Source: Rhabdothermincola salaria (lineage in GTDB: Bacteria > Actinomycetota > Acidimicrobiia > Acidimicrobiales > Acidimicrobilacustridaceae). From it: a DNA stretch of 64,000 bases. The position numbers and the translations under genes were made by a program. The notes beneath the pieces are model-generated. The model made no database searches. It was given only the letters and a program-made list of their open reading frames with translations, and was not told the DNA's origin. Positions 1-64,000 of the stretch are shown here, one piece after another; the first letter of the stretch is position 1, and the number at the start of each line of letters is the position of its first letter. The stretch is from NCBI RefSeq assembly GCF_021246445.1, contig NZ_JAJQXW010000001.1, forward strand, positions 1,196,168 through 1,260,167. Reading direction: 5' to 3'.

Positions 1-777
1 CCGGTCGTCGACGAGGAAGACCCGGTCGGCGTCGCCATCGAAGGCCAGGCCCACGTCGGCCCCGGTGGCCCGCACCCGGGCCTGGAGGTCGACCAGGTTC
101 TCGGGCTGGATGGGGTCGGCCGGGTGGTTGGGGAAGGTGCCGTCGAGCTCGCCGTAGAGCATCTCGAGCTCGATGGGCAGCTTCTCGAACACGGCCGGCG
201 CGGTGAGCCCGCCCATGCCGTTGGCGGCGTCGGCGACGACCTTCAGCGGGGCCAGGGCGTCGGGATCGACGAAGGAGTGCACGTGCTCGACGAACGCCGC
301 CAGCGCGTCGTCGCGGCTCGACACGGAGCCGGGCGTGGCCACCGGTTCCAGCCCGCCGATGACATCGGCCTTGATCTGTTGGAGTCCGGTCTCCTCCCCC
401 ACCGGCTTGGCTCCGGCGAGGGCCAGCTTCACGCCGTTGTACTGGGCGGGGTTGTGCGAGGCGGTGAGCATGGCAGCCGGCGCGTCGTAGTGACCGGCGG
501 CCCAGAAGGCCAGGTCGGTGGACGCCAGACCGAGGTGGACCACGTCGACGCCCTGGGCCGTGGCCCCCCGGGCGAAGGCTTCGGCGAACTCCGGTCCCGA
601 CGGCCGCATGTCGTGGGCGACCAGCACGTGGCCGGCGCCGGTGGTGTCGGCGGCGAAGCGGGCGAACGCGGCGCCGATGCGCTCGACGAGGTCGGCGTCG
701 AGCTGATCGGGGACCGTGCCGCGGATGTCGTAGGCCTTGAAGATGCGGTCCAGCGCAGCGAGGTCGTGGGGGGCCAT
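1..777 (-). CDS. manB: Phosphomannomutase/phosphoglucomutase, partial (C-terminus beyond window)
   Basis: This enzyme interconverts mannose-6-phosphate and mannose-1-phosphate (possibly the glucose phosphates too) in the cytosol, supplying GDP-mannose synthesis. The 259 visible codons start MAPHDLAALDRIFKAYDIRG, the usual opening of the alpha-D-phosphohexomutase family. The phosphoserine loop TASHNP is present with the active-site Ser at about residue 107. The metal-binding DGDAD loop lies at the window edge in the string LAFDGDADRVFLVD, so domains 3 and 4 are cut off. The gene sits 11 nt downstream of a GT2 gene and is last in a four-gene minus-strand run. Substrate preference (mannose or glucose) cannot be read from the fragment; the mannose role is inferred from gmd and the guanylyltransferase nearby. 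Confidence 0.93.
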   Translation of the reverse strand, partial: MAPHDLAALDRIFKAYDIRGTVPDQLDADLVERIGAAFARFAADTTGAGHVLVAHDMRPSGPEFAEAFARGATAQGVDVVHLGLASTDLAFWAAGHYDAPAAMLTASHNPAQYNGVKLALAGAKPVGEETGLQQIKADVIGGLEPVATPGSVSSRDDALAAFVEHVHSFVDPDALAPLKVVADAANGMGGLTAPAVFEKLPIELEMLYGELDGTFPNHPADPIQPENLVDLQARVRATGADVGLAFDGDADRVFLVDDR

Positions 778-788
778 GGGCCGGAACC

Positions 789-1709
789 CTACTTGAGGAC
801 CGGCCCCACCCCGGCGGGGCCGGAACCGGCCAAGAGGTCGTCGGCAGTGAGGTCGTAGCGACCCTCCGTGGCCCATTGGCGCACGAGGAACAGGTCGCGC
901 ACGAGGCGCAGCGCGTCGCGCACCACGTGCACCGACGAGCGGCTCGAGTTGGCCACCGCGACGGGGACCTCGGCGAGGGACAAGTGGTAGCGCTCGATGA
1001 GGTGGAACAGCTCCACGTCGAAGGCGAAACCGTCGACGCGGGAGCGCGAGAAGATGAGTCGGGCGGCGTCGGAGCGGAACGCCTTCAACCCGCACTGCGT
1101 GTCGCGGTACTGCCCCAGCAGCACGGCCCGGGTGAGCAGGTTGATGGCCCGCCCGCCGATCTCGCGCAGGCGACGGGCGCGCACCAAGGTGGTGGTGTCG
1201 GTGTGGCGCCGGCTCCCGACCACGACGTCCCAGCCCTCCTCGACGAGAGCCACCAGACCGGGGATCTGGTCGGGCGAGTAGGCCAGGTCGGCGTCGGTGA
1301 ACACGACCGTGCGACCGCTGGCCGCCAGCACACCGGTGCGCACGGCGGCGCCCTTGCCCTGGTTGACGTCGTGGCGGACCACCACGTCGGCGCCGGCCCG
1401 TTCGGCCGCGCCCGACGTGTCGTCGTTCGAGCCGTCGTCGACCACCACGACCTCGAGGCCGCCGTAGGCCGCCACCACGTCGAGGGCCCGACGGACCTCG
1501 GCCACCGAGGCCCCGATGCGGGACTCCTCGTCGAAGGCGGGGATGACCACGCTCAGGCGACGGCTGCCGGGCGCGACCGGGCGGTCGCGCCGCCGCTCGA
1601 GGTCGGCCCGCACCGGCGACAGGCCCTGCTGCCAACGCCGGAGGGCCACGACCGTCAACGCGCTGCTCGCGGCGGCCACCGCGACGCTTCGCACCGCGGT
1701 CGAGCTCAC
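789..1709 (-). CDS. GT2 glycosyltransferase, dolichyl/polyprenyl-phosphate sugar synthase type
   Basis: The 306-residue protein likely transfers a sugar from a nucleotide donor to polyprenyl phosphate at the inner membrane face. A short hydrophobic N-terminus (residues 7-23) may anchor it. The GT-A fold follows: VVIPAFDEE at about 54-62, VVVDDGS at 89-94, and the metal-binding TDAD at 138-141. NQGKGAAVRTG and the QCGLKAF segment are typical of DPG/DPM-synthase-like GT2 enzymes. The GTG start overlaps the stop of the upstream membrane protein by GTGA, suggesting coupled translation. That protein looks like a GT-C enzyme, which would use the lipid-linked sugar made here. The sugar is unknown. 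Confidence 0.88.
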   Translation of the reverse strand: MSSTAVRSVAVAAASSALTVVALRRWQQGLSPVRADLERRRDRPVAPGSRRLSVVIPAFDEESRIGASVAEVRRALDVVAAYGGLEVVVVDDGSNDDTSGAAERAGADVVVRHDVNQGKGAAVRTGVLAASGRTVVFTDADLAYSPDQIPGLVALVEEGWDVVVGSRRHTDTTTLVRARRLREIGGRAINLLTRAVLLGQYRDTQCGLKAFRSDAARLIFSRSRVDGFAFDVELFHLIERYHLSLAEVPVAVANSSRSSVHVVRDALRLVRDLFLVRQWATEGRYDLTADDLLAGSGPAGVGPVLK

Positions 1710-4531
1710 GGACGGCTCCCGCCGTCGGGATCGGCGGCATCAGGATCGGCTGCAGGGGCCTCGGAAGCAGGGACCTCGGAAGCAGGGACCGGGTCGACGA
1801 CGGGGGCCGTGCCGTGGGCCGGGGAGACGTCGTCCGTCGGGGGCCCATCGGGACCTGGTGCGGACCCGGGCCCGTCGGGCGCCGGTCCCTCGACCGGCTC
1901 GGCCACGCCCGGGACCTCGGCCAGGATCACCGAGGCGGGATCGAAGGCGCCGGCGGGCACGCCGGCGTCCGGCGCGGGTGCCCGCCCGGCTGGCGCCTCC
2001 GCCGAGGCCTCGCCGCTCGCACCGGGCGAGGCGAGGTCACCGCCCAGCCCAGGAGGCGGGGGCGCCGGACCCGAATCGGGTCGGGGCCGCCAGGAGCGGG
2101 GCTCGGGGAACGAGAGCGGGCCGGCACGCCACAGCGCCACCAGGCCGACCAGGCCGAGGGCCGCCACCAGCCAGCCCAGCCAGTCGACGCCGGTCATGCC
2201 GTAGCGCAGCGTGACCTCGGTGTCGGTGGGCACCACGACCATGAGGTTGGGGCTGATGCGCCAAGGGCCGTCGGCCCCCTCGGCCTGCCAGTTGGGGAAG
2301 TACGACGTCTTGACCAGCACCGGCGTACCGGGCTGGCTGACCTGGAACGAGATGGTGTCGGTACCGGCCTCGTAGTCGGTGACCGCGACCGGCTCGGTGG
2401 GGATCCGTTCGGGCGTCTCCCCCGGTGCGATGCGCTGCCACTCGTCGGGGCCGTCGGCGGCGAGGAACACCGACCACTGGGTGGGGTCCTCGTACCAGGG
2501 GACCACGGCGTCGAGCCAGCCGTGCCCGGGGTCGACCCCGGTGAGGACCGCCGGCTGGTCGTCGAGGACGACCACCTGCTCGCTGTCGGCCACGGTGAAC
2601 ACCGCCCACGGCCCGCTGGTCGCCACCTCCGTGAGCGACGGGCTGGCCTGCGCCTTCTCGATCATGGGCTCGGAGATCGCCATGTAGTAGCGGATGCCCA
2701 GGAGCTGCATGTGCTGCACGCCGATGTCGAACTCGGTCTGGGTGGGCGCGCCCGGCGAGTAGGGCAGCTCGCGCTGGGCGTTGGACGGGGCTGACGACAG
2801 CTCGTCCTGCATCAAGAAGTGGTAGGGGGTGGTGGACGACGACTCGAAGAAGAGCCCCTCGGAGGACCCGATGCAGCCGTCGGTCCAGAAGGGCAGCAGC
2901 ATCAACGCCATCGGGGTGCCGTAGCGATCGTGGGCCGACTCGTGCTCCCACATGGCTCGACCGCAGCCCTCGGTCTCGCCGAGGTCGGCCATGGTGGAGA
3001 CGATGCCGTGGTACTCGGGGTAGGCCGGCTTGTTCTCGTAGCCGCTGAAGTTCCAGCGGGCCCACGAACCGAGGAAGCTGGAGTCGGTCGTGGACAGGAA
3101 CAACCACCGGTAGGAGCCGTCGGCCTGGACGCTGCCGCCGGGCAGCGAGCGCAGGGGCATGGCCAGGGCCACCAGCACGACCAGGCAGGTGGCCACGGCG
3201 GTCCCGGCCGTGATCGACCGAGGGGGCTTGGAGGGGTCGCGGGCCACCAGGGTGGCGATGGTGCGACCCAGTTCGGCGATGCCCACTGCCGCCAGCAGGT
3301 AGAGCATCAGGTAGTAGAAGGGCAGGAGTCGGGCGTTCCACAGGCGTCCCTGGGGCACCACCACGAAGGCGATGGCCACGCCGATGGAGGCGAGCACGAA
3401 GAAGGCACCCGTGCGGCGCTTCCACGCGATCGACATCACCAGGCCGAGGAAGGCCAGCACCAGCACCAGCTCGATGCGGGGGCTGTCGCTGAGACCGCCG
3501 TCGAGGTTCTCGCGCCGGAAGAGCAGGTCGACGAACTGGGTGCGCTTCTCCCAGCCCATGTCGTTCATGTAGGGCGACCGCAGGTAGAAGGGCAGCAGCC
3601 ACCACATGGTGAGCGCCGACCCCACCGCACCGGCGCCGAACAACCACCACACCCGGAGGGGCCAACCGGTCCGGCGGGCGAGGGCGATCACGAGCCACAC
3701 CAGCGAGGCGCCGATGGCGAAGAGGAACGGGATGAGGTGGGTCAACCCGGTGAGGGTCAACAGCACCGCGGCCAGGGCCCGGTGCTTGCCTGTCTCCATG
3801 CCCCGACCGACCACCCCGAGGAACAGCAGGGCGAAGCTGAGCGAGATGGAGAAGGCGAACTCCCCCGCCATGGTCGACGCGATGTTGCCGCCGAGGATGG
3901 AATAGGACCGGTCGAACAGGAACGCAGTGGCCCCGACGGCCAGGAGGGGCGGGCCCGGGAAGGGAAGGCGGGTCAGACGACCGAAGGCCCAGGCCGCCAT
4001 CGGGAGGGTCACCAGACCGCTGATGGCCACCAGCTTGAAGGCCACTCCGTAGGGGATCACGTAGCTCAACAGGGCGATGGCCAGGGACGGCAGGACCATG
4101 TAGAAGTGGTAGGCGGGCATGCCGGCGTACCAGTCCGGTGTCCAACCGGTGAGGCGGAACGACGGGAGCAGGTGGTCGCGCATGAACGCCGGCCCCCACA
4201 CGTGGGCCCCCATGTCGCCGCCGGCGGGGGTGGAGTCCGAGAAGATGTTCCCCGGGCCGAGCTGGCTGAACACGAAGGCCACGCAGCCGAGGACCACGGC
4301 GAGCGAGACCCATGCCTCGAGTGGCGAGGCGCCCAACGCGTCCAGAGCCCTGCCGGGGAGCGCCTTCAGGCGCTCCGATCGGCCCGGAGGGTCGATGGCC
4401 CGGGCGAGGCGGTCGACGGTCGGGTCGCCGGCCTCGGTGGGGTCATCGGAGATCACGACCCCGGGAGCAGCACCGTGGGCACCGCCCTGCGCGGGGGCGT
4501 CGGGGTCGACGTCGTGATCGCTCGTGGTCAT
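1706..4531 (-). CDS. Large polytopic membrane protein, GT-C-like (6-pyruvoyl-tetrahydropterin synthase-related domain family)
   Basis: This 941-residue integral membrane protein resembles the actinobacterial family annotated as PTPS-related membrane proteins, probably GT-C type. A cytosolic N-tail of about 75 residues precedes the first membrane segment (WVSLAVVLGCVAFVF). The first outer loop carries GGDMGAHVWGPAF with acidic residues, where GT-C enzymes place their catalytic Asp/Glu. About ten further hydrophobic helices follow, then an extracytoplasmic domain (roughly 480-770), a last helix (WLGWLVAALGLVGLVAL), and a Pro/Ala/Glu-rich tail of about 150 residues. The ATG start lies 58 nt after the CPBP protease gene; the stop overlaps the downstream GT2. 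A role in transferring lipid-linked sugars to a surface acceptor is inference. Confidence 0.8.
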   Translation of the reverse strand: MTTSDHDVDPDAPAQGGAHGAAPGVVISDDPTEAGDPTVDRLARAIDPPGRSERLKALPGRALDALGASPLEAWVSLAVVLGCVAFVFSQLGPGNIFSDSTPAGGDMGAHVWGPAFMRDHLLPSFRLTGWTPDWYAGMPAYHFYMVLPSLAIALLSYVIPYGVAFKLVAISGLVTLPMAAWAFGRLTRLPFPGPPLLAVGATAFLFDRSYSILGGNIASTMAGEFAFSISLSFALLFLGVVGRGMETGKHRALAAVLLTLTGLTHLIPFLFAIGASLVWLVIALARRTGWPLRVWWLFGAGAVGSALTMWWLLPFYLRSPYMNDMGWEKRTQFVDLLFRRENLDGGLSDSPRIELVLVLAFLGLVMSIAWKRRTGAFFVLASIGVAIAFVVVPQGRLWNARLLPFYYLMLYLLAAVGIAELGRTIATLVARDPSKPPRSITAGTAVATCLVVLVALAMPLRSLPGGSVQADGSYRWLFLSTTDSSFLGSWARWNFSGYENKPAYPEYHGIVSTMADLGETEGCGRAMWEHESAHDRYGTPMALMLLPFWTDGCIGSSEGLFFESSSTTPYHFLMQDELSSAPSNAQRELPYSPGAPTQTEFDIGVQHMQLLGIRYYMAISEPMIEKAQASPSLTEVATSGPWAVFTVADSEQVVVLDDQPAVLTGVDPGHGWLDAVVPWYEDPTQWSVFLAADGPDEWQRIAPGETPERIPTEPVAVTDYEAGTDTISFQVSQPGTPVLVKTSYFPNWQAEGADGPWRISPNLMVVVPTDTEVTLRYGMTGVDWLGWLVAALGLVGLVALWRAGPLSFPEPRSWRPRPDSGPAPPPPGLGGDLASPGASGEASAEAPAGRAPAPDAGVPAGAFDPASVILAEVPGVAEPVEGPAPDGPGSAPGPDGPPTDDVSPAHGTAPVVDPVPASEVPASEAPAADPDAADPDGGSRP

Positions 4532-4589
4532 GGTCGTCCCATCGTGGCACCGACCGGACCCGGCCGAGTGGCACGCCGAGCGCCCGGTC

Positions 4590-5672
4590 TCAGAACAGCG
4601 TGACGTTCCACAGCAACGAGACCGCGGCCACGACGTTGAAGCCGACGTGGGCCCACAGCGCCGGCCCGAGGCGACCCGACCTCACGGTCAGCACGCCGAG
4701 GATCACCCCGAAGACCAACAGGGCGGGGAACTGCAGGGGTTGGAGGTGGGTGGCGGCGAAGAAGGCGGCCGAGGCGAGGATGGCCCACCGGGCCCGGACC
4801 CGGCGCCGGAAGATGGGCAGCGCCATCCCCCGGAAGTAGATCTCCTCGGCCACCGGCGCGCCGATGCCGACGATGACGAACACCAAGACGATCGACAGCG
4901 GGTCGGTGGCCCGGTCGGTGAGGGCCCGGGCCTCGGCCGAGACGTCCTGGACCCCGATGATCTTGAACACCACCCAGTACAGCGCCGGCACCATGAGCAG
5001 CTGGCTGGCGATGCCGATGGCCAGACCGAGCGGGACGTCGGTGGCCTTCATGCGCAGCCCGAGGTCGGCGACGATGCCGCGTCCCTTCTTGGCCGCGAAC
5101 CACAACGGGCCGGCGATCAGCGCCCCCCACAGGGGCAGCTGGAGCAGGGTGCTCAACCAGAGCGGCACGGGCTGGCTGATGACCACGGCCTGACCGGTGG
5201 TGGCCTGGTTGACGGCCTGGCCGACCGCCCCGCCCAGGCCGGTGACGGCGCGCGGGTCGTACTCGCTGCCCGGGATGACCATGGCATAGGCGATGGTGGC
5301 CAGGAGCTGGGCCGCGAAGAACACGATGAGGATGGCCCCGGCGCCGTAGCGGCGGCCGTCGGCCGGACCCTCGGCGGCCCCGCCGTCGTCCGCTGAGGCG
5401 CTCACCACCTCGACGCGGTCGGCACCGACCGGCCGCGGGGGGAACAGGCGGGCCAGCAGGCCGGTCCGGGCCGGCGGCGCGGCCGCCTCGGACACCCGTC
5501 CCTTCGGACGTGACCCGCTCTCGCGAGCCGCCTTCTTCGAGTCCTCGGCTCCGGCCTTGCCGCCCTTGGCGGTGCTCTTGGAACCCGCCCGCGACGAGCC
5601 CCGGGAGCGGCCCTCGGCCAGGTCCTTCTTGGACGGCGTGACCCTCGAGGGTCGGTTGTCGGGTCGGGTCAC
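4590..5672 (-). CDS. CPBP-family intramembrane metalloprotease with long basic N-terminal tail
   Basis: This is a 360-residue member of the CPBP (CAAX protease / Abi) family of membrane-embedded glutamic proteases. The diagnostic residues are present: EE at about 276-277 followed by R281 (EEIYFRG), His309 in ATHL and His342 in WAHVGFN. Six to eight hydrophobic segments start near residue 112. The first 80 residues are unusual: Lys/Arg/Ser/Gly-rich, disordered and probably cytosolic. I chose the GTG at 5672 because a TAGCCT box ends 8 nt upstream and no ribosome-binding site is visible. The gene heads the minus-strand run toward phosphomannomutase and diverges from the DUF3499 gene with a 57-bp gap. 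The substrate is unknown. Confidence 0.87.
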   Translation of the reverse strand: MTRPDNRPSRVTPSKKDLAEGRSRGSSRAGSKSTAKGGKAGAEDSKKAARESGSRPKGRVSEAAAPPARTGLLARLFPPRPVGADRVEVVSASADDGGAAEGPADGRRYGAGAILIVFFAAQLLATIAYAMVIPGSEYDPRAVTGLGGAVGQAVNQATTGQAVVISQPVPLWLSTLLQLPLWGALIAGPLWFAAKKGRGIVADLGLRMKATDVPLGLAIGIASQLLMVPALYWVVFKIIGVQDVSAEARALTDRATDPLSIVLVFVIVGIGAPVAEEIYFRGMALPIFRRRVRARWAILASAAFFAATHLQPLQFPALLVFGVILGVLTVRSGRLGPALWAHVGFNVVAAVSLLWNVTLF

Positions 5673-5680
5673 GGGCGCCG

Positions 5681-5686
5681 AGGCTA
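5681..5686 (-). promoter_or_regulatory. -10 box TAGCCT of the CPBP gene (leaderless type)
   Basis: TAGCCT lies 8 nt before the GTG start, so transcription would begin at or next to the start codon. It is 30 bp from the divergent -10 box of the DUF3499 gene. Confidence 0.6.
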
Positions 5687-5716
5687 CCGGTCCGCCGTGG
5701 CCCCTCCTGCGCCCGC

Positions 5717-5722
5717 TACCGT
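5717..5722 (+). promoter_or_regulatory. -10 box TACCGT of the DUF3499 gene (leaderless type)
   Basis: TACCGT ends 7 nt before the ATG at 5730, and no Shine-Dalgarno sequence lies between. This fits a leaderless transcript and supports that start over the in-frame codon at 5697. Confidence 0.6.
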
Positions 5723-5729
5723 CGGCGTC

Positions 5730-5939
5730 ATGACCCGCTCTTGTGCGCGCCCGGGCTGCGGCGAGCCCGCCGAGGCCACGCTCGCCTACGAGTACGCCGC
5801 GTCCACGGTCTGGCTCGACGACCTGGCCCCCGAAGCCCACCCCTCCCTCTACGACGTGTGCCGCCGCCACGCCGACGCGCTCACCGTGCCCAACGGCTGG
5901 CAGCTCGTCGACCAACGAGAGCAGGCCATCGCCTCCTAG
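5730..5939 (+). CDS. DUF3499 family small protein
   Basis: This 69-residue protein belongs to DUF3499, a small conserved actinobacterial family. It shows the family pattern: CARPGC with paired cysteines near the N-terminus, a central beta-rich part (ATLAYEYAASTVWLDDLAP), a C..H pair (YDVCRRHADAL) and TVPNGWQLV near the end. The CxxxxC and CxxH arrangement could bind zinc, but that is inference. In mycobacteria and streptomycetes, as I recall, this family sits near phosphomannomutase, DUF5719 and F420 genes, which matches this neighbourhood. The start at 5730 is chosen on the -10 box spacing. Function unknown. Confidence 0.88.
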   Translation: MTRSCARPGCGEPAEATLAYEYAASTVWLDDLAPEAHPSLYDVCRRHADALTVPNGWQLVDQREQAIAS

Positions 5940-5957
5940 GACCCTGGGAGCGGGTCC
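5939..5957. terminator. Weak hairpin after the DUF3499 gene
   Basis: GGACCC pairs with GGGTCC around a 7-nt loop directly at the DUF3499 stop codon and before the ftsH promoter. There is no U-tract, so terminator activity is uncertain. Confidence 0.3.
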
Positions 5958-6020
5958 CACACGGCCCTCGCCGACGAATGGATGCCCCGCCCCGTGACGA
6001 GCATTTTCGGCAGCTCCATC

Positions 6021-6026
6021 TAGGCT
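6021..6026 (+). promoter_or_regulatory. -10 box TAGGCT of ftsH (leaderless type)
   Basis: TAGGCT is followed by six bases (TCGGAC) and then the ftsH ATG. No ribosome-binding site fits between them. Confidence 0.6.
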
Positions 6027-6032
6027 TCGGAC

Positions 6033-7991
<1,959 letters not shown>

Positions 7992-8070
7992 CCCCCGCCC
8001 GCTCCCGGACCCCGGCACCGCCGGCGTCCTCCTCGGCCCGGCCCGGGACGATCGGCGGGCCGCGGGTGGG

Positions 8071-8562
8071 TCAGGGGCTCTCGGGACGAGGGTTCTCGTC
8101 GGCTGCCGTCTCGTGGGCCTGGCACTCGCCAGGGGTGGAGCCGGGCGCACGGGCCTCGGCCACCGCGGCCCACAGGTCGGTGGCCGTCACCGGGCCGAGG
8201 AAGTGCCGCACCACCACACCGTCGGCGTCGGCGATCACCACGAGGGGCACGGCATCGATGCCGTAGCGCTCGTGCAGCTCGGCCTCGGCCCCGACCTCGA
8301 GCCCTTGGACCACGACCGGGCCTCCGGGTCCGGCGTCGAGGTGCCGGGCCTTGTCCCACACGCCGGCGCAGGTGTCGCACGTCGCCGAGGTGAACACCGC
8401 GACCAACCAGGGGGCGTCGGGCCGATCGAAGTCGCGGCGGTCGAGCTGGGCGGGAACCTGGAAGGCCGCACGGGTCGGGGGGTCGGCCTGGCGCCGCTGG
8501 AGCACGAGCGCGACCACCACGGCCACCACGACCACGATGGCGGCGATCACCAGCCGCTCCAC
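8071..8562 (-). CDS. Membrane-anchored thioredoxin-like protein
   Basis: The 163-residue protein has one N-terminal membrane helix (LVIAAIVVVVAVVVALVL, about 4-21) and a thioredoxin-fold domain facing the outside. The active-site-like motif is FTSATCDTCAG, a CxxC with Asp-Thr between the cysteines, followed by a cis-Pro region (GIDAVPLVVIADADG). It may be a thiol-disulfide oxidoreductase. I chose the GTG at 8562 (VERLVIAAI) because the longer reading frame overlaps the upstream gene. It starts 1 nt after the stop of the DUF5719 gene, so the two are probably co-translated. The redox partner is unknown. Confidence 0.8.
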   Translation of the reverse strand: MERLVIAAIVVVVAVVVALVLQRRQADPPTRAAFQVPAQLDRRDFDRPDAPWLVAVFTSATCDTCAGVWDKARHLDAGPGGPVVVQGLEVGAEAELHERYGIDAVPLVVIADADGVVVRHFLGPVTATDLWAAVAEARAPGSTPGECQAHETAADENPRPESP

Positions 8563-8563
8563 G

Positions 8564-10243
8564 TCAGCCGCCTTCGCCGGCGTCGGACGGCGGCTGGTCG
8601 GCCACGGACGTCGTCGACTCGTCGTCCCCCTCGGCCGGCGTGGCGTCGGCGTCGGTGTCGGTGCCGGGGGCCTCGCCATCGGTCGATGTGTCCGGGGCCT
8701 CGGTGACCGGAGGCTCGGTGACGGGAGGCTCGGTGACGAAGGCGTCCGGCCCGGCCAGGGAGGTCGGCATCGACTCGGTGCCCGCCACCGGCATGGCCAC
8801 GGCCGCCGATCGATCGTCGCCCACCACCGCGGCGGACGACACGACGACGGGCTCGTCGGCGGCGACCACCACCGACAGGCCGGCGAGCTCGAGAGCCGGG
8901 CCCTCGACGGGGATCACCACCCGCGATCCGGCCGGGACCACCACCTCGCCCATCCCGGGCACCTCCACGTCGCCTCCACCAGAGAGCGCCCGCAACGTGA
9001 CGGTCGCCTCGCCCACCGCCGAGGGGTTCACCACCACGATGGCGGCGCTGTCGGCGTCGGGCACGGCCGGCACCGGAGCGACCCACTCGGTGGCCACCAG
9101 CGGCGAGCCGACGGAGGCGACAAAGCCGGACGCGTCGGTCCCTTCGATCCCCCCCTCGAGCCGGCCGGCGACGATGGGCACGTCGTTGACGGACCGCACC
9201 AGCACCCAGCTCGCCACCCCTTCGGGGAAGAGCCGCTCCTCGGTGAAGACCTCGACCACGTCGTGGCGACCGCCGGGCACCGTCAGGGTGAAGGGCTCGA
9301 CGCTGCCGTTGGTGGCGGGGTCGTCGAGGAAGACCTGCACCTCGACCTCGGCCTCGTCCTCGGTCGGGTTCAGCACGCTGTAGGAGACGGTGCGGCCCTC
9401 GGCCGGCGGGCTGCCATCGGGGAAGATCCACGACGGCGACGGCGACGGGGCACCGAGGCTGGCGGTGAGGCCGACAGGGGCGTCGTCGGTGCCGTCGCTC
9501 ACCATGAGCTGCTCGGCGATGATCCGGCCGCTGCGGGCGGTCACGGTGATGGCCAGCTCGGCGCGGAGCGTGACGATCGCACCGACGTCGATCACGGTCA
9601 CCGCACTCCCCGGGACGAGGACGGCCTGGAAGCTCGGCGAGGCGCGGGTGCCTTCCTCGGTCTCCACCGAGATGTCGACGGACGCCTCCCCGGGGAAGGG
9701 GTTGAACAGGGCGAGGAGCGTGGTCGTGCCGGCCCGTGACGTGCCGGCCGGGAAGTACCACGACGGCGAGGGGTTCGATGCGCAGGGGCTCACCGAGCTC
9801 CCACCGGGACCGACCAGTTCGTGGTCGACGGCCACCGATCCGGCGTCGAGCTCGACGACCGCCCCGGCCCAGGGCGCCACGAGCACCTCGGACAGCACCA
9901 CCTCGGAGCGGTCCTGGGCACCGACCTCGACGTCGACCATCACCGGATCGCCATCGTCGGGATAGGCGGTGAGACGCCCCTCGACCGGCTGGTCCGAGAC
10001 GTTGGTGAGGACCACCGTGTGCTCGGCCGCTCCCGCGCCCTCGCCCTCGGTGATTCCGGTGGCCGACCCGGCCGCGCAGTACCAGGTGGAGCCTTGGGCG
10101 TCGTCGGCGGCGACCACGGGAGCGAGCTGGTCGACCCTGACCCCGGACCTCCCGCGGCCATCGTCTCGATCGACCACCACCGCCGCCACGAGGAGCGCGA
10201 CGAGCACGACGAGCATGGGCACGCGCCACGCGGAACGGCTCAT
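8564..10243 (-). CDS. DUF5719 family secreted/membrane-anchored protein
   Basis: The 559-residue protein has an N-terminal signal anchor (VPMLVVLVALLVAAVVV, about 9-25) and a long extracytoplasmic region built of repeated beta-sandwich-like stretches. Recurrent strings such as SPSWYFPAGTS, NPFPGEASV, SPSWIFPDGSP and NPTEDEAEV match the DUF5719 pattern. The tail is low complexity (three VTEPP-like repeats, then Asp/Thr/Glu-rich) and could span the wall. The ATG at 10243 overlaps the stop of the GT2 fusion gene by ATGA. In other actinobacteria DUF5719 genes also pair with such large GT2 genes, so a shared role in surface polymer synthesis is likely. Biochemical function unknown. Confidence 0.85.
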   Translation of the reverse strand: MSRSAWRVPMLVVLVALLVAAVVVDRDDGRGRSGVRVDQLAPVVAADDAQGSTWYCAAGSATGITEGEGAGAAEHTVVLTNVSDQPVEGRLTAYPDDGDPVMVDVEVGAQDRSEVVLSEVLVAPWAGAVVELDAGSVAVDHELVGPGGSSVSPCASNPSPSWYFPAGTSRAGTTTLLALFNPFPGEASVDISVETEEGTRASPSFQAVLVPGSAVTVIDVGAIVTLRAELAITVTARSGRIIAEQLMVSDGTDDAPVGLTASLGAPSPSPSWIFPDGSPPAEGRTVSYSVLNPTEDEAEVEVQVFLDDPATNGSVEPFTLTVPGGRHDVVEVFTEERLFPEGVASWVLVRSVNDVPIVAGRLEGGIEGTDASGFVASVGSPLVATEWVAPVPAVPDADSAAIVVVNPSAVGEATVTLRALSGGGDVEVPGMGEVVVPAGSRVVIPVEGPALELAGLSVVVAADEPVVVSSAAVVGDDRSAAVAMPVAGTESMPTSLAGPDAFVTEPPVTEPPVTEAPDTSTDGEAPGTDTDADATPAEGDDESTTSVADQPPSDAGEGG

Positions 10244-13200
10244 CGGGCGTACTTCCCCTTGCCACGGCGCCCTCGACGGCCCCGCGGTGCACCTTCGACG
10301 GTGATCGCCGGGACGACCCTCGTGACGTCGTCGGGTGCCGGCTCCTCGGCCATCGGCTCCTCCGCCACGGTGTCGGGCCCGGTGTCGGCCTCGGGTCGGT
10401 CTCGGGGTGCGCGCCGCGGTGTCCGGCTCGGGCGTTCGGTCGGCGGTCTGACGACCACCCGCTCGGGCGCCAGCGGCGCGGCCAGCTCGAGCTCGTCGCG
10501 CTCGTCCTCCACCACCCGGACCCGGAGCAGGTAGCCGAGCGCGAGGACCCACAACAGCACCTGCCCGGCGAGCGCCAGCCAGCGCGAGGCAGGGGTGGCG
10601 AACGACAACGTGGCCGGCCCCGAGGTGTCGACCGTGAAGGCGCTGGCCCAGCCGAAGGCGTCCGATCGGGGAGCGTCGCGGCCGTCGACCTCGAGGGTCC
10701 AGCGGTCACCACCGCCCTCGGCCAGGTACACGACCCCCGGACTGTCGAGCGTGCCGGTCGCGTGGGTGCCGACCGCGTCGAAGGACAGCGCGGGGCCCGC
10801 GCCGGCGAGGCCCGGGATGGTCTGCGCGACCGCGCCCTCGTCGGTCGCACCATCACCGATCGCCGTGTCCGGCGGGAGCAGCGCCGGGCTGGCACCCCAG
10901 ACGGCGTTCTCGAACACGCGCACCCCCGGGTTGACGGTGACGCCGTCGAGGTCGAGCTGCGACTCCAGCACGGCCACCAGGTCGGCGGGGTCGTAACGGC
11001 GGTCCTCGGCATAGGGATCCGGAGCCGGGCCCAGGGGGACCACCACGTAGCGCACCCCCATGGGGGCCAGCAGCTCGCCCAGTCGCGAGGTGTCGCCACT
11101 GGACGCGGCGCGCACCGCGTCGGCCAGCTCAGGGGTGGCGCCGGTCGCCGCACCGGGCCACTGACCGGCCAGGGTGGGGACGCCCGCCTCGGTGGTCAGG
11201 TAGGCGAGGGTGCGTTCGGGACCGAGGTCGTCGATCTCCGGTGCCTCGAGCGCCCACCCGACACCCGGCAGCACGCCAGCGTCGCCGAGCCACAGGGCCC
11301 GGAAGGGCTGCTCCTCCGCTTCGTCGCTCATGAAGGTGAGAGCGCGCCGGAAGTCGCCCCGGGGCAGCTCCCACCGGCCCGACCAGGTGGAGCCGATCGC
11401 CGGCACCAGCGCGACCAGGAAGGCGCCGGCGGCCACGAGCGAGACGATCTGGCGCCACCCGAAGTGGTAGTCGGGCAGGTCCACCTCGAATGCCACCATC
11501 CCGAGCCCGGCCGCCAACGCCAGCCCGACCGCCGCCGGGGCCAGCAGGACCTCCGGGGTGGGCTGGTCGAAGGAGAGCCAGCCCTGGGCACCGACGAAGA
11601 CGGACGCGAAGCCGACGAGCGCCACCCCCCAGGCCCGCACCGCCCACCCGACCCGCCACCGCCGACCGATGAGCAACGGGAGCACGGCGGTGAGGGCGAA
11701 CAGTCCGGACGCGACACCGGCGCCCAGCGGGCCGGTGCCGAAGCGGAGCAGGGCACCGAGATCGAGCTCTCGGCCGGCGAGGGAGGTGGGCGCCACGATG
11801 GCCGACCAGCCGTCGAGGAAGGTCAGGCTCCAGGGCAGGTGCAGCACCAGCGCCAACGCGGTCCCACCGACGGTGGCCACGACCAGTCGGACGGCACCGG
11901 CGAACTGGCCGGCCAGGAGCCCACCGAGCACCAGGCCGGCCCCGCACAACGGCAGCACCAGCAACAGCGAGGGGTCGACGACGGCGGCCACGGCCACGAT
12001 CGCACCGAGTGCCACCACCCGTTGGAGCAGCGGACGGCGGCGGACGCCAGGTCCCGCCGCCCCGCCGTCCTCACCGTACGGAGCGACCTGGCTCACCGAG
12101 GCGAGGACCGAGATGACCCACGGGGCCATGCCGAAGGCGACGATGCCCGCCCAGCGACCGGTGGACAGCGCGTTGGTGCCGACGGGCACCAGGGCGTAGA
12201 CGGCGGTCGCGACCAACCGCCCCCGGCGAGAGCCGATGGGCCGGGCGAGTCGGAACATCCCGAACAGCCCGAGGAACAGTGGGGCGAGCACGGCGACGGT
12301 CCGCAGGAACCCGGTCGCCCCGAACAGGAGGGCCCCGAGGCCACCGAAAACGCCGAGGCCGGTGGCGGACGCATCGGTGGACCCCAGCCCGGTGGCGTCG
12401 TACCCGCTGAGCCAGCGGCCGAGGAGCTCGCCGGGAGCGTCGAACCTCGGGAGGTCCCCGACTGCGGGGAGCGATCCCCAGAGCAGCTCGCGACTGCCCA
12501 CCACGAGGAAGAGCACGAGCAGACCCATGACCAGCAGCGAGGTGGTGGCCCGGGCTTCTCGCACGTTGGAGACCACGTCGCGGGCGTGGGTGCTGTTGCG
12601 CCCGAGCTGGCCGCGCAGGTAGGCCGAGAGTCGAGCGCTCCCCCGCACCTGCAGGGCCCGAACCTCACGGTCGGACACCTGGCGCAGGCCTGCGAGCGAA
12701 CGGCGCCGGGCGCGGGTGCCCTTGGCGTGGCGGGCGTTCCACGTCCAGGCCGACGCCACGTCGCGGGCGTGGCGGAAGCGTCCCAGCACCACGGACTGCA
12801 CGACCTCCACCAGCGCGATGAGGAAGGCGACGGGGGTGGTGCGCAGACGGGTGCCGGTGGTGGTGCAGGCCCGCATGGCCCGGAGCCGGTGCCGGGCCTG
12901 GAGGCGACGACGGTCGTCGAGCGGGCGCCGGAGGCCGAGCGCCTCGAGGTGACCGACCCGAGCCGCGGGGGCCACGACGACACGGGCCCCGGCCACGTGG
13001 GCCCGCCAGCACAGCTCCAGATCCTCGCCGTGGAAGCCGATCTCGGGGTCGAAGCCCCCCAAGGCCTCGAAGAGGTCCGCCCGCACCAGGGTCGCAGCCC
13101 CCGGCAGGTAGAAGACGTCGCGGACCCCGTCGTGCTGGGCCTGGTCGAGGTCGCCTCGCTCGACGTACGGCGACGGCTGCCCGAAGCGGTCGGCACCCAT

Positions 13201-13716
13201 GCCGACCTCGAGGAGCCGGCGGGGATCGTGCCAGTCGACCACCTTGGCTCCCACGAAGCCGGCATTGGACCGGAAGGCCTCCTCCACCATGATCTGCACG
13301 GTGTCGGGTTCGAGGCGGACGTCGTCGTGGCACAGCAGGTGGAAGGCCGCCCCCTGCACGGAGCGCACGCCCTCGTCGGCCGCGGGACCGAACCCCGGGT
13401 TGTGCTCGAGGCGCCGCAGGTGAGCACCGGGGAGGGTGGCGGCCACCCGGGCCCGGAGGCCTTCGGGGTCGGCGCTGGCCGCGTCGACGACCAGCACCGA
13501 CGTGTTGGCATAGCGCTGGGAGCCGATGCTCGCCAGGGTCTCCTCGAACCACCAGCCCGGGTCGTGGGTGACCAGGACGACCACCACCGGAGGCACCGCC
13601 TCGGGCAGCGGTCCGGTCGAATCGGACGCGACGTCACCCGCGGCCGGATCGGCGGGCTGGGGGTCTCGGCCGGGCAGGCTCGAGTCCCGTTGGGGGTTCT
13701 CATCCGGGACAGTCAC
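10240..13716 (-). CDS. GT2 glycosyltransferase fused to a large polytopic membrane domain
   Basis: The 1158-residue protein has a cytosolic GT2 domain in the first 330 residues (VVVVLVTHDPGWWFEETLAS, then HDDVRLEPD and the FHGEDLELCWRA acceptor motif) resembling rhamnosyl/galactofuranosyl transferases. A central region has about 12-14 hydrophobic helices (starting LLVMGLLVLFLVVGSRELL), followed by an outer domain and a last helix (LALAGQVLLWVLALGYLL). It ends in a basic Arg/Gly-rich tail. This architecture occurs across Actinobacteria beside DUF5719. I chose the GTG at 13716, which lies 11 nt after a TACCCT box; longer frames run into the divergent gene. It probably extends a lipid-linked or wall-linked glycan; donor and acceptor are unknown. 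Confidence 0.85.
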   Translation of the reverse strand: MTVPDENPQRDSSLPGRDPQPADPAAGDVASDSTGPLPEAVPPVVVVLVTHDPGWWFEETLASIGSQRYANTSVLVVDAASADPEGLRARVAATLPGAHLRRLEHNPGFGPAADEGVRSVQGAAFHLLCHDDVRLEPDTVQIMVEEAFRSNAGFVGAKVVDWHDPRRLLEVGMGADRFGQPSPYVERGDLDQAQHDGVRDVFYLPGAATLVRADLFEALGGFDPEIGFHGEDLELCWRAHVAGARVVVAPAARVGHLEALGLRRPLDDRRRLQARHRLRAMRACTTTGTRLRTTPVAFLIALVEVVQSVVLGRFRHARDVASAWTWNARHAKGTRARRRSLAGLRQVSDREVRALQVRGSARLSAYLRGQLGRNSTHARDVVSNVREARATTSLLVMGLLVLFLVVGSRELLWGSLPAVGDLPRFDAPGELLGRWLSGYDATGLGSTDASATGLGVFGGLGALLFGATGFLRTVAVLAPLFLGLFGMFRLARPIGSRRGRLVATAVYALVPVGTNALSTGRWAGIVAFGMAPWVISVLASVSQVAPYGEDGGAAGPGVRRRPLLQRVVALGAIVAVAAVVDPSLLLVLPLCGAGLVLGGLLAGQFAGAVRLVVATVGGTALALVLHLPWSLTFLDGWSAIVAPTSLAGRELDLGALLRFGTGPLGAGVASGLFALTAVLPLLIGRRWRVGWAVRAWGVALVGFASVFVGAQGWLSFDQPTPEVLLAPAAVGLALAAGLGMVAFEVDLPDYHFGWRQIVSLVAAGAFLVALVPAIGSTWSGRWELPRGDFRRALTFMSDEAEEQPFRALWLGDAGVLPGVGWALEAPEIDDLGPERTLAYLTTEAGVPTLAGQWPGAATGATPELADAVRAASSGDTSRLGELLAPMGVRYVVVPLGPAPDPYAEDRRYDPADLVAVLESQLDLDGVTVNPGVRVFENAVWGASPALLPPDTAIGDGATDEGAVAQTIPGLAGAGPALSFDAVGTHATGTLDSPGVVYLAEGGGDRWTLEVDGRDAPRSDAFGWASAFTVDTSGPATLSFATPASRWLALAGQVLLWVLALGYLLRVRVVEDERDELELAAPLAPERVVVRPPTERPSRTPRRAPRDRPEADTGPDTVAEEPMAEEPAPDDVTRVVPAITVEGAPRGRRGRRGKGKYAR

Positions 13717-13727
13717 GACGGGAGGCG

Positions 13728-13733
13728 AGGGTA
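13728..13733 (-). promoter_or_regulatory. Possible -10 box TACCCT of the GT2 fusion gene
   Basis: TACCCT lies 11 nt upstream of the GTG start, predicting a 5' leader of only a few bases. It is less ideal than the 6-8 nt cases in this window. Confidence 0.4.
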
Positions 13734-13766
13734 CTCCCCTCTCCCTGACACGGGGTTCACCCCCGA

Positions 13767-13772
13767 TACGCT
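13767..13772 (+). promoter_or_regulatory. -10 box TACGCT of the small membrane-protein gene (leaderless type)
   Basis: TACGCT ends 6 nt before the ATG at 13779. It would also drive the overlapping glycosyltransferase downstream. Confidence 0.55.
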
Positions 13773-13778
13773 CTCGAC

Positions 13779-13982
13779 ATGGCCGACGATCCCCTGCACG
13801 AGGCCGGACGCGTCGCTCGCGAGACGCTCTACGTGGGCGTCGGGCTGGGGCTGTTGGGCTTCCAGGCGCTCCAGGTGCGCCGACGCGAGCTCGAGCGGGA
13901 GCTCGGTGTCGCCGTCCCTCCCCGACCAGCCGACCTGACCCGGCTCCTCGATCGCATCGCCGGTCGGGGCGAGCCGGGGTGA
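13779..13982 (+). CDS. Small conserved-looking protein with one hydrophobic helix
   Basis: The 67-residue protein (MADDPLHEAGRVARETLYVG...) has one weakly hydrophobic segment (TLYVGVGLGLLGFQAL) followed by a charged amphipathic stretch (QVRRRELERELG) and a Pro-rich end. I do not recognise a named family. Reality is supported by the leaderless-type promoter just before its ATG and by the GTGA overlap of its stop with the next glycosyltransferase, which implies coupled translation. It might be a membrane-associated accessory peptide for that enzyme; this is inference only. Confidence 0.65.
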   Translation: MADDPLHEAGRVARETLYVGVGLGLLGFQALQVRRRELERELGVAVPPRPADLTRLLDRIAGRGEPG

Positions 13983-15109
13983 GGGTCGCCCTCGACGCCA
14001 CCTCGCTGCTCGGACCCCGCACCGGCGTCGGCACCTTCACCGCCGAGCTCCTGGCCGCCCTGGCCGCCCGCCACGACGAGCCCCCGCTCGAACTGACCGC
14101 CTTCGGCCTCACCTGGCGGGGCCGCGAAGACCTGCGCCCCCTCGTCCCTGCCGGCATCGACGTGGTCCGCCGACCGATGGCGGCCCGCCCGCTGCGCGAG
14201 CTCTGGCAACGGATCGACCTGCCCCCGGTGGAGTGGTGGACCGGACCCGTCGACGTGGTCCACGGCCCCAACTTCGTGGTGCCTCCGGCCCGCCGGGCCG
14301 CCGAGGTCGTCACCGTGCACGACCTCACCTGCGTCCGCTTCCCCGAGATGTGCACCCGCGACGTGCTGGCCTACCCGGGCCTGCTCCGGCGCGCCATGGC
14401 TCGCGGCGCCTGGATCCACACCGTGTCCACGTCCGTCGCCGACGAGGTGGCGGCCACCTTCGCCATCGACCCCGCTCGGGTCCGCACCGTCCCCAACGGC
14501 GCACCGGCCCCGCTGGACCCAGACCGGCTCGGTCCCATGGCTGCCCGGGGGCGGCACCTGGCCGGCTCCACCGACTACGTCGTGGCCCTCGGCACGCTCG
14601 AGCCCCGCAAGGACCTGCCCACGCTGGTCCGCGCCTTCGACGTGGTCGCCGCCGAGCAGCCCGACATCGGCCTGGTGATCGCCGGGCCCGACGGCTGGGG
14701 CGCCGACGCCGTGGCCACGGCCATCGCCGCCGCCCGCCACCGCAACCGCATCCGGCGCCTCGGATGGGTCACCGACGCCGACCGCGACGCCCTCCTGGCC
14801 GGCGCCCGCGTCTTCGCCTACCCCTCGCTCTACGAGGGGTTCGGCCTCCCTCCCCTCGAGGCCCTCGCTCACCGCACCCCTGTCCTCGCCACCCGGGCCG
14901 GGGCGTTGCCCGAAGTCCTCGTCGACGCCGCCGAGTGGGCCCAGCCCGGCGACCCCGACGACCTGGCCGCCGGCCTGTTCCGCCTGCTCGACGACGACGA
15001 CCGATGCCGAGCCCTGGTGCACGCCGGGCTGGCCCGCCTCGACGCCTTCTCCTGGGAGCGCACCGCCGATGGCCTGGTCACGCTCTACCGCGACGCGTGG
15101 CACGGGTAG
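13979..15109 (+). CDS. GT-B glycosyltransferase, GT4 family
   Basis: The 376-residue enzyme is probably a retaining GT4 transferase. The N-terminal Rossmann domain starts RVALDATSLLGPRTGVGTFT, a glycine-rich acceptor-side loop. VVTVHDLTCVRFP lies mid-domain. The C-terminal donor domain has LGTLEPRKDLPTLVRAF and the E-x7-E type nucleotide-sugar motif in YPSLYEGFGLPPLEAL. The GTG start overlaps the stop of the upstream 67-residue gene. It resembles the two adjacent GT4 enzymes at 22.5-24.8 kb (shared HDL, EPRK and YEGFGLP motifs), suggesting old duplications. GDP-mannose or a derived 6-deoxyhexose is a reasonable donor guess given gmd and the reductase downstream. Confidence 0.88.
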   Translation: MRVALDATSLLGPRTGVGTFTAELLAALAARHDEPPLELTAFGLTWRGREDLRPLVPAGIDVVRRPMAARPLRELWQRIDLPPVEWWTGPVDVVHGPNFVVPPARRAAEVVTVHDLTCVRFPEMCTRDVLAYPGLLRRAMARGAWIHTVSTSVADEVAATFAIDPARVRTVPNGAPAPLDPDRLGPMAARGRHLAGSTDYVVALGTLEPRKDLPTLVRAFDVVAAEQPDIGLVIAGPDGWGADAVATAIAAARHRNRIRRLGWVTDADRDALLAGARVFAYPSLYEGFGLPPLEALAHRTPVLATRAGALPEVLVDAAEWAQPGDPDDLAAGLFRLLDDDDRCRALVHAGLARLDAFSWERTADGLVTLYRDAWHG

Positions 15110-15112
15110 TGT
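15107..15112 (+). promoter_or_regulatory. Possible -10 box TAGTGT overlapping the glycosyltransferase stop codon
   Basis: The TAG stop of the upstream gene forms the first half of TAGTGT. Transcription from here would give a leader of about 50 nt before the reductase ATG at 15168. Confidence 0.35.
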
Positions 15113-15167
15113 CGGCACCACGCCCCCACCGAGCAGCGGGGCCCGTCCCGAGGGAAGCGAAGAGTCG

Positions 15168-16088
15168 ATGAGGGTGCTCGTGACCGGTGCGGCCGGGTTC
15201 GTGGGGAGGCACTTGTCGGCGTACCTGGAGGCTCAGGGCGACGTGGTGGTGGGGGTGGACCGTTCCGATGGTCCGGACCTCGGCGATGGTGCGGGGTGGG
15301 CGTCGTTGGTGGAGCGGGTGGCGCCCGATGCGGTGTACCACTTGGGTGGGTGGAGTGATGTGGGGGCGTCGTGGGACGACCCGGCGGCGGCGTTCCGGGT
15401 GAATGCGGAGGGCACGTTGCACGTGTTGCAGGCGTGTGTGGGGTCGGGGTCGAGGCCGAAGGTGTTGGTGGTGTCGTCGGCCGATGTGTACGGGCAGGTG
15501 GCGCCGGAGCGGTTGCCGATCGGCGAGGGTGCGGAGTTGTGTCCGATCACGCCGTATGCGGCGTCGAAGGTGGCGGCGGACTACCTGGGGGTGCAGGCTC
15601 ATCGGGGGTATGGCCTGGAGGTGGTGCGGGCGCGGGCGTTCAACCATCTGGGGCCGGGGCAGACGGCGCGGTTCGTGGCCCCGGCGATCGCGGCGCGGAT
15701 CGTGGCCAACGAGGCCACCGGCGCTGATGTGGTGCCGGTGGGCAATGTGACGCCGCGGCGGGACTTCACCGATGTGCGTGATGTGGTGCGCGCCTATCGG
15801 GCGTTGATCGTCGACGGGGTTCCCGGGGAGGCCTACAACGTGTGCTCGGGGGTGGATCTGGCCATCGGGGAGCTGGCCGAGCGTCTGGTGGGCCTGGCGG
15901 TGGCGCCGATGCGGTTGGTGCCCGACCCGGACCTGCAACGCCCGGTGGAGACCCCGGTGCTGCGCGGCGACAACACCAAGTTGCGCGCCGCCACCGGTTG
16001 GGCGCCCGAGATCGATCTCGACACCACGCTCGCCGACATCCTCGACGAGCACCGTCGGGCCCGGCGTCCCGCCTCGAGCACCCCGTGA
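15168..16088 (+). CDS. NAD(P)-dependent sugar reductase/epimerase, probable GDP-4-keto-6-deoxy-D-mannose reductase (RMD-like)
   Basis: The 306-residue short-chain dehydrogenase of the extended type probably reduces GDP-4-keto-6-deoxy-D-mannose to GDP-D-rhamnose. The dinucleotide-binding loop is [11 protein letters not shown]; the catalytic Ser is in VVSSADVYG and the Tyr/Lys pair in [20 protein letters not shown] and [15 protein letters not shown] are typical of Rmd. gmd lies 97 nt downstream, making the substrate on site. The ATG at 15168 follows a purine-rich stretch (GAGGGAAGCGAAGAG). Codon choice is odd: many G-ending codons (TTG, GTG, GCG, TCG) where neighbours use C-ending ones. UDP-sugar epimerase activity cannot be excluded. 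Confidence 0.82.
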
Positions 16089-16128
16089 CCGCCGACCTGT
16101 CGGTTCCGGGCCCCGGGGCGGTCGCTCC

Positions 16129-16134
16129 TACACT
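16129..16134 (+). promoter_or_regulatory. Possible -10 box TACACT upstream of gmd
   Basis: TACACT lies just downstream of a short GC palindrome (GGGCCCCGGGGC) and would give gmd a leader of about 45 nt. Confidence 0.35.
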
Positions 16135-16185
16135 CGTCTGCTTGCCCTGTGCTGCTCGTCGGCACCCGATCGTGATGGTGGTTCC

Positions 16186-17166
<981 letters not shown>

Positions 17167-17187
17167 CCCCGCCATGACCCCCACCCC

Positions 17188-18162
17188 ATGATCACCGTCA
17201 TCGCCGGCGGCGTCGGGGCGGCCCGCCTCCTGGCCGGGCTCGTACGGGTCGTCGACCCCGCCGAGGTGGTCGCGGTGGTGAACGTGGGCGACGACCTCGA
17301 GCTGCACGGGCTGCGCATCTGCCCGGACCTCGACACCATCACCTACACCCTCGCCGACGCCGTCGACCCCGATCGGGGGTGGGGCCTCCGGGACGAGTCG
17401 TGGCAGGCCATGGAGATGGTCGGCCGCTACGGCGGCGAGAGCTGGTTCGGGCTCGGCGACCGTGACCTCGGCACCCACCTCTACCGCACCCAACGCCTCG
17501 CCGAGGGAGCCGACCTCGTCGCCGTCACCGAGGAGATCACGCGGGCATGGGGGCTGGCGCTACGCCTGCTGCCCGTCACCACCGATCGGCTGCGCACGAT
17601 GGTCACCCTCGGCCAGGACGACGCTCCCGGACCCGACTCCCCCGGGCTCACCGCCGGCACCGAGGTGGGGTTCCAGGAGTACTTCGTCCAGCGCCGCCAC
17701 GCGGTTCCCGTGGCCGCCGTGCGCGTCGACGGGGCCGACCTGGCCCGACCGGCCCCGGGCGTCCTCGAGGCCATCGCCGACGCCGACGTCGTGGTCGTGG
17801 CACCGTCCAACCCGATCGTCTCGATCGCTCCCGTGCTCGCCGTACCCGGGGTCCGGCGGGCCCTGGTGGCCCGACGCGACGACGTGGTCGCCGTGTCGCC
17901 CATCGTCGCCGGCGCCGCCCTCAAGGGCCCGGCCGACCGGCTCATGACCGAGCTCGGTCACGAAGCCTCCGTGGTGGGTGTGGCCCGGCTCTACGCCCCC
18001 TTCGCCGCCACCCTGGTCGTCGACGAGGCCGACCTCGACGCCGCGAACATCATCGAGGCCGAGGGCATCCGGCCGGTCGTCGCCCCCACGGTGATGCGCA
18101 CACCGCAGATCGCCGCCGAGCTCGGCCGCGTCGTCATCGACGCCGGGCGGGGCCTCGCATGA
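17188..18162 (+). CDS. cofD: 2-phospho-L-lactate transferase (F420 biosynthesis; CofD/FbiA)
   Basis: The 324-residue enzyme transfers a phospholactyl-type group (phosphoenolpyruvyl in actinobacteria) onto the 5-deazaflavin Fo to make dehydro-F420-0. The N-terminus VIAGGVGAARLLAGL is the family signature. It continues with NVGDDLELHGLRICPDLDTITY (metal and substrate site), WFGLGDRDLGTHLYRT and APSNPIVSIAPVLAVPG. Length is normal. It ends in an ATGA overlap with cofE, the next step. No clear ribosome-binding site is seen; a five-codon open frame (ATG at 17174) ends in an ATGA overlap with this start and may couple translation. Confidence 0.95.
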   Translation: MITVIAGGVGAARLLAGLVRVVDPAEVVAVVNVGDDLELHGLRICPDLDTITYTLADAVDPDRGWGLRDESWQAMEMVGRYGGESWFGLGDRDLGTHLYRTQRLAEGADLVAVTEEITRAWGLALRLLPVTTDRLRTMVTLGQDDAPGPDSPGLTAGTEVGFQEYFVQRRHAVPVAAVRVDGADLARPAPGVLEAIADADVVVVAPSNPIVSIAPVLAVPGVRRALVARRDDVVAVSPIVAGAALKGPADRLMTELGHEASVVGVARLYAPFAATLVVDEADLDAANIIEAEGIRPVVAPTVMRTPQIAAELGRVVIDAGRGLA

Positions 18163-18875
18163 GCCGCCTGAGCGTCTTCGGCCTCGACGGGATCGGTGAG
18201 ATCCGCCCCGGCGACGACCTGGCCGGCATCATCGCCGCCGCCGCTGCTGCCTCCCCCGACACCCAGCTGGTCGACGGCGACGTGCTCGTCGTCACCCAGA
18301 AGGTCGTCTCCAAGGCCGAGGACCGCCTCGTCGCCGTCGACCCCGACGACCCCCTCGCCCACAAACCACTGGTCGAGCAGGAGTCGGTGCGGGTGCTGCG
18401 CCGCCGGGGCGAACTGGTCATCAGCGAGACCGCACACGGCTTCGTGTGCGCCAACGCCGGCATCGACCTGTCCAACGTCGACCGCGGCTACGCGGCCCTG
18501 CTCCCGGTCGACTCGGACCGCTCCGCCCGACGCATCCGCGACGGGCTGCGCCACCGCATCGGTGTCGACGTGGCTGTCATCGTCTCGGACACCTTCGGGC
18601 GTCCGTGGCGGCGCGGGGTCACCGACGTGGCCATCGGTTGCGCCGGCATCGCCGCCGTGGTCGACCTCCGGGGCACCCCCGACGCGCTCGGTCGCGAGAT
18701 GCAGGTCACCGAGGTCGCCGTGGTCGACGAGATCGCCGCCGCCGCCGAGCTCGTCATGGGCAAGTCCAGTGGCGTCCCGGCGGCAGTCGTGCGTGGCGTC
18801 GACCCATCGTGGCGACGCGACGGCAGCGTCCACGACGAGATCGTCCGCTCCCCCGCCGACGACCTCTTCCGTTAG
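18159..18875 (+). CDS. cofE: Coenzyme F420-0:L-glutamate ligase (CofE)
   Basis: The 238-residue enzyme adds gamma-linked glutamates to F420-0 using GTP. It shows LVDGDVLVVTQKVVSKAEDRLV near the N-terminus, ETAHGFVCANAGIDLSNV in the middle and VIVSDTFGRPWRRGVTDVAIGCAG, all CofE hallmarks. It has only the ligase domain; mycobacterial FbiB carries an extra C-terminal flavin reductase domain that is absent here. The start is fixed by the ATGA overlap with cofD. Downstream is a 561-bp gene-free repeat region shared with the convergent guanylyltransferase gene. Confidence 0.95.
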   Translation: MSRLSVFGLDGIGEIRPGDDLAGIIAAAAAASPDTQLVDGDVLVVTQKVVSKAEDRLVAVDPDDPLAHKPLVEQESVRVLRRRGELVISETAHGFVCANAGIDLSNVDRGYAALLPVDSDRSARRIRDGLRHRIGVDVAVIVSDTFGRPWRRGVTDVAIGCAGIAAVVDLRGTPDALGREMQVTEVAVVDEIAAAAELVMGKSSGVPAAVVRGVDPSWRRDGSVHDEIVRSPADDLFR

Positions 18876-18880
18876 ATCGG

Positions 18881-18944
18881 CGCCCTCCTCCAACGCACGT
18901 CGGGACGCGGTGTGGGCGGGTCGCTGGCGCTCCCATCGCCCACC
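18881..18944 (+). repeat. Dispersed hairpin repeat, copy A1
   Basis: Shares CGCCCTCCTC at its left end and 42 of 44 bases over 18901-18944 with copy A2. Positions 18912-18943 form a 7-bp stem (GTGGGCG with CGCCCAC) around the 18-nt loop GGTCGCTGGCGCTCCCAT. Confidence 0.75.
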
Positions 18945-18968
18945 TGACGGCAGGCGTCAGCCCACTTG

Positions 18969-19053
18969 CGACAGCCGACGCTGCGCAGCAAGGAGGCTCA
19001 GCACGCGGACGCGCTTCGCCGAAGGCGGCGCAGGGAGGCTTGCCGACCGAAGC
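18969..19053 (+). repeat. Repeat unit U1
   Basis: Contains GGAGGCTCAG, then GCGCTTCGCCGAAGGCGGCG and AGGGAGGCTTGCCGACC. A 4-bp hairpin CGCC-GAA-GGCG lies at 19017-19027. Confidence 0.65.
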
Positions 19054-19178
19054 AAGATGTCACGCCCGCCGAGCCGCACTCGCTCCCGTGCGCGCGTCAG
19101 AACCGTGGCACGGGCCACCCCCCGGAACCCACTCGGCCCCGAAAGGACAGACCAGGTCCGTGCCGGCTCGCAACAGGC

Positions 19179-19246
19179 GACGACCGCAGGGAGGAGCCTC
19201 AGACCGGCCACGCGCTTCGCCGAAGGCGGCGAAGGGAGGCTTGCTG
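19179..19246 (+). repeat. Repeat unit U2
   Basis: Shares CCTCAG, the hairpin CGCC-GAA-GGCG (19218-19228) and AGGGAGGCTTGC with U1. It ends 9 nt before copy A2. Confidence 0.65.
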
Positions 19247-19255
19247 TGCCCATGG

Positions 19256-19319
19256 CGCCCTCCTCGCGAGCTCGTCGGGACGCAGTGTGGGCGGGTCGCT
19301 GGCGCTCCCGTCGCCCACC
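19256..19319 (+). repeat. Dispersed hairpin repeat, copy A2
   Basis: Second copy of the 64-bp element. The hairpin at 19287-19318 has the same 7-bp stem as A1 and a loop differing at one base (GGTCGCTGGCGCTCCCGT). Confidence 0.75.
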
Positions 19320-19344
19320 CGGCTCCACGCCTCGGCCGACTCCC

Positions 19345-19430
19345 GAACAGCCGCAGGAGCGCAGCGACGGAGGCTCAGCCAGCTCTCGCGTTTCGGCGAA
19401 GCCGGCGGAGGGAGGCTTGCCGACCGGAGC
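19345..19430 (+). repeat. Repeat unit U3
   Basis: Third unit, with GGAGGCTCAG and GGAGGGAGGCTTGCCGACCG. Its hairpin at 19394-19404 is CGGC-GAA-GCCG, one compensatory base-pair change from U1 and U2. It ends 6 nt before the stop codon of the convergent gene. Confidence 0.65.
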
Positions 19431-19436
19431 TGAGTG

Positions 19437-20432
19437 TTACGGCATGTGGACGGCGTGGAGCTCGGCGGCGGGCTCGACGACGACATCGTCGCCGAGGACG
19501 CTGAGCTCGTCGACGATCGCACCCGCACCGACAGTGGCGCCGGGGCCCACCAGCGACGCCGTGACCCGGGCGCCGGCCGCGACCCGTGCCCCGGGCATCA
19601 CGACGGCGTCGCGGACGACGGCACCGGCTTCGACGCTGGCGCCGGCCATCACCACGCTGTGGGTCACGTCCGCACCGTCGGCCACCTGTGCCGACGGGTG
19701 CAGCCCGACCTCGGGGTCGCCTCGCACCCCGTCGATGAGGTCGAGTTGCACCTGGAGGTACGTGGACGGCGTGCCGGCGTCGACCCAGTACGCCTCGCTC
19801 CCCACCGCGTACAGGCGGGCGTCGTCGACCATGGCCGGGAACGTCTCCCGCTCGATGGAGACCTTGCGGCCGTCGTCGATGCGGTCCACGACCGACGGCT
19901 CGAGCACGTAGGTGCCGGCGTTGATCCAGTTGGTGGGGGCGGTGCCGGGAGGAGGCTTCTCGATGAAGGCCCGCACCCGTCCGTCGTCGTCGGTGTCGAC
20001 GACGCCGTAGCGCGAAGGATCGTCGACCGGGGTCAGGGCGATGGTGCCCTCGGCCCCCCGCTCGTGGTGGAGCTTCCACAGGATGCTCACGTCGAGGTCG
20101 GTGAGCACGTCGCCGTTGACCACGACGAACGTCTCGTCGATGCCGGCCGAACGGGCGGCGAAGCGCACCGCCCCGGCCGTGTCGAGCGGCTCGGGTTCGA
20201 CTGCGTAGTGCAGGTCCACGCCGGCGCACCGGCCGGTCGGGTAGGCGTCGACGAAGGCGTCCGGGCGATAGCCGAGGCTGAGCACTGCTTCGCTGACGCC
20301 GTGGGCGGCCAGCGAGCCGATCACCCGCTCGATCATGGGCCGGTCCACGATCGGCAGCATCTGCTTGGGGGTGGCGAGGGTGAGGGGCCGGAGCCTGGTG
20401 CCGAAGCCGCCGACCAGGACGACGGCCCTCAC
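19437..20432 (-). CDS. NDP-sugar pyrophosphorylase, probable mannose-1-phosphate guanylyltransferase
   Basis: The 331-residue enzyme probably makes GDP-mannose from GTP and mannose-1-phosphate. The nucleotidyltransferase signature GGFGTRLRPLT...PKQMLPIVD opens the protein. VVNGDVLTDLD is the metal site, and the last 80 residues are hexapeptide repeats (left-handed beta-helix: HPSAQVADGADVTHSVVMAGASV). This two-domain layout matches the GMPP-B-type enzymes of actinobacteria, which also sit beside the F420 genes. The GTG start overlaps the stop of the upstream gene by GTGA. Glucose-1-phosphate thymidylyl/uridylyltransferase is the alternative; the context (phosphomannomutase, gmd) favours mannose. 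Confidence 0.85.
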   Translation of the reverse strand: MRAVVLVGGFGTRLRPLTLATPKQMLPIVDRPMIERVIGSLAAHGVSEAVLSLGYRPDAFVDAYPTGRCAGVDLHYAVEPEPLDTAGAVRFAARSAGIDETFVVVNGDVLTDLDVSILWKLHHERGAEGTIALTPVDDPSRYGVVDTDDDGRVRAFIEKPPPGTAPTNWINAGTYVLEPSVVDRIDDGRKVSIERETFPAMVDDARLYAVGSEAYWVDAGTPSTYLQVQLDLIDGVRGDPEVGLHPSAQVADGADVTHSVVMAGASVEAGAVVRDAVVMPGARVAAGARVTASLVGPGATVGAGAIVDELSVLGDDVVVEPAAELHAVHMP

Positions 20433-21190
20433 GGAGCGACCGTGGTGCCCGGGTCGTCGCTGGCGGTGGGTGCCTCGGTGGGGTCGGTGGACCCGCTCGG
20501 GACCTGCTCGACGGGTGTGTCGAGGCCGTCGGGGATGTCGGAGGTGACACCTCCACCCGGCATGTCGCTGAGCTGATCGAGCTGGGGCACGCTCGGCGGG
20601 CGCGGGATCTCGGCGCCGGCGGGGGCCACGGCGATGGTGACCGCCAGGCGATCCTCGTCGAAGCGCACACCCCCCATGTCGTCGGTGACGACGGTGCCGG
20701 GGTCGTCGGGATCGTCGGCCGGCCAGACGGTGACGCTGACCTCGGCGGGTTCGCCGCCGCAGTCGTAGCCGTCGTCGTAGGTCGTGCCCTGGTAGGTGAA
20801 CGAGCCGGAGCCGAACGACCACCCGACCATCTCGCCCAAACCGCCGAGGGTGGCGTTGCGGCCGGCGTAGCCGTTCACGAACGGGTGGAGGTGGGCCACC
20901 CCGTCGTCGTGGGTGTGCAGGCCCGTGGTGTCGGGGCCCACATCGGAACCCGCGGGCAGGAAGGTGTCGCAGACGTAGATGCCGTAGGCGGCGTGCCAGT
21001 GCTCACCGACGCGAGGGCTCTCGGCGGCGGCTTCCTGGTTGGCGCCTCGGGCGACGACGACCAGCACGGCGCCCACGACCACGATGGCCAGGATGCTCAA
21101 GGGGAACGCCAACTGGCGCTTGGGTGCGGATGGTGAGCCGCCGGCGCGTGCAGCGCGGGCGACTTTCTTGGCCGAGGACGCTTTGCCCAT
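20429..21190 (-). CDS. Single-pass membrane protein with His-rich extracytoplasmic domain, unknown function
   Basis: I do not recognise a named family. The 253-residue protein has a basic cytosolic N-terminus, one membrane helix (FPLSILAIVVVGAVLVVVAR, about 29-48) and an outer domain. Three His clusters stand out: GEHWHAAYGIYVC, GLHTHDDGVAHLHPF and the intervening Asp-rich turn. They could bind a metal. Two cysteines (in IYVC and DYDCGG) may form a disulfide. The tail after about residue 200 is Pro/Thr/Asp-rich and probably unstructured. Its stop overlaps the guanylyltransferase start, so the two are co-translated. Confidence 0.72.
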   Translation of the reverse strand: MGKASSAKKVARAARAGGSPSAPKRQLAFPLSILAIVVVGAVLVVVARGANQEAAAESPRVGEHWHAAYGIYVCDTFLPAGSDVGPDTTGLHTHDDGVAHLHPFVNGYAGRNATLGGLGEMVGWSFGSGSFTYQGTTYDDGYDCGGEPAEVSVTVWPADDPDDPGTVVTDDMGGVRFDEDRLAVTIAVAPAGAEIPRPPSVPQLDQLSDMPGGGVTSDIPDGLDTPVEQVPSGSTDPTEAPTASDDPGTTVAP

Positions 21191-21199
21191 AGGGCGGAC

Positions 21200-21205
21200 A
21201 GGCTA
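21200..21205 (-). promoter_or_regulatory. -10 box TAGCCT of the His-rich membrane protein gene
   Basis: TAGCCT lies 9 nt before the ATG at 21190, predicting no leader or one or two bases. The operon with the guanylyltransferase would start here. Confidence 0.5.
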
Positions 21206-22489
21206 GTGGCCCGCAGCACCGCTGCCGTCGCGCCGCCGACGCCCGGCGAGCTCGTCGAAGAGCTCCTCGTAGGCGGCGGCCACCGCCGCAGGTGAGGCCC
21301 AACCCTCGACGAACTGCCGGCCCGCCGCACCCATCGCCGACGCCCGGGCCGGATCGTCGAGCAGCTCACCGACCGCACCGGCGAACGCATCAGGGTCCTC
21401 GGGGGGCACGGACAGCCCGGCACCGGCTCGCTCGACCGTGCGCTCCACCTCGGTGCCGGGGTCGACGCTGGCCACCAGCGGCCGGGCGGCGGCGAGAATC
21501 GAGTACAGCTTGGAGGGGACGCTCGACCAGGCCAGACCCCGCTTCAGCGGCACCACGTGCACGTCGGCGGCCGCCAGCACCTCCGGGAGGTGTTCCTTGG
21601 GTTGCATGTCGACGAAGCGGACGTTGGCGAGCCCCCGCGCCTGATCCTCGAGCTCGGGGCGCGCCGCGCCACCGCCGTTGACGACGAACACCACGTCGGG
21701 GCGTTCGTCGGCGAAGCGCCGGGCGGTGGCCAGCACCATGTCGAGGGACTGGGACAGGCCCACGTTCCCGGCGTACATGACGACCTTTCGGCCCACGAGG
21801 TCGTGGTCGCGCCGATAGGCGTTCTCGGTGGGGCCCGGTCGGATCCAGTCGGTGTCGACGAAGTTGGGGATCACCCGCACCTTGGCGGCCTGGCGGGCCG
21901 AGCTCGACGGCTCGACCCCTGCGGTGATCTTGGCCCGGACGTTGTCAGCCAGGTCGTCGGACAGCACGGTCACGGCGTCCGACAGGCGGTAGGTGGTGCG
22001 CTCCAACCACCGGGCGGCGGCGATCACCCGCTCGCCCTGGAGCAGACCGAGCTCCACCGCCACGTCGGGGAAGACGTCCTGGATGTTGAACACGAACGGC
22101 ACCTGTCGGGCCCTAGCCACCGACCACCCGGCTGGCCCCAGCGTCAGCGGCGGCGACATGGAGAGCACGGCATCGGGACGGCGGGACAGCCCCCCGACGA
22201 CGGTCGCCAGGGCGGTGAACCCCCCGAAGGCCAGAGCTCGGGCCGGGATGTTGCGCTTGTCCGTGGGGAACGGGTGCACCCGGCTGACGCGACCCCACCC
22301 GGTGTCCTCGTTGCGGACCAGGCGTCCTTCCCATCCCGGCTCGATGGCATGGCGCTGGTACCAGGGCAGCGACGTCACCACGTGCAGGTGGTGGCCTCGC
22401 TCGACCAACTCGTGGGCGATGCGGGTCATCACCTCACCGGTCGGGGCCACGTCCGGGGCGAAGTGGGGGCACAGCACGACGAGGTTCAC
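21203..22489 (-). CDS. GT4 glycosyltransferase (WbuB/WcaI-like)
   Basis: The 428-residue GT-B enzyme starts NLVVLCPHFAPDVAPTGEVMTRIAHEL, a pattern seen in colanic-acid/O-antigen transferases such as WcaI and WbuB. It has FNIQDVFPDVAVELG, the donor-domain start KVVMYAGNVGLSQSLDMVL, and the phosphate loop region PSKLYSILAAARPLVAS. The GTG start overlaps the upstream stop (GTGA) and has a good ribosome-binding site, AGGAG 5 nt upstream. It is the last of three tandem glycosyltransferase genes. Such enzymes often add L-fucose or an N-acetylamino sugar, but the donor cannot be assigned. Confidence 0.88.
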   Translation of the reverse strand: MNLVVLCPHFAPDVAPTGEVMTRIAHELVERGHHLHVVTSLPWYQRHAIEPGWEGRLVRNEDTGWGRVSRVHPFPTDKRNIPARALAFGGFTALATVVGGLSRRPDAVLSMSPPLTLGPAGWSVARARQVPFVFNIQDVFPDVAVELGLLQGERVIAAARWLERTTYRLSDAVTVLSDDLADNVRAKITAGVEPSSSARQAAKVRVIPNFVDTDWIRPGPTENAYRRDHDLVGRKVVMYAGNVGLSQSLDMVLATARRFADERPDVVFVVNGGGAARPELEDQARGLANVRFVDMQPKEHLPEVLAAADVHVVPLKRGLAWSSVPSKLYSILAAARPLVASVDPGTEVERTVERAGAGLSVPPEDPDAFAGAVGELLDDPARASAMGAAGRQFVEGWASPAAVAAAYEELFDELAGRRRRDGSGAAGH

Positions 22490-23676
22490 CGGGGCTCCTG
22501 GTGGGCGGGGTCGATCGGGTGGGACCCGAGGTCGGGTCGGGCGGCGTCGTGGTAGGCGTCGGCCAGCGCGGCGGCGGAGCGGGGCCAGGCGAAGGCGAGC
22601 GCCCGGCGGCGGCCGGCGGCGACGAGGGCCTCGGCCCGTGCCGGGTGGTCGAGCACGTCCGCCAGCGCCGTGGCCCAGGCCGTGGCGTCGTAGGGGTCCA
22701 CGATCACCGCCGCACCGCCGGTCACGTCGGGGAGCGCCCCGGCGTCGGAGGCCACGACGGGGCAGCCGCGGCTCATGGCCTCGACCACGGGCAGGCCGAA
22801 TCCCTCGTAGGCGGAGGGGAAGGCCAGCACCGAGGCACGGCGATAGAGCACCTCGAGGTCGGTCGCGGGGATGCGGCCAGTGCGCACCACGTGCTGTTCG
22901 AGGCCGTAGGCGGCCACCGCGGCGTCGAGGTGCGACTCGGCCGGACCGGCCCGGCCGGTGAGCACCAGCGCCAGGTCCGGACGGGCGCCGACGAGGAGGG
23001 ACAGGGCCCGAACCAGGGTCTCGTGGTTCTTGTGGGCGTAGGTGATGGCCGGGTACAGCACCACCCGCCGACCGGCGAGGCCGAGGCGACCCAGCACCGC
23101 GTCGGGGTCGACCGAGCGGGGCAGCGGGCCGGGCCGATCGACCCCGCTGGGCACCAGACGCAGGTGGCGCGGGTCGACCCCGCAGCGGTCGACGGCGTCG
23201 CGACCCGTGAACGTGGTCAGGGTGATCACGATGCGGGCCCGCCGCAGCGAGGGAGGGGCCACGGCTCGGATGTAGGTGCGCTTCAGCGCCGAGAACCGCT
23301 CGGGGTGAGCCAGGGGTTGCAGGTCGTGGAGGGTGACGACCGACGGCACCGGCGACACCCACGGGATGGTGCCGCCGGCGTGGTGGACGACGTCGAGGCG
23401 CCGACGACGGCTCTCGGCCGCCAACCAGGTGGACTCGGCCAGCACCCGCCGGGGCCGGCTGCGCCCCGAGACGGGCGCCACGACGGTGCGCCAGGCGCCC
23501 GCCAGGTCGGGATGGGCGGACGAGAACGAGCCGTTGACGAACAGGGTCACGTCGAGGTCGCGGGGGGCGGCGTCGGCGAGGGCCTCGAGGAGGCCGACCG
23601 TGTACTCCTCGCTGCCCCCGACGTCGCCGGGGACGAGCCACAGCAGGTTGACACCGACCGCCAGGGCGGCGCTCAC
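22486..23676 (-). CDS. GT4 glycosyltransferase
   Basis: The 396-residue GT-B protein has NLLWLVPGDVGGSEEYTVGLLEAL at the N-terminus, VVTLHDLQPLAHPERFS centrally, and the donor domain with YPAITYAHKNHETLVRAL and FPSAYEGFGLPVVEAMSRG (E-x7-E). The GTG at 23676 has AGGAGG 6 nt upstream and overlaps the stop of the preceding glycosyltransferase by GTGA. It is clearly paralogous to that upstream gene and to the enzyme at 13979. Together these look like sequential transferases assembling one repeat unit. Confidence 0.88.
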   Translation of the reverse strand: MSAALAVGVNLLWLVPGDVGGSEEYTVGLLEALADAAPRDLDVTLFVNGSFSSAHPDLAGAWRTVVAPVSGRSRPRRVLAESTWLAAESRRRRLDVVHHAGGTIPWVSPVPSVVTLHDLQPLAHPERFSALKRTYIRAVAPPSLRRARIVITLTTFTGRDAVDRCGVDPRHLRLVPSGVDRPGPLPRSVDPDAVLGRLGLAGRRVVLYPAITYAHKNHETLVRALSLLVGARPDLALVLTGRAGPAESHLDAAVAAYGLEQHVVRTGRIPATDLEVLYRRASVLAFPSAYEGFGLPVVEAMSRGCPVVASDAGALPDVTGGAAVIVDPYDATAWATALADVLDHPARAEALVAAGRRRALAFAWPRSAAALADAYHDAARPDLGSHPIDPAHQEPR

Positions 23677-24794
23677 GACGGCCCTCCTCGGGAGGCTGCC
23701 TCGTGGTACACGGCTTCGAGGGCGGCCGCGGTGGCGGCCCACGAGAAGTGGTCGCGGGCCCGGTCGTGACCGGCCGTGCCCAGCCGGGCCCGACGGTCGG
23801 GATCGTCGAGGAGGCCGCCGAGCGCGTCGCCCAGCCCGCCCACGTCCTCGGGGTCCACGAGGACGCCCGTCTCCCCCGCCACCTCGGCGGTGGCGGTGCC
23901 GGCCGACGTCACGACCGGCGTGCCCTGGGCCATGGCCTCGAGCACGGGGAGGCCGAAGCCCTCCTGGCGGCTCGGGAAGCAGAAGACGTCGGCACCGGCG
24001 TAGGCCGCCCGCAGGTCGTCCTGGGTGAGGAAGCCCACCGGGCGCACGCGCTCCCCCAGCGCCGCCAGGCGGGGCGTCAGGTCCTCGTTCCAGCCCTGGG
24101 GGCCGGCCAGGACCAAGGTGACGTCGCGGCGGGCGAGGGCGGCGAAGGCATCGAGGAGGACAGGGAGGTTCTTGCGAGGCTCGATGGTGCCGGCCCACAG
24201 CACGTAGCGCCCCTCGAGGCCGTGGCGGGCCCGGAAGGCCTCCACCTCGCTCCCGGCGACCGGTCGGGGCTCGATGCCCCAGGGCACCAGGCGGAGGCGA
24301 TCGGGGTCGAAGCCCTGCGCTCGGCACTCGTCGAGCGTGGCCCGGGACGGGGCCATGACGAGGGTGGCGTCGCGCCGGGCCAGATCGATGGCCCGCCGGA
24401 AGAACGCCACGCCGCGCCGGGTGAACTGCGAGGGGTCGTGGGTGAAGGCCAGGTCGTGCACCGTGACCACCAGCGGCGCCGACGGCGGGGGCACTGCCAT
24501 CCCGGTGGCGTGGATCACGTCGACCGGACCGGTGGCCCGCTGCACCGGGGGGCGGCGCAGCCGGTGCCAGGACTCGTAGAGCGCCAGGCGGGGAAGCGGC
24601 AGCGGCACCACCGGAATGGGCGGCACCCAGCTCGTCGCCGGATCGTGGCGGTGGCGGGCGCTCACCCCGATCTGAGCCACCTGCCCGTGCACCTGCAGGG
24701 CGCGCACCGACTCCAGCGCGGCCTGCGCCGTGCCGCCCGGCACGCTGTGCCAGCACTGTTCGAGGGTCACCGCGACCCGTAGCGGTCGGTCCAC
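23673..24794 (-). CDS. GT4 glycosyltransferase
   Basis: The 373-residue GT-B protein begins RPLRVAVTLEQCWHSVPGGTA and contains VVTVHDLAFTHDPSQFTRRG, WAGTIEPRKNLPVLLDAF and FPSRQEGFGLPVLEAMAQG. It heads the three-gene glycosyltransferase run. The start is uncertain: the GTG at 24794 has GGGAG about 11 nt upstream, while an in-frame GTG at 24812 would add six residues. No TANNNT box sits at the leaderless distance. It diverges from the fucose-synthase-like gene. Donor unknown, possibly a GDP-linked sugar. Confidence 0.86.
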   Translation of the reverse strand: MDRPLRVAVTLEQCWHSVPGGTAQAALESVRALQVHGQVAQIGVSARHRHDPATSWVPPIPVVPLPLPRLALYESWHRLRRPPVQRATGPVDVIHATGMAVPPPSAPLVVTVHDLAFTHDPSQFTRRGVAFFRRAIDLARRDATLVMAPSRATLDECRAQGFDPDRLRLVPWGIEPRPVAGSEVEAFRARHGLEGRYVLWAGTIEPRKNLPVLLDAFAALARRDVTLVLAGPQGWNEDLTPRLAALGERVRPVGFLTQDDLRAAYAGADVFCFPSRQEGFGLPVLEAMAQGTPVVTSAGTATAEVAGETGVLVDPEDVGGLGDALGGLLDDPDRRARLGTAGHDRARDHFSWAATAAALEAVYHEAASRGGPS

Positions 24795-24850
24795 GACGGG
24801 CGAGTCTCCCACGCCCGCCGGGACGCCCCGGGACGGCCCCGGCTCGTCGG

Positions 24851-24856
24851 TAGGGT
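24851..24856 (+). promoter_or_regulatory. -10 box TAGGGT of the GDP-fucose-synthase-like gene (leaderless type)
   Basis: TAGGGT ends 7 nt before the ATG at 24864, which supports that start over the in-frame GTG at 24855 that overlaps the box. Confidence 0.6.
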
Positions 24857-24863
24857 GGCGGCC

Positions 24864-25853
24864 ATGGTTCCTGTTCCGGGGTTCGAGCCCGATCCGGCGT
24901 TCTGGCGTGACCGCACCGTGTTGGTGACCGGTGGCAACGGGTTCCTCGGTCGAGCGGTGGTCGACCGCCTCCAGACCCGCGGGCCGCGGGCGGTGGTCAC
25001 CCCGACCAGCTCCGACTACGACCTGCGCGACCGCACCGCTGTGGCCTCGATGTTCGCCGACGTCGAGCCGGACCTCGTGATCCACCTCGCCGCCCGGGTG
25101 GGGGGCATCGGGGCCAACATGGCCCGCCCCTCCGACCTCTACCTCGACAACCTCCTGATGGGCACGTACGTGCTCGACGAGGCCCGCCGGCGCGACACCG
25201 AGCAGACCGTGATGCTCGGCACCATCTGCTCGTACCCCAAGTTCACGCCGGTGCCCTTCACCGAGGACTCCCTCTGGCAGGGCTACCCGGAGGAGACCAA
25301 CGCCCCCTACGGGATCGCCAAGCTGGCCCAGCTGGTGCAGCTCCAGGCCAACCGCGCCCAGTACGGCCAACGCGCCGTCTACCTGATGCCCACCAACCTC
25401 TACGGGCCCCGCGACAAGTTCCACCCGGCGGTGTCGCACGTGATCCCCGCCCTCATCAAGAAGACCGTCGACGCCACCGAACGGGGTGACGAGGCCATCG
25501 AGGTCTGGGGCACGGGCTCGGCCAGCCGCGAGTTCCTCTACGTCGACGACGCCGCCGAGGCCATCTTGCTGGCGACCGAGTTCTACGACGACGGCGAGCC
25601 CGTGAACCTCGGTGCCGACCAGGAGCTCCCCATCCGCGATCTGGTCGACATCATCGTCGAGCTGGTCGGCTTCACCGGTGAGGTCCGTTGGGACACCTCG
25701 AAGCCCGACGGCCAGCCCCGCCGGGGCGTCGACGGCAGCCGGGCCCGGGACCGCTTCGGCTTCGTGGCCGGCACCTCGTTCGAGGAGGGGCTGCGCCTCA
25801 CCCTCGACTGGTACCTGGCCAACCGCGAGGAAGCCGAGGCTCGCGCCATCTGA
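24864..25853 (+). CDS. fcl: GDP-L-fucose synthase-like epimerase/reductase
   Basis: The 329-residue extended SDR enzyme resembles GDP-4-keto-6-deoxymannose 3,5-epimerase-4-reductase, which yields GDP-L-fucose with NADPH. It has VTGGNGFLGRAVVDRL, HLAARVGGIGANMARPSDL, the catalytic Ser-Cys region TICSYPKFTPVPF, the Tyr-Lys pair in APYGIAKLA, and NLYGPRDKFHPAVSHVIPALI carrying the family's catalytic His. Each motif matches the Fcl family. It is transcribed alone and convergently with the UXS gene across a perfect palindrome. Its substrate would come from Gmd 8 kb away. A related GDP-heptose/6-deoxyheptose enzyme is an alternative. Confidence 0.86.
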   Translation: MVPVPGFEPDPAFWRDRTVLVTGGNGFLGRAVVDRLQTRGPRAVVTPTSSDYDLRDRTAVASMFADVEPDLVIHLAARVGGIGANMARPSDLYLDNLLMGTYVLDEARRRDTEQTVMLGTICSYPKFTPVPFTEDSLWQGYPEETNAPYGIAKLAQLVQLQANRAQYGQRAVYLMPTNLYGPRDKFHPAVSHVIPALIKKTVDATERGDEAIEVWGTGSASREFLYVDDAAEAILLATEFYDDGEPVNLGADQELPIRDLVDIIVELVGFTGEVRWDTSKPDGQPRRGVDGSRARDRFGFVAGTSFEEGLRLTLDWYLANREEAEARAI

Positions 25854-25869
25854 GCCTGCTCGGCGGGGT

Positions 25870-25893
25870 GGTCACCCCGGGCCCGGGGTGACC
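25870..25893. terminator. Perfect 24-nt palindrome between convergent genes
   Basis: GGTCACCCCGGG is followed directly by its reverse complement CCCGGGGTGACC, giving a stem of about 10 bp. Lying between two convergent stop codons, it fits a bidirectional terminator. No U-tract follows on either side. Confidence 0.6.
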
Positions 25894-25921
25894 GTGGGCG
25901 CGGGCCGGCTCACCGACCGGC

Positions 25922-26875
<954 letters not shown>

Positions 26876-26882
26876 GGTGCTC

Positions 26883-29537
26883 CTACCGGCCGATGCCCTG
26901 GTGGGTGAAGCCCCGCCGCAGCAGGGCGCCGCGGTCGAGGAGGTTGCGGGCGTCGACGACGTGGCGATCGGTCATGGCGTCGGCGACCTTGTCGAGGTCG
27001 ACCCACTTGAACTGGTCCCACTCGGTGAGCACGGCGAGGACCCGGGCCCCCTGGCAGGGGGCGTAGACATCGTCGCAGACAACCACCTCGGGCACCTCGG
27101 GAAGCGATCCGGTGACGGTGGGGTCGTGGGCGTGGACCTCGGCGCCGGCGGCCACCAGGCGGCGCACGATCTCGACGGCCGGGGAGTCGCGGCGGTCGTC
27201 GGTGTTGGCCTTGAAGGTCAGCCCCCACACCCCGATGCGCACGCCGTCGACCGTGCCGCCGGCGGCCTGGGTGATCTTGGCCACGACCCGGTCGAACTGG
27301 GCGTCGTTGATGCTGAGCACGGCGTCGAGCAGGTCGAAGTCGTAGCCCGCCTCGGTGGCCATGAACCGCAACGCCCTGGTGTCTTTGGGGAAGCAGTTGT
27401 GCGCCACCAACCCGCCGGTGGCGACCACGGTGTGCGGCCCAGGGACCTCGATTGAGTAGACGGGCCCGACGTGGTGCCGGCTTTCGACGCGGGCGACGCG
27501 GGCCCACACCGCCCCCTTGCCCAGTCGGCGATAGCCCGTGGGAGCGATGCGCTTGGCCTGGCGGTCGAGGGCTGCACGGATCTCGAAGGCCTCGCCTTCC
27601 GGGACGAGGAACAGGGCCTGCTCGACCTGATCGGCTCCGGAGATGGTGAGGAAGTACGCGTCGGTGGTGGCTTTGGCGGACCGACCGACCTTCAACCGCG
27701 CCACGATCCCGAGCCCACCGAGCAGCCGGAGCATTCCGTCCGCCAACTCGCGTGAGACGGTTCCGTACTCGAGACACACGCTCGGCCCGCCGTTGACGTA
27801 GGACCAGGATCCATCGCCGTCCCAGAGTCCGCGAAGGAACGCCTTCTGCCGGCTTTCGGGCAACCCCCACAGCACGTCGGGCACCCGCTTCGTGTAGCTC
27901 GTGGACCCCAGCCCGAGGCCCGACTCGAACCATGCGGCGAGCACTCGGGAGCTCACGGCGACCTGCCGCGTCGTCGAGACCCGGCGGGCCTCGGCCTTCA
28001 CGCCCTGGCCTTCCCAGTAGGCACGCACTCTCTCGACCAGGTCGTGCTCCAGGTGAGGATGGAAGCTGCACGCTACGCGTCGCCGCGATCCGTCCCGGGT
28101 GACGTGGCCCTCGGCGGCGTAGATGCCGAGCATCCACCACAGCTCGTCACCATCGGGCACCAAGGCCGGCACGTAGGTCCCGTTCGTCGTCGTGCCGAGC
28201 AGTGCTCCGTCGACGTCCATCCCCAGGCGCTCCAGCTCGTCCAGGCGCAGGGTGCCGGAGCGCAGCACGTCCCGCCGACGCCCGGCGGGAAGTTCGTCGG
28301 CGACCTCGAAAAGCCGCTGCCGTTGGACGGCGGACAGTCGACAGATCACCTGTGACGGATCGAGGTCGGCGTGTCCCAACGTGGCGGTCAGGTCATGGAT
28401 GAGGAAGTGGTCTGGCGCGAGGGGCGCTCCCTGGGCGATCGGGAGCCAGTCATCGGTGGTGAGATCATCGGCCAGGCGCAGACCGGTGCGCTCGGGATCG
28501 ACGCCGTCGCCGACCACCATCGGGTGGTCGGCGGTCACAGTGAGGCGCCGTCCCATCTTGGTGACGATGTCGACGACCACGCCGTCGTAGTCACGCACCG
28601 TGAGCTGTGCCACAGGGAAGAACTCAGGGGCCGGGTCCCCGGGGTTCCACGCCAGGACCTCGACACCGGCGATCCCCCGGGACTCCACCTCGCAGGCAAG
28701 CTGCTCGAAGGTGATGAGGGACGTCTGCCAGCCCCGGCGCACGAGGACGGTCTCGGCGCCCTCGAAGCAACTTCCACCCCATCCGGGGCCGGGGCGCAGG
28801 AACTTGTTGCCGATTCGGGTGTCGTACCCCATGCCCAGCATCACGTCGTCGGCATCGGCGCCGAGGGCCTCGCACAGCGCCGCCACCGCGTTCACGAACG
28901 ACAGCTTCATGGCCAGGAAGGCGTTCGAGGCGTACTTGATCGTCTCGGCCGACGCCGGGTCGGTGACCATCAGCGGCGCCGGCACCCCCAGGTACAACGA
29001 GGCCACCCGGATGGCCGCCCCCTGGTCGTCGGAACCGATCACCACCCGGTCCGGGTTCAAGAAGTCGTGCACCGCCGAGCCCTCGCGCAGGAACTCCGGG
29101 TTCGACACCACGTAGAGGTCCGACCGCCCCAGGGCCTGCTCCACCCGTCGGGTCGATCCCACCGGCACCGTGGACTTGTTGACCACCACCGCCTCGGCCG
29201 GCAGGTGCGGGGCGATCTGCTCGGCGGCCGCCTCCAGGTAGGTGAGGTCGGCCGAACCGTCCGCCCCCTGCGGGGTCGGCACGCACAGGTATGCGAACTG
29301 GGCGTCCGCGGTGGCGGCACCCACGTCGGTGGTGAAGCGCAACCGGCCCGCGTCCATCCCCTCACGGACGATCTCCTCCAACCCCGGCTCGTGGATCGGG
29401 ATCCGCCCCTGCTGCAGCGACGCCACCTTGTCCGGGTCGATGTCGACGCACACCACCGTGTGCCCCAGGCTCGAGAAGCACGCACCCGTGGTGAGCCCGA
29501 CGTAGCCGGTCCCGATCACCGCGATCGTCTGGTCCAC
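26883..29537 (-). CDS. ugd: UDP-glucose 6-dehydrogenase precursor containing an intein
   Basis: The 884-residue precursor is a UDP-glucose dehydrogenase of 426 residues interrupted by a 458-residue intein. The N-extein (1-256) has [27 protein letters not shown] and [21 protein letters not shown]. It ends PGPGWGGS just before the catalytic Cys. The C-extein (715-884) resumes [11 protein letters not shown] and continues [20 protein letters not shown]. Splicing rebuilds GGSCFPKD exactly, and Cys715 becomes the catalytic nucleophile at position 257. The enzyme oxidises UDP-glucose to UDP-glucuronate with two NAD. The GTG at 29537 follows GGCGGAAC; longer frames upstream are not protein-like. It lies 34 nt after the LCP gene and 7 nt before UXS. 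Confidence 0.93.
27396..28769 (-). mobile_element. Intein with LAGLIDADG homing endonuclease, inserted at the UGDH active-site cysteine
   Basis: The 458-residue in-frame insertion starts at Cys1 ([13 protein letters not shown], block A). Block B is TADHPMVV with the TxxH His at intein residue 82. Two dodecapeptide endonuclease motifs lie at 213-221 (MLGIYAAEG) and 312-320 (LRGLWDGDG); both acidic residues, E220 and D319, are kept. Blocks F and G are VYSIEVPG (438-444) and GGLVAHN with penultimate His457 and Asn458. The +1 residue is Cys. All residues for standard Cys-type splicing and an active endonuclease are present. M. jannaschii UDP-glucose dehydrogenase is recalled as also carrying an intein, so the host protein is not unprecedented. 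Confidence 0.93.
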
Positions 29538-29571
29538 TGAAGTTCCGCCTTCGGTCGTGGGTGGCCGCTCG

Positions 29572-30705
29572 TCAGCCGCACGAGACGCCAGGAGGCGCCT
29601 CGGGCAGGAACGAGTAGCTGGTGGTGGTGGACGTGGTGCTCGGCTCCCCGATCCCAGGGGTCGCGGGCTCCGCCGGGGCCTCGGGTTCGGTGCCGGGCTC
29701 GCCGGTCGGATCCTCGGGCTCGGGTGGGGCTGCACCCCGGAAGATCTCGAAGATCGGCTCGGCTGCGGTCGCGTTCAGCTCGACGACGCTCGCCGCCCCC
29801 ACGAAGACCGGTTCGCCCGGGACCCGGTAGGTGGCCAGGCTCTGCGGGTCGAAGTCGCGGAACTGCGTGCCCAGCGAGACGATGTCGGAGACCGTGTACT
29901 CGCTGTCGAGGGTCACGTTCTGCTGGGCCACGCCGATGAGGTCCTGGAGCACGAACGGGTTGCGCACCCCACGGGCGACGGCCTTCTCGAGCGCCGCGGT
30001 GATGAACAGCTGCTGGCGATCGATGCGGCCGAAGTCACCCGTCGGGTCGGTGCGCCACCGACCGTCGACCTTGATCTCGAACGACCGGGAGCGGGCGAAG
30101 GCCAGGGCCTGGTCGGCATCGAGGGTGACGCAGCCGGGGTCGTACTGGAAGAGCCCCGTCTTCTGGTCCCGTGCTTCCCACGGGAAGTAGACCGGCACGC
30201 CCCCGACGGCGTCGACGAGCGACCGGAAGCCGGCGAAGTCGACCATGGCGTAGTGGTTGATCGGGATGTCGAAGTTGAGGCGGATGGTCTCGATCAGGCG
30301 CTCGGGACCGCCCAGCGCCAACGCCGCGTTGATGCGATCGCGTCCCCCGCCCGCCAGCGGGACGTAGAGGTCCCGCGGGATGGACAAGATGGCGGCTTCC
30401 TTGGTGCGAGGGTCGATGCGCAGGACCATGATCGTGTCGGTGTTGAGCGAGCTGGTGCGCCCGAACAGCACCGGGTCCCCCTCCTCGAGGCCGTCGCCGT
30501 TGTCGATGCCGACGAGCAGCACGTTCTGGGGCTCACCCCCCTCGACCGGCTCGGAGAGGGCCCGACCGAGATCGATGCGCGGCAGATCGCTCGCCTGGGC
30601 GTAGGTCCAGGTCAGACCGCCGGCGGCGACGAGGCACACGATGACGAGCAACGAGTTGAACGTGAGCAGCAGACGCTGCGACCACGTGCGGTGGGGGCGG
30701 CGCAC
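29572..30705 (-). CDS. LytR-CpsA-Psr (LCP) family glycopolymer ligase
   Basis: The 377-residue membrane protein would attach lipid-linked glycopolymers to the cell wall. A short basic N-terminus and one membrane helix (LLLTFNSLLVIVCLVAAGGLTW, about 11-32) precede the LCP domain: NVLLVGIDNG, the Arg/Asp motif SLNTDTIMVLRID, SIPRDLYVPL, RINAALALGGPERLIETI and HYAMVDFAGFRSLVDAVGGV. The C-terminal 70 residues are Pro/Glu/Thr-rich. The GTG at 30705 is chosen because TACTCT lies 7 nt upstream; it is leaderless-type. It heads the LCP-ugd-UXS operon, linking polymer attachment with UDP-glucuronate and UDP-xylose supply. Confidence 0.92.
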   Translation of the reverse strand: MRRPHRTWSQRLLLTFNSLLVIVCLVAAGGLTWTYAQASDLPRIDLGRALSEPVEGGEPQNVLLVGIDNGDGLEEGDPVLFGRTSSLNTDTIMVLRIDPRTKEAAILSIPRDLYVPLAGGGRDRINAALALGGPERLIETIRLNFDIPINHYAMVDFAGFRSLVDAVGGVPVYFPWEARDQKTGLFQYDPGCVTLDADQALAFARSRSFEIKVDGRWRTDPTGDFGRIDRQQLFITAALEKAVARGVRNPFVLQDLIGVAQQNVTLDSEYTVSDIVSLGTQFRDFDPQSLATYRVPGEPVFVGAASVVELNATAAEPIFEIFRGAAPPEPEDPTGEPGTEPEAPAEPATPGIGEPSTTSTTTSYSFLPEAPPGVSCG

Positions 30706-30712
30706 GGCGGCG

Positions 30713-30718
30713 AGAGTA
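30713..30718 (-). promoter_or_regulatory. -10 box TACTCT of the LCP-ugd-UXS operon (leaderless type)
   Basis: TACTCT lies 7 nt before the GTG start of the LCP gene. Confidence 0.55.
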
Positions 30719-30793
30719 CTACCGGCCCGTCGCCGCAAGGGGGTCCCCCGGGGCGCGGCGCCGGCGGCCCGGAGCTGTCGCGGCCCGCACGCG

Positions 30794-30799
30794 TACGCT
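30794..30799 (+). promoter_or_regulatory. -10 box TACGCT of pabB (leaderless type)
   Basis: TACGCT ends 6 nt before the GTG at 30806. The intervening TCGGAG could also act as a weak ribosome-binding site on a longer transcript. Confidence 0.55.
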
Positions 30800-30805
30800 T
30801 CGGAG

Positions 30806-31852
30806 GTGACCCGCTGCGCCCCAGGCCGACACCTCGACGATGCCGTGGCCGTCGTCGGCGGGATGGTCGCCACCGGCCTCGTCGACGTCACCGACGATCC
30901 CGACGCCCTCGACGGCCACGGTTGGTGGCTGGTCGTCGCCCCCTTCGAGGGTCCGCCGCTGCTGGCCCGCTTCGCCGAGCAGCGCCTCCTCCGCCCCGGC
31001 GAGCTGTCCTCTCGTCGATGGCGCGGGCCCCGGCGGGACGGGTGGACCAGCTCGCTCGACGAGACCGGGTTCCGCCGCGCCGTGACCTCCGTCCGTGCCG
31101 GCATCGGCCGCGGCGACGTCTACCAGGTCAACCTCACCCGCCGGCTCTCCGCCCCCCTGGCGGCCGACGCCTCCATGCTGGCCCTGGGCGGAGCGTTGGC
31201 CGCGGGCAACCCCGCCCCACACGCGGCGATCGTCGAGCTCCCCACGCACGGGGTCAGGTTGGCCTCCGCCTCCCCGGAGCTCTTCCTCGCCCGAGATGGC
31301 GACCGGGTGTGGTCCTCACCCATCAAGGGCACTGCCGAGCACGTCGACGGCTTCCTGGCCAAGGACAGCGCCGAGAACGTCATGATCGTCGACCTGGTCC
31401 GCAACGACCTCGGACGGGTCTGCCGACCCGGCTCGATCTCGGTCCCGTTGCTGCTCGGCCGCGAGGAGCACCCGGGCCTGGTCCACCTGGTCAGCACCGT
31501 GGAAGGGCGGCTCCGCGCCGGTGTCGGGTGGGCCGCCCTCCTCGACGCCACCTTCCCGCCGGGCTCGGTCACCGGCGCCCCCAAGCTGGCGGCGCTCGAG
31601 CACATCGCCCGCCTCGAACCGGTGCCCCGCAACGTGTACTGCGGTTCGGTCGGCTGGGTCGACGCCGACCACGACCGCGGGTCGCTCAACGTGGCCATCC
31701 GCACGTTCTTCGTGGACGACGGGCGGCTCTGCCTGGGCACCGGCGGGGGGATCACCTGGGACTCGACCCCCGACGGCGAATGGGAGGAGACCGAGCTCAA
31801 GGCCCGGCGGCTCCTCGACGTGGTGTCGGCCCCCGTCCCGGCCCGGGCCTGA
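30806..31852 (+). CDS. pabB: Aminodeoxychorismate synthase component I-like chorismate-binding enzyme
   Basis: The 348-residue protein has the chorismate-binding fold of the TrpE/PabB/MenF family and probably makes 4-amino-4-deoxychorismate for folate. Conserved stretches are VYQVNLTRRL, SSPIKGTAEH, NVMIVDLVRNDLGRVC, HLVSTVEGRL and PPGSVTGAPKLAALE. The N-terminal subdomain is shorter than in TrpE, fitting PabB. pabC begins one nucleotide after its stop, the strongest evidence for the folate role. The amidotransferase partner is not in the window. The GTG at 30806 is chosen on the -10 spacing; upstream in-frame codons overlap the divergent LCP promoter. Confidence 0.87.
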   Translation: MTRCAPGRHLDDAVAVVGGMVATGLVDVTDDPDALDGHGWWLVVAPFEGPPLLARFAEQRLLRPGELSSRRWRGPRRDGWTSSLDETGFRRAVTSVRAGIGRGDVYQVNLTRRLSAPLAADASMLALGGALAAGNPAPHAAIVELPTHGVRLASASPELFLARDGDRVWSSPIKGTAEHVDGFLAKDSAENVMIVDLVRNDLGRVCRPGSISVPLLLGREEHPGLVHLVSTVEGRLRAGVGWAALLDATFPPGSVTGAPKLAALEHIARLEPVPRNVYCGSVGWVDADHDRGSLNVAIRTFFVDDGRLCLGTGGGITWDSTPDGEWEETELKARRLLDVVSAPVPARA

Positions 31853-31853
31853 C

Positions 31854-32720
31854 ATGAGCCCTCCGCCCCCGGTCGTATGGGTCGACGGTTCTCTGGGCGA
31901 CGAGGCCGGAGCCCGCATCGCTGCCCTCGACCGCGGGTTCACCGTCGGCGACGGCGTGTTCGAGACCATCCGCGTCGCCCGCGGCCGACCGGTCTTCTGG
32001 ACCCGCCACCTGCGCCGGCTCCACCACGGGCTGCAGGTCGTCGGCCTCGAGGACCCCGACGATGATGGCGCGGCGCTGGCACTCGACGAGCAGCTGCGGG
32101 CCGGCGCCGAGGCGGTGCTGGCCCATCGGGCCGGGCCGGATGCCCGGCTGCGGCTCACGGTGACCAGCGGACCGGGCCCCCTCGGCCCCCGCCGCTCACC
32201 CGGCCCCCTCACGACGGTGGTGGCCGCCGCCGACACCGGCCCGACGCCCACCTCGATCACGGCCTGCACCGTGAGGTGGGCCCGCAACGAACGATCCGTG
32301 CTGGCCGGGGTGAAGTCCACCAGCTACGGCGAAGGCGTCGCGCTGCTCGACCACGCGAGCCGCATGGGAGCCGACGAGGCGATCCTGGCCGACACGACCG
32401 GCCGGCTGAGCGAGGCGGTCACCGCCAACGTCTTCGTCGCCGTCGACGGGCGTCTGGCGACCCCCGGCCTCGACACCGGCTGCCTGGCCGGCACGGTACG
32501 CGACGTCGTGCTCGAGGCGGGGCTGGCGACGGAGCACGACCTCCCCATCGCCGTGCTGCACGACGCCGACGAGGTCTTCGTGACCTCGGCGACCCGCGGC
32601 GTCGTCCCTGTGTCGATCGTCGACGCCCACCCGGTGCCGTCGGTGGGTGGCCCCCTCACCCTCGCGGCCCGGGAGGCCTACGACCGGGCGGTCGACCAGG
32701 ACCTCGTCACCGACTGGTGA
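31854..32720 (+). CDS. pabC: Aminotransferase class IV, probable aminodeoxychorismate lyase
   Basis: The 288-residue fold-type IV PLP enzyme probably splits aminodeoxychorismate to 4-aminobenzoate and pyruvate. It has the family start VWVDGSL...ALDRGFTVGDGVFETIRV, the PLP lysine in VLAGVKSTSYGEGVAL, the Glu in GRLSEAVTANVFV, and the phosphate-binding TSATRGVVPV near the end. It starts one nucleotide after pabB. Branched-chain or D-amino-acid aminotransferase activity is the alternative for this fold, but the pairing with pabB argues for the lyase. Confidence 0.86.
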   Translation: MSPPPPVVWVDGSLGDEAGARIAALDRGFTVGDGVFETIRVARGRPVFWTRHLRRLHHGLQVVGLEDPDDDGAALALDEQLRAGAEAVLAHRAGPDARLRLTVTSGPGPLGPRRSPGPLTTVVAAADTGPTPTSITACTVRWARNERSVLAGVKSTSYGEGVALLDHASRMGADEAILADTTGRLSEAVTANVFVAVDGRLATPGLDTGCLAGTVRDVVLEAGLATEHDLPIAVLHDADEVFVTSATRGVVPVSIVDAHPVPSVGGPLTLAAREAYDRAVDQDLVTDW

Positions 32721-32726
32721 GGTGCG

Positions 32727-32759
32727 AGGCGGCGTCGGCGACCCCGCCGCCCGCCGCCT
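32727..32759. terminator. Hairpin between convergent pabC and birA
   Basis: AGGCGGCG (32727-32734) pairs with CGCCGCCT (32752-32759), an 8-bp stem occupying the gap between the two stop codons. No U-tract is present. Confidence 0.45.
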
Positions 32760-33569
32760 TCACCGCTGACGGAGGTGCACGATGTCGCCGACCGCGATCT
32801 CGAGCGGCGGGCCGCCGTCGGAGGGGCTGACGACCAGGTGTCCGTTGGCGGCGACGTCGACCGCCGTCCCCTCGACGGCGGTGCCGTCGGGCAGCTCGGC
32901 CCGCACGGGCCGGCCGATGGTGGCCGAGACCCGGCGCACCGACTCCAGCAGCCGCACGCGGCCGTCCGGTTCGTCGAGGTCGGCGAGCACGGCGTCCAGA
33001 CGGGTGAGCCACGCCACCAGCAGGTCCTCTCGGTCGATCGCACGCCCGCTGACGTGGTTGAGGGCCACGGCGACGTCGACCAGCTCCGGCGGGAGGTCGA
33101 ACGGCCACTCGACGTTCAGGCCCATGCCCACGACCACGGCCTCGACGTCGGGACCCTTCAGGCGGGCCTCGGCGAGGATCCCTCCCAGCTTGCGGCCGGC
33201 GAAGCGGTGACCGGCCAGCACCACCAGGTCGTTCGGCCACTTCAAGCCCGGCGTGATGCCGTCGAGCTGACGACAGGCCTCGACCGCGGCCACACCGGCG
33301 GCGGTGGTCAGCAGATGGGCATCGCCGGCAGCCATCGTCGGGCGCAGCAACACCGAGACCAACAGCGACGCCCCCGCCGGGGCGCTCCACGTGCGGTCGA
33401 GTCGGCCCCGGCCCGCGGTCTGATGATCGGCCACCAGCACGAGGCCGTCGGGAGCGCCCTCTGCCGCTGCCGCGAGCAGGTCGGCGTTGGTCGAACCGGT
33501 CTCGTCGACCCACCGGACCTCCCCGAAACGAGTGCCCTCGAGTCTCGATGTGGCGGAGGACCCCTTCAC
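32760..33569 (-). CDS. birA: Biotin-[acetyl-CoA-carboxylase] ligase (monofunctional BirA)
   Basis: The 269-residue enzyme activates biotin to biotinyl-AMP and attaches it to carboxyl-carrier lysines. It shows WVDETGSTNADL, the adenylate loop GRGRLDRTWSAP, LKWPNDLVV and GILAEARLKGPDVEAVVVGMGLNV, then a small SH3-like C-terminal domain. It lacks an N-terminal helix-turn-helix, so it is not a repressor. The GTG at 33569 is chosen because TATGGT lies 7 nt upstream; four further codons upstream are possible (to 33581). It is divergent from, and starts within 3 nt of, the biotin-dependent carboxylase subunit it would modify. Confidence 0.93.
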   Translation of the reverse strand: MKGSSATSRLEGTRFGEVRWVDETGSTNADLLAAAAEGAPDGLVLVADHQTAGRGRLDRTWSAPAGASLLVSVLLRPTMAAGDAHLLTTAAGVAAVEACRQLDGITPGLKWPNDLVVLAGHRFAGRKLGGILAEARLKGPDVEAVVVGMGLNVEWPFDLPPELVDVAVALNHVSGRAIDREDLLVAWLTRLDAVLADLDEPDGRVRLLESVRRVSATIGRPVRAELPDGTAVEGTAVDVAANGHLVVSPSDGGPPLEIAVGDIVHLRQR

Positions 33570-33571
33570 AC

Positions 33572-35362
33572 ATGCCACCATATGGCGTGCTCAACAAGGT
33601 CCTCATCGCCAACCGCGGCGAGATCGCCGTACGCGTCATCCGTGCATGCCAAGAGATGGGCATCGCCACGGTGGCCGTGTACTCCGATCTCGACCGAGAT
33701 GCCCTACACGTCCGCCTCGCCGACGAGGCCTACGCCCTCGGAGGCCAGAGCGCCGCCGAGAGCTACCTCAACACCGAGGCCATCCTCGACGTCATCGAGC
33801 GCTCCGGCGCCGATGCGGTGCACCCCGGCTACGGGTTCTTCTCGGAGAACACCGACTTCGCCCGGGCCATCACCGAACGAGGCGTGGCCTTCGTCGGCCC
33901 GCCGCCCGAGGCCATCGAGGTCATGGGCGACAAGGTCTCGTCCCGCAAGGCGGCCGAAGCCGCCGGGGTGGCCGGCGTACCGGGTACGTCCGAGTTCCTC
34001 ACCTCCCACACCGAGGTCGTCGACTTCGGCGAGGAGTTCGGGTGGCCGGTCGCCATCAAGGCCGCCTACGGCGGCGGCGGGCGCGGCATGCGGGTCGTGC
34101 GCTCGGCCGAGGAGGCCGAGGAGGCCTTCAACTCGGCGCAGAGCGAGGCGCTCAAGGGCTTCGGCCGCGACGAGTGCTACGTCGAGAAGTACCTGACCTG
34201 GCCCCGCCACATCGAGATGCAGATCATCGGCGACACCCACGGCGACGTGGTGTGGGTGGCCGAGCGCGATTGCTCCGCCCAACGCCGTCACCAGAAGCTG
34301 GTCGAGGAGAGCCCGGCTCCGGCCTTCCCGGCCGAGATCCGCCAGGCCATGGGCGAGGCCGCCGTCAAGGTGGCCAAGGCCTGCGGCTACTACAACGCCG
34401 GCACCGTCGAGTTCCTGTACCAGGACGGCGAGTTCTTCTTCCTCGAGATGAACACCCGCCTGCAGGTCGAGCACCCCGTCACCGAGATGGTGTCGGGCCT
34501 CGACCTGGTGGCCGAGCAGCTGCGCGTCGCCGCCGGGGAGAAGCTCTCGTTCGGCCAGGACGACATCGTGCTCTCCGGCCACGCCATCGAGATCCGCATC
34601 AACGCCGAGGACCCGGCCGAGGGCAAGTTCCTGCCGTCCCCGGGCCACATCGAGACCATCGTCCCGCCGGCCGGCTTCGGCACCCGGTGGGACGGCGGCT
34701 ACGAGTCGGGCGACACCGTCAGCCAGTACTACGACAACCTGGTGGGCAAGCTCATCTGCTGGGGCGCCGACCGCGAGACGGCCATCCTGCGCACCCTGCG
34801 GGCCCTGCGCGAGTTCCGCATCGACGGCATCGCCACCACCATCCCCGCCGACATCGCCATCCTCGAGCACCCGGACTTCGTGGCGGCCACGCACTCCACC
34901 AAGTGGGTCGAGGACGTCCTCGACCTCACCGGCGTCACCGGGGGCGCCACTGGCTCCGGCGAGGACGGCGAGACCAAGGTCCAGCGCGACGTCGACGTCG
35001 AGGTCAACGGCAAGCGCTTCTCGGTCAAGATGTACATCCCCGAGTCCCAGGCCGGCGCCGTCGTCGCCGCCGGGGCGGCAGGCGCCGGGGCCGCTCCTGC
35101 CCGCGCCCGCCGTGGTGGCGGCTCGGGTGCCGGTGCCGCCGGCGGCGGGTCCGGTGCCGTGTCGGTCCCGATGCAGGGCACCATCGTCAAGGTCCTGGTC
35201 GAGGTCGGCCAGGAGGTCGAAGCGGGCGCCACCGTGTGTGTGCTCGAGGCCATGAAGATGGAGAACAACATCACTGCCGACAAGGCAGGCACCATCAAGG
35301 AGATCAAGGTGGCCGCGGGCGACTCCGTCGGTTCCGGCGACGTCGTCGTCGTCATCGAGTAG
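33572..35362 (+). CDS. Acetyl/propionyl-CoA carboxylase alpha subunit (biotin carboxylase fused to BCCP)
   Basis: The 596-residue subunit carboxylates its own biotin with bicarbonate and ATP, then serves a carboxyltransferase not found in this window. The biotin carboxylase part covers about 1-450: VLIANRGEIAVRVIRAC, HPGYGFFSEN, the ATP-grasp AAYGGGGRGMRVV, RDCSAQRRHQKLVEE and FLEMNTRLQVEHPVTEM. A Gly/Ala-rich linker (about 498-520) joins a C-terminal biotinyl domain with biotin Lys562 in EAMKMEN. This is the AccA-type layout of actinobacteria. The ATG at 33572 has GGAGGA 11 nt upstream; ATG at 33548 is a less likely alternative. A strong terminator follows. Confidence 0.94.
   Translation: MPPYGVLNKVLIANRGEIAVRVIRACQEMGIATVAVYSDLDRDALHVRLADEAYALGGQSAAESYLNTEAILDVIERSGADAVHPGYGFFSENTDFARAITERGVAFVGPPPEAIEVMGDKVSSRKAAEAAGVAGVPGTSEFLTSHTEVVDFGEEFGWPVAIKAAYGGGGRGMRVVRSAEEAEEAFNSAQSEALKGFGRDECYVEKYLTWPRHIEMQIIGDTHGDVVWVAERDCSAQRRHQKLVEESPAPAFPAEIRQAMGEAAVKVAKACGYYNAGTVEFLYQDGEFFFLEMNTRLQVEHPVTEMVSGLDLVAEQLRVAAGEKLSFGQDDIVLSGHAIEIRINAEDPAEGKFLPSPGHIETIVPPAGFGTRWDGGYESGDTVSQYYDNLVGKLICWGADRETAILRTLRALREFRIDGIATTIPADIAILEHPDFVAATHSTKWVEDVLDLTGVTGGATGSGEDGETKVQRDVDVEVNGKRFSVKMYIPESQAGAVVAAGAAGAGAAPARARRGGGSGAGAAGGGSGAVSVPMQGTIVKVLVEVGQEVEAGATVCVLEAMKMENNITADKAGTIKEIKVAAGDSVGSGDVVVVIE
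33577..33582 (-). promoter_or_regulatory. -10 box TATGGT of birA inside the carboxylase 5' end
   Basis: TATGGT sits 7 nt before the birA GTG and falls within the first codons of the divergent carboxylase gene (ATG at 33572). Confidence 0.5.
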
Positions 35363-35386
35363 CCGCCACCTCGCACCGAGACGAGC

Positions 35387-35425
35387 GCGACGGAGGGCCG
35401 GCCCCGGGGGCCGGCCCTCCGTCGC
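35387..35425. terminator. Strong hairpin terminator after the carboxylase gene
   Basis: GCGACGGAGGGCCGGCC pairs with its reverse complement around a loop of a few bases, a stem of about 17 bp. It lies between convergent genes and could work in both directions; no U-tract follows. Confidence 0.75.
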
Positions 35426-35486
35426 GTCCGGGCGGGACACCACCGCCGCGGTTCGGTCGATGGCGACCCTCAGCCGGGGACGACGA

Positions 35487-36026
35487 TCAACGGGTGGCGA
35501 CCACGATGGTGCCGCCGGCCTGGTCCGGCAGCCCCCGGTGCAGCGCCCCCCCACCGATCCCGGTGAACCACACGGCGAGCAGCATGGCCCCGGAGAACGG
35601 CACCGGGACGGCGTACGCCGCCCACGGGAGCAAGGCCCGCAGCAGAGCCTGGTCGGGCTTGGGGCGTTGTCCGTCGGTGTAGCGAGCCACACGGAGCCCG
35701 AAGAGCCACTTGCCAACGGTACGGCCCCACAACGCCACGGTCACGACCTCGTAGACGAGGCCCACTCCCAGCACGAGCCAGGGCAACCACGAGGGCAGGT
35801 CGACCTGCACCTGCCCCTCGATCTCCGACACCGAGAAGGAGGCCACGATGAGGGCCGGGACGGCCACCAGCAGGAGATCGAGGCCTCGGGCACCGAAGCG
35901 GGGCCCGGGCGCGGCCAGGGCGTTTGGGCCCCGCGCCGGGAAGTCCTCGGGCCCGGGCACTCGCCGCGAGGAGGTGGACGTCACGGGTGGCACCCCGACG
36001 TCGCGGTGCTCTTCGCCATCAGCCAC
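35487..36026 (-). CDS. RDD family membrane protein
   Basis: The 179-residue protein has three to four membrane segments and the RDD pattern: GARGLDLLLVAVPALIVASF with Arg-Asp at the start of helix 1, a second helix (WLPWLVLGVGLVYEVVTVALW) followed by GRTVGKWLFGLRVAR, and DQALLRALLPW before the last helix. The Pro-rich N-tail is cytosolic. It starts 12 nt after the lpdA-type gene and is probably in its transcript. RDD proteins are of unsettled function; some are linked to ion homeostasis. Confidence 0.85.
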   Translation of the reverse strand: MADGEEHRDVGVPPVTSTSSRRVPGPEDFPARGPNALAAPGPRFGARGLDLLLVAVPALIVASFSVSEIEGQVQVDLPSWLPWLVLGVGLVYEVVTVALWGRTVGKWLFGLRVARYTDGQRPKPDQALLRALLPWAAYAVPVPFSGAMLLAVWFTGIGGGALHRGLPDQAGGTIVVATR

Positions 36027-36038
36027 ACCGCCACCCTC

Positions 36039-37397
36039 TCACTCGGCGGCGTCGGAAAGGGCCTCGGCGAGCGTCGGGTGCACCAGCAGGCTCTCGTAGA
36101 TGTCGTGCACCCGCAGACCGGCCGTGACGGCGAGGGCGATGACCGAGATGAGCTCAGCGGCGCGGCGGCCCACGATGGAACCACCCAGGATCACTCCGGT
36201 GGCCGGGTCCGAGATGATCTTGACGAACCCTCGGGGGTCGTTCTCGATGAGCGCCTTGGCGTTGGCCGAGAACGGCACCTTGGTGACCCGGATCTTGCGT
36301 CCCTCGGCGAAGGCGTCGGCCTCGGCGAGGCCCACGTCGGCGATCTCGGGCACCGTGAAGATGGCCGAGGCGGCCTTGTCGTAGTCGAGGTGGCGGTGGG
36401 CTCCGCCGTGCAGGCCCATGGCGTGCTCGGCGATCTTGCGGCCCTGCATGGAGGCGACCGATGACAGCGGGAGCTTGCCCGAGAGATCGCCGGCGGCGTA
36501 GATGTTCGGAACCGACGACTGGCAGTTGTGGTTCACGACCACGTAGCCGTCGCGCTGCTCGACGCCGGCGGCGTCGAGACCGAGCGTCTCGGAGTTGGGG
36601 ACCGAGCCGATGGCCAACAGCACGTGGGATCCCTGCGCCTTGCGGCCGTCGTCGCACTGCACCGTGACCCCGTCGTCGTCGGTGTCGATGCCCACCGCAC
36701 GGGCGCCTTTGTAGAGCCGCACCCCTCGGGCGATGAAGTCGTCCTCGAGGGCGGCCGCGACCTCGGGGTCCTTGTTGGGCAGTACCTGTTGACGGCTCAC
36801 GATGAGGGTGACCTGGCAGCCGAACGACGAGAACATGTGCACGAACTCGACGCCGGTGACTCCGGAGCCGACCACGACGAGGTGCTCGGGGAGCTGGGGC
36901 GGCGGGTACGCGTCGCGAGTGGTGAGCACCCGCGTGCCGTCGATGGAGGCCCAGTCGGGGATCCGGGGGCGGCTGCCGGTGGAGAGCACCACGGTGTCGG
37001 CCTCGATCTCGAGGGGACCGGCGGCCGTCTCGGCGACCACCTGGTTGGGCCCCACCAGCCGGCCGGCGCCCTCGACCATGCGGACGCCTTGGCTCTCCAA
37101 CAGCTCGACGCCGGAGGTCTCGAGGCGCTCCTCGATCGAGCGGATGCGTTCGGCGAGGGCGTCGAAATCGAGCTCGGCGCTGACGTTGCGCAGGCCCATG
37201 CCCTCGGCCTTGCTCAGTCGCGCCAACGCCCCGCCGGTGGCGATCATGGCCTTGGACGGGATGCAGTCCCAGAGGTGGGCGGCTCCGCCGACCACGTCCT
37301 TTTCGATCATCGTGACTTCGGCACCGAGTCGGGCCGCGTGGGTGGCCGCGGTGTTGCCCGCCGGTCCCCCACCGATGATCACGAAGCGTTTGGCCAT
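36039..37397 (-). CDS. lpdA: LpdA-like NAD(P)H:quinone/flavoprotein disulfide reductase family enzyme
   Basis: The 452-residue FAD enzyme has the fold of dihydrolipoamide dehydrogenase: FVIIGGGPAGNTAATHAARLGAEV (FAD), VVVGSGVTGVEFVHMF (NAD), IYAAGDLSGKLPLSSVASMQGR and a C-terminal dimerisation domain. The redox motif reads GGAAHLWDCIPSK: the first cysteine of the usual CxxxxC pair is Ala, so no redox disulfide can form. M. tuberculosis LpdA (Rv3303c) shares this loss and acts as a quinone reductase, the role I infer. The C-terminal HPTLAEA retains the His of the family. The ATG has TAGCCT 7 nt upstream. Confidence 0.88.
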   Translation of the reverse strand: MAKRFVIIGGGPAGNTAATHAARLGAEVTMIEKDVVGGAAHLWDCIPSKAMIATGGALARLSKAEGMGLRNVSAELDFDALAERIRSIEERLETSGVELLESQGVRMVEGAGRLVGPNQVVAETAAGPLEIEADTVVLSTGSRPRIPDWASIDGTRVLTTRDAYPPPQLPEHLVVVGSGVTGVEFVHMFSSFGCQVTLIVSRQQVLPNKDPEVAAALEDDFIARGVRLYKGARAVGIDTDDDGVTVQCDDGRKAQGSHVLLAIGSVPNSETLGLDAAGVEQRDGYVVVNHNCQSSVPNIYAAGDLSGKLPLSSVASMQGRKIAEHAMGLHGGAHRHLDYDKAASAIFTVPEIADVGLAEADAFAEGRKIRVTKVPFSANAKALIENDPRGFVKIISDPATGVILGGSIVGRRAAELISVIALAVTAGLRVHDIYESLLVHPTLAEALSDAAE

Positions 37398-37404
37398 GGG
37401 CGAG

Positions 37405-37410
37405 AGGCTA
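37405..37410 (-). promoter_or_regulatory. -10 box TAGCCT of the lpdA-like gene (leaderless type)
   Basis: TAGCCT lies 7 nt before the ATG at 37397, without a ribosome-binding site between. Confidence 0.6.
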
Positions 37411-37484
37411 CTGGCGGCACCACCGCTGTCGGACCGCCCCCGCGAGGCCCGGATGCGGCCGAGGAGCCCGCGAGGCCCGGGTGC

Positions 37485-38270
37485 TCAGCTGGCGACCCGG
37501 GCGAGGGGGACCAGGCGGTGGTCGCGGGTGAACAGGCGCCGGGTCAGCCCCAGGCCGATGACGGTGACGCTGCAGGCCACCGATCCGAGGATCAGGTACA
37601 TGATCGCCAGCTGCACCAGCACGGCGTCACCGGCGTCGACCCCCGCCAGGATGAGGCCGGTCATCGCTCCGGGGAGGAACACCAGCCCCACGGCCTTGGT
37701 GGACTCGATCTGGGGCACCAACGCGGTTCGCAGGGCGGCGCGGACGTAGGGTCGGGCTGCCTCGGGCCATGGCTGCCCGAGCGCCAGGCGAGCCTCCACC
37801 TCGTCGCGCTTGTCGGCCAGCTCGCCCACGATGCGACGGGCGACGATGACGCTGGCGGTCATCGAGTTGCCGATCATCATCCCGGCGAGAGGGACGATGG
37901 TGCGTCCCTCCATGGGGAAGATCTCCAGCCCGAACACGACGCTCAGGCTGACGATCACCACCACGGCCATGGCCAGCACCGCCAGCCCGGCCAGGCCGGG
38001 CACCTCCCGGGCCCGATTGCGCACGGTGACCCCGGCGAACACGACCATGCCGACCACCCACAGCCAGGACCAGGCCAGCGGGGCATCCGGATCGAGGACG
38101 AGGACCAGGGCGGCGCCGACCGCGAGCAGCTGCACACCGGCCCGGGCCGACGCCCACAGGATCGAACGGTTGAGCCCGAGCCGCTGCCAGCCCGACAGGC
38201 CGAGCGCCACCGCCACCAGCACGAGCGAGGCCGCCAGCCCGCCGACGCCGATGGCCGCCGTCGAGCTCAT
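37485..38270 (-). CDS. fetB: ABC transporter permease, FetB/UPF0014 family
   Basis: The 261-residue permease has about seven hydrophobic helices. It contains the UPF0014 signatures GMMIGNSMTASVIVARRI and RAALRTALVPQIESTKAVGLVFLPGAMTGLILAG. Family members (E. coli FetB, formerly YbbM) are linked with iron export and oxidative stress resistance. The ATG overlaps the stop of the ATPase gene by ATGA, so the two subunits are co-translated. The transported substrate is not provable from sequence. Confidence 0.88.
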   Translation of the reverse strand: MSSTAAIGVGGLAASLVLVAVALGLSGWQRLGLNRSILWASARAGVQLLAVGAALVLVLDPDAPLAWSWLWVVGMVVFAGVTVRNRAREVPGLAGLAVLAMAVVVIVSLSVVFGLEIFPMEGRTIVPLAGMMIGNSMTASVIVARRIVGELADKRDEVEARLALGQPWPEAARPYVRAALRTALVPQIESTKAVGLVFLPGAMTGLILAGVDAGDAVLVQLAIMYLILGSVACSVTVIGLGLTRRLFTRDHRLVPLARVAS

Positions 38271-38998
38271 GCCGCCTCTCCCGCGTCTCCGGGCGAGCCT
38301 CCCGGGCCTTCGGGCGCCTCCCCCGGGTCGTCCTGGTCCAGGTAGCGGCGCCGCTCGTCGTCGTCGGCCCGCCGGCCGTCGACCAGCACCACGACCTCGT
38401 CGGCGATGCGGCGGGCCTGGCGCAGGTCGTGGGTGACCCACACCACGGTGATCCCGTCGTCGACCAGGCGCCGGGCCAGGTCCTCCACGCCGTTGCGGGA
38501 GGTCGGGTCGAGCGATGACGTGACCTCGTCCATCAACACGATGTCCGGTCGGGTCAGCAGCGTGCGGGCCAGGCACATCCGCTGGGCCTCGCCGCCGGAG
38601 AGGTCGTCGGCGCCCCGTTCGAGCAGCGAGACCGGGAGGCCCACCCGTTCCAGGGCCCGAGCCAGCTCCTCGGCGGGAGCGGTGGGCGCGGCCACGGCCA
38701 GGTTGTCGCGCACGCTGCCGGGGAAGGGCGTGGGCCGCTGGAACACCATCCCGACCCGGCGCCGCAGGGCCAGCGGGTCGGTGCCGGCGGTGTCGAGCCC
38801 GCCGACGAGCACCCGTCCCGCCGAGGGGACCTCGAGGCGGTTGGCGAGGCGCAGCAGGGTGGACTTGCCCGACCCCGAGGGACCGGCCAGGACCGTGAGG
38901 CGCGCCTCGAACACGTCGAGGTCCACCCCGCGAAGGATCTCGCTGCCGTCCGCGGCCGTCACGTGCACCCCCTCGAAGCGCAGCACCGGCTCGGGCAT
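38267..38998 (-). CDS. fetA: ABC transporter ATP-binding protein, FetA-like
   Basis: The 243-residue ATPase has Walker [14 protein letters not shown], a Q-loop in [13 protein letters not shown], signature [16 protein letters not shown], Walker [14 protein letters not shown] and the switch His in WVTHDLRQA. The C-terminal 30 residues are Gly/Glu/Pro-rich and dispensable-looking. It is paired with the UPF0014 permease downstream. The ATG at 38998 is chosen because the fold starts at once ([14 protein letters not shown]); no strong ribosome-binding site is seen. Confidence 0.9.
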
Positions 38999-39106
38999 CG
39001 GCGGGTCGTCCACCAGCCCAGCGTTCCAGCCCACGCCACCGCGCGCCACGCTGATCCGACCACCATGCCCCCCCACGAGAACCACCCCACCCCGGCGCCC
39101 ACCCAG

Positions 39107-39138
39107 GCGGCCGATGGGAGCGCCAGCGACCCGGCCGC
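39107..39138 (-). repeat. Dispersed hairpin repeat, copy A3
   Basis: On the minus strand the 18-nt loop GGTCGCTGGCGCTCCCAT is identical to copy A1, 20 kb away. The 7-bp stem is GCGGCCG with CGGCCGC, which differs from A1 (GTGGGCG with CGCCCAC) at two pairs, both compensated. It lies between divergent fetA and the mutase gene. Confidence 0.75.
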
Positions 39139-39189
39139 ACCGCGGGGCCCCGCGCCGCCATGGACATGACACCTGCCGGGCCCGCCTCT

Positions 39190-39195
39190 TAGGCT
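39190..39195 (+). promoter_or_regulatory. -10 box TAGGCT of the methylmalonyl-CoA mutase gene (leaderless type)
   Basis: TAGGCT ends 8 nt before the GTG at 39204, and no Shine-Dalgarno sequence lies between. Confidence 0.6.
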
Positions 39196-39203
39196 GCGAG
39201 ACC

Positions 39204-41366
39204 GTGAGCAACGACGCCGAGACCTCCGAGACCGCTGCGCCCACCCTCGACGACTGGAGGGCAGCCGCCAGCAAGGACCTGAAGGGCGCCGACCCGTCGA
39301 CGCTGGTCACCACGACCCCCGAGGGCATCGAGGTCAAGCCCCTCTACACCGCGGAGGACGTCGCGGAGCTGTCCACCGACACCCTCCCGGGCTTCGCCCC
39401 CTTCACCCGGGGTGTGCGAGCGACGATGTACACGGGCCGGGCGTGGACGTTGCGCCAGTACGCCGGCTTCTCCACCGCGGAGGAGTCCAACGCCTTCTAC
39501 CGCCGGAACCTCGCCGCGGGCCAGATGGGCCTGTCCGTCGCCTTCGACCTCGCCACCCACCGGGGCTACGACTCCGACCACCCCCGGGTGGTGGGCGATG
39601 TGGGCAAGGCCGGGGTGGCCATCGATTCCGTGGAGGACATGAAGATCCTGTTCGACGGCATCCCGCTCGACAAGATGAGCGTGTCGATGACCATGAACGG
39701 GGCCGTGATCCCCGTGCTGGCCATGTTCGTCGTGGCCGGCGAGGAGCAGGGCGTCGACCGCTCGGTGCTGGCCGGGACCATCCAGAACGACATCCTCAAG
39801 GAGTTCATGGTCCGCAACACCTACATCTATCCGCCCGAGCCCAGCATGCGGATCGTGGCCGACATCATCGCTTTCACGGCCACCGACATGCCGAAGTTCA
39901 ACTCGATCTCGATCTCCGGCTACCACATGCAAGAAGCCGGCGCCACGGCGGTGCAGGAGCTGGCCTTCACCATCGCCGACGGCAAGGAGTACGTGCGGGC
40001 TGCGCTGGCCAACGGCCTCGACGTCGACGCCTTCGCCGGGCGCCTGTCGTTCTTCTTCGCCATCGGCATGGACTTCTTCATGGAGGTCGCCAAGCTGCGC
40101 GCCGCCCGGGTGCTGTGGCATCGGGTCATGTCGGAGTTCGACCCGAAGAACCCGAAGTCGCTGATGCTGCGCACCCACTGCCAGACGTCCGGCGTCTCGC
40201 TCACCGAGTCCGATCCGTACAACAACGTGGTGCGCACCACCATCGAGGCCATGGCCGCGGTGCTCGGCGGCACCCAGAGCCTTCACACCAACGCCTTCGA
40301 CGAGGCGCTCGGCCTGCCCACCGACTTCAGCGCCCGCATCGCCCGCAACACCCAGCTGGTGATCGCGGACGAGTCCGGCGTGACCCGCACCGTCGACCCG
40401 CTCGGTGGCAGCTACTACGTCGAAGCGCTCACCAACGACCTCGTCGACGCCGCCTGGGAGCTCATCTGCGAGGTGGAGGAGCTGGGCGGGATGACCAAGG
40501 CCGTCGAGACCGGCATGCCGAAGCTCCGCATCGAGGAGTCGGCCGCCCGGAGGCAGGCACGCGTCGACCGGGGTGAGGACGTCGTCGTGGGCGTCAACAA
40601 GTACGTCCCCGAGGACCCGGAGATGGTGGACGTCCTCGACATCGACAACACCAAGGTGCGTGAGGGCCAGATCGCCAAGCTCGAGCAGATCCGGGCCAGC
40701 CGCGACGACGAGGCCTGCCGAGCCGCCCTCGATGCGCTCGCCGAAGGGGCCAAGGGCGACGGCAACGTCCTGGCCCTGGCCATCGAGGCCGCCCGGGCCC
40801 GGGCCACGCTCGGCGAGATCTCCGATGCGATGGAGGCGGTGTTCGGCCGCCACACCGCCGAGGTCCGTACCATCTCCAACGTGTACAGCGAAGGCTACGA
40901 GGAGGACGAGGACTTCCTGGCGCTCCAGAAGGAGATCGCCGCCTTCGCCGAGGCCGAAGGCCGTCGACCCCGCATGTTGGTGGCCAAGATGGGCCAGGAC
41001 GGGCACGACCGGGGTGCCAAGGTCATCGCCACCGCCTTCGCCGACCTGGGCTTCGACGTCGACATGGGCCCGCTGTTCCAGACCCCGGCGGAAGCGGCCC
41101 GCGACGCCGTCGAGCACGACGTGCACCTGGTGGGCGTCTCCAGCCAGGCCGCGGGCCACAAGACGCTGGTGCCCCAGCTCATCGAGGAGTTGGACAAGGC
41201 CGGAGCCGGCGACACGCTCGTGGTGTGCGGAGGCGTCATCCCCCCGCAGGACTACCCCATGCTCACCGAGGCCGGGGTGGCCGCCATCTTCGGCCCCGGC
41301 ACCAAGATCCCTGCCGCGGCCCGCAAGGTCCTGGCGTTGCTCTCCGACGGCCGCCCGGCCGTCTGA
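39204..41366 (+). CDS. mutB: Methylmalonyl-CoA mutase, large (catalytic) subunit type
   Basis: The 720-residue adenosylcobalamin enzyme interconverts (R)-methylmalonyl-CoA and succinyl-CoA. The TIM barrel contains [51 protein letters not shown] and [22 protein letters not shown]. The C-terminal cobalamin domain has the lower-ligand His601 in GQDGHDRG, and later [14 protein letters not shown] and [11 protein letters not shown]. It matches MutB over its full length. No small subunit gene (MutA) is adjacent, so it may act as a homodimer or find MutA elsewhere. The chaperone gene meaB follows by 21 nt. The GTG start is fixed by the -10 box. Confidence 0.95.
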
Positions 41367-41387
41367 GCGCCTGAGCGCCTCCCCGTC

Positions 41388-42377
41388 GTGACCGTCCCGA
41401 TCCCCGACCCCGGCCGCCTCGTCGAAGGCATCCGGGGCGGAGATCGACGGGCCCTGGCCCGGGCCATCACCCTGGCCGAGTCGACGCGGGCTGATCACCG
41501 CACGGTGGCCGACGAGGTGCTCGACACGTTGGCCCCGGAGACCGGGGGGGCCCGCCGGGTGGGCATCTCCGGCCCCCCCGGGGTGGGCAAGTCCACCTTC
41601 ATCGAGGCGCTCGGCACCCACGTCATCGACGAAGGCCACCGCGTGGCGGTGCTGGCGGTCGACCCGTCGAGCCGGCGCACCGGTGGGTCCATCCTCGGCG
41701 ACAAGACCCGCATGGGCGAGCTCTCTCGTCGCGCCGATGCGTTCATCCGGCCCTCCCCCGGCGCCGGCCAGCTCGGAGGGGTGGCCCGCCGCACCCGCGA
41801 AGCGATGTTGCTCTGCGAGGCCTTCGGGTTCGACGTGGTGATCGTCGAGACCATCGGAGTCGGCCAGTCCGAGGTGGCGGTGGCCGACATGGTCGATCTC
41901 TTCCTGCTCCTCGTGGCCCCCGGCGGCGGCGACGAGCTGCAGGGCATCAAGCGGGGCATCATGGAGCTCGCCGACCTGGTGGTGGTCAACAAGGCCGACG
42001 GCGATCTGGCCTCCGCCGCGGGTCGCACCCGGGCCGACTACGCGGCCGCCGTGCACCTGTTGCGCCCGAAGTGGCACAGCTGGGCCACCGAGGTGCTGGC
42101 GTGCTCGGCTCTCACCGGCAGCGGCGTCGACGACGTGTGGGACGCGATCGACCGTTTCGACACCGCCGTGCGCAGCTCCCGAGAGCTCGACGACGCCCGC
42201 GCCCGCCAGGCCACCGCCTGGCTGTGGAGCGAGATCTCCGATGCGCTGATCGACCGGTTCCGCGCCGACCCCACCGTGGCCGGTCTGGTGGGTGCGGTCG
42301 AAGCCGACGTGGCCTCCGGCCGGGTGTCCCCCACCGTGGCCGCCCGCCGCCTCCTCGACAGCTTCGGCGGGCGTTGA
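41388..42377 (+). CDS. meaB: MeaB-type GTPase, methylmalonyl-CoA mutase chaperone
   Basis: The 329-residue G3E GTPase loads cobalamin into the mutase and protects or reactivates it. Motifs: Walker A GISGPPGVGKSTFIEAL, VDPSSRRTGGSILGDKTRM, the switch region PSPGAGQLGGVARRTREAMLL, ETIGVGQSEVAVADMVD and VVNKADGD for guanine. The C-terminal helices form the dimerisation arm. Its position 21 nt after the mutase gene supports the assignment over the older ArgK label. The short gap contains a tandem GAGCGCCT duplication. The GTG start is the first in frame after the mutase stop. Confidence 0.95.
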   Translation: MTVPIPDPGRLVEGIRGGDRRALARAITLAESTRADHRTVADEVLDTLAPETGGARRVGISGPPGVGKSTFIEALGTHVIDEGHRVAVLAVDPSSRRTGGSILGDKTRMGELSRRADAFIRPSPGAGQLGGVARRTREAMLLCEAFGFDVVIVETIGVGQSEVAVADMVDLFLLLVAPGGGDELQGIKRGIMELADLVVVNKADGDLASAAGRTRADYAAAVHLLRPKWHSWATEVLACSALTGSGVDDVWDAIDRFDTAVRSSRELDDARARQATAWLWSEISDALIDRFRADPTVAGLVGAVEADVASGRVSPTVAARRLLDSFGGR

Positions 42378-42440
42378 GGCACCACGCGCAACGAACCGAG
42401 CCCCGCCTCTCGCGGCGTCATCGGGGCGCAGAGGGCCCAC

Positions 42441-42446
42441 TAGGGT
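42441..42446 (+). promoter_or_regulatory. Possible -10 box TAGGGT of the GT2-GT4 fusion gene
   Basis: TAGGGT would start a transcript near 42453 and give a leader of about 40 nt carrying GGAAGG 5 nt before the ATG at 42490. Confidence 0.4.
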
Positions 42447-42489
42447 GCGTCCGTCGGTGTACGCGTCCATGGTCCGGCGGAAGGTGCAG

Positions 42490-44964
42490 ATGAGCGACTC
42501 GACGGTTTCCGTCGTCCTGGTGAACTACCGAGCGGCGGCGGACACCACCACTGCGGTCGAGGGGCTCCTGGAGCTCGACTGGCCGGCCGACCGTCTCGAG
42601 ATCGTCGTCGTGGACAACTCGCCCGGTGCGGCGGAGGCGGACACGCTCCGCGAGGCGTGCCCGAGCGCTCGCGTGGTCCCCGCAGAGCGCAACCTCGGCT
42701 TCGCCGGAGGCTGCAACCTCGGGGTGGCGAGCTCGTCGGGCGAGTTCGTGGCCTTCTTGAACAACGACGCCCGGCCGGACCCGCGATGGGTGACGGCGGC
42801 CGTCGACCGCCTGCGCAACGACACCAGCATCGGCATCATCGCGTCGAAGGTCCTCGACTGGGAGGGCCGCACCATCGACTTCGCGGCCGCCGCCATGGCC
42901 TTCGACGGGCAGGCCTACAAGCTCCACGTGGGCGCCGACGACGGACCGGAGTTCGACCGCCCTCACGACGTCCTCTTCGCCTCCGGTGCGGCGATGGTGA
43001 TGCCCCGCCACGTGTTCGATCGGCTCGGCGGGTTCGACGAGCGGTACTTCATGTTCTTCGAGGACGTCGACCTCGGTTGGCGGACCTGGTTGGCCGGCCT
43101 GCGGGTCGTCTACGAGCCGACCTCGCTCGTCTACCACCGTCACCACGCCTCGATGACGTCGATCGATCCGGCCTACGAGCAGTTCCTCCTGCAGCGCAAC
43201 GCTCTGTTCACCGTCTACAAGAACTACGACGACGCCAACCTGCGTCGGGTGCTGCCGGCCGCCCTCCTGCTCGCCGTGCGCCGGGCCACCACGCTCGGGG
43301 GCATCGACCGCCACGGCCTCGACATGGAGGTGTCGCCCCCCGTCGCCCTCGAGCCGGCCATCGGCACCCCCCCTGCCGCGCTGGCCCACCTGTCCGCCGT
43401 CGACGCCTTCACCGAGGCCCTCCCCGACCTGCGGCGCCAGCGGGCGGAGATCCAGGCGCAGCGCCTGCGACCGGATGCCGAGATCACCCGCCTGTTCCGC
43501 CTCCCCCTCCAGCCGAACCTCGCCGAGGCGTCGTTCCACGACGTCTTCCGGCCGGTGGCCGAGGCCTTCGGCGCCGATCAGGTCTTCGCCGAACGGCGCC
43601 GGATCCTCATCGCCACGGGCGACACGCTGCGCCCGGCGATGGCCGGGCCGGCCATCCGCGTCTGGCACATGGCCAAGACCCTGAGCCGGGAGCACGAGGT
43701 CCGGCTCGTCACCAAGGCCCGGTGCGAGATCAGCCACCCGGACTTCTCCGTCGAGCACTTCGACGACGCCAGCCTCCACGAGATGGTCGGGTGGGCCGAC
43801 GTCATCGTGTTCCAGGGGTTCCTCCTCGACGAGCACCCCTGGGTGGTGCACACCGACCGCATCATCGTCGCCGACCTCTACGACCCGTTCCACCTCGAGC
43901 AGCTCGAGCAGTTCCGGGACCTGCCCCTGGCCCAGCGCTCCGACGCGATCGGGCACACCGTCCGGGTGTTGAACGAGCAGATCCGGCGGGGCGACTTCTT
44001 CCTGTGCGCCAGCGAGAAGCAGCGGGACTTCTGGCTCGGGCAGCTCTCGGCCCTCCAGCGGGTGAACCCCTACGTCTACGAGGCCGACGAGAGCTTGCGT
44101 TCGCTGCTCGCGGTCGTCCCCTTCGGCGTCGAGGACGATCCGCCTCGGCGCACCGGCCCGGGCATCCGCGGCGTCGTGCCCGGCATCGGCAAGGACGACA
44201 AGGTCATCATCTGGGGCGGTGGCATCTACAACTGGTTCGATCCGCTCACGCTCATCGAGGCCGTCGATCGGATCCGTCACACGCTGCCCGAGGTCCGCCT
44301 GGTGTTCATGGGGACCAAGCACCCCAACCCGGACGTGCCCCAGATGCGGGTCGCCGTCGAGGCCCGCGCCCTGGCCGACGCCCTGGGCATCAACGGCACC
44401 CACGTCTTCTTCAACGAGGGCTGGGTGCCCTACGACGAACGTCAGAACCACCTCCTCGACGCGGACCTCGGTGTGAGCACCCACTTCGAGCACGTCGAGA
44501 CGGCCTTCAGCTTCCGCACCCGCATCCTCGACTACCTCTGGTGCGGGCTGCCCGTGGTGTCCACCCAAGGCGACACGCTCGCCGGGATCATCCACGAGCG
44601 AGGTCTCGGCATCACGGTCCCACCCGAGGACGTGGAGGCGCTCAGCGAGGCCCTGCTCACCACCCTGACCGACGTGGAGTTCCGAGACTCCTGCCGCACC
44701 GCGTCGCTGCAGCTGGCCTCCGAGATGCGCTGGAGCGACGTGCTCGAGCCCCTCGCCAGCTATTGCCGCAGCGCCGGGCGATCACCCGACGCCTGGTCGC
44801 AGCAGCCGGTGGAGAAGCAGCCTGCGCCCGTCGGGCTCGTCGAGCGGATCGTCCGCGCCGCGGTGGGGTCTCTGCGGGGGGCCAAGCGGGCCCGCCAGGA
44901 GGGCGGGCTCGAGCTCCTCGCCCGCCGGCTCGTCAACCGCGGTCGTGCGCTGACCAGACGCTGA
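42490..44964 (+). CDS. Bifunctional glycosyltransferase: GT2 domain fused to a GT4-like domain
   Basis: The 824-residue protein joins two transferases. Residues 1-290 form a GT2 domain (SVVLVNYRAAADTTTAVEGLL, VVVDNSPG, NLGFAGGCNLG, FLNNDARPDP, FMFFEDVDLGWRTWLAG), close to rhamnosyltransferases. From about 370 a GT-B domain follows: RILIATGDTLRPAMAGPAIRVWHMAK, VIVFQGFLLDEHPW, IIWGGGIYNWFDPLTLIEA and AFSFRTRILDYLWCGLPVVSTQGD. The second half is paralogous to the stand-alone enzyme at 54066-55331. GGAAGG lies 5 nt upstream of the ATG at 42490; ATG at 42469 is possible. Fusion suggests two consecutive sugar additions. Confidence 0.88.
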   Translation: MSDSTVSVVLVNYRAAADTTTAVEGLLELDWPADRLEIVVVDNSPGAAEADTLREACPSARVVPAERNLGFAGGCNLGVASSSGEFVAFLNNDARPDPRWVTAAVDRLRNDTSIGIIASKVLDWEGRTIDFAAAAMAFDGQAYKLHVGADDGPEFDRPHDVLFASGAAMVMPRHVFDRLGGFDERYFMFFEDVDLGWRTWLAGLRVVYEPTSLVYHRHHASMTSIDPAYEQFLLQRNALFTVYKNYDDANLRRVLPAALLLAVRRATTLGGIDRHGLDMEVSPPVALEPAIGTPPAALAHLSAVDAFTEALPDLRRQRAEIQAQRLRPDAEITRLFRLPLQPNLAEASFHDVFRPVAEAFGADQVFAERRRILIATGDTLRPAMAGPAIRVWHMAKTLSREHEVRLVTKARCEISHPDFSVEHFDDASLHEMVGWADVIVFQGFLLDEHPWVVHTDRIIVADLYDPFHLEQLEQFRDLPLAQRSDAIGHTVRVLNEQIRRGDFFLCASEKQRDFWLGQLSALQRVNPYVYEADESLRSLLAVVPFGVEDDPPRRTGPGIRGVVPGIGKDDKVIIWGGGIYNWFDPLTLIEAVDRIRHTLPEVRLVFMGTKHPNPDVPQMRVAVEARALADALGINGTHVFFNEGWVPYDERQNHLLDADLGVSTHFEHVETAFSFRTRILDYLWCGLPVVSTQGDTLAGIIHERGLGITVPPEDVEALSEALLTTLTDVEFRDSCRTASLQLASEMRWSDVLEPLASYCRSAGRSPDAWSQQPVEKQPAPVGLVERIVRAAVGSLRGAKRARQEGGLELLARRLVNRGRALTRR

Positions 44965-44999
44965 GCGCCCGACCTGGTCGTCGCGAGACCGGGCCGGCG

Positions 45000-45362
45000 T
45001 CAGCCAGCTGAGCGCCGGAGCAGCCCGACGACCCGGCGCAGCCCGTCGGCGATCGGCTCGGGCAGGCGCGCCGCCTGGGCCCGCAACCACGTCAGCGTGC
45101 GCACCTCCACGATCTGGCGGGCCCGAACCCCGAGCTCGAGGAGTCCGAGGGGCTCCTCCGCCAGCCGTCGCTGCCGCTCGGCCTCGGCCTCGACCTCGAC
45201 CACTCTGGCCTCGGCGAGGCGCCGGCGCTCCACGCACTCGGCCAACCGCCCCGCGGTGGCCTCCAGCGCGCGGCGCTGATGCTCGAGCTCGGCGTCGCGC
45301 CGTTCGAGCAGGTCCAAGGCTTCGTTCAGCTGACGCCGAAGGTCGTTCTCGGGGTCACCCAT
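45000..45362 (-). CDS. Small coiled-coil protein
   Basis: The 120-residue protein is largely heptad-patterned and charged (residues 5-75, NDLRRQLNEALDLLERRDAELEHQRRALE...), followed by a shorter helical end with a basic amphipathic segment (GLRRVVGLLRRSAG). No family is recognised. It begins immediately after the stop of the two-domain glycosyltransferase gene (TGA then ATG), so it is the last cistron of the Wzm-Wzt-glycosyltransferase operon. A scaffold or chain-length ruler role beside the exporter is conceivable but only inference. Confidence 0.72.
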   Translation of the reverse strand: MGDPENDLRRQLNEALDLLERRDAELEHQRRALEATAGRLAECVERRRLAEARVVEVEAEAERQRRLAEEPLGLLELGVRARQIVEVRTLTWLRAQAARLPEPIADGLRRVVGLLRRSAG

Positions 45363-47711
45363 TCACCACACCTTCCCCAGAGTGGCCGCCACGAAGGCCG
45401 CCGATCGCGCCAACGAGTACCCGGCGAGGATGTCGCGCCGGGCGCGCTCACCCTTGGCTCGACCGTCGTCGGGGTTCTCGAACAGGTGGCGCATCCATGC
45501 GGCCGCCTCGTCGATGTCGGGCTCGGCCCATGTCGCCTCGGGCGGGTACGGCCACGAACCGTCGCCGACCGGCGTGGGGGTCCAGGAGACCAGATAGCCG
45601 TTGTCGGCGTGCATGTAGTCGAGGTTGGCCGAGTACCCGGTGGCGATCACCGGCTTGGCGTGGGCCATGGCGTCGGCCAGCGTCTGGCCGAACCCTTCGG
45701 AACGGTGCAGCGAGACGTAGGCATCGATCAACGCGTACAGGGCCCGCATCGCCGTCCCGGAGAGGTGATCGTCGATGACCACGATGTCGTCGCGGTCGCC
45801 GATGGCGAGGCGCAACCGCTCGACGTCGGTGGCCCGATGCTGGCCGTTGATGGACTTGAGGACCAGTGCCGCACCATCTGTCGGCGCGAACGCTCGCTTC
45901 CAGGCCTCGACCAACCCGACCGGGTTCTTGCGCTCCATGATCGACAGGTGGTCGAAGAAGAAGCCGAAGAGGTAGCCCTCCGGGAGGCCCAGATCGGCCC
46001 GGGTGAGGTGGGTGGGCCCGCCGGGCAGCACCGGGTGAGGGAAGACCTCGACCGGGGTCTCCGTCCAGGCGGCGAAGAGCTCCTGGTTGTAGCGGCTCGC
46101 CACCCAGATCTCGTCCACGACATCGAACGCCGGGACCATGAACTCCGGCAGCCGGTCCACCTCCCAGAACCACAGGCCGATGTTGCGGCGGTCCTCCAGT
46201 ATCGGTCGATGCGCCGCGCTGGCGGCGAGCAGGGCGACCTCGTTCGGGTTCACCGAGAGGAGGTTGACGTCGTAGGGGCCGACGTCGACCTCGAGGGCAC
46301 GCCGCCCGGGGGGGAGACCGGGGTCGGGGAGGTCGAGGCGGTGGACCGGGAACCCAGCGGCCTCCACGGCGGTGCCCAGGGCGCGGGCGGCCTGCCCGAC
46401 GCCGCGGTCGAGTCCGAGGAACCCGACGACGTTGCATCCCGGTACGGGCTGCGGTCGGGGGTCGGGCTCCACCCCTGCCGCGATGAGCCCGTGCTCGGCT
46501 CCCTCCGGGGGTGCCCACTCCTGCAGCCACGCGTGGAAGCGAGCGGCATCGGCACCGTCGGGGTGCGGGAAGGTGATGCGCAGGTCGATCCGCTCGTCGA
46601 GCAGGCTCTGCCCCCATCGGCTCCGGGGATGCTCGATGGTGCCGCCCACGGGTTCGGCGAGCCACCTGCGATAGGCGTCGGGATCGCGGTCGTCGAACGG
46701 GTCCGGCGGAGGTGCTGTCCCTGCCGCCTCGGCGGCGAGGAGCTCTCGGCGGTAGGTGCTCCTCTGACGCTGGTCGATGTCGAGGCCGCAGGCCGCCGTG
46801 GCCAACGGCCAAGGGGCAGGGGGTGAGGGAAGGGACCGTTGCGCGGCCGTCAGGGCGTCGAGCCGGCCGGCCAGGAGCGCCCGCAGGGGCGGAGCGTCCG
46901 ACAGCCGCACCCGGGGACGGTCGCCCTGGTGCGCCGACAGCAACCACGGTCGCTGCGGATCGAAACCGCCGAAGTCGACGACGTGCAACGGCTCCCCGTC
47001 GACCGTCCAGCCGGTCTCGACGGACCCGTCCAACCGGCGCTCGTGGAGGTTGACGTAGCTCACCCCGACTCCAGGATCGGTGACCAACCGGGCCCCGAAC
47101 ACCACGAGGGCCTCGAGCCAGCGTCGGTCGAGCAGGAGTCCGCCCGGCGGGTCGAGCAGGCAGTCCCGTCGGGCACGGGCCTCCCACCACGCGAGCAGCT
47201 CGTCGGCGGCGCTGGTGACGGCCACGCAGCCGGGGTCGACCAACCCTTCGGTGAGCAGCGAGGCGTCGTCGATGCGCCGTCCGTCGTCCGGGAGCGGAGC
47301 TCGGACCCGGGGGACCAGGGCCAGCCCCTCGCCGGCCGCGGCGTCGAGGAGGGGTGAGAGGTCACCGTGGAGCTCGGAGTCGGCGTCGAGCCACACGGCC
47401 GTGTCGAAGCCGCGCTGCAACGCCAGGCGGAGCAGGGCGGGCTTGAGCGAGGTCAGGAGCTCGTCGGTGCCGGAGAAGGCCGCTCGGCGGTGCACCTCGG
47501 TGAGGCTCACCCCGACGGCAGCGAGATCGCTCCACGCCAACAGCTCGGCCCCGGGGACCGACGCGCCGCTCGCGGTGGGGGCCAGGCACGACATGGAGCT
47601 GTCGGGCATGTGACGAGACACCGACTCGGCCAACACCACGAGCGAGGGCAGGCTGGCCGGCCCCGCGGCCGACACGACCGCGACCGATCGGCCGGTCGCG
47701 CCGACGCTCAC
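45363..47711 (-). CDS. Two-domain glycosyltransferase: GT-A-like N-terminus plus GT4 C-terminus
   Basis: The 782-residue protein carries an N-terminal GT-A-like domain (about 1-330) with SLKPALLRLALQRGFDTAVWLDADSEL, whose DADSE resembles the DxD metal site of GT8-like enzymes. The C-terminal GT-B domain (about 395-780) has CNVVGFLGLDRGVGQAARALG, NIGLWFWEVDRLPEF, EIWVASRYNQELFA, FFFDHLSIMERKNPVGLVEAW and LHRSEGFGQTLADAMAHAKPVIAT. The GTG at 47711 overlaps the wzt stop by GTGA. Its position after the ABC exporter genes suggests work on the exported polymer. Whether the N-terminal domain is active is unclear. Confidence 0.83.
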   Translation of the reverse strand: MSVGATGRSVAVVSAAGPASLPSLVVLAESVSRHMPDSSMSCLAPTASGASVPGAELLAWSDLAAVGVSLTEVHRRAAFSGTDELLTSLKPALLRLALQRGFDTAVWLDADSELHGDLSPLLDAAAGEGLALVPRVRAPLPDDGRRIDDASLLTEGLVDPGCVAVTSAADELLAWWEARARRDCLLDPPGGLLLDRRWLEALVVFGARLVTDPGVGVSYVNLHERRLDGSVETGWTVDGEPLHVVDFGGFDPQRPWLLSAHQGDRPRVRLSDAPPLRALLAGRLDALTAAQRSLPSPPAPWPLATAACGLDIDQRQRSTYRRELLAAEAAGTAPPPDPFDDRDPDAYRRWLAEPVGGTIEHPRSRWGQSLLDERIDLRITFPHPDGADAARFHAWLQEWAPPEGAEHGLIAAGVEPDPRPQPVPGCNVVGFLGLDRGVGQAARALGTAVEAAGFPVHRLDLPDPGLPPGRRALEVDVGPYDVNLLSVNPNEVALLAASAAHRPILEDRRNIGLWFWEVDRLPEFMVPAFDVVDEIWVASRYNQELFAAWTETPVEVFPHPVLPGGPTHLTRADLGLPEGYLFGFFFDHLSIMERKNPVGLVEAWKRAFAPTDGAALVLKSINGQHRATDVERLRLAIGDRDDIVVIDDHLSGTAMRALYALIDAYVSLHRSEGFGQTLADAMAHAKPVIATGYSANLDYMHADNGYLVSWTPTPVGDGSWPYPPEATWAEPDIDEAAAWMRHLFENPDDGRAKGERARRDILAGYSLARSAAFVAATLGKVW

Positions 47712-48922
47712 GACCCTGCGGCCCCGCGAGGCGTGTCCCAGGTACCGCCGAGATCCAACAGGCCGGGGACGAGCCGCTTCCCCGGGCGCACCCACAGGGT
47801 GGCGGCGTTGTCGATGCGGTCGACCACCTCGACGCCGCGCGGGTCGTGGGCGGCCACGTTGAGCACGAAGCTCCCCGGCGCCAGGGGGAGGCGATCGATC
47901 CGGTAATCGACGATGCCCTCGCCCCGGAAGGGGCCGACCCCTTCGACCCGACCCTGCATCCCGGCGGTGGACAGGTGCTGCCCACCCTCGGAGTCGACGG
48001 CGAAGGAGAAGATCGGCCATTCGACGGTCTCACGGGCCCGCCAGTGGATGCGCACGGTGAGCGGTTCGCCGGTGAGCCCGAACTTGGTCGCTTCGCCGCT
48101 GCCGGTGAGGAACTCGACGCCTTCCACCGTGAGGGGTGTGGTTCGCTCCTCGGTGCGCTGCTTGGGGGCCTCGGCCGGGTGCGCCTCCTCCTCGTTGCGG
48201 TTGACCAGCTCGAGGTACTCGCCCACCACGTCGAGCGCCGCTCCCGTGGCCTTCACCTGGCCGTGGTCCATCCAGGTGGCGTGGTCGCACATGGTCTGCA
48301 CCAACGGCAGGCTGTGGGTGACCAGGACGATGGTCACCCCGCGGTTGCGCAGGGACGCCAGGTGCTCGAAGCACCGCCGCTGGAACTCCTCGTCCCCCAC
48401 GGCGATGACCTCGTCGATGAGGAGGATCTGAGGGTCGACGTGGACGGCGACGGAGAAGCCCAGGCGCACGAACATGCCGCTGGAGTAGTGCTTGACCGGC
48501 GAGTCGATGAACGCCTCGAGACCGGAGAAGGCGACGATGTCGTCGAAGAGCCGATCGGTCTCCTTGCGCTTGAGGCCCAGGATCGACGCGTTCAGGTAGA
48601 CGTTCTCCCGCCCGGTGAGCTCGGGGTGGAACCCGGCGCCGAGCTCGAGCAGCGCCGAGATGCGCCCTTCGGTGCGCACCGTGCCCTTGGTGGGCTTGTA
48701 GATGCCGGCCATCAGCCGCAGGAGGGTCGATTTACCGCACCCGTTGTGGCCGATCAGGCCGTAGACCGTGCCCTCCTCCACCTCGAGGCTCACGTCGCGG
48801 AGCGACCAGAAGTCCTCGTAGCGCTTGCTGGCGAACTTGGTGAAGATCTCCTTCACGCTGCCGGGACGGTCCTTGTAGAGCTTGAACCGCTTGGAGACGT
48901 CGTCGACCTCGATCACACCCAC
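47708..48922 (-). CDS. wzt: Polysaccharide ABC transporter ATPase with C-terminal glycan-binding extension (Wzt-like)
   Basis: The 404-residue ATPase drives export of a lipid-linked glycan. Its nucleotide domain has Walker [17 protein letters not shown], with Cys where Ala or Ser is usual, then GLEAFIDSPVKHYSSGMFVRLGFSVAVHVDPQILLIDEV (variant signature YSSGM and Walker B) and VLVTHSL. After about residue 250 an extra domain of about 150 residues matches the Wzt C-terminal beta-sandwich (FGLTGEPLTVRIHWRA, FSFAVDSEGGQHLST, RIDRLPLAPGSFVLNVAAHD), which in Wzt reads the polymer's terminal cap. The GTG at 48922 has GAGGAG 8 nt upstream. It begins 2 nt after the permease stop. Confidence 0.92.
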   Translation of the reverse strand: MGVIEVDDVSKRFKLYKDRPGSVKEIFTKFASKRYEDFWSLRDVSLEVEEGTVYGLIGHNGCGKSTLLRLMAGIYKPTKGTVRTEGRISALLELGAGFHPELTGRENVYLNASILGLKRKETDRLFDDIVAFSGLEAFIDSPVKHYSSGMFVRLGFSVAVHVDPQILLIDEVIAVGDEEFQRRCFEHLASLRNRGVTIVLVTHSLPLVQTMCDHATWMDHGQVKATGAALDVVGEYLELVNRNEEEAHPAEAPKQRTEERTTPLTVEGVEFLTGSGEATKFGLTGEPLTVRIHWRARETVEWPIFSFAVDSEGGQHLSTAGMQGRVEGVGPFRGEGIVDYRIDRLPLAPGSFVLNVAAHDPRGVEVVDRIDNAATLWVRPGKRLVPGLLDLGGTWDTPRGAAGS

Positions 48923-48924
48923 GC

Positions 48925-49728
48925 CTACAGCTCCTCGGTGATGTTGCGTGACTTGCGCACGAAGATCGACCATCCCACGACGAACGTGACAACGGAGGTC
49001 AGGATCACCCCGAGGAACGACGAGAGGCTCGGCCACTGCAGCAGGTAGAAGGCGTCGCGGGACCACTCCACGAACTGGCTGATGGGGTTCAACGAGATGA
49101 TCCGCCGCATGGGCAGGCCCCACAGCTGCTCGGGGACGATGCTCAGCGGGTAGATGATGGGGGTGGCGTAGAAGAGGAGGTTCATCAAGATCCCCACCAG
49201 GTAGCCCACGTCGCGGTAGTAGATGTTGTAGACGCTGAGGGCCAACCCGATCCCGATGGCGAACATGGTGACGAACACCAGCAGCAGCGGGAAGAGCAGG
49301 AAGGTGATGCTCACGTTCCCGATGATCACCATGACCAGGGCCAGGATGGCGCCCTCGATGATCGCCTGCAGCACCACCGTGATGGTGTTGGCGATGGCCG
49401 GGCAGGCGGGCGGGAAGTACACCTTGTTGAGCAGACCCCCGGCCTGCAGGGCCGCGATGGCCCCCATCACGGTGCCGTTGAAGAGGTTCCAGACGTAGAG
49501 CCCGGCGAAGAGGTACAGGGCGAAGACGTCGGTGCCGTTGCCCATCGGCGGGGGGGTCTGGCGCAGGAAGACGCCGAACACGACGCTGTAGATGAGCAGC
49601 ATCGACGCCGGGTTGATGAGCGACCAGAGCCAGCCGAGCAGGCTCTTCTTGTACCGAGCTCGGAGCTCGCGTTGTGCGAGGTTGTAGATCAGGCTTCGGT
49701 AGGCCCAGATCTCGGTGACAGCGGTCAA
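48925..49728 (-). CDS. wzm: ABC-2 type polysaccharide export permease (Wzm-like)
   Basis: The 267-residue permease has six hydrophobic helices and the ABC-2 pattern of Wzm/TagG: a cytosolic RSLIYNLAQRELRARYKKSLLGWLW start, then NPASMLLIYSVVFGVFL, FALYLFAGLYVWNLFNG, and the coupling region RDVGYLVGILMNLLFYATPIIYP. It forms the channel with the Wzt-like ATPase encoded next. The start is TTG at 49728 with GAGGAG 10 nt upstream, unusual in this window; no ATG or GTG fits better without removing the conserved N-terminus. Confidence 0.92.
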   Translation of the reverse strand: MTAVTEIWAYRSLIYNLAQRELRARYKKSLLGWLWSLINPASMLLIYSVVFGVFLRQTPPPMGNGTDVFALYLFAGLYVWNLFNGTVMGAIAALQAGGLLNKVYFPPACPAIANTITVVLQAIIEGAILALVMVIIGNVSITFLLFPLLLVFVTMFAIGIGLALSVYNIYYRDVGYLVGILMNLLFYATPIIYPLSIVPEQLWGLPMRRIISLNPISQFVEWSRDAFYLLQWPSLSSFLGVILTSVVTFVVGWSIFVRKSRNITEEL

Positions 49729-49877
49729 CTTGGGGGGTCTCCTCGGGGCGGGCCGCGCCGGGCGGAAGCCCCCGATCCAGCCGGGTGTGAGCCCCCCGAG
49801 GGTAGCAGCGGCCGCTCAGCGCTCTCGCGGCCTCGCATGACCTTCAGGCCGCGGCACCCGATGCCGATGTCTCTCTC

Positions 49878-52556
49878 ATGAACGCGCACTCGCGTGCCAG
49901 CCGGGCGCTGGTGGTTTCCGTCTTGGCCACAGCTCTGATCGCCGGCCTGCCGGAGATCGCCGCTTCCGCCGGCACCGCGAGCGCTACCCCGTCCACCACG
50001 ACGTACGTGGAGGCACCCGACTGGGCCGGGGAGAACCTCGCCGACTCGTTCGACTTCGACAATCCCGAGGACCTGCCACCGGCGTCGACCAGCGGCCTCA
50101 CGAATCCGGTCGTGGCTGACGGCCGAATGAGCTTCGGAGCCACCAGCGGCGGGTTCTTCCAGCCGGTGAGGACGCTCGGCAGCATCCTGCGGGGGCGTGA
50201 CAGCGAACAGTTCCCGATCACTGCGACGCGCTACAACCGGATCTCGATCCGGATGTACTCCGGTGCCAGCACGCCGCAGGCGGGGGGCGTCACGTGGTTC
50301 ACCTGTTGGGGCCAGGTCCCGGGCTGCGCCGCCGCCAAGGCCTTCACGGTGTTCCCGGGTTGGAACACCTACGAGATCGATCCCACCCAGGGGCCCTACC
50401 TCTTCGACAGCATCGGGGGCTGGTCCGGTGCCATCACCGGGCTTCGAGTGACCCCGAGCGGCTCGACACCGAGCAGCTTCCCGGTCCACATCGATTGGCT
50501 GCGCATCCACGAGGCCACCGCACCGGTGACGGTCTCGGTCGAAGGCGGCGCCGGCAGCGAGGTGTGGTGGGACTCCGATGCGGATCCCACGAACAACGAC
50601 CCGTCGCGGCTGGAAGGCTCGAGCGCGGGGCGTCTGGGCACCGGCCTGCCTTCGGGGGGCTCGGTGTCGTTCAACGCCGCCGCCTACCCACCGGGCGAGT
50701 ATCGCTTCTACACCAAGGAAGGTGGGCAGGTCGGCGCCTACAGCGATCCACTGGTCATCGCGCCTCGACCCCAACCGGAGATGCTCACCCCCTCCGTGCT
50801 CGGGGGCGACGACTACGCCACGACCCTCAGGGGCGACGCCTGGGACTTCTCACAACCAACCGACGCCGTCGGCATCAACAACTTCCGACCCACGTTCGGT
50901 GGTGGCCTGCTGACCGGGTCCGGCAGCGGTCTGGCCGCCGCTGGCGATCCCTACTTCTACCTGCCGACGGCGGGGCCGATCGACGCCACCACGTGGCATC
51001 GACTCAGCTTCCGGATCTCCTACGACGGACCGATGGGACTCGACGACGCTCCTGGTGGGGGGATGGTGATGCGCCTCATCTGGGGTGTGGACAACGGGTC
51101 GGGCGGCATCAGCTGGCATGACGGCCGCGACGTCGTGGTCACCCCGGGATGGCAGACGGTGAGCTTCGACCTCAAGACCGATCCGCCCTCGCTGATCGAA
51201 GACGAGACGTCGGCCGACCCTGTGGGCTGGGGAGGGCCGAGCAGTCGCCGGATCCGATACATCCGCTTCGATCCCCATGAGGACCCGGGGGGCCGGACCT
51301 GGCGGATCGACCATGTCCGCCTCGCCCGCAACGAACGGGCCGACCCCAACTTCACCTTCACCTTCCGGGACAACGCCTGGCAGTCGGGCACCACGGCCGA
51401 GGTCTGGATCGACGACGATCGCGCCGGATTCGACGGCACCAAGCTCGCCTCGGGACTGTCGATGAACCCGGGAACCAACAGCTTCCAGTGGAACGCGAAG
51501 GGCACACCGTCGGGGACCTATTGGCCCTACCTGGTGTTTCGTTCACCGGACGGGACGGTCAGCCGCGCCTATGCGACCGGCTCGCTCGACGTCGACGTGC
51601 CGAGCGGGATCCCCTTCGGCTCGCTGGACATGGTGAGCGCTCCCCCAGGGACGGTTCGCGTCGCCGGCTGGGCGATCGACCCCGACACCGCCGTCGATGA
51701 GCCGATCGACGTGCACGTGTACGCCAACGGACGGTTCCTGGGAGCCGGCACGGCCTCGCTCCCCCGTCCCGACGTAGGCCGTGCGATCCCCGGCTGGGGC
51801 TCTCTGCACGGCTTCGACATGACGTTCCCGGCTTCCGCCGGAGCCCAGACCGTTTGTGCGTATGCCATCAACGTCGGCAGCGGGGGCAATCCGCTCCTCG
51901 GATGCCGGACCGTGACGGTCCGCTCGGGGAGCCCGTTCGGAACAGTCGACGCGGCACGGCCTTCGGGGCCGGGGAAGATCGGCGTCGCCGGCTGGGCGAT
52001 CGATCCTGACACCGCGGCCTCGATCGGCGTCCACGTCTACGTGAACGGCAACTTCAGCGGTTCCACGATCGCCAGCAACCGGCGCGACGACGTGGCCGCG
52101 GCCTTTGCGGGCTACGGGCCGAACCACGGGTACTCCCTACAGGTTCCGTCCCGAAGTGCGAACAACGTCGTCTGCGCCTACGGGATCAACACCGGCCGAG
52201 GAGGCAACGCGCTACTGGGTTGTCGCAACGTCCGGATGCCGGTCGACCCGTTCGGATCCCTGGACCTGGTCCGGCGCACGGACGCTCGGTCCGTCACGTT
52301 GGCAGGGTGGGCGATCGACCCCGACGCCACGGGACCCAACGAGGTGCATGTCTACGTGGACGGAGTCGGCGCGGCCGCGCTGACGGCCGACCGGCTCCGC
52401 TCCGACGTCGGCCAGGTGTATCCGGCGTTCGGTCCTCGCCACGGGTTCGCCGCCACCCTCGGGGTGACCCCTGGCCCGCACGTGCTCTGCGCCTACGCCG
52501 TCAACAGCCCCGGGACGGCCGGCGGGAACGCCTTGTTGGGCTGCCGGAGGATCTGA
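49878..52556 (+). CDS. Secreted protein with two jelly-roll-like modules and three C-terminal repeats
   Basis: The 892-residue protein has a classical signal peptide (SRALVVSVLATALIAGLPEIAASAGTASA). Two similar modules follow (about 45-230 and 300-500), each with the pattern YNRISIRMYS/WHRLSFRISYDG, WNTYEIDP/WQTVSFDLK and IDWLRIHE/IDHVRLARN, resembling carbohydrate-binding jelly rolls. Three repeats of about 105 residues start at 579, 686 and 791. Each has PFG(S/T)(L/V)D, AGWAIDPD, VHVY, a DV motif, HG(F/Y), CAY(A/G)(I/V)N and GGN(P/A)LLGCR with a Cys pair. No catalytic signature is seen. It lies divergent to wzm, 149 nt away, so a surface glycan-binding role is plausible. Confidence 0.82.
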   Translation: MNAHSRASRALVVSVLATALIAGLPEIAASAGTASATPSTTTYVEAPDWAGENLADSFDFDNPEDLPPASTSGLTNPVVADGRMSFGATSGGFFQPVRTLGSILRGRDSEQFPITATRYNRISIRMYSGASTPQAGGVTWFTCWGQVPGCAAAKAFTVFPGWNTYEIDPTQGPYLFDSIGGWSGAITGLRVTPSGSTPSSFPVHIDWLRIHEATAPVTVSVEGGAGSEVWWDSDADPTNNDPSRLEGSSAGRLGTGLPSGGSVSFNAAAYPPGEYRFYTKEGGQVGAYSDPLVIAPRPQPEMLTPSVLGGDDYATTLRGDAWDFSQPTDAVGINNFRPTFGGGLLTGSGSGLAAAGDPYFYLPTAGPIDATTWHRLSFRISYDGPMGLDDAPGGGMVMRLIWGVDNGSGGISWHDGRDVVVTPGWQTVSFDLKTDPPSLIEDETSADPVGWGGPSSRRIRYIRFDPHEDPGGRTWRIDHVRLARNERADPNFTFTFRDNAWQSGTTAEVWIDDDRAGFDGTKLASGLSMNPGTNSFQWNAKGTPSGTYWPYLVFRSPDGTVSRAYATGSLDVDVPSGIPFGSLDMVSAPPGTVRVAGWAIDPDTAVDEPIDVHVYANGRFLGAGTASLPRPDVGRAIPGWGSLHGFDMTFPASAGAQTVCAYAINVGSGGNPLLGCRTVTVRSGSPFGTVDAARPSGPGKIGVAGWAIDPDTAASIGVHVYVNGNFSGSTIASNRRDDVAAAFAGYGPNHGYSLQVPSRSANNVVCAYGINTGRGGNALLGCRNVRMPVDPFGSLDLVRRTDARSVTLAGWAIDPDATGPNEVHVYVDGVGAAALTADRLRSDVGQVYPAFGPRHGFAATLGVTPGPHVLCAYAVNSPGTAGGNALLGCRRI

Positions 52557-52612
52557 CCCGGGATGTCGCCTCGGCGCGGCGAATCGGACAGCGGTGCGTC
52601 TCGGAGCCGAGC

Positions 52613-54028
52613 TCAGGCGGGAGGGGCAGCAACGAGCGCCAGCGCCAGCGACCCCACGGCGAGGACCGCAGCAGAGCCGGCGACGACGAGGGAGGTGCGA
52701 TAGCGCAGTGCAGGCACCGCAGCCGCGAGCAGCGCTGGTATCAGCGCAAGGCCATACCGGCTCGGGATGACCACGTAGAGGCCTTGCACGATCGCGTTGA
52801 AGAGGACGAGGAGCGGGCCCAGCAGGGGCAAGAGCACGAGGGCGCAGACACCGAGCGATCGTTCTCGGCTTCCCCGCACCGCGAGGATCGTTCCCGCCAC
52901 CGCACCGACGACGATCAACATGGCGACGATGGCCGCCATCGCCATCACGCCGTCGGTCTGGAGGATGTCGGGCAGGTAGGGCGTCTGCAGGGGGCTGACC
53001 GTCTGGCTCCAGGAGCTCGCCATCTCGACGAGCGGGAAGCTCGTGATCTCGTAGCGTGACACCATCGGAATCGTCGATGGCGGTGCTTCCTGGAGCACGC
53101 GCTGCGCGACGAACCAACCGAACGACACCACACCGACGACGACGACGAGACCGCCGGCCATCGTCAAGAGGCGCCGCGCGCGCGACTCCGGTTGCCAGAA
53201 GCGCTCCTTCAGCCCGAAGCGGGTGGAGCGCAGCCCTTCCTCATCCGTGCTGTTCACGGCACGGACGACGAGGTAGGCCACGACGACGGCGACACCCACC
53301 AGGTTCGTCACCTTGATGGCCGCGGCCAACCCCACCAGTGCGAGGGGCACCCACGTCGTCATCCGGCCGCGTTCCCATCGCAGAGTCGCCCACAGCAGCG
53401 CCGCACCAGTCAGCAGTGCGGTCCCATCCGGGTTGATCGTGGCGCTCGCGTGCAACACCGTCGGAGCGGTGACGGCCAGCAGGATGAGACTCGATCGCCC
53501 GAGGAGTCCGGCCCCCAGCTCGGCGAGCAGCAGCCACAGGAAGACGACACTGCCCACCACCCAGGTCAGCCCGGCCAGCCTCCCGGTTGTCAGCAGGTCG
53601 TGGTCACCAGGAAGGACGACGTCGATCCCTCTCGCGAGGACCCCGCCGACCATGTAGTAGGTCGGGGGGTGGATGAACGCCGTGTTGTATCCCTCTTCCT
53701 GGAAGGTGGCAGGGTCGAGGTAGGGACCATCAGCGGGCTGACAGGGCGGTACTGCTTCGTCGAAGGGGGAATCGATGCGTTGACAGGTCTGGATCCGAAG
53801 CGTCTCCTGCCCCATCCGCTCCCCACTGCCGATGAGATCGCCCCGGGGGATGCGGATCAACGAATCGAGATGCTGAGCCTCGTCGATCGGCGACAGCTCG
53901 GTGTAGCGCAACATGTGGGCCACGTTGATCCCGCACGCAACGACGAGCAGCGCCGCGAGGGTGAGCCCCGCCCGGGTCCGCGCCGAGCGTTCCGGGTGGC
54001 CGGTTGCAGGGAGGTGCTCGTCGTTCAC
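52613..54028 (-). CDS. Polytopic membrane protein, GT-C / DUF2142-like
   Basis: The 471-residue protein has about ten membrane helices. Helix 1 (LTLAALLVVACGINVAHML) leads into an outer loop with YTELSPIDEAQHLDSLIRI, where an Asp-Glu pair before His recalls the DEPAH-type motif of DUF2142 and other GT-C enzymes. GYNTAFIHPPTYYMVGG follows, with the HPP also frequent in GT-C proteins. I expect a lipid-linked-sugar transferase. The start is uncertain: GTG at 54028 or TTG at 54031. The gene follows a GT4 gene and ends near the convergent secreted-protein gene. Confidence 0.75.
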   Translation of the reverse strand: MNDEHLPATGHPERSARTRAGLTLAALLVVACGINVAHMLRYTELSPIDEAQHLDSLIRIPRGDLIGSGERMGQETLRIQTCQRIDSPFDEAVPPCQPADGPYLDPATFQEEGYNTAFIHPPTYYMVGGVLARGIDVVLPGDHDLLTTGRLAGLTWVVGSVVFLWLLLAELGAGLLGRSSLILLAVTAPTVLHASATINPDGTALLTGAALLWATLRWERGRMTTWVPLALVGLAAAIKVTNLVGVAVVVAYLVVRAVNSTDEEGLRSTRFGLKERFWQPESRARRLLTMAGGLVVVVGVVSFGWFVAQRVLQEAPPSTIPMVSRYEITSFPLVEMASSWSQTVSPLQTPYLPDILQTDGVMAMAAIVAMLIVVGAVAGTILAVRGSRERSLGVCALVLLPLLGPLLVLFNAIVQGLYVVIPSRYGLALIPALLAAAVPALRYRTSLVVAGSAAVLAVGSLALALVAAPPA

Positions 54029-54062
54029 CAAGAGATGACGATGGGTCTCGGCACGGGACGCG

Positions 54063-54068
54063 ACCCTA
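54063..54068 (-). promoter_or_regulatory. Possible -10 box TAGGGT overlapping a glycosyltransferase stop codon
   Basis: The TAG stop of the glycosyltransferase gene forms the start of TAGGGT, which would begin a transcript about 28 nt before the GT-C-like gene's GTG. Confidence 0.35.
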
Positions 54069-55331
54069 GCTTCCGGGCCTGAGGTCGCCGGGCAACGCAG
54101 ACCGGTCGGCGGCCAACCGTGGACGTGTGCACCAGTCCGCGAGCGGAGCGGCGGCGCTCGACCACGTGGACCGGGCCGCCCGCGAGGCGATCCGCGCCGA
54201 CCGCCGCCGAGCTGTCTCGGCGGTCTCGCCGGCGAGCGACCGCAGCGCCGCCGCCACGGCCCCGGCGCTCCCGAAGGGAACGACCGCGCCGAGCTCCTCC
54301 CCCTCCACGATGTCGGCGAAGTGATCACCCTGCGTGCACAGGATCGGAAGACCGGCCCACAGGTAGTCGAGGATCCTGGTGCGGAACGAGAACGTGGTCT
54401 CGACGTGGTCGTGGTGGAGGCTGACCCCGATGTCCGCCGAGAGCAACCAGTCCCCCCGCTCGGCGTAGGGCACCCATCGTTCGACGAGCACGACCCGCCG
54501 ACCCAGCACGCCGAGGTCGTCGGCGAGCTGCCGGGTGCGCTCGACCAGCGGCGAGGCCCCCACTGCCGGGGTGGGGTGGGGTCCGGCGAGGAAGACGGCG
54601 ACCACCCGCTCGTCCTCGCACCGCGCCACTGCCCGGACGAGGGTCAGGGGATCGAGCCAGCCGTAGAGCCCCCCGCCCCACAGCGCCACCACCGCGTCGT
54701 CGGCCACCAGCCCGGCCGATCCGCGCAGCGGATCCCCCCCGGTCGGCTCCGGTGGGTCGCTGGGGGTCCCGAAGGGCACGACGGCGCAGAGCGACCGCAG
54801 GGTGGGGTCCTCGGCCACGGTCCGGGGGTTCACCCGTCCGGCGGCCACGAGCAGGCCCAGCACCAGGTGGCGCTGACGTTCGCTGGCGACCAGCACCAGG
54901 TCGGCCCGCTCGAGCGGATCGAGGAGGTGACGGCGGGCGGCCGACACCCAATCCCGCTGCTCGTTGACGGGTGAGCCCTGGAACCGCACCAGCGTCTCGA
55001 GCAGCCCGGGATCGTAGGCGTCGACCACGACCGGGATCCCCAGCTCGAAGATCCACGGCCGCTCGGCCAGCACCGCGGAGAACCCCACGACAGCGTCGGC
55101 CCCCTGCAGCCTCGCCCGCACGGCCTCGTCGTCCTCGACCGCCGAGACCGGCGGTGTCCCGGCCGGAAGGGGGCCGCTGACCTCGGGGGCCAGGACCTCC
55201 ACCGGATGCCCTTCGGCGGCGAGCGCCCGGGCCAGTTCGACCGCCCTGATGGCCGGCCCGGCCATGAGGGGCCCGACCGGGTCCCCGGTCAGGAAGCAGA
55301 TCCGGCCCGCACCCCTCGCCGTCGCGTTCAA
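54066..55331 (-). CDS. GT4-like glycosyltransferase
   Basis: The 421-residue GT-B protein begins RICFLTGDPVGPLMAGPAIRAVELARAL and has VVGFSAVLAERPWIFELGIPVVVDAYDP, LVASERQRHLVLGLL, VVALWGGGLYGWLDPLTLVRAV and TFSFRTRILDYLWAGLPILCTQGDHFADIV. Each block has a counterpart in the C-terminal half of the fused enzyme at 42490-44964, so they are paralogues. The start is TTG at 55331, overlapping the flippase stop (TTGA), which suggests translational coupling. Donor unknown. Confidence 0.86.
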   Translation of the reverse strand: MNATARGAGRICFLTGDPVGPLMAGPAIRAVELARALAAEGHPVEVLAPEVSGPLPAGTPPVSAVEDDEAVRARLQGADAVVGFSAVLAERPWIFELGIPVVVDAYDPGLLETLVRFQGSPVNEQRDWVSAARRHLLDPLERADLVLVASERQRHLVLGLLVAAGRVNPRTVAEDPTLRSLCAVVPFGTPSDPPEPTGGDPLRGSAGLVADDAVVALWGGGLYGWLDPLTLVRAVARCEDERVVAVFLAGPHPTPAVGASPLVERTRQLADDLGVLGRRVVLVERWVPYAERGDWLLSADIGVSLHHDHVETTFSFRTRILDYLWAGLPILCTQGDHFADIVEGEELGAVVPFGSAGAVAAALRSLAGETAETARRRSARIASRAARSTWSSAAAPLADWCTRPRLAADRSALPGDLRPGS

Positions 55332-56656
55332 ATCTCGATGGGTTCGTGCTCGATGGCCTCGACCAGCGGTTCGATGCCGATCCCCTCGGCCAACCCGATC
55401 CGCGACCAGGTGGCGAAGCCCATGGCGGTGGCCGCGGCCGCCGATCCGACGATGAAGCCGATCTCGACCCTCAGCTCCAGATCGGGGATGATCGCGATCA
55501 CGGCGAGGCAGGCCAGCAGGCCGAGGGCCCAGGAGCCCGCCATCAGCTTGTGCCCACCCAGGGCCATGAGCGCCTGGGCGAGGGTCATGGCGACGATGAA
55601 CGCGCCGCTGCCGGCGGCCAGTAGACCGAGGCCGGTGGCTCCGAGGTTGAAGTCGTTGAACAGGATGCGCCCGACGAAGGGGCCCACGGTGAAGGCCCCG
55701 ATGGCGCCCAGGACGGCCACGCCCACGACGACGAGCAACAGCTTCTGGAGCCCCACGCGGAACTCGTCGTGGCGCCCGGACCCGGCCAGCCCGGCGAGCT
55801 TGGGCAGCAGCGTGCCCTGTATCGCCTGGAACGCCAGCACCGGCACGCGGGCGACGAAGAACGCGGAGGCGAACCCGGCGGCCAGGACGGCTTCGTCCGG
55901 GCCGCTGAGCAGGTTCACGGCCAGCAGGGGCGAGTAGGCCAGCGACTGGGTCAGCACCGACCCCAGCATCAGCCAGCCCAGGGCGGCCGAGAGCTCGCTG
56001 TACGGCGCGTCGGGTCCCGTCTCGAGCAGACCTCGCTGGCGCCGCAGGGCGAAGGCGGCGGCGAAGAACGGGGCGATGGCCAGCACCATGGCGTAGGCGC
56101 CGGCGCGGTCCACCCCGACCCCCGCCAGCGCGAGGGCGCCCACGAGGCGCAGGATGCCCTCGGCGGCCAGCAGCTCGCCGTAGGCCCGGAACCGACCCTG
56201 CCCGGCGAGCACGCCGCGCGTGAGGTGCACGACGTAGAACCCGATGAGGCCCACCACGATCGCGGGCACGAACAGCATGTCGCCGTGGTAGAGGCGATCG
56301 TTGAGCAGCGGCGTCGACGCCACCGACGCGATGATCAGGACCAGGGTGATGAGGCCGCCCAGGCGGGCCGCCCGGTGCACCAGGGGGCCGCCGCCGAGGC
56401 CCTGCGCCCGGCGGTGGGCGACCGCTCGGCCCACCTCCTGTTCGAGGGGGAGGAAGAAGCCGGGCCCGGCCACGAAGATGACCGCCCAGAACGCCGAGAA
56501 GGCCGCGGCTGCGCCGCCGACGAGCGAGTTCAGGGAGATGACGACGAAGACGTACGAGGTGAGGGCGGCGACGGCCAGGCCGGCACCGACCGACGTCGTG
56601 CCCTCGGGCAGCGTCTGACGGGCCTGGGCGGCGATCCGCGTGGCCTTGGCCTTCAT
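55328..56656 (-). CDS. Polysaccharide flippase (Wzx/MATE-like, MOP superfamily)
   Basis: The 442-residue protein has 12-14 hydrophobic helices and the look of oligosaccharide flippases: SYVFVVISLNSLVGGAAAAFSAFWAVIFV near the N-terminus, FYVVHLTRGVLAGQGRFRAYGELLAAEGILRLV in the middle, and the duplicated half beginning ELSAALGWLMLGSVLTQSL. It would flip lipid-linked repeat units to the outer face. The ATG overlaps the stop of the oxidoreductase gene (ATGA) and its own stop overlaps the next glycosyltransferase, so sugar synthesis, flipping and transfer are in one transcript. Confidence 0.85.
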   Translation of the reverse strand: MKAKATRIAAQARQTLPEGTTSVGAGLAVAALTSYVFVVISLNSLVGGAAAAFSAFWAVIFVAGPGFFLPLEQEVGRAVAHRRAQGLGGGPLVHRAARLGGLITLVLIIASVASTPLLNDRLYHGDMLFVPAIVVGLIGFYVVHLTRGVLAGQGRFRAYGELLAAEGILRLVGALALAGVGVDRAGAYAMVLAIAPFFAAAFALRRQRGLLETGPDAPYSELSAALGWLMLGSVLTQSLAYSPLLAVNLLSGPDEAVLAAGFASAFFVARVPVLAFQAIQGTLLPKLAGLAGSGRHDEFRVGLQKLLLVVVGVAVLGAIGAFTVGPFVGRILFNDFNLGATGLGLLAAGSGAFIVAMTLAQALMALGGHKLMAGSWALGLLACLAVIAIIPDLELRVEIGFIVGSAAAATAMGFATWSRIGLAEGIGIEPLVEAIEHEPIEI

Positions 56657-57627
56657 CGGGTGGCCTCGGCGACCCGGGCCGAACCGACGATCTGGTCGAG
56701 GACCTCGTGCGGAGGAAGGATGGAACGGCGCTCCGCGTCGACGTCGCCGGCGCCTGCGGCCAGTGCCACGAAGTGCTCGAGCTGGGTGACCAGGGGCTCG
56801 CGGGCGTCGAGGATGGCCGGGATGTCGATCACCGTCTGCTGGCGGTAGCCGGTCTGGCGGCCCTCGAGGAAGTCGGCGCCCACGTGGTGGTACACGGTGA
56901 TGTCACGCCGGAGCAGGTCGACCTCGATGAGACGTTCGAGCTCGGCGACCTGCAGGGTGCGCAGCTTGCGCTGGGAGACCCGGCTGGCCGAGAGGCCCGC
57001 CACCAGACCCCGGGGGAACGACAGCGCGATCTCCGCGATGTCCTCGGAGCCCGGCGGGGACGTGGGGTGGCACCTCGAGAGCTGGGCCTGCACGCGATCG
57101 GGGCGCTCACCGGCCAGCCGGATGGCGAGGTCGACGTCGTGGATGGCGAGGTCGAACGCCACGCCCTGGGTGATGCGCGGCGTGTGCGGCGAGTGGCGCA
57201 CCACGTTCACGTGGACGGGGTTCTCGACGATCTCGTGCATCTTGAGCACTGCCGGGTTGAACCGCTCGAGCAGCCCGCAGACGAGCGGGACGCCGTTGGC
57301 CTCGGAGGCCTCGACCAACCGACGGGCCTCGTCGAGATCCTGCGACAGCGGCTTCTCGACCAGCGTGGGACGACCGGCGTCGAGCGACCGCAGCGCCCAC
57401 TCGAGGTGGGTCTCGCTGGGCGTGGCCACGACGAGGGCGTCGATCGCGCCGAAGTCATCGAGGTCGGGGACCCACTTCGAGCCCCACGTCTCGGCGGTGG
57501 CCAGTCCTCGCGTGGCGTCGGTGTCGACGACGAAGGTGAGCTCGGTCGAGAGGTGCTGGGCGATGACCCGGGCGTGCAGCGAGCCCATCATCCCCGAGCC
57601 CACGAGGGCGATCCGTAGTGGCGACAT
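56653..57627 (-). CDS. Gfo/Idh/MocA oxidoreductase, probable UDP-N-acetylglucosamine 3-dehydrogenase (GnnA/WlbA-like)
   Basis: The 324-residue NAD-dependent enzyme starts IALVGSGMMGSLHARVI (nucleotide loop). It has the catalytic Lys motif LVEKPLSQDLDEARRLV and a substrate-domain GVAFDLAIHDVDLAIRLAGE with the conserved Asp and His. Such enzymes oxidise C3 of UDP-GlcNAc or its uronic acid. The DegT aminotransferase and LpxA-fold acyltransferase 1-3 kb upstream match the next steps toward a 3-amino or 3-acylamino sugar. The ATG has TACTTT 9 nt upstream. Substrate assignment is inference from context. Confidence 0.82.
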   Translation of the reverse strand: MSPLRIALVGSGMMGSLHARVIAQHLSTELTFVVDTDATRGLATAETWGSKWVPDLDDFGAIDALVVATPSETHLEWALRSLDAGRPTLVEKPLSQDLDEARRLVEASEANGVPLVCGLLERFNPAVLKMHEIVENPVHVNVVRHSPHTPRITQGVAFDLAIHDVDLAIRLAGERPDRVQAQLSRCHPTSPPGSEDIAEIALSFPRGLVAGLSASRVSQRKLRTLQVAELERLIEVDLLRRDITVYHHVGADFLEGRQTGYRQQTVIDIPAILDAREPLVTQLEHFVALAAGAGDVDAERRSILPPHEVLDQIVGSARVAEATR

Positions 57628-57636
57628 TCGTGATCG

Positions 57637-57642
57637 AAAGTA
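57637..57642 (-). promoter_or_regulatory. -10 box TACTTT of the oxidoreductase-flippase-glycosyltransferase operon
   Basis: TACTTT lies 9 nt before the ATG at 57627, predicting a leader of zero to three bases. Confidence 0.5.
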
Positions 57643-57712
57643 CCACCGGCGCGTCGGCGGCCCGGGAACCCCGGCGGGTGCCGTGGGGCGCCGTTGGGCG
57701 CCCCGGAGCGGG

Positions 57713-58900
57713 CTAGGGCCGGTTCTCGGCGATCGCCCGTTCGTAGAGGTCGAGGTGGGCGGCGGTCACGGCCTCCATGGAGAAGCGCTCCTCGATGAGG
57801 CGCCGCCCACCCTCTCCGACCTGGCGCCGTAGAGCCGGGTCGTCGAGCAGCCGCACGAACGCGTCGGCGATGCCTCGGAGATCGCCGGCGCGGGCCAGCA
57901 GCACGTTCTCGCCGTCGACGAGACGACCGGTCGGGTAGTTGTCGGGGAGCGCGGTGGTCACCACCGGCACCCCGGCCGCCAGCATCTCCAGGCTGGCGGT
58001 GCCGAAGCCGAGATCCTGCAGGTCGTGGGCCTCGACGTCCGCCGCCGCCGCGAAGTCCGGCACCTCGTGCTTGGGCACCGCGCCGGTGACGATGAGCGAC
58101 CCGTCCACGCCCAACTCCTTCGCCCGCCGCTCGAAGCGGTCGTCGTAGACGTGACCGACCACCACCACGGCCACGTCGGGAACCTTCTCGAGGATGCGAG
58201 GCATGGCCTCGACCAGGGCGAGACGATCGCGGAGCGGGATGACGTGGCCCAACGACAGGATCGTCGGGCGGTCGCCGATGCCGAGGCGATCTCGCACCGT
58301 CGCCCCGTCGCCGGTGGTGAAGCGGTCGGTCTCGACCCCCACCGGGATGTCGACGACGTGGTCCTCGGCGATGCCGTAGCGGGCTCGCACGTACGTGTGC
58401 ACCGGACCGTCGACCGCCACCACCCACGGCCGCGACGCCCGCACGAGGGCCCGCACCACCGTGAGGTCGCCCGCGGCCATCACCCCGCCGTGCAGGCGGC
58501 TGGGGCTGATGAGGCGGGTGTGCACCGACAGTACGACGGGGACGTGGCGACGCCGAGCCCACAGGGTGCTCATCCAGGTCAGGTCGAAGAACTGCCCGTG
58601 CTGGTGGACGACGTCGGGTGCGAACTCGTCGAGGAGCCGGAACGCCCGACGGATGTTCCGCGGGGAGGCTGCGAACGGGATGTCGTAGTTGAACGCCAGC
58701 CGCGACGTGGGCGCGAACCCCGGGAGTCGCACCACCCGCAACCCCCCGACCGTCTCCTCGGGCGGGGCGTCGGGGAACGACGAGGTGATGACCATCACCT
58801 CGTGGCCGGCCTCGGCGCAGTGGCGGGCCACCGCCTCGCTCAGGTGGGCGCTGCCCCCGGCCCGCGGCGGGAAAAAGGCGTTGACGACGGCGATGCGCAC
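57713..58900 (-). CDS. GT4 glycosyltransferase
   Basis: The 395-residue GT-B enzyme starts RIAVVNAFFPPRAGGSAHLSEAVARHCAEAGHEV and has DVVHQHGQFFDLTWM, VVLSVHTRLISPS, LSLGHVIPLRDRLALVEAM and DLGFGTASLEMLAAGVPVVTT. The usual E-x7-E donor motif is altered: the first Glu position reads Asp-Leu-Gly-Phe-Gly, though the later Glu (SLEML) is kept. The GTG at 58900 begins 9 nt after the aminotransferase stop, so the two are in one operon. It may transfer the amino sugar made by its neighbours. Confidence 0.86.
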   Translation of the reverse strand: MRIAVVNAFFPPRAGGSAHLSEAVARHCAEAGHEVMVITSSFPDAPPEETVGGLRVVRLPGFAPTSRLAFNYDIPFAASPRNIRRAFRLLDEFAPDVVHQHGQFFDLTWMSTLWARRRHVPVVLSVHTRLISPSRLHGGVMAAGDLTVVRALVRASRPWVVAVDGPVHTYVRARYGIAEDHVVDIPVGVETDRFTTGDGATVRDRLGIGDRPTILSLGHVIPLRDRLALVEAMPRILEKVPDVAVVVVGHVYDDRFERRAKELGVDGSLIVTGAVPKHEVPDFAAAADVEAHDLQDLGFGTASLEMLAAGVPVVTTALPDNYPTGRLVDGENVLLARAGDLRGIADAFVRLLDDPALRRQVGEGGRRLIEERFSMEAVTAAHLDLYERAIAENRP

Positions 58901-58909
58901 GGTACCGGT

Positions 58910-60019
58910 CTAGTTCCCGAAGGCTCGGCGCACTGCGGTGACCACCTGGTCGAGGTCGCCGGAGGTGAGGTGGGGGTGCACGGGCAGGCTGAGCACCTCG
59001 GCGGCGGCGCGTGCGGCGTTGGGGGTCTCACCGGCGACGACCCCCGGGTGGTCCTGGTAGCAGGCGTAGTCGTGCACCAGCCGGGGGTAGTAGATGCCGC
59101 TGCCCACACCCGCGTCGGCCAGGCGCTCGCCCAGCTCGTCTCGGGTGAGCGGGGCGTCGTCGGTCACCCGGACGGTGTACTGGTGGTAGACGTGGCGCCG
59201 CCCCGCGACCTCGGGGGGCGTCACCAGCCCCTCGAGGCCACTGAGGCCTTCGTCGAGGGCGGCGGCGTTGGCCCGCCGGGCCTCGGTGATCTCGTCGAGA
59301 CGTTTCATCTGGGGGATGCCCACCGCCGCCTGCAGGTCGGTCATGCGGTAGTTGTGCCCCGCCAGCTCGTACTGGTAGCGGGCCCGCATCCCCTGGTTGC
59401 GCAGGAGGCGGAGCCGATCGGCCAGGTGGTCGTCGTCGGTGGTGACCACTCCCCCCTCGCCGGTCGTGACGTTCTTGGTGGCGTACAGCGAGAAGCAGGC
59501 CTGGCCGAACGCACCCACCCGGCGGCCGTGGACCTCCGCCCCGTGGGCCTGGGCGGCGTCTTCGACGACGGCGAGACCGTGGCGCTCGGCCATCGGGACG
59601 AGCGCGTCCATGTCTGCGGCCTGGCCGTAGAGGTGCACCGGCATCAGGACCCGGGTCCGGTCGGTCAGCGCACCCTCCACCGACGCCGCGTCGAGCCCGA
59701 AGTCGTCGAGGTCGATGTCGGCGAAGCGCACGGTGGCCCCGGCCTCGAGGGCGGCGTTGAGGGTGGCCACGAAGGTGAACGGGGTGGTCACCACCTCGTC
59801 GCCCGGTTCGAGCTCGAGCGCCTGGAGCGCGGCCACGAGGGCGGTGGTGCCGTTGTTGACGGCGACTGCGTGACGAGCACCGGTCATGGCGCTGAAGAGC
59901 TCTTCGAGGCGGGCGACCTTCGCACCCTGGGCGAGCATCCCCGATCGGAGCACCTCCAGCACCAGCTGCTCCTCGGCCTCGCCGAAGCGCACGGTGGTGA
60001 TGGGAACAGTGATCGTCAT
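58910..60019 (-). CDS. DegT/DnrJ/EryC1 family sugar aminotransferase (GnnB/WbpE-like)
   Basis: The 369-residue PLP enzyme aminates a keto-sugar nucleotide, probably with glutamate. It shows GARHAVAVNNGTTALVAALQAL (cofactor phosphate), TTPFTFVATLNAAL, the Asp-containing LAVVEDAAQAHGAEV, the PLP Lys in CFSLYATKNVTTGEGGVV, and the C-terminal HVYHQYTVRV and GIYYPRLVH. These are hallmarks of sugar aminotransferases acting at C3 or C4. With the dehydrogenase downstream and the acyltransferase divergent upstream, 3-amination of a UDP-GlcNAc derivative is the best guess. The ATG at 60019 is the first before the fold. Confidence 0.88.
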   Translation of the reverse strand: MTITVPITTVRFGEAEEQLVLEVLRSGMLAQGAKVARLEELFSAMTGARHAVAVNNGTTALVAALQALELEPGDEVVTTPFTFVATLNAALEAGATVRFADIDLDDFGLDAASVEGALTDRTRVLMPVHLYGQAADMDALVPMAERHGLAVVEDAAQAHGAEVHGRRVGAFGQACFSLYATKNVTTGEGGVVTTDDDHLADRLRLLRNQGMRARYQYELAGHNYRMTDLQAAVGIPQMKRLDEITEARRANAAALDEGLSGLEGLVTPPEVAGRRHVYHQYTVRVTDDAPLTRDELGERLADAGVGSGIYYPRLVHDYACYQDHPGVVAGETPNAARAAAEVLSLPVHPHLTSGDLDQVVTAVRRAFGN

Positions 60020-60099
60020 GTGATGGCCCGCATAGCGTCCAAGATGGTAGTCACCCGCCGTTCCGGTCCAGACGACCGGTCCACCACCTGAGGGATGCG

Positions 60100-60825
60100 A
60101 TGCCCCGTCCTGCCGCCATCCACCGCACGGCCATCGTCGCACCCGAGGTCGAGATCGGCGAGGGGACGGTGATCGGCCCCTACGCGGTGGTCGTGGCACC
60201 GTGCCGCATCGGCGACGACTGCTGGATCGGCCCTCATGCCGTGGTGGGCACCACCGCCGAGCACGTCGGCGAGATGGTCGTGCAGACAGTGGCATCGGAG
60301 GGTCCAGCTCCGACCGACGAGGAGATGTGGTTCGGTCGTCACGGCCGAGGGGTGCAGATCGGTTCGCGGACGATCCTCCGAGAGCGCTGCACGGTCCACT
60401 CGGGGACCGCCGGCCCGACCGTCATCGGAGACGACGTGTTCATGATGAACACGTCGCACGTGGCCCACGACGGCGTCCTCGGCGATCGGGTCCGGATGGC
60501 CAGCTACTCGACGTTGGGGGGCCACGTGACCATCGGCGACGACGCCAACATCGGCCTGGCGGCTGCGGTGCACCAGTGGCGGGTGGTCGGCGCCGGCGCC
60601 ATGGTCGGCATGCAGGCTGCCGTCGTGAAGGACGTGGCGCCGTACCAGCTGGTCAAGGGCGTGCCCGCCGCCCCCGGCGGGGTGAACGCGGTCTGGCTGG
60701 AGCGCGCAGGCTATTCCGCGGCCGACATCGCCGGACTGACCCGCTTCTACGAGGGCGAGGCCGACGCCCTCCCGGCCGCGTTCGCCGACGCGCTGGCGTT
60801 GTGGGAGGCGTCGCGCCGAGCCTGA
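60100..60825 (+). CDS. LpxA-like acyltransferase (left-handed beta-helix)
   Basis: The 241-residue protein is built of hexapeptide repeats (IHRTAIVAPEVEIGEGTVIGPYAVV...) like UDP-GlcNAc O/N-acyltransferase LpxA. The putative catalytic His lies in MMNTSHVAHDGVLGD, matching the HIAHDC region of LpxA. The C-terminal PYQLVKGVPAAPGGVNAVWLERAGYSAADIAGL matches its helical end. There is no other sign of lipid A synthesis here, so it probably acylates the amino sugar made by the divergent aminotransferase and the oxidoreductase. GAGGG lies about 5 nt upstream of the ATG. Whether the acyl group is acetyl or longer cannot be told. Confidence 0.84.
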   Translation: MPRPAAIHRTAIVAPEVEIGEGTVIGPYAVVVAPCRIGDDCWIGPHAVVGTTAEHVGEMVVQTVASEGPAPTDEEMWFGRHGRGVQIGSRTILRERCTVHSGTAGPTVIGDDVFMMNTSHVAHDGVLGDRVRMASYSTLGGHVTIGDDANIGLAAAVHQWRVVGAGAMVGMQAAVVKDVAPYQLVKGVPAAPGGVNAVWLERAGYSAADIAGLTRFYEGEADALPAAFADALALWEASRRA

Positions 60826-60909
60826 GGCTTCCCGGCCGCCCGACGCGCCGTATCGGGGTCACACCGTTCCCGTCCGACGCGCCGGCCTCGGCCAGGCCCT
60901 CGTGCCCCG

Positions 60910-61320
60910 TCAGCTGCTGGGCTGTCCCGGCGGCTCCGGCGACTCGTCGCTGCGGGTCGCAGGTCCCCCCGAGGATCCGAGTGCGGGCGGCTCAGCGTCA
61001 TCGCTCGAGAGCAGTGCCACTTCCTGGGCGAGGACCTCGACCCGCTCCTCCAGGCGGCTCACGTGCACCGTGAGGTTGATGCAGACGATCAGCAGGAAGA
61101 CGAAGGCCAGAGCGAAGACCAGGCTGGTGCCGTACACGATGCCGATGGCGCTCGAGAGGCGGTCGACGAGCGGTCGAGCGAGCCCCAGGAGCACGCCCAT
61201 GACGCCGACCCCGAGCCACAGCAGGGCGTAGTTCTCCGAGAGGCGCCGCCGCCGCACCACCTCGAGGATCACGACCAACAACACGATGGCCAACGACAAC
61301 ACCGCGATCTCGAGCTTCAC
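60910..61320 (-). CDS. DUF2304 family membrane protein
   Basis: The 136-residue protein has three membrane helices (about 4-23, 32-50 and 62-84: IAVLSLAIVLLVVILEVV, YALLWLGVGVMGVLLGLA, SLVFALAFVFLLIVCINLTV). A short coiled coil follows (VSRLEERVEVLAQEVALL), then an acidic/Pro-rich tail, matching DUF2304. Such proteins commonly follow a GT2 polyprenyl-phosphate glycosyltransferase, as here: the GTG overlaps the GT2 stop by GTGA. A role as membrane partner of that enzyme is inferred. Confidence 0.86.
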   Translation of the reverse strand: MKLEIAVLSLAIVLLVVILEVVRRRRLSENYALLWLGVGVMGVLLGLARPLVDRLSSAIGIVYGTSLVFALAFVFLLIVCINLTVHVSRLEERVEVLAQEVALLSSDDAEPPALGSSGGPATRSDESPEPPGQPSS

Positions 61321-62042
61321 GATCCCCCTCCGACGAGTGCAGGCCGACGGAACCGATGGATGGAGACCACCAGCATGAGCCGTACCAGGTGGAACACGCT
61401 CTTGATCCTGCCCGCCGACGCGCGACCGCCCATCCGTTCGCGCATGCGGACGGGCACCTCGGCGATGCGCAACCCGTCGTCGTGCGCCAGCAGCAGAGCC
61501 TCCACCGTGTCCGACAGGTACTGCGACGGGTAGCTCGCAGCGAAGCGGTCGACGGCGCGGGCGCTGAAGGCCCGGAACCCACTCGTCGTGTCCGTGATCT
61601 CGACACCGAGGCGCCGCGACACCGTGCGCGACAGGGCCCGCATGCTCAGCCGGCGCAGTCCCGAGACCTGGTATCCCTCGGCGAACCTGGACCCCACGAC
61701 GAGATCGACGCCTCCGTCGACGACCGCCGCGACCAGAGCATGGGCTCCCGCGGTGTCGTGCTGGCCGTCGGCATCGACCTGGATCACGACCGGGTACCCG
61801 GTCCTTCGCGCGTACTTGAAACCGGTGCGCAGCGCCGCCCCCACCCCGAGGTTGAAGGGGTGTCGGACGACCACGGCCCCGGCGTCCCTCGCCAACAGGG
61901 CCGTTCGGTCGCTCGAGCCATCGTCGATCACCAGCACATCGGCCTCGAGATCGCCGATGATCGCTTTGACGACGTCGCCGACAGTCGCTTCTTCGTTGAG
62001 TGCGGGCACGATGGCGAGCAACGTGCCATGCGGGTCGGCCAC
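61317..62042 (-). CDS. GT2 glycosyltransferase, polyprenyl-phosphate hexose transferase type
   Basis: The 241-residue GT-A enzyme has LLAIVPALNEEATVGDVV, VLVIDDGSSDRTALLARDAGAVVVRH, NLGVGAALRTGFKYA and the metal site VDADGQHD, then DTTSGFRAFSARAVDRFA. It lacks C-terminal membrane helices; the co-translated DUF2304 protein may anchor it. It resembles the dolichol-phosphate mannosyltransferase branch. The GTG at 62042 has TAGGGT 6 nt upstream, a leaderless-type promoter. Confidence 0.88.
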   Translation of the reverse strand: MADPHGTLLAIVPALNEEATVGDVVKAIIGDLEADVLVIDDGSSDRTALLARDAGAVVVRHPFNLGVGAALRTGFKYARRTGYPVVIQVDADGQHDTAGAHALVAAVVDGGVDLVVGSRFAEGYQVSGLRRLSMRALSRTVSRRLGVEITDTTSGFRAFSARAVDRFAASYPSQYLSDTVEALLLAHDDGLRIAEVPVRMRERMGGRASAGRIKSVFHLVRLMLVVSIHRFRRPALVGGGS

Positions 62043-62048
62043 CGCCAG

Positions 62049-62054
62049 ACCCTA
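62049..62054 (-). promoter_or_regulatory. -10 box TAGGGT of the GT2-DUF2304 pair (leaderless type)
   Basis: TAGGGT is followed by six bases (CTGGCG) and the GTG at 62042. Confidence 0.6.
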
Positions 62055-62112
62055 GCTGGCCACCTCTACCGGCCCATCTCGGGGACGACCGCGGGGGCGA
62101 CCTCCGTCAGCC

Positions 62113-63354
62113 TCACGTCGGGGTCCCGGAGGCGATCCTGACGGACCAGGACGACGATCGTCGACGCTCGAACGCGGTGCGCGCGTCGGTGAGGAGCGCT
62201 TCGTAGTTCTCCATGACCACATCCCAGGCATAGTGCTGCTCGACGTAGCGACGGCCGGCCTGCCCGAGGCGCTCGGCCACGGCGGGCTCTGCCAGCAAGA
62301 TGTCCAATGCGGCCTCGAACTCCGCGAAGCCGACATAGGGGATGGCCCCGCCCGACCTACGGCTCTGGCCGACCAGGACATCGCACCGCCCCTGCACCAG
62401 GGCCGCTCGTTCGAGGGCCCACGCCTCGGTGAGCGCCATCGAGAAGCTCTCGAAGTACGACGGTTGGAGAAAAGCCAGCGAGCCGGCCAAGGCGTCGGTC
62501 TTCGCTTGCTCGGACAGGAAGCCGGTCAGCACGACATCGGGATGCGGTGGCAGCGGCACGACCTGGTCTCCCACGACCACGAGCTTCAAGGGCCCCGGGT
62601 TCCGTTCCTTGTAGGTCAGGAAGTACTGGTAGGCCTCGAGAGACCCCTTCCCAGGGTCCACTCTCCCCACGTAGACGAGGTACGGCTCGTCGCCGAGCCC
62701 GTGGGCCGCCCTGAACGTCGACCCGTCGCCCTCGACGTCGAGGTCCACCCCCACTCCCAGCACGTCGTTGAGGGTCTGCACCCCGCGGCTCTCCTCGACC
62801 AGCCCGCGCTCTTCGACGGTGAGGTAGCCGATCGCATCCGGCAGGCGGAAGAGTCGATCGTAGAGGGGCACGGTGAAGCCCGGCTCGTGGTGGGCAGTCG
62901 GGTGGAAGACCGTGCACACCTTGCCGGCCACTGCCTCGAGTCCGCGCACCGTGGGGAAGTAGTGGTACGTGAAGAAGACGATGACGTCGAGGTCCGAGGC
63001 GCGCTGGACCAGGTAGGCCGGAAGGTCCACGGTGCGGGGGCCCATGCGGTCCACCCACTCCTCCTGCAGGAAGAGCGGCACCGGTCGGTTGGTACCCACG
63101 TTCACCCAGTTGATGTCGGAGAAGTGTGCATCTCGAGGCCGATCGACCGGGAAGCGGTGAACCGTCACCCCGTTGACGTCGGTGGGGCCGGCCGGGAACT
63201 CGTTCACCCAGTCCGTGTAACGCCGAGCACAGCTCGTCGCCACCTCGACGTGGTGCCCGCGCTGCAGCATGTGCTCGGCGAACAGCCGGCAGCACTGCTC
63301 CGATCCCCCGGCGATGTCCTCTCCATAGCGTTGGACCACGAACATCAGCCGCAT
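62113..63354 (-). CDS. GT4 glycosyltransferase
   Basis: The 413-residue GT-B enzyme starts RLMFVVQRYGEDIAGGSEQCCRLFAEHMLQRGHHVEVAT, a glycine-rich acceptor loop. It has VIVFFTYHYFPTVRGLEA, TVFHPTAHHEPGF, the donor-domain start YLVYVGRVDPGKGSLEAYQYF and FLQPSYFESFSMALTEAWALERAALV with two Glu at the donor site. Its ATG shares one base with the stop of the preceding glycosyltransferase (TGATG). The C-terminal 15 residues are Arg/Ser-rich. Donor unknown. Confidence 0.87.
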   Translation of the reverse strand: MRLMFVVQRYGEDIAGGSEQCCRLFAEHMLQRGHHVEVATSCARRYTDWVNEFPAGPTDVNGVTVHRFPVDRPRDAHFSDINWVNVGTNRPVPLFLQEEWVDRMGPRTVDLPAYLVQRASDLDVIVFFTYHYFPTVRGLEAVAGKVCTVFHPTAHHEPGFTVPLYDRLFRLPDAIGYLTVEERGLVEESRGVQTLNDVLGVGVDLDVEGDGSTFRAAHGLGDEPYLVYVGRVDPGKGSLEAYQYFLTYKERNPGPLKLVVVGDQVVPLPPHPDVVLTGFLSEQAKTDALAGSLAFLQPSYFESFSMALTEAWALERAALVQGRCDVLVGQSRRSGGAIPYVGFAEFEAALDILLAEPAVAERLGQAGRRYVEQHYAWDVVMENYEALLTDARTAFERRRSSSWSVRIASGTPT

Positions 63355-64000
63355 CAGATGACCTCGGCCAGTTCGTCGAGGAACGCGCTGATGTTGCGGT
63401 CGAGCACGAGCTCGTCAGCCCGCCGGCGCCCGTGCGCGCCCAGCTCCTGGGCGAGGCGCCGGTCAGCGTGGACCTCGCTGACCGCCTCCGCGAGCTCGAC
63501 CGCCCCCGTGTCGGCCGGAAGGACCATGCCGCCGGCGCCGACCGTGTCGGCCAGGCCCCCGGAGTCTCGAGCGATGACCGGTACTCCCATCGCCAGCGCC
63601 TCGAGGACCGCGGGCGACGACCCCCGGTGCTCACTCGCCGTGACCACGATGTCCGCTCGGCGCATCACCGCGGCCAGCGCATCCTCACCCAGCGCACCGA
63701 GCATGAGGCACATGGGGATCCCCAGGTCCCGGGCGTGCTCCTGCAACGCCCTCGCGGTCACCGGGTCGGTCGAGGGACCGACGATCGCCAGCGTCGACGA
63801 GAGACCGATCCGGTGCAGAACGAGCTGCGCGTGCAGGATCACGTCGAGCCGTTCGTGCGCCAGCAGCTCGCCCACGGCGACCACGAGGGGATCGCCCACA
63901 TAGGCGCTCAAGGTCTGCATGGCGTTCTCATCGGGGTCGACACGCCGCAACCGCCCCACGTCCAGCCCGACCGGGATCGTCACCACGTCGACGTAGCCGA
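63354..64000 (-). CDS. GT4 glycosyltransferase, partial (N-terminus beyond window)
   Basis: Only the donor-binding half of a GT-B enzyme is visible (about 214 residues), with the frame open to the window edge. It reads GYVDVVTIPVGLDVGRLRRVDP at the edge, then VVAVGELLAHERLDVILHAQ, LAIVGPSTDPVTARALQEHARDLG, IVVTASEHRGSSPAVLEALAMGVPVIARDSGGL with the E-x7-E-like pair. Its stop overlaps the next glycosyltransferase start by one base. The missing N-terminus prevents acceptor prediction. Confidence 0.84.
   Translation of the reverse strand, partial: GYVDVVTIPVGLDVGRLRRVDPDENAMQTLSAYVGDPLVVAVGELLAHERLDVILHAQLVLHRIGLSSTLAIVGPSTDPVTARALQEHARDLGIPMCLMLGALGEDALAAVMRRADIVVTASEHRGSSPAVLEALAMGVPVIARDSGGLADTVGAGGMVLPADTGAVELAEAVSEVHADRRLAQELGAHGRRRADELVLDRNISAFLDELAEVI

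What the first reader, a model, noticed from the sequence alone, without database searches (positions are those of the whole stretch)
56653..60825. GnnA/GnnB/LpxA-like trio in a presumed Gram-positive-type actinobacterium
A UDP-GlcNAc 3-dehydrogenase-like oxidoreductase, a DegT aminotransferase and an LpxA-fold acyltransferase lie within 4 kb. In Acidithiobacillus and Leptospira, GnnA, GnnB and LpxA make 3-amino, N-acylated lipid A precursors. Here no other lipid A gene is seen, so the trio may make an acylated 3-amino-3-deoxy sugar for a surface glycan or glycolipid. The genes are split over two operons with a glycosyltransferase and a flippase.
Basis: inference. Interest (0 to 1): 0.5.

Follow-up and report, generated by a model that had tools for sequence, protein, structure and literature searches.

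The report
Actinobacterial sugar-acylating LpxA gene cassette
A group of single-membrane bacteria carries a conserved gene set resembling the first steps of endotoxin (lipid A) synthesis, which probably attaches a short acid to an amino sugar for the cell surface instead of making endotoxin.

Summary
The trio is real. A Gfo/Idh/MocA oxidoreductase, a DegT aminotransferase and an LpxA-type acyltransferase lie at 56653-60825 with a GT4 gene; the quartet is syntenic in two relatives. The oxidoreductase scores best with A. ferrooxidans GnnA, the acyltransferase with LpxA. LpxC, LpxB and LpxD were not found in the genome.

It is not a local oddity. Of 35 actinobacterial loci with this acyltransferase, 28 hold both partners within 9 kb, and 24 hold ACP, AMP-ligase, LuxE and LuxC genes (23 also a reductase) beside it. 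In a tree of 28 such acyltransferases and nine Gram-negative LpxA the two sets separate fully (100/100). The catalytic dyad, oxyanion glycine and several UDP contacts are kept, but both channel glycines (E. coli G155, G173) are bulky in 28 of 28.

Best reading: UDP-GlcNAc goes through 3-keto and 3-amino forms to a 3-N-(short acyl) sugar for a surface polysaccharide. One subclade probably uses a dedicated acyl-ACP. The window's subclade lacks that module; its donor (housekeeping acyl-ACP or acyl/acetyl-CoA) is open. Nothing was assayed; the aminotransferase's GnnB role rests on linkage. New variant of a known kind.

The parts
56653..57627 (-). GnnA-like oxidoreductase (P0001): predicted UDP-GlcNAc 3-dehydrogenase
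   Evidence: best solved structure 7bvj, 92.9 bits against 62.7 for the next; model matches 7bvj (title: GnnA of A. ferrooxidans) at Z 35.2, rmsd 2.1, 297 aligned
57713..58900 (-). GT4 glycosyltransferase (P0002), between the two sugar genes
   Evidence: Pfam Glyco_transf_4 and Glycos_transf_1; homologue at 250 bits or more in 24 of 35 actinobacterial loci
58910..60019 (-). DegT-type sugar aminotransferase (P0003): predicted GnnB role (3-amino)
   Evidence: Pfam PF01041, 405.6 bits; co-conserved with the GnnA-like gene; nearest solved structures are perosamine synthetases
60020..60099 (.). 80-bp divergent intergenic region between aminotransferase and acyltransferase
   Evidence: sequence; divergent arrangement within 400 bp in 24 of 28 loci that hold the aminotransferase
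60100..60825 (+). LpxA-type acyltransferase (P0004): predicted N-acylation of the 3-amino group
   Evidence: NCBIfam LpxA 198.6 bits, cut-off 226; PDB LpxA 119 bits; model matches E. coli LpxA at Z 28.8, rmsd 1.9, 214 aligned; active-site map
55328..56656 (-).
   Evidence: no Pfam or NCBIfam match; conserved in G001 and G004
54066..55331 (-). GT4-like glycosyltransferase downstream
   Evidence: Pfam Glyco_trans_1_4
47708..48922 (-). Wzt-type ABC exporter ATPase with Wzt_C domain
   Evidence: Pfam ABC_tran and Wzt_C
48925..49728 (-). Wzm-type ABC-2 exporter membrane protein
   Evidence: Pfam ABC2_membrane
61317..62042 (-). GT2 glycosyltransferase, followed by DUF2304 gene at 60910-61320
   Evidence: Pfam Glycos_transf_2 and DUF2304; best NCBIfam hit polyprenyl-phospho-GalNAc synthase, 129 of 370 bits

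Best explanation
A nucleotide-sugar pathway for a surface polysaccharide. Step 1 (inferred from family): the GnnA-like enzyme oxidises C3 of UDP-GlcNAc with NAD. Step 2 (inferred from linkage): the DegT enzyme transaminates the 3-ketone to UDP-GlcNAc3N. Step 3 (inferred from family and active site): the LpxA-type enzyme, with His123/Asp124 as catalytic dyad and Gly141 as oxyanion hole, moves an acyl group onto the 3-amine. Because two glycines of the LpxA acyl channel are bulky in all rows compared, the chain is probably shorter than that of the C10 enzyme of P. aeruginosa. In one actinobacterial subclade the acyl group is probably supplied as acyl-ACP by a dedicated module of ACP, SDR reductase, AMP-ligase, LuxE and LuxC (a short 3-hydroxyacyl group is my guess). 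In the window's subclade, which lacks the module, the donor is a housekeeping acyl-ACP or an acyl-CoA. The acylated sugar is then used by glycosyltransferases such as the neighbouring GT4 in a polysaccharide whose locus holds a Wzm/Wzt exporter and an LCP protein. It is not lipid A.
For: Oxidoreductase: 7bvj 92.9 bits, next 62.7; family profile 121.9 bits, against 104.8 for an inositol dehydrogenase and 45.8 for WlbA 3q2k (3q2k is named WlbA). Acyltransferase: LpxA by sequence and by model; H125, D126, G143, Q161, N198, R204 (E. coli numbering) kept in 28 of 28 Gram-positive rows, H160 in 27, H144 in 26. G173 is M and G155 is L/M in 28 of 28; both are G or A in 8 of 8 Gram-negative comparison rows. 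G173M turns E. coli LpxA to C10, and Met169 is the C10 ruler of P. aeruginosa (passages). Linkage: 28 of 35 loci hold GnnA-like and aminotransferase genes, 24 hold ACP+LuxE+LuxC, 21 hold all of these; the ACP match starts within 700 bp after the acyltransferase end (20) or overlaps it by 4-7 bp (4) in all 24, and 24 of 24 ACP have the motif WDS[VL]GH. GnnA-like proteins of the 18 LpxA-like-bearing loci given to the tree fall in one 19-row clade, 100/99. LpxC: 0 of 17 genomes; LpxB: 0 of 5; LpxD N-domain: 0 of 6. Wzm/Wzt and LCP in the window and RmlB/C/D-type genes just past it. No WbpA-type dehydrogenase matched in the 35 actinobacterial loci.
Against: Nothing was assayed. The aminotransferase scores best with perosamine synthetase (262 bits; WbpE 194, QdtB 187; same order with the profile); that the first works at C4 and the others at C3 is recalled. 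The acyltransferase falls below NCBIfam's LpxA cut-offs (198.6 of 226; 178.6 of 231). In one search the LpxA sugar loop is changed (Q73 and K76 in 28 of 28, D74 in 27; alignment there uncertain), the uracil contact R205 is kept in only 9 of 28 (P0004 has A; 4 of 8 Gram-negative rows), H122, which contacts the acyl 3-hydroxyl in E. coli, is replaced in 7 of 28, and the chain cap H191 is P in 28 of 28 (also P in 3 and R in 5 Gram-negative rows). A short LpxA-like N-acetyltransferase for a diacetamido sugar is solved (8e62, Z 25.0), so acetyl-CoA cannot be excluded. The window's genome has no LuxE. Six of 35 loci have the acyltransferase but neither partner in the DNA held, and one more lacks the aminotransferase at the threshold used; three of these seven are cut short on at least one side (L050, L054, L059), four are not counting L040's contig end (L043, L044, L051 have full flanks).
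Confidence: 0.57

Rival explanations
1. The trio makes a plain 3-acetamido sugar (UDP-GlcNAc3NAc or a derivative): the LpxA-type protein is an acetyl-CoA-dependent N-acetyltransferase, like the short LpxA-like Psychrobacter enzyme 8e62 or WlbB, and no fatty or hydroxy acid is involved.
For: 8e62 aligns to the model at Z 25.0 over 179 residues, up to residue 240, and WlbB at 24.1 over 158; the bulky channel residues suit a very short acyl group; the window's subclade has no ACP module in the DNA held and no LuxE in the genomes searched; in haloarchaeal plasmids a related oxidoreductase/aminotransferase pair sits with a short acyltransferase.
Against: LpxA rows lead the fold list (Z 28.8 over 214); in the sister subclade an ACP gene adjoins the acyltransferase in 24 of 24 module loci, which an acetyl-CoA enzyme would not need.
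Confidence: 0.25
2. The pair belongs to a hexuronic-acid pathway (WbpA/B/E/D type): the oxidoreductase acts on UDP-GlcNAcA and the product is a 2,3-diacylamido uronic acid.
For: Haloarchaeal relatives of the pair are next to a nucleotide-sugar dehydrogenase, and the aminotransferase of G055 has one about 3.5 kb away. The own genome has such a gene elsewhere (L038, best equivalog UDP-ManNAc dehydrogenase).
Against: No such dehydrogenase matched in the 35 actinobacterial LpxA-like loci; the one in the window, 27 kb away, is of the UDP-glucose type (TuaD-like 418 bits, TviB-like 67 bits); WlbA scores far below GnnA by sequence.
Confidence: 0.07
3. A deoxysugar pathway: the aminotransferase works at C4 (or C3) of a 4-keto-6-deoxy sugar, and the oxidoreductase is a sugar 3-ketoreductase.
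For: Perosamine synthetase and PseC are the best-scoring named aminotransferases; an epimerase/dehydratase-type gene lies in 27 of 35 loci and RmlB-type genes lie past the window; the predicted fold of the oxidoreductase is nearly as close to KijD10 (Z 33.4) as to GnnA (35.2).
Against: By sequence the oxidoreductase scores 92.9 bits with GnnA and 32.5 with KijD10; in L052 the epimerase-type gene sits beside the second aminotransferase, not this one; the acyltransferase is of the UDP-GlcNAc LpxA type.
Confidence: 0.08
4. Remnant of a lipid A pathway or O-acylation of UDP-GlcNAc for a membrane glycolipid.
For: LpxA-like fold and catalytic residues; an LPG_synthase_TM membrane protein is in 28 of 35 loci.
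Against: No LpxC, LpxB or LpxD found; channel glycines replaced in 28 of 28; conserved amino-sugar partners.
Confidence: 0.03

Closest known systems
GnnA/GnnB/LpxA branch of lipid A synthesis (Acidithiobacillus, Leptospira; UDP-GlcNAc3N)
   Same: Same three enzyme classes; the oxidoreductase's best match is A. ferrooxidans GnnA; LpxA catalytic residues kept.
   Different: No LpxC, LpxB or LpxD found; the acyltransferases separate from nine Gram-negative LpxA, with a narrowed acyl channel and a changed sugar loop; polysaccharide locus. That GnnA/GnnB feed LpxA in those two genera is recalled; gnnA and gnnB functions as listed in PMC7663294 (passages).
WbpB/WbpE/WbpD (WlbA/C/B) 2,3-diacetamido uronic acid pathway (recalled), and haloarchaeal plasmid sets
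   Same: Oxidoreductase, DegT aminotransferase and left-handed beta-helix acyltransferase acting at C3; the Halobaculum aminotransferase is 53% and the oxidoreductase 36% identical.
   Different: The two haloarchaeal sets viewed have a nucleotide-sugar dehydrogenase and a short acyltransferase; neither is part of this cassette.
ACP / 3-oxoacyl-ACP reductase / AMP-synthetase / LuxE / LuxC module of Aeromonas flagellin glycosylation islands (group II)
   Same: The same five genes, listed in the same order, beside glycan genes (PMC7874193, passages); similar genes in Enterobacteriaceae islands (PMC4875605, passages).
   Different: There the Aeromonas paper places it among pseudaminic acid genes and transferases; here it adjoins an LpxA-type acyltransferase and GnnA-like and aminotransferase genes, and it is missing from the window's own subclade.

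Membership tests
LpxA (UDP-GlcNAc acyltransferase) | Left-handed beta-helix plus C-terminal helical domain | tested here: met
   model pLDDT 88.1; E. coli LpxA Z 28.8, rmsd 1.9, 214 aligned; Pfam Acetyltransf_11 31.4 bits, cut-off 24.5
LpxA (UDP-GlcNAc acyltransferase) | Catalytic His-Asp dyad, oxyanion Gly and contacts Q161, N198, R204 (E. coli numbering) | tested here: met
   28 of 28 rows
LpxA (UDP-GlcNAc acyltransferase) | Uracil contact R205 | tested here: not met
   P0004 has A; R in 9 of 28 rows and in 4 of 8 Gram-negative rows
LpxA (UDP-GlcNAc acyltransferase) | GlcNAc loop Q73, D74, K76 | tested here: not met
   Q73 and K76 0 of 28, D74 1 of 28; loop alignment uncertain; K76 is also absent from 3 of 8 Gram-negative rows
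LpxA (UDP-GlcNAc acyltransferase) | NCBIfam curated cut-off | tested here: not met
   198.6 of 226 and 178.6 of 231.05 bits
LpxA (UDP-GlcNAc acyltransferase) | Companion lipid A enzymes LpxC, LpxB, LpxD | tested here: not met
   0 of 17, 0 of 5, 0 of 6 genomes
LpxA (UDP-GlcNAc acyltransferase) | Transfers R-3-hydroxyacyl from ACP to UDP-GlcNAc or UDP-GlcNAc3N | not testable with these tools
   needs an enzyme assay
GnnA (UDP-GlcNAc 3-dehydrogenase) | Scores best with solved A. ferrooxidans GnnA among Gfo/Idh/MocA members | tested here: met
GnnA (UDP-GlcNAc 3-dehydrogenase) | NCBIfam UDP-GlcNAc 3-dehydrogenase (archaeal equivalog) cut-off | tested here: not met
   best-scoring family but 138.5 of 450 bits; the haloarchaeal relative also misses it, 203 of 450
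GnnB (UDP-3-keto-GlcNAc aminotransferase) | Grouping with authentic GnnB | not tested
GnnB (UDP-3-keto-GlcNAc aminotransferase) | Gene next to a GnnA-like gene | tested here: met
   27 of 28 loci adjacent on one strand within 150 bp; in the window a GT4 gene lies between them
WbpB/WbpE/WbpD hexuronate pathway | UDP-GlcNAc 6-dehydrogenase in the set | tested here: not met
   none matched in the 35 actinobacterial LpxA-like loci

The most novel reading that the evidence does not exclude
Single-membrane Actinobacteria own a separate LpxA lineage that puts a short, ACP-borne (perhaps 3-hydroxy) acyl group on N3 of UDP-GlcNAc3N for wall or surface polysaccharides: a counterpart, outside lipid A, of the first acylation step of lipid A, with its own ACP and acyl-activating module in one branch and a switched donor in the other.
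Probability: 0.4. Interest if true: 0.7.

Novelty: new variant of a known kind. Interest (0 to 1): 0.55.

Why it matters
If right, LpxA chemistry is not confined to outer-membrane bacteria. Cultured actinomycetes, among them Amycolatopsis and Saccharothrix, would carry an N-acylated 3-amino sugar that my literature searches did not turn up, and a natural pair of sister groups with and without a dedicated ACP would allow a direct test of how an LpxA-type enzyme changes donor and chain length. Naming these genes as lipid A enzymes would be misleading.

Tried and rejected
Lipid A in an unusual actinobacterium: rejected, because LpxC, LpxB and LpxD were not found while the same searches ring in Gram-negative-type control genomes. 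The LpxB control is less clean: it rings in 6 of 14 genomes, Bacillus subtilis and Lactococcus lactis among them, and is over the cut-off in 4. A dedicated ACP module for the window itself: looked for through LuxE and not found in G000, G001, G004, G014, G019, nor in six further genomes without the module at the locus, whereas the four module genomes tested ring. WlbA-type oxidoreductase: WlbA is listed but lower (Z 30.9 against 35.2; 45.8 against 121.9 bits). A test of the aminotransferase against real GnnB could not be done.

Rows dropped before counts: in the phylum draw 8 of 396 genomes match at 1e-20; I count the 4 with 150 bits or more (G000, G282, G368, G440). The others score 121 bits or less: G055 and G314 have stops inside the match; G373 and G055 overlap LpxD-like hits; G268 has two distant LpxA-like genes beside a DegT gene and may be a remote relative; for G314 and G440 the gene caller gave no genes, so their neighbourhoods were not read. 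Without the own genome 2 of 3 strong carriers also have the GnnA-like gene, against 15 of 395 (hypergeometric 0.004): few cases. Eleven Amycolatopsis rows of the 35 were left out of A3, of the residue counts and of the tree. The GnnA-like tree used 18 of the LpxA-like-bearing loci.

Literature: the listings of ten searches showed no title or abstract on an LpxA, GnnA or GnnB set in Actinobacteria; listed papers were read only as the passages cited, one search listed 15 of 58, and most subscription papers are not in the library.
Full report
1. Observation. The three genes are open reading frames at the stated place: oxidoreductase 56653-57627 (-), aminotransferase 58910-60019 (-), acyltransferase 60100-60825 (+), with a GT4 gene at 57713-58900 (-). 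Aminotransferase, GT4, oxidoreductase and the next gene lie on one strand (gaps of 9 and 85 bp, overlap of 4 bp); the acyltransferase is divergent over 80 bp. The quartet is syntenic in G001 and, moved as a block to another place in the locus, in G004.

2. Oxidoreductase. Its best solved relative is 7bvj (92.9 bits, residues 4-289; next 62.7). The fold comparison names 7bvj as UDP-GlcNAc 3-dehydrogenase GnnA of Acidithiobacillus ferrooxidans and ranks it first: Z 35.2, rmsd 2.1, 297 aligned, against 33.7 for GenD2, 33.4 for KijD10 and 30.9 for WlbA (model pLDDT 89). With the family profile GnnA scores 121.9, an inositol 2-dehydrogenase 104.8 and WlbA (3q2k) 45.8 bits. It does not reach the NCBIfam archaeal UDP-GlcNAc 3-dehydrogenase cut-off (138.5 of 450 bits).

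3. Aminotransferase. It is a DegT family member that scores best with perosamine synthetase (262 bits), then a scyllo-inositol transaminase (248), 2oga (229; DesV, a 3-aminotransferase, by recall), ArnB-type enzymes (up to 223), WbpE (194) and QdtB (187) (similar order with the profile). Similarity alone does not say C3 or C4. Its partner suggests C3: in 27 of 28 actinobacterial loci it is adjacent to the GnnA-like gene on one strand, and in two haloarchaeal plasmids viewed a related aminotransferase (53% identical in Halobaculum) is next to a related oxidoreductase (36%). Authentic GnnB could not be compared.

4. Acyltransferase. LpxA leads by sequence (118.9 bits) and by fold (E. coli LpxA Z 28.8, rmsd 1.9, 214 aligned; L. 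interrogans LpxA 26.2; short LpxA-like N-acetyltransferase 8e62 25.0; WlbB 24.1; QdtC 22.3). It stays below NCBIfam's LpxA cut-offs (198.6 of 226 bits). In an alignment with E. coli LpxA (28 Gram-positive rows, 8 Gram-negative rows) H125, D126, G143, Q161, N198 and R204 are kept in 28 of 28, H160 in 27, H144 in 26, H122 in 21, H99 in 18 and R205 in 9 (P0004 has A). G173 is M in 28 of 28 and G155 is L or M in 28 of 28; the 8 Gram-negative rows have G or A at both. The roles of these residues come from passages of PMC6286764, PMC7072397, PMC4322802 and PMC6408518: G173M turns E. coli LpxA into a C10 enzyme, and Met169 is the C10 ruler of P. aeruginosa LpxA, whose Gly151 (equal to E. coli G155 by the same numbering offset, inferred) also touches the chain. 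Two bulky residues instead of one suggest a chain shorter than C10; this is inference, without a ligand model. The sugar loop (Q73, K76) is changed in all 28 rows; PMC7072397 reports the Lys position changed in L. interrogans and B. thailandensis too.

5. Distribution. A scan of named genomes gave 44 loci: 35 actinobacterial, 8 from Gram-negative groups and one 47-residue match. Of the 35, 29 hold a GnnA-like gene, 28 the aminotransferase, 28 both, 24 ACP, AMP-ligase, LuxE and LuxC (23 of them also the reductase at the threshold used), and 21 both partners plus ACP, LuxE and LuxC (each locus holds at most 9 kb on each side, some less). Carriers with both partners include Amycolatopsis, Saccharothrix, Actinoalloteichus, Prauserella, Streptoalloteichus, Longimycelium, Actinokineospora, Geodermatophilus, Blastococcus and Aeromicrobium. 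Seventeen of the 35 are Amycolatopsis, so counts are not independent. In an even draw of 396 genomes of the phylum the acyltransferase is rare: 8 match at 1e-20, of which I count 4 as this family. GnnA-like genes at 1e-40 are in 16 of 396 and the aminotransferase at 1e-100 in 24 of 396.

6. The ACP module. Beside the acyltransferase in 24 loci stand an ACP (WDS[VL]GH in 24 of 24; Pfam PP-binding 20.7 bits for the L052 copy, just under its cut-off of 20.8), an SDR reductase (23), an AMP-binding ligase, LuxE and LuxC (Pfam for L052). The same five genes, listed in the same order, are described in Aeromonas flagellin glycosylation islands (PMC7874193, passages), and similar sets in Enterobacteriaceae islands, where a liposugar component is suggested (PMC4875605, passages). 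G282 gives a case in another family. This makes an ACP-bound donor likely in that branch.

7. Trees. The 28 Gram-positive acyltransferases given are one side of a branch with 100/100 support against 9 Gram-negative LpxA. One subclade of 16 rows (100/98) holds all 14 module-bearing rows of the tree; its other two are L059, with only about 1 kb held downstream, and L073. In the other 12 rows, the window among them, no module was seen in the DNA held, and LuxE is absent from the 11 genomes without the module that were searched whole, L073's included. GnnA-like proteins of the 18 LpxA-like-bearing loci given form a clade of 19 (100/99) with one further member, G281, which has the pair but no LpxA-like gene in the 20 kb read or in the phylum search.

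8. No lipid A. LpxC is absent from 17 of 17 genomes, LpxB from 5 of 5 and the LpxD N-domain from 6 of 6; Gram-negative-type controls ring, though the LpxB model also rings in two Gram-positive ones.

9. Setting. The window locus holds Wzm/Wzt with a Wzt_C domain (47708-49728) and an LCP protein (29572-30705); past its end lie RmlB-, RmlC- and RmlD-type genes, a pyruvyl transferase and a sugar nucleotidyltransferase. This looks like a surface-polysaccharide locus; attachment to the wall by the LCP protein is inference. No WbpA-type dehydrogenase matched in the 35 actinobacterial loci; one occurs elsewhere in the own genome (L038), and the intein-bearing dehydrogenase in the window is of the UDP-glucose type.

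10. Verdict. Most likely a pathway to a UDP-GlcNAc derivative N-acylated at C3 for a surface polysaccharide. Shown here: gene content, synteny, clade structure, residue pattern, lipid A genes not found. Inferred: every catalytic step, the short chain, the ACP donor in one branch, the destination. The main rival is plain acetylation from acetyl-CoA. On checking, R205, the SDR count and the epimerase-type gene in 27 of 35 loci were added; the confidence moved from 0.58 to 0.57 and the deoxysugar rival from 0.07 to 0.08.

Noticed in passing
window 26883-29537 (-): A UDP-glucose-type dehydrogenase (884 aa) is interrupted by an intein with a LAGLIDADG domain (intein N- and C-terminal splicing regions at residues 257-342 and 692-715). 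A homologue of about the same length stands in G004 (L035 13256-15913, 71% identity).
   Followed up: partly
L034 14384-18555 (G004) against window 56653-60825: The acyltransferase/aminotransferase/GT4/oxidoreductase block sits at another place of the locus in G004, between the homologues of window genes 41388 and 42445, so it seems to move as a unit.
   Followed up: yes
L052 764-4722 and similar loci: Many actinobacterial loci also hold a second DegT aminotransferase, an NAD-dependent epimerase-type gene (27 of 35) and a short hexapeptide acyltransferase (21 of 35) near a relative of the window's GT4: a second amino-sugar set.
   Followed up: partly
L077 5789-6739, L078 about 10533-11267, L079 10698-11639: GnnA-like oxidoreductases (34-37% identical to P0001) lie close to lpxA in two Deltaproteobacteria MAGs and one Acidobacteriota MAG, with no P0003-like aminotransferase matched nearby.
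   Followed up: no
L137, L138 (haloarchaeal plasmids): Short acyltransferase, aminotransferase, GnnA-like oxidoreductase and nucleotide-sugar dehydrogenase in one row on plasmids of Halobaculum and Haloterrigena.
   Followed up: partly
L128 (G281) 8478-11779: A GnnA-like and aminotransferase pair related to this one without an LpxA-like gene, beside a UDP-GlcNAc 2-epimerase-like gene (my reading of the sequence): which enzyme acylates there is unknown.
   Followed up: no
L135 (G268) 7667-10430: Two distant LpxA-like genes (29-30% identical to family members) beside a DegT aminotransferase gene: perhaps a remote version of the set.
   Followed up: no
L139 (Streptomyces plasmid) 2877-5008, 5525-6157: An aminotransferase and a distant Gfo/Idh/MocA oxidoreductase near a gene annotated as OmpA family, on a linear Streptomyces plasmid.
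   Followed up: no
35 actinobacterial loci: An LPG_synthase_TM membrane protein is conserved in 28 of 35 acyltransferase loci; its role in the pathway (perhaps moving a lipid-linked sugar) is unexplained.
   Followed up: no
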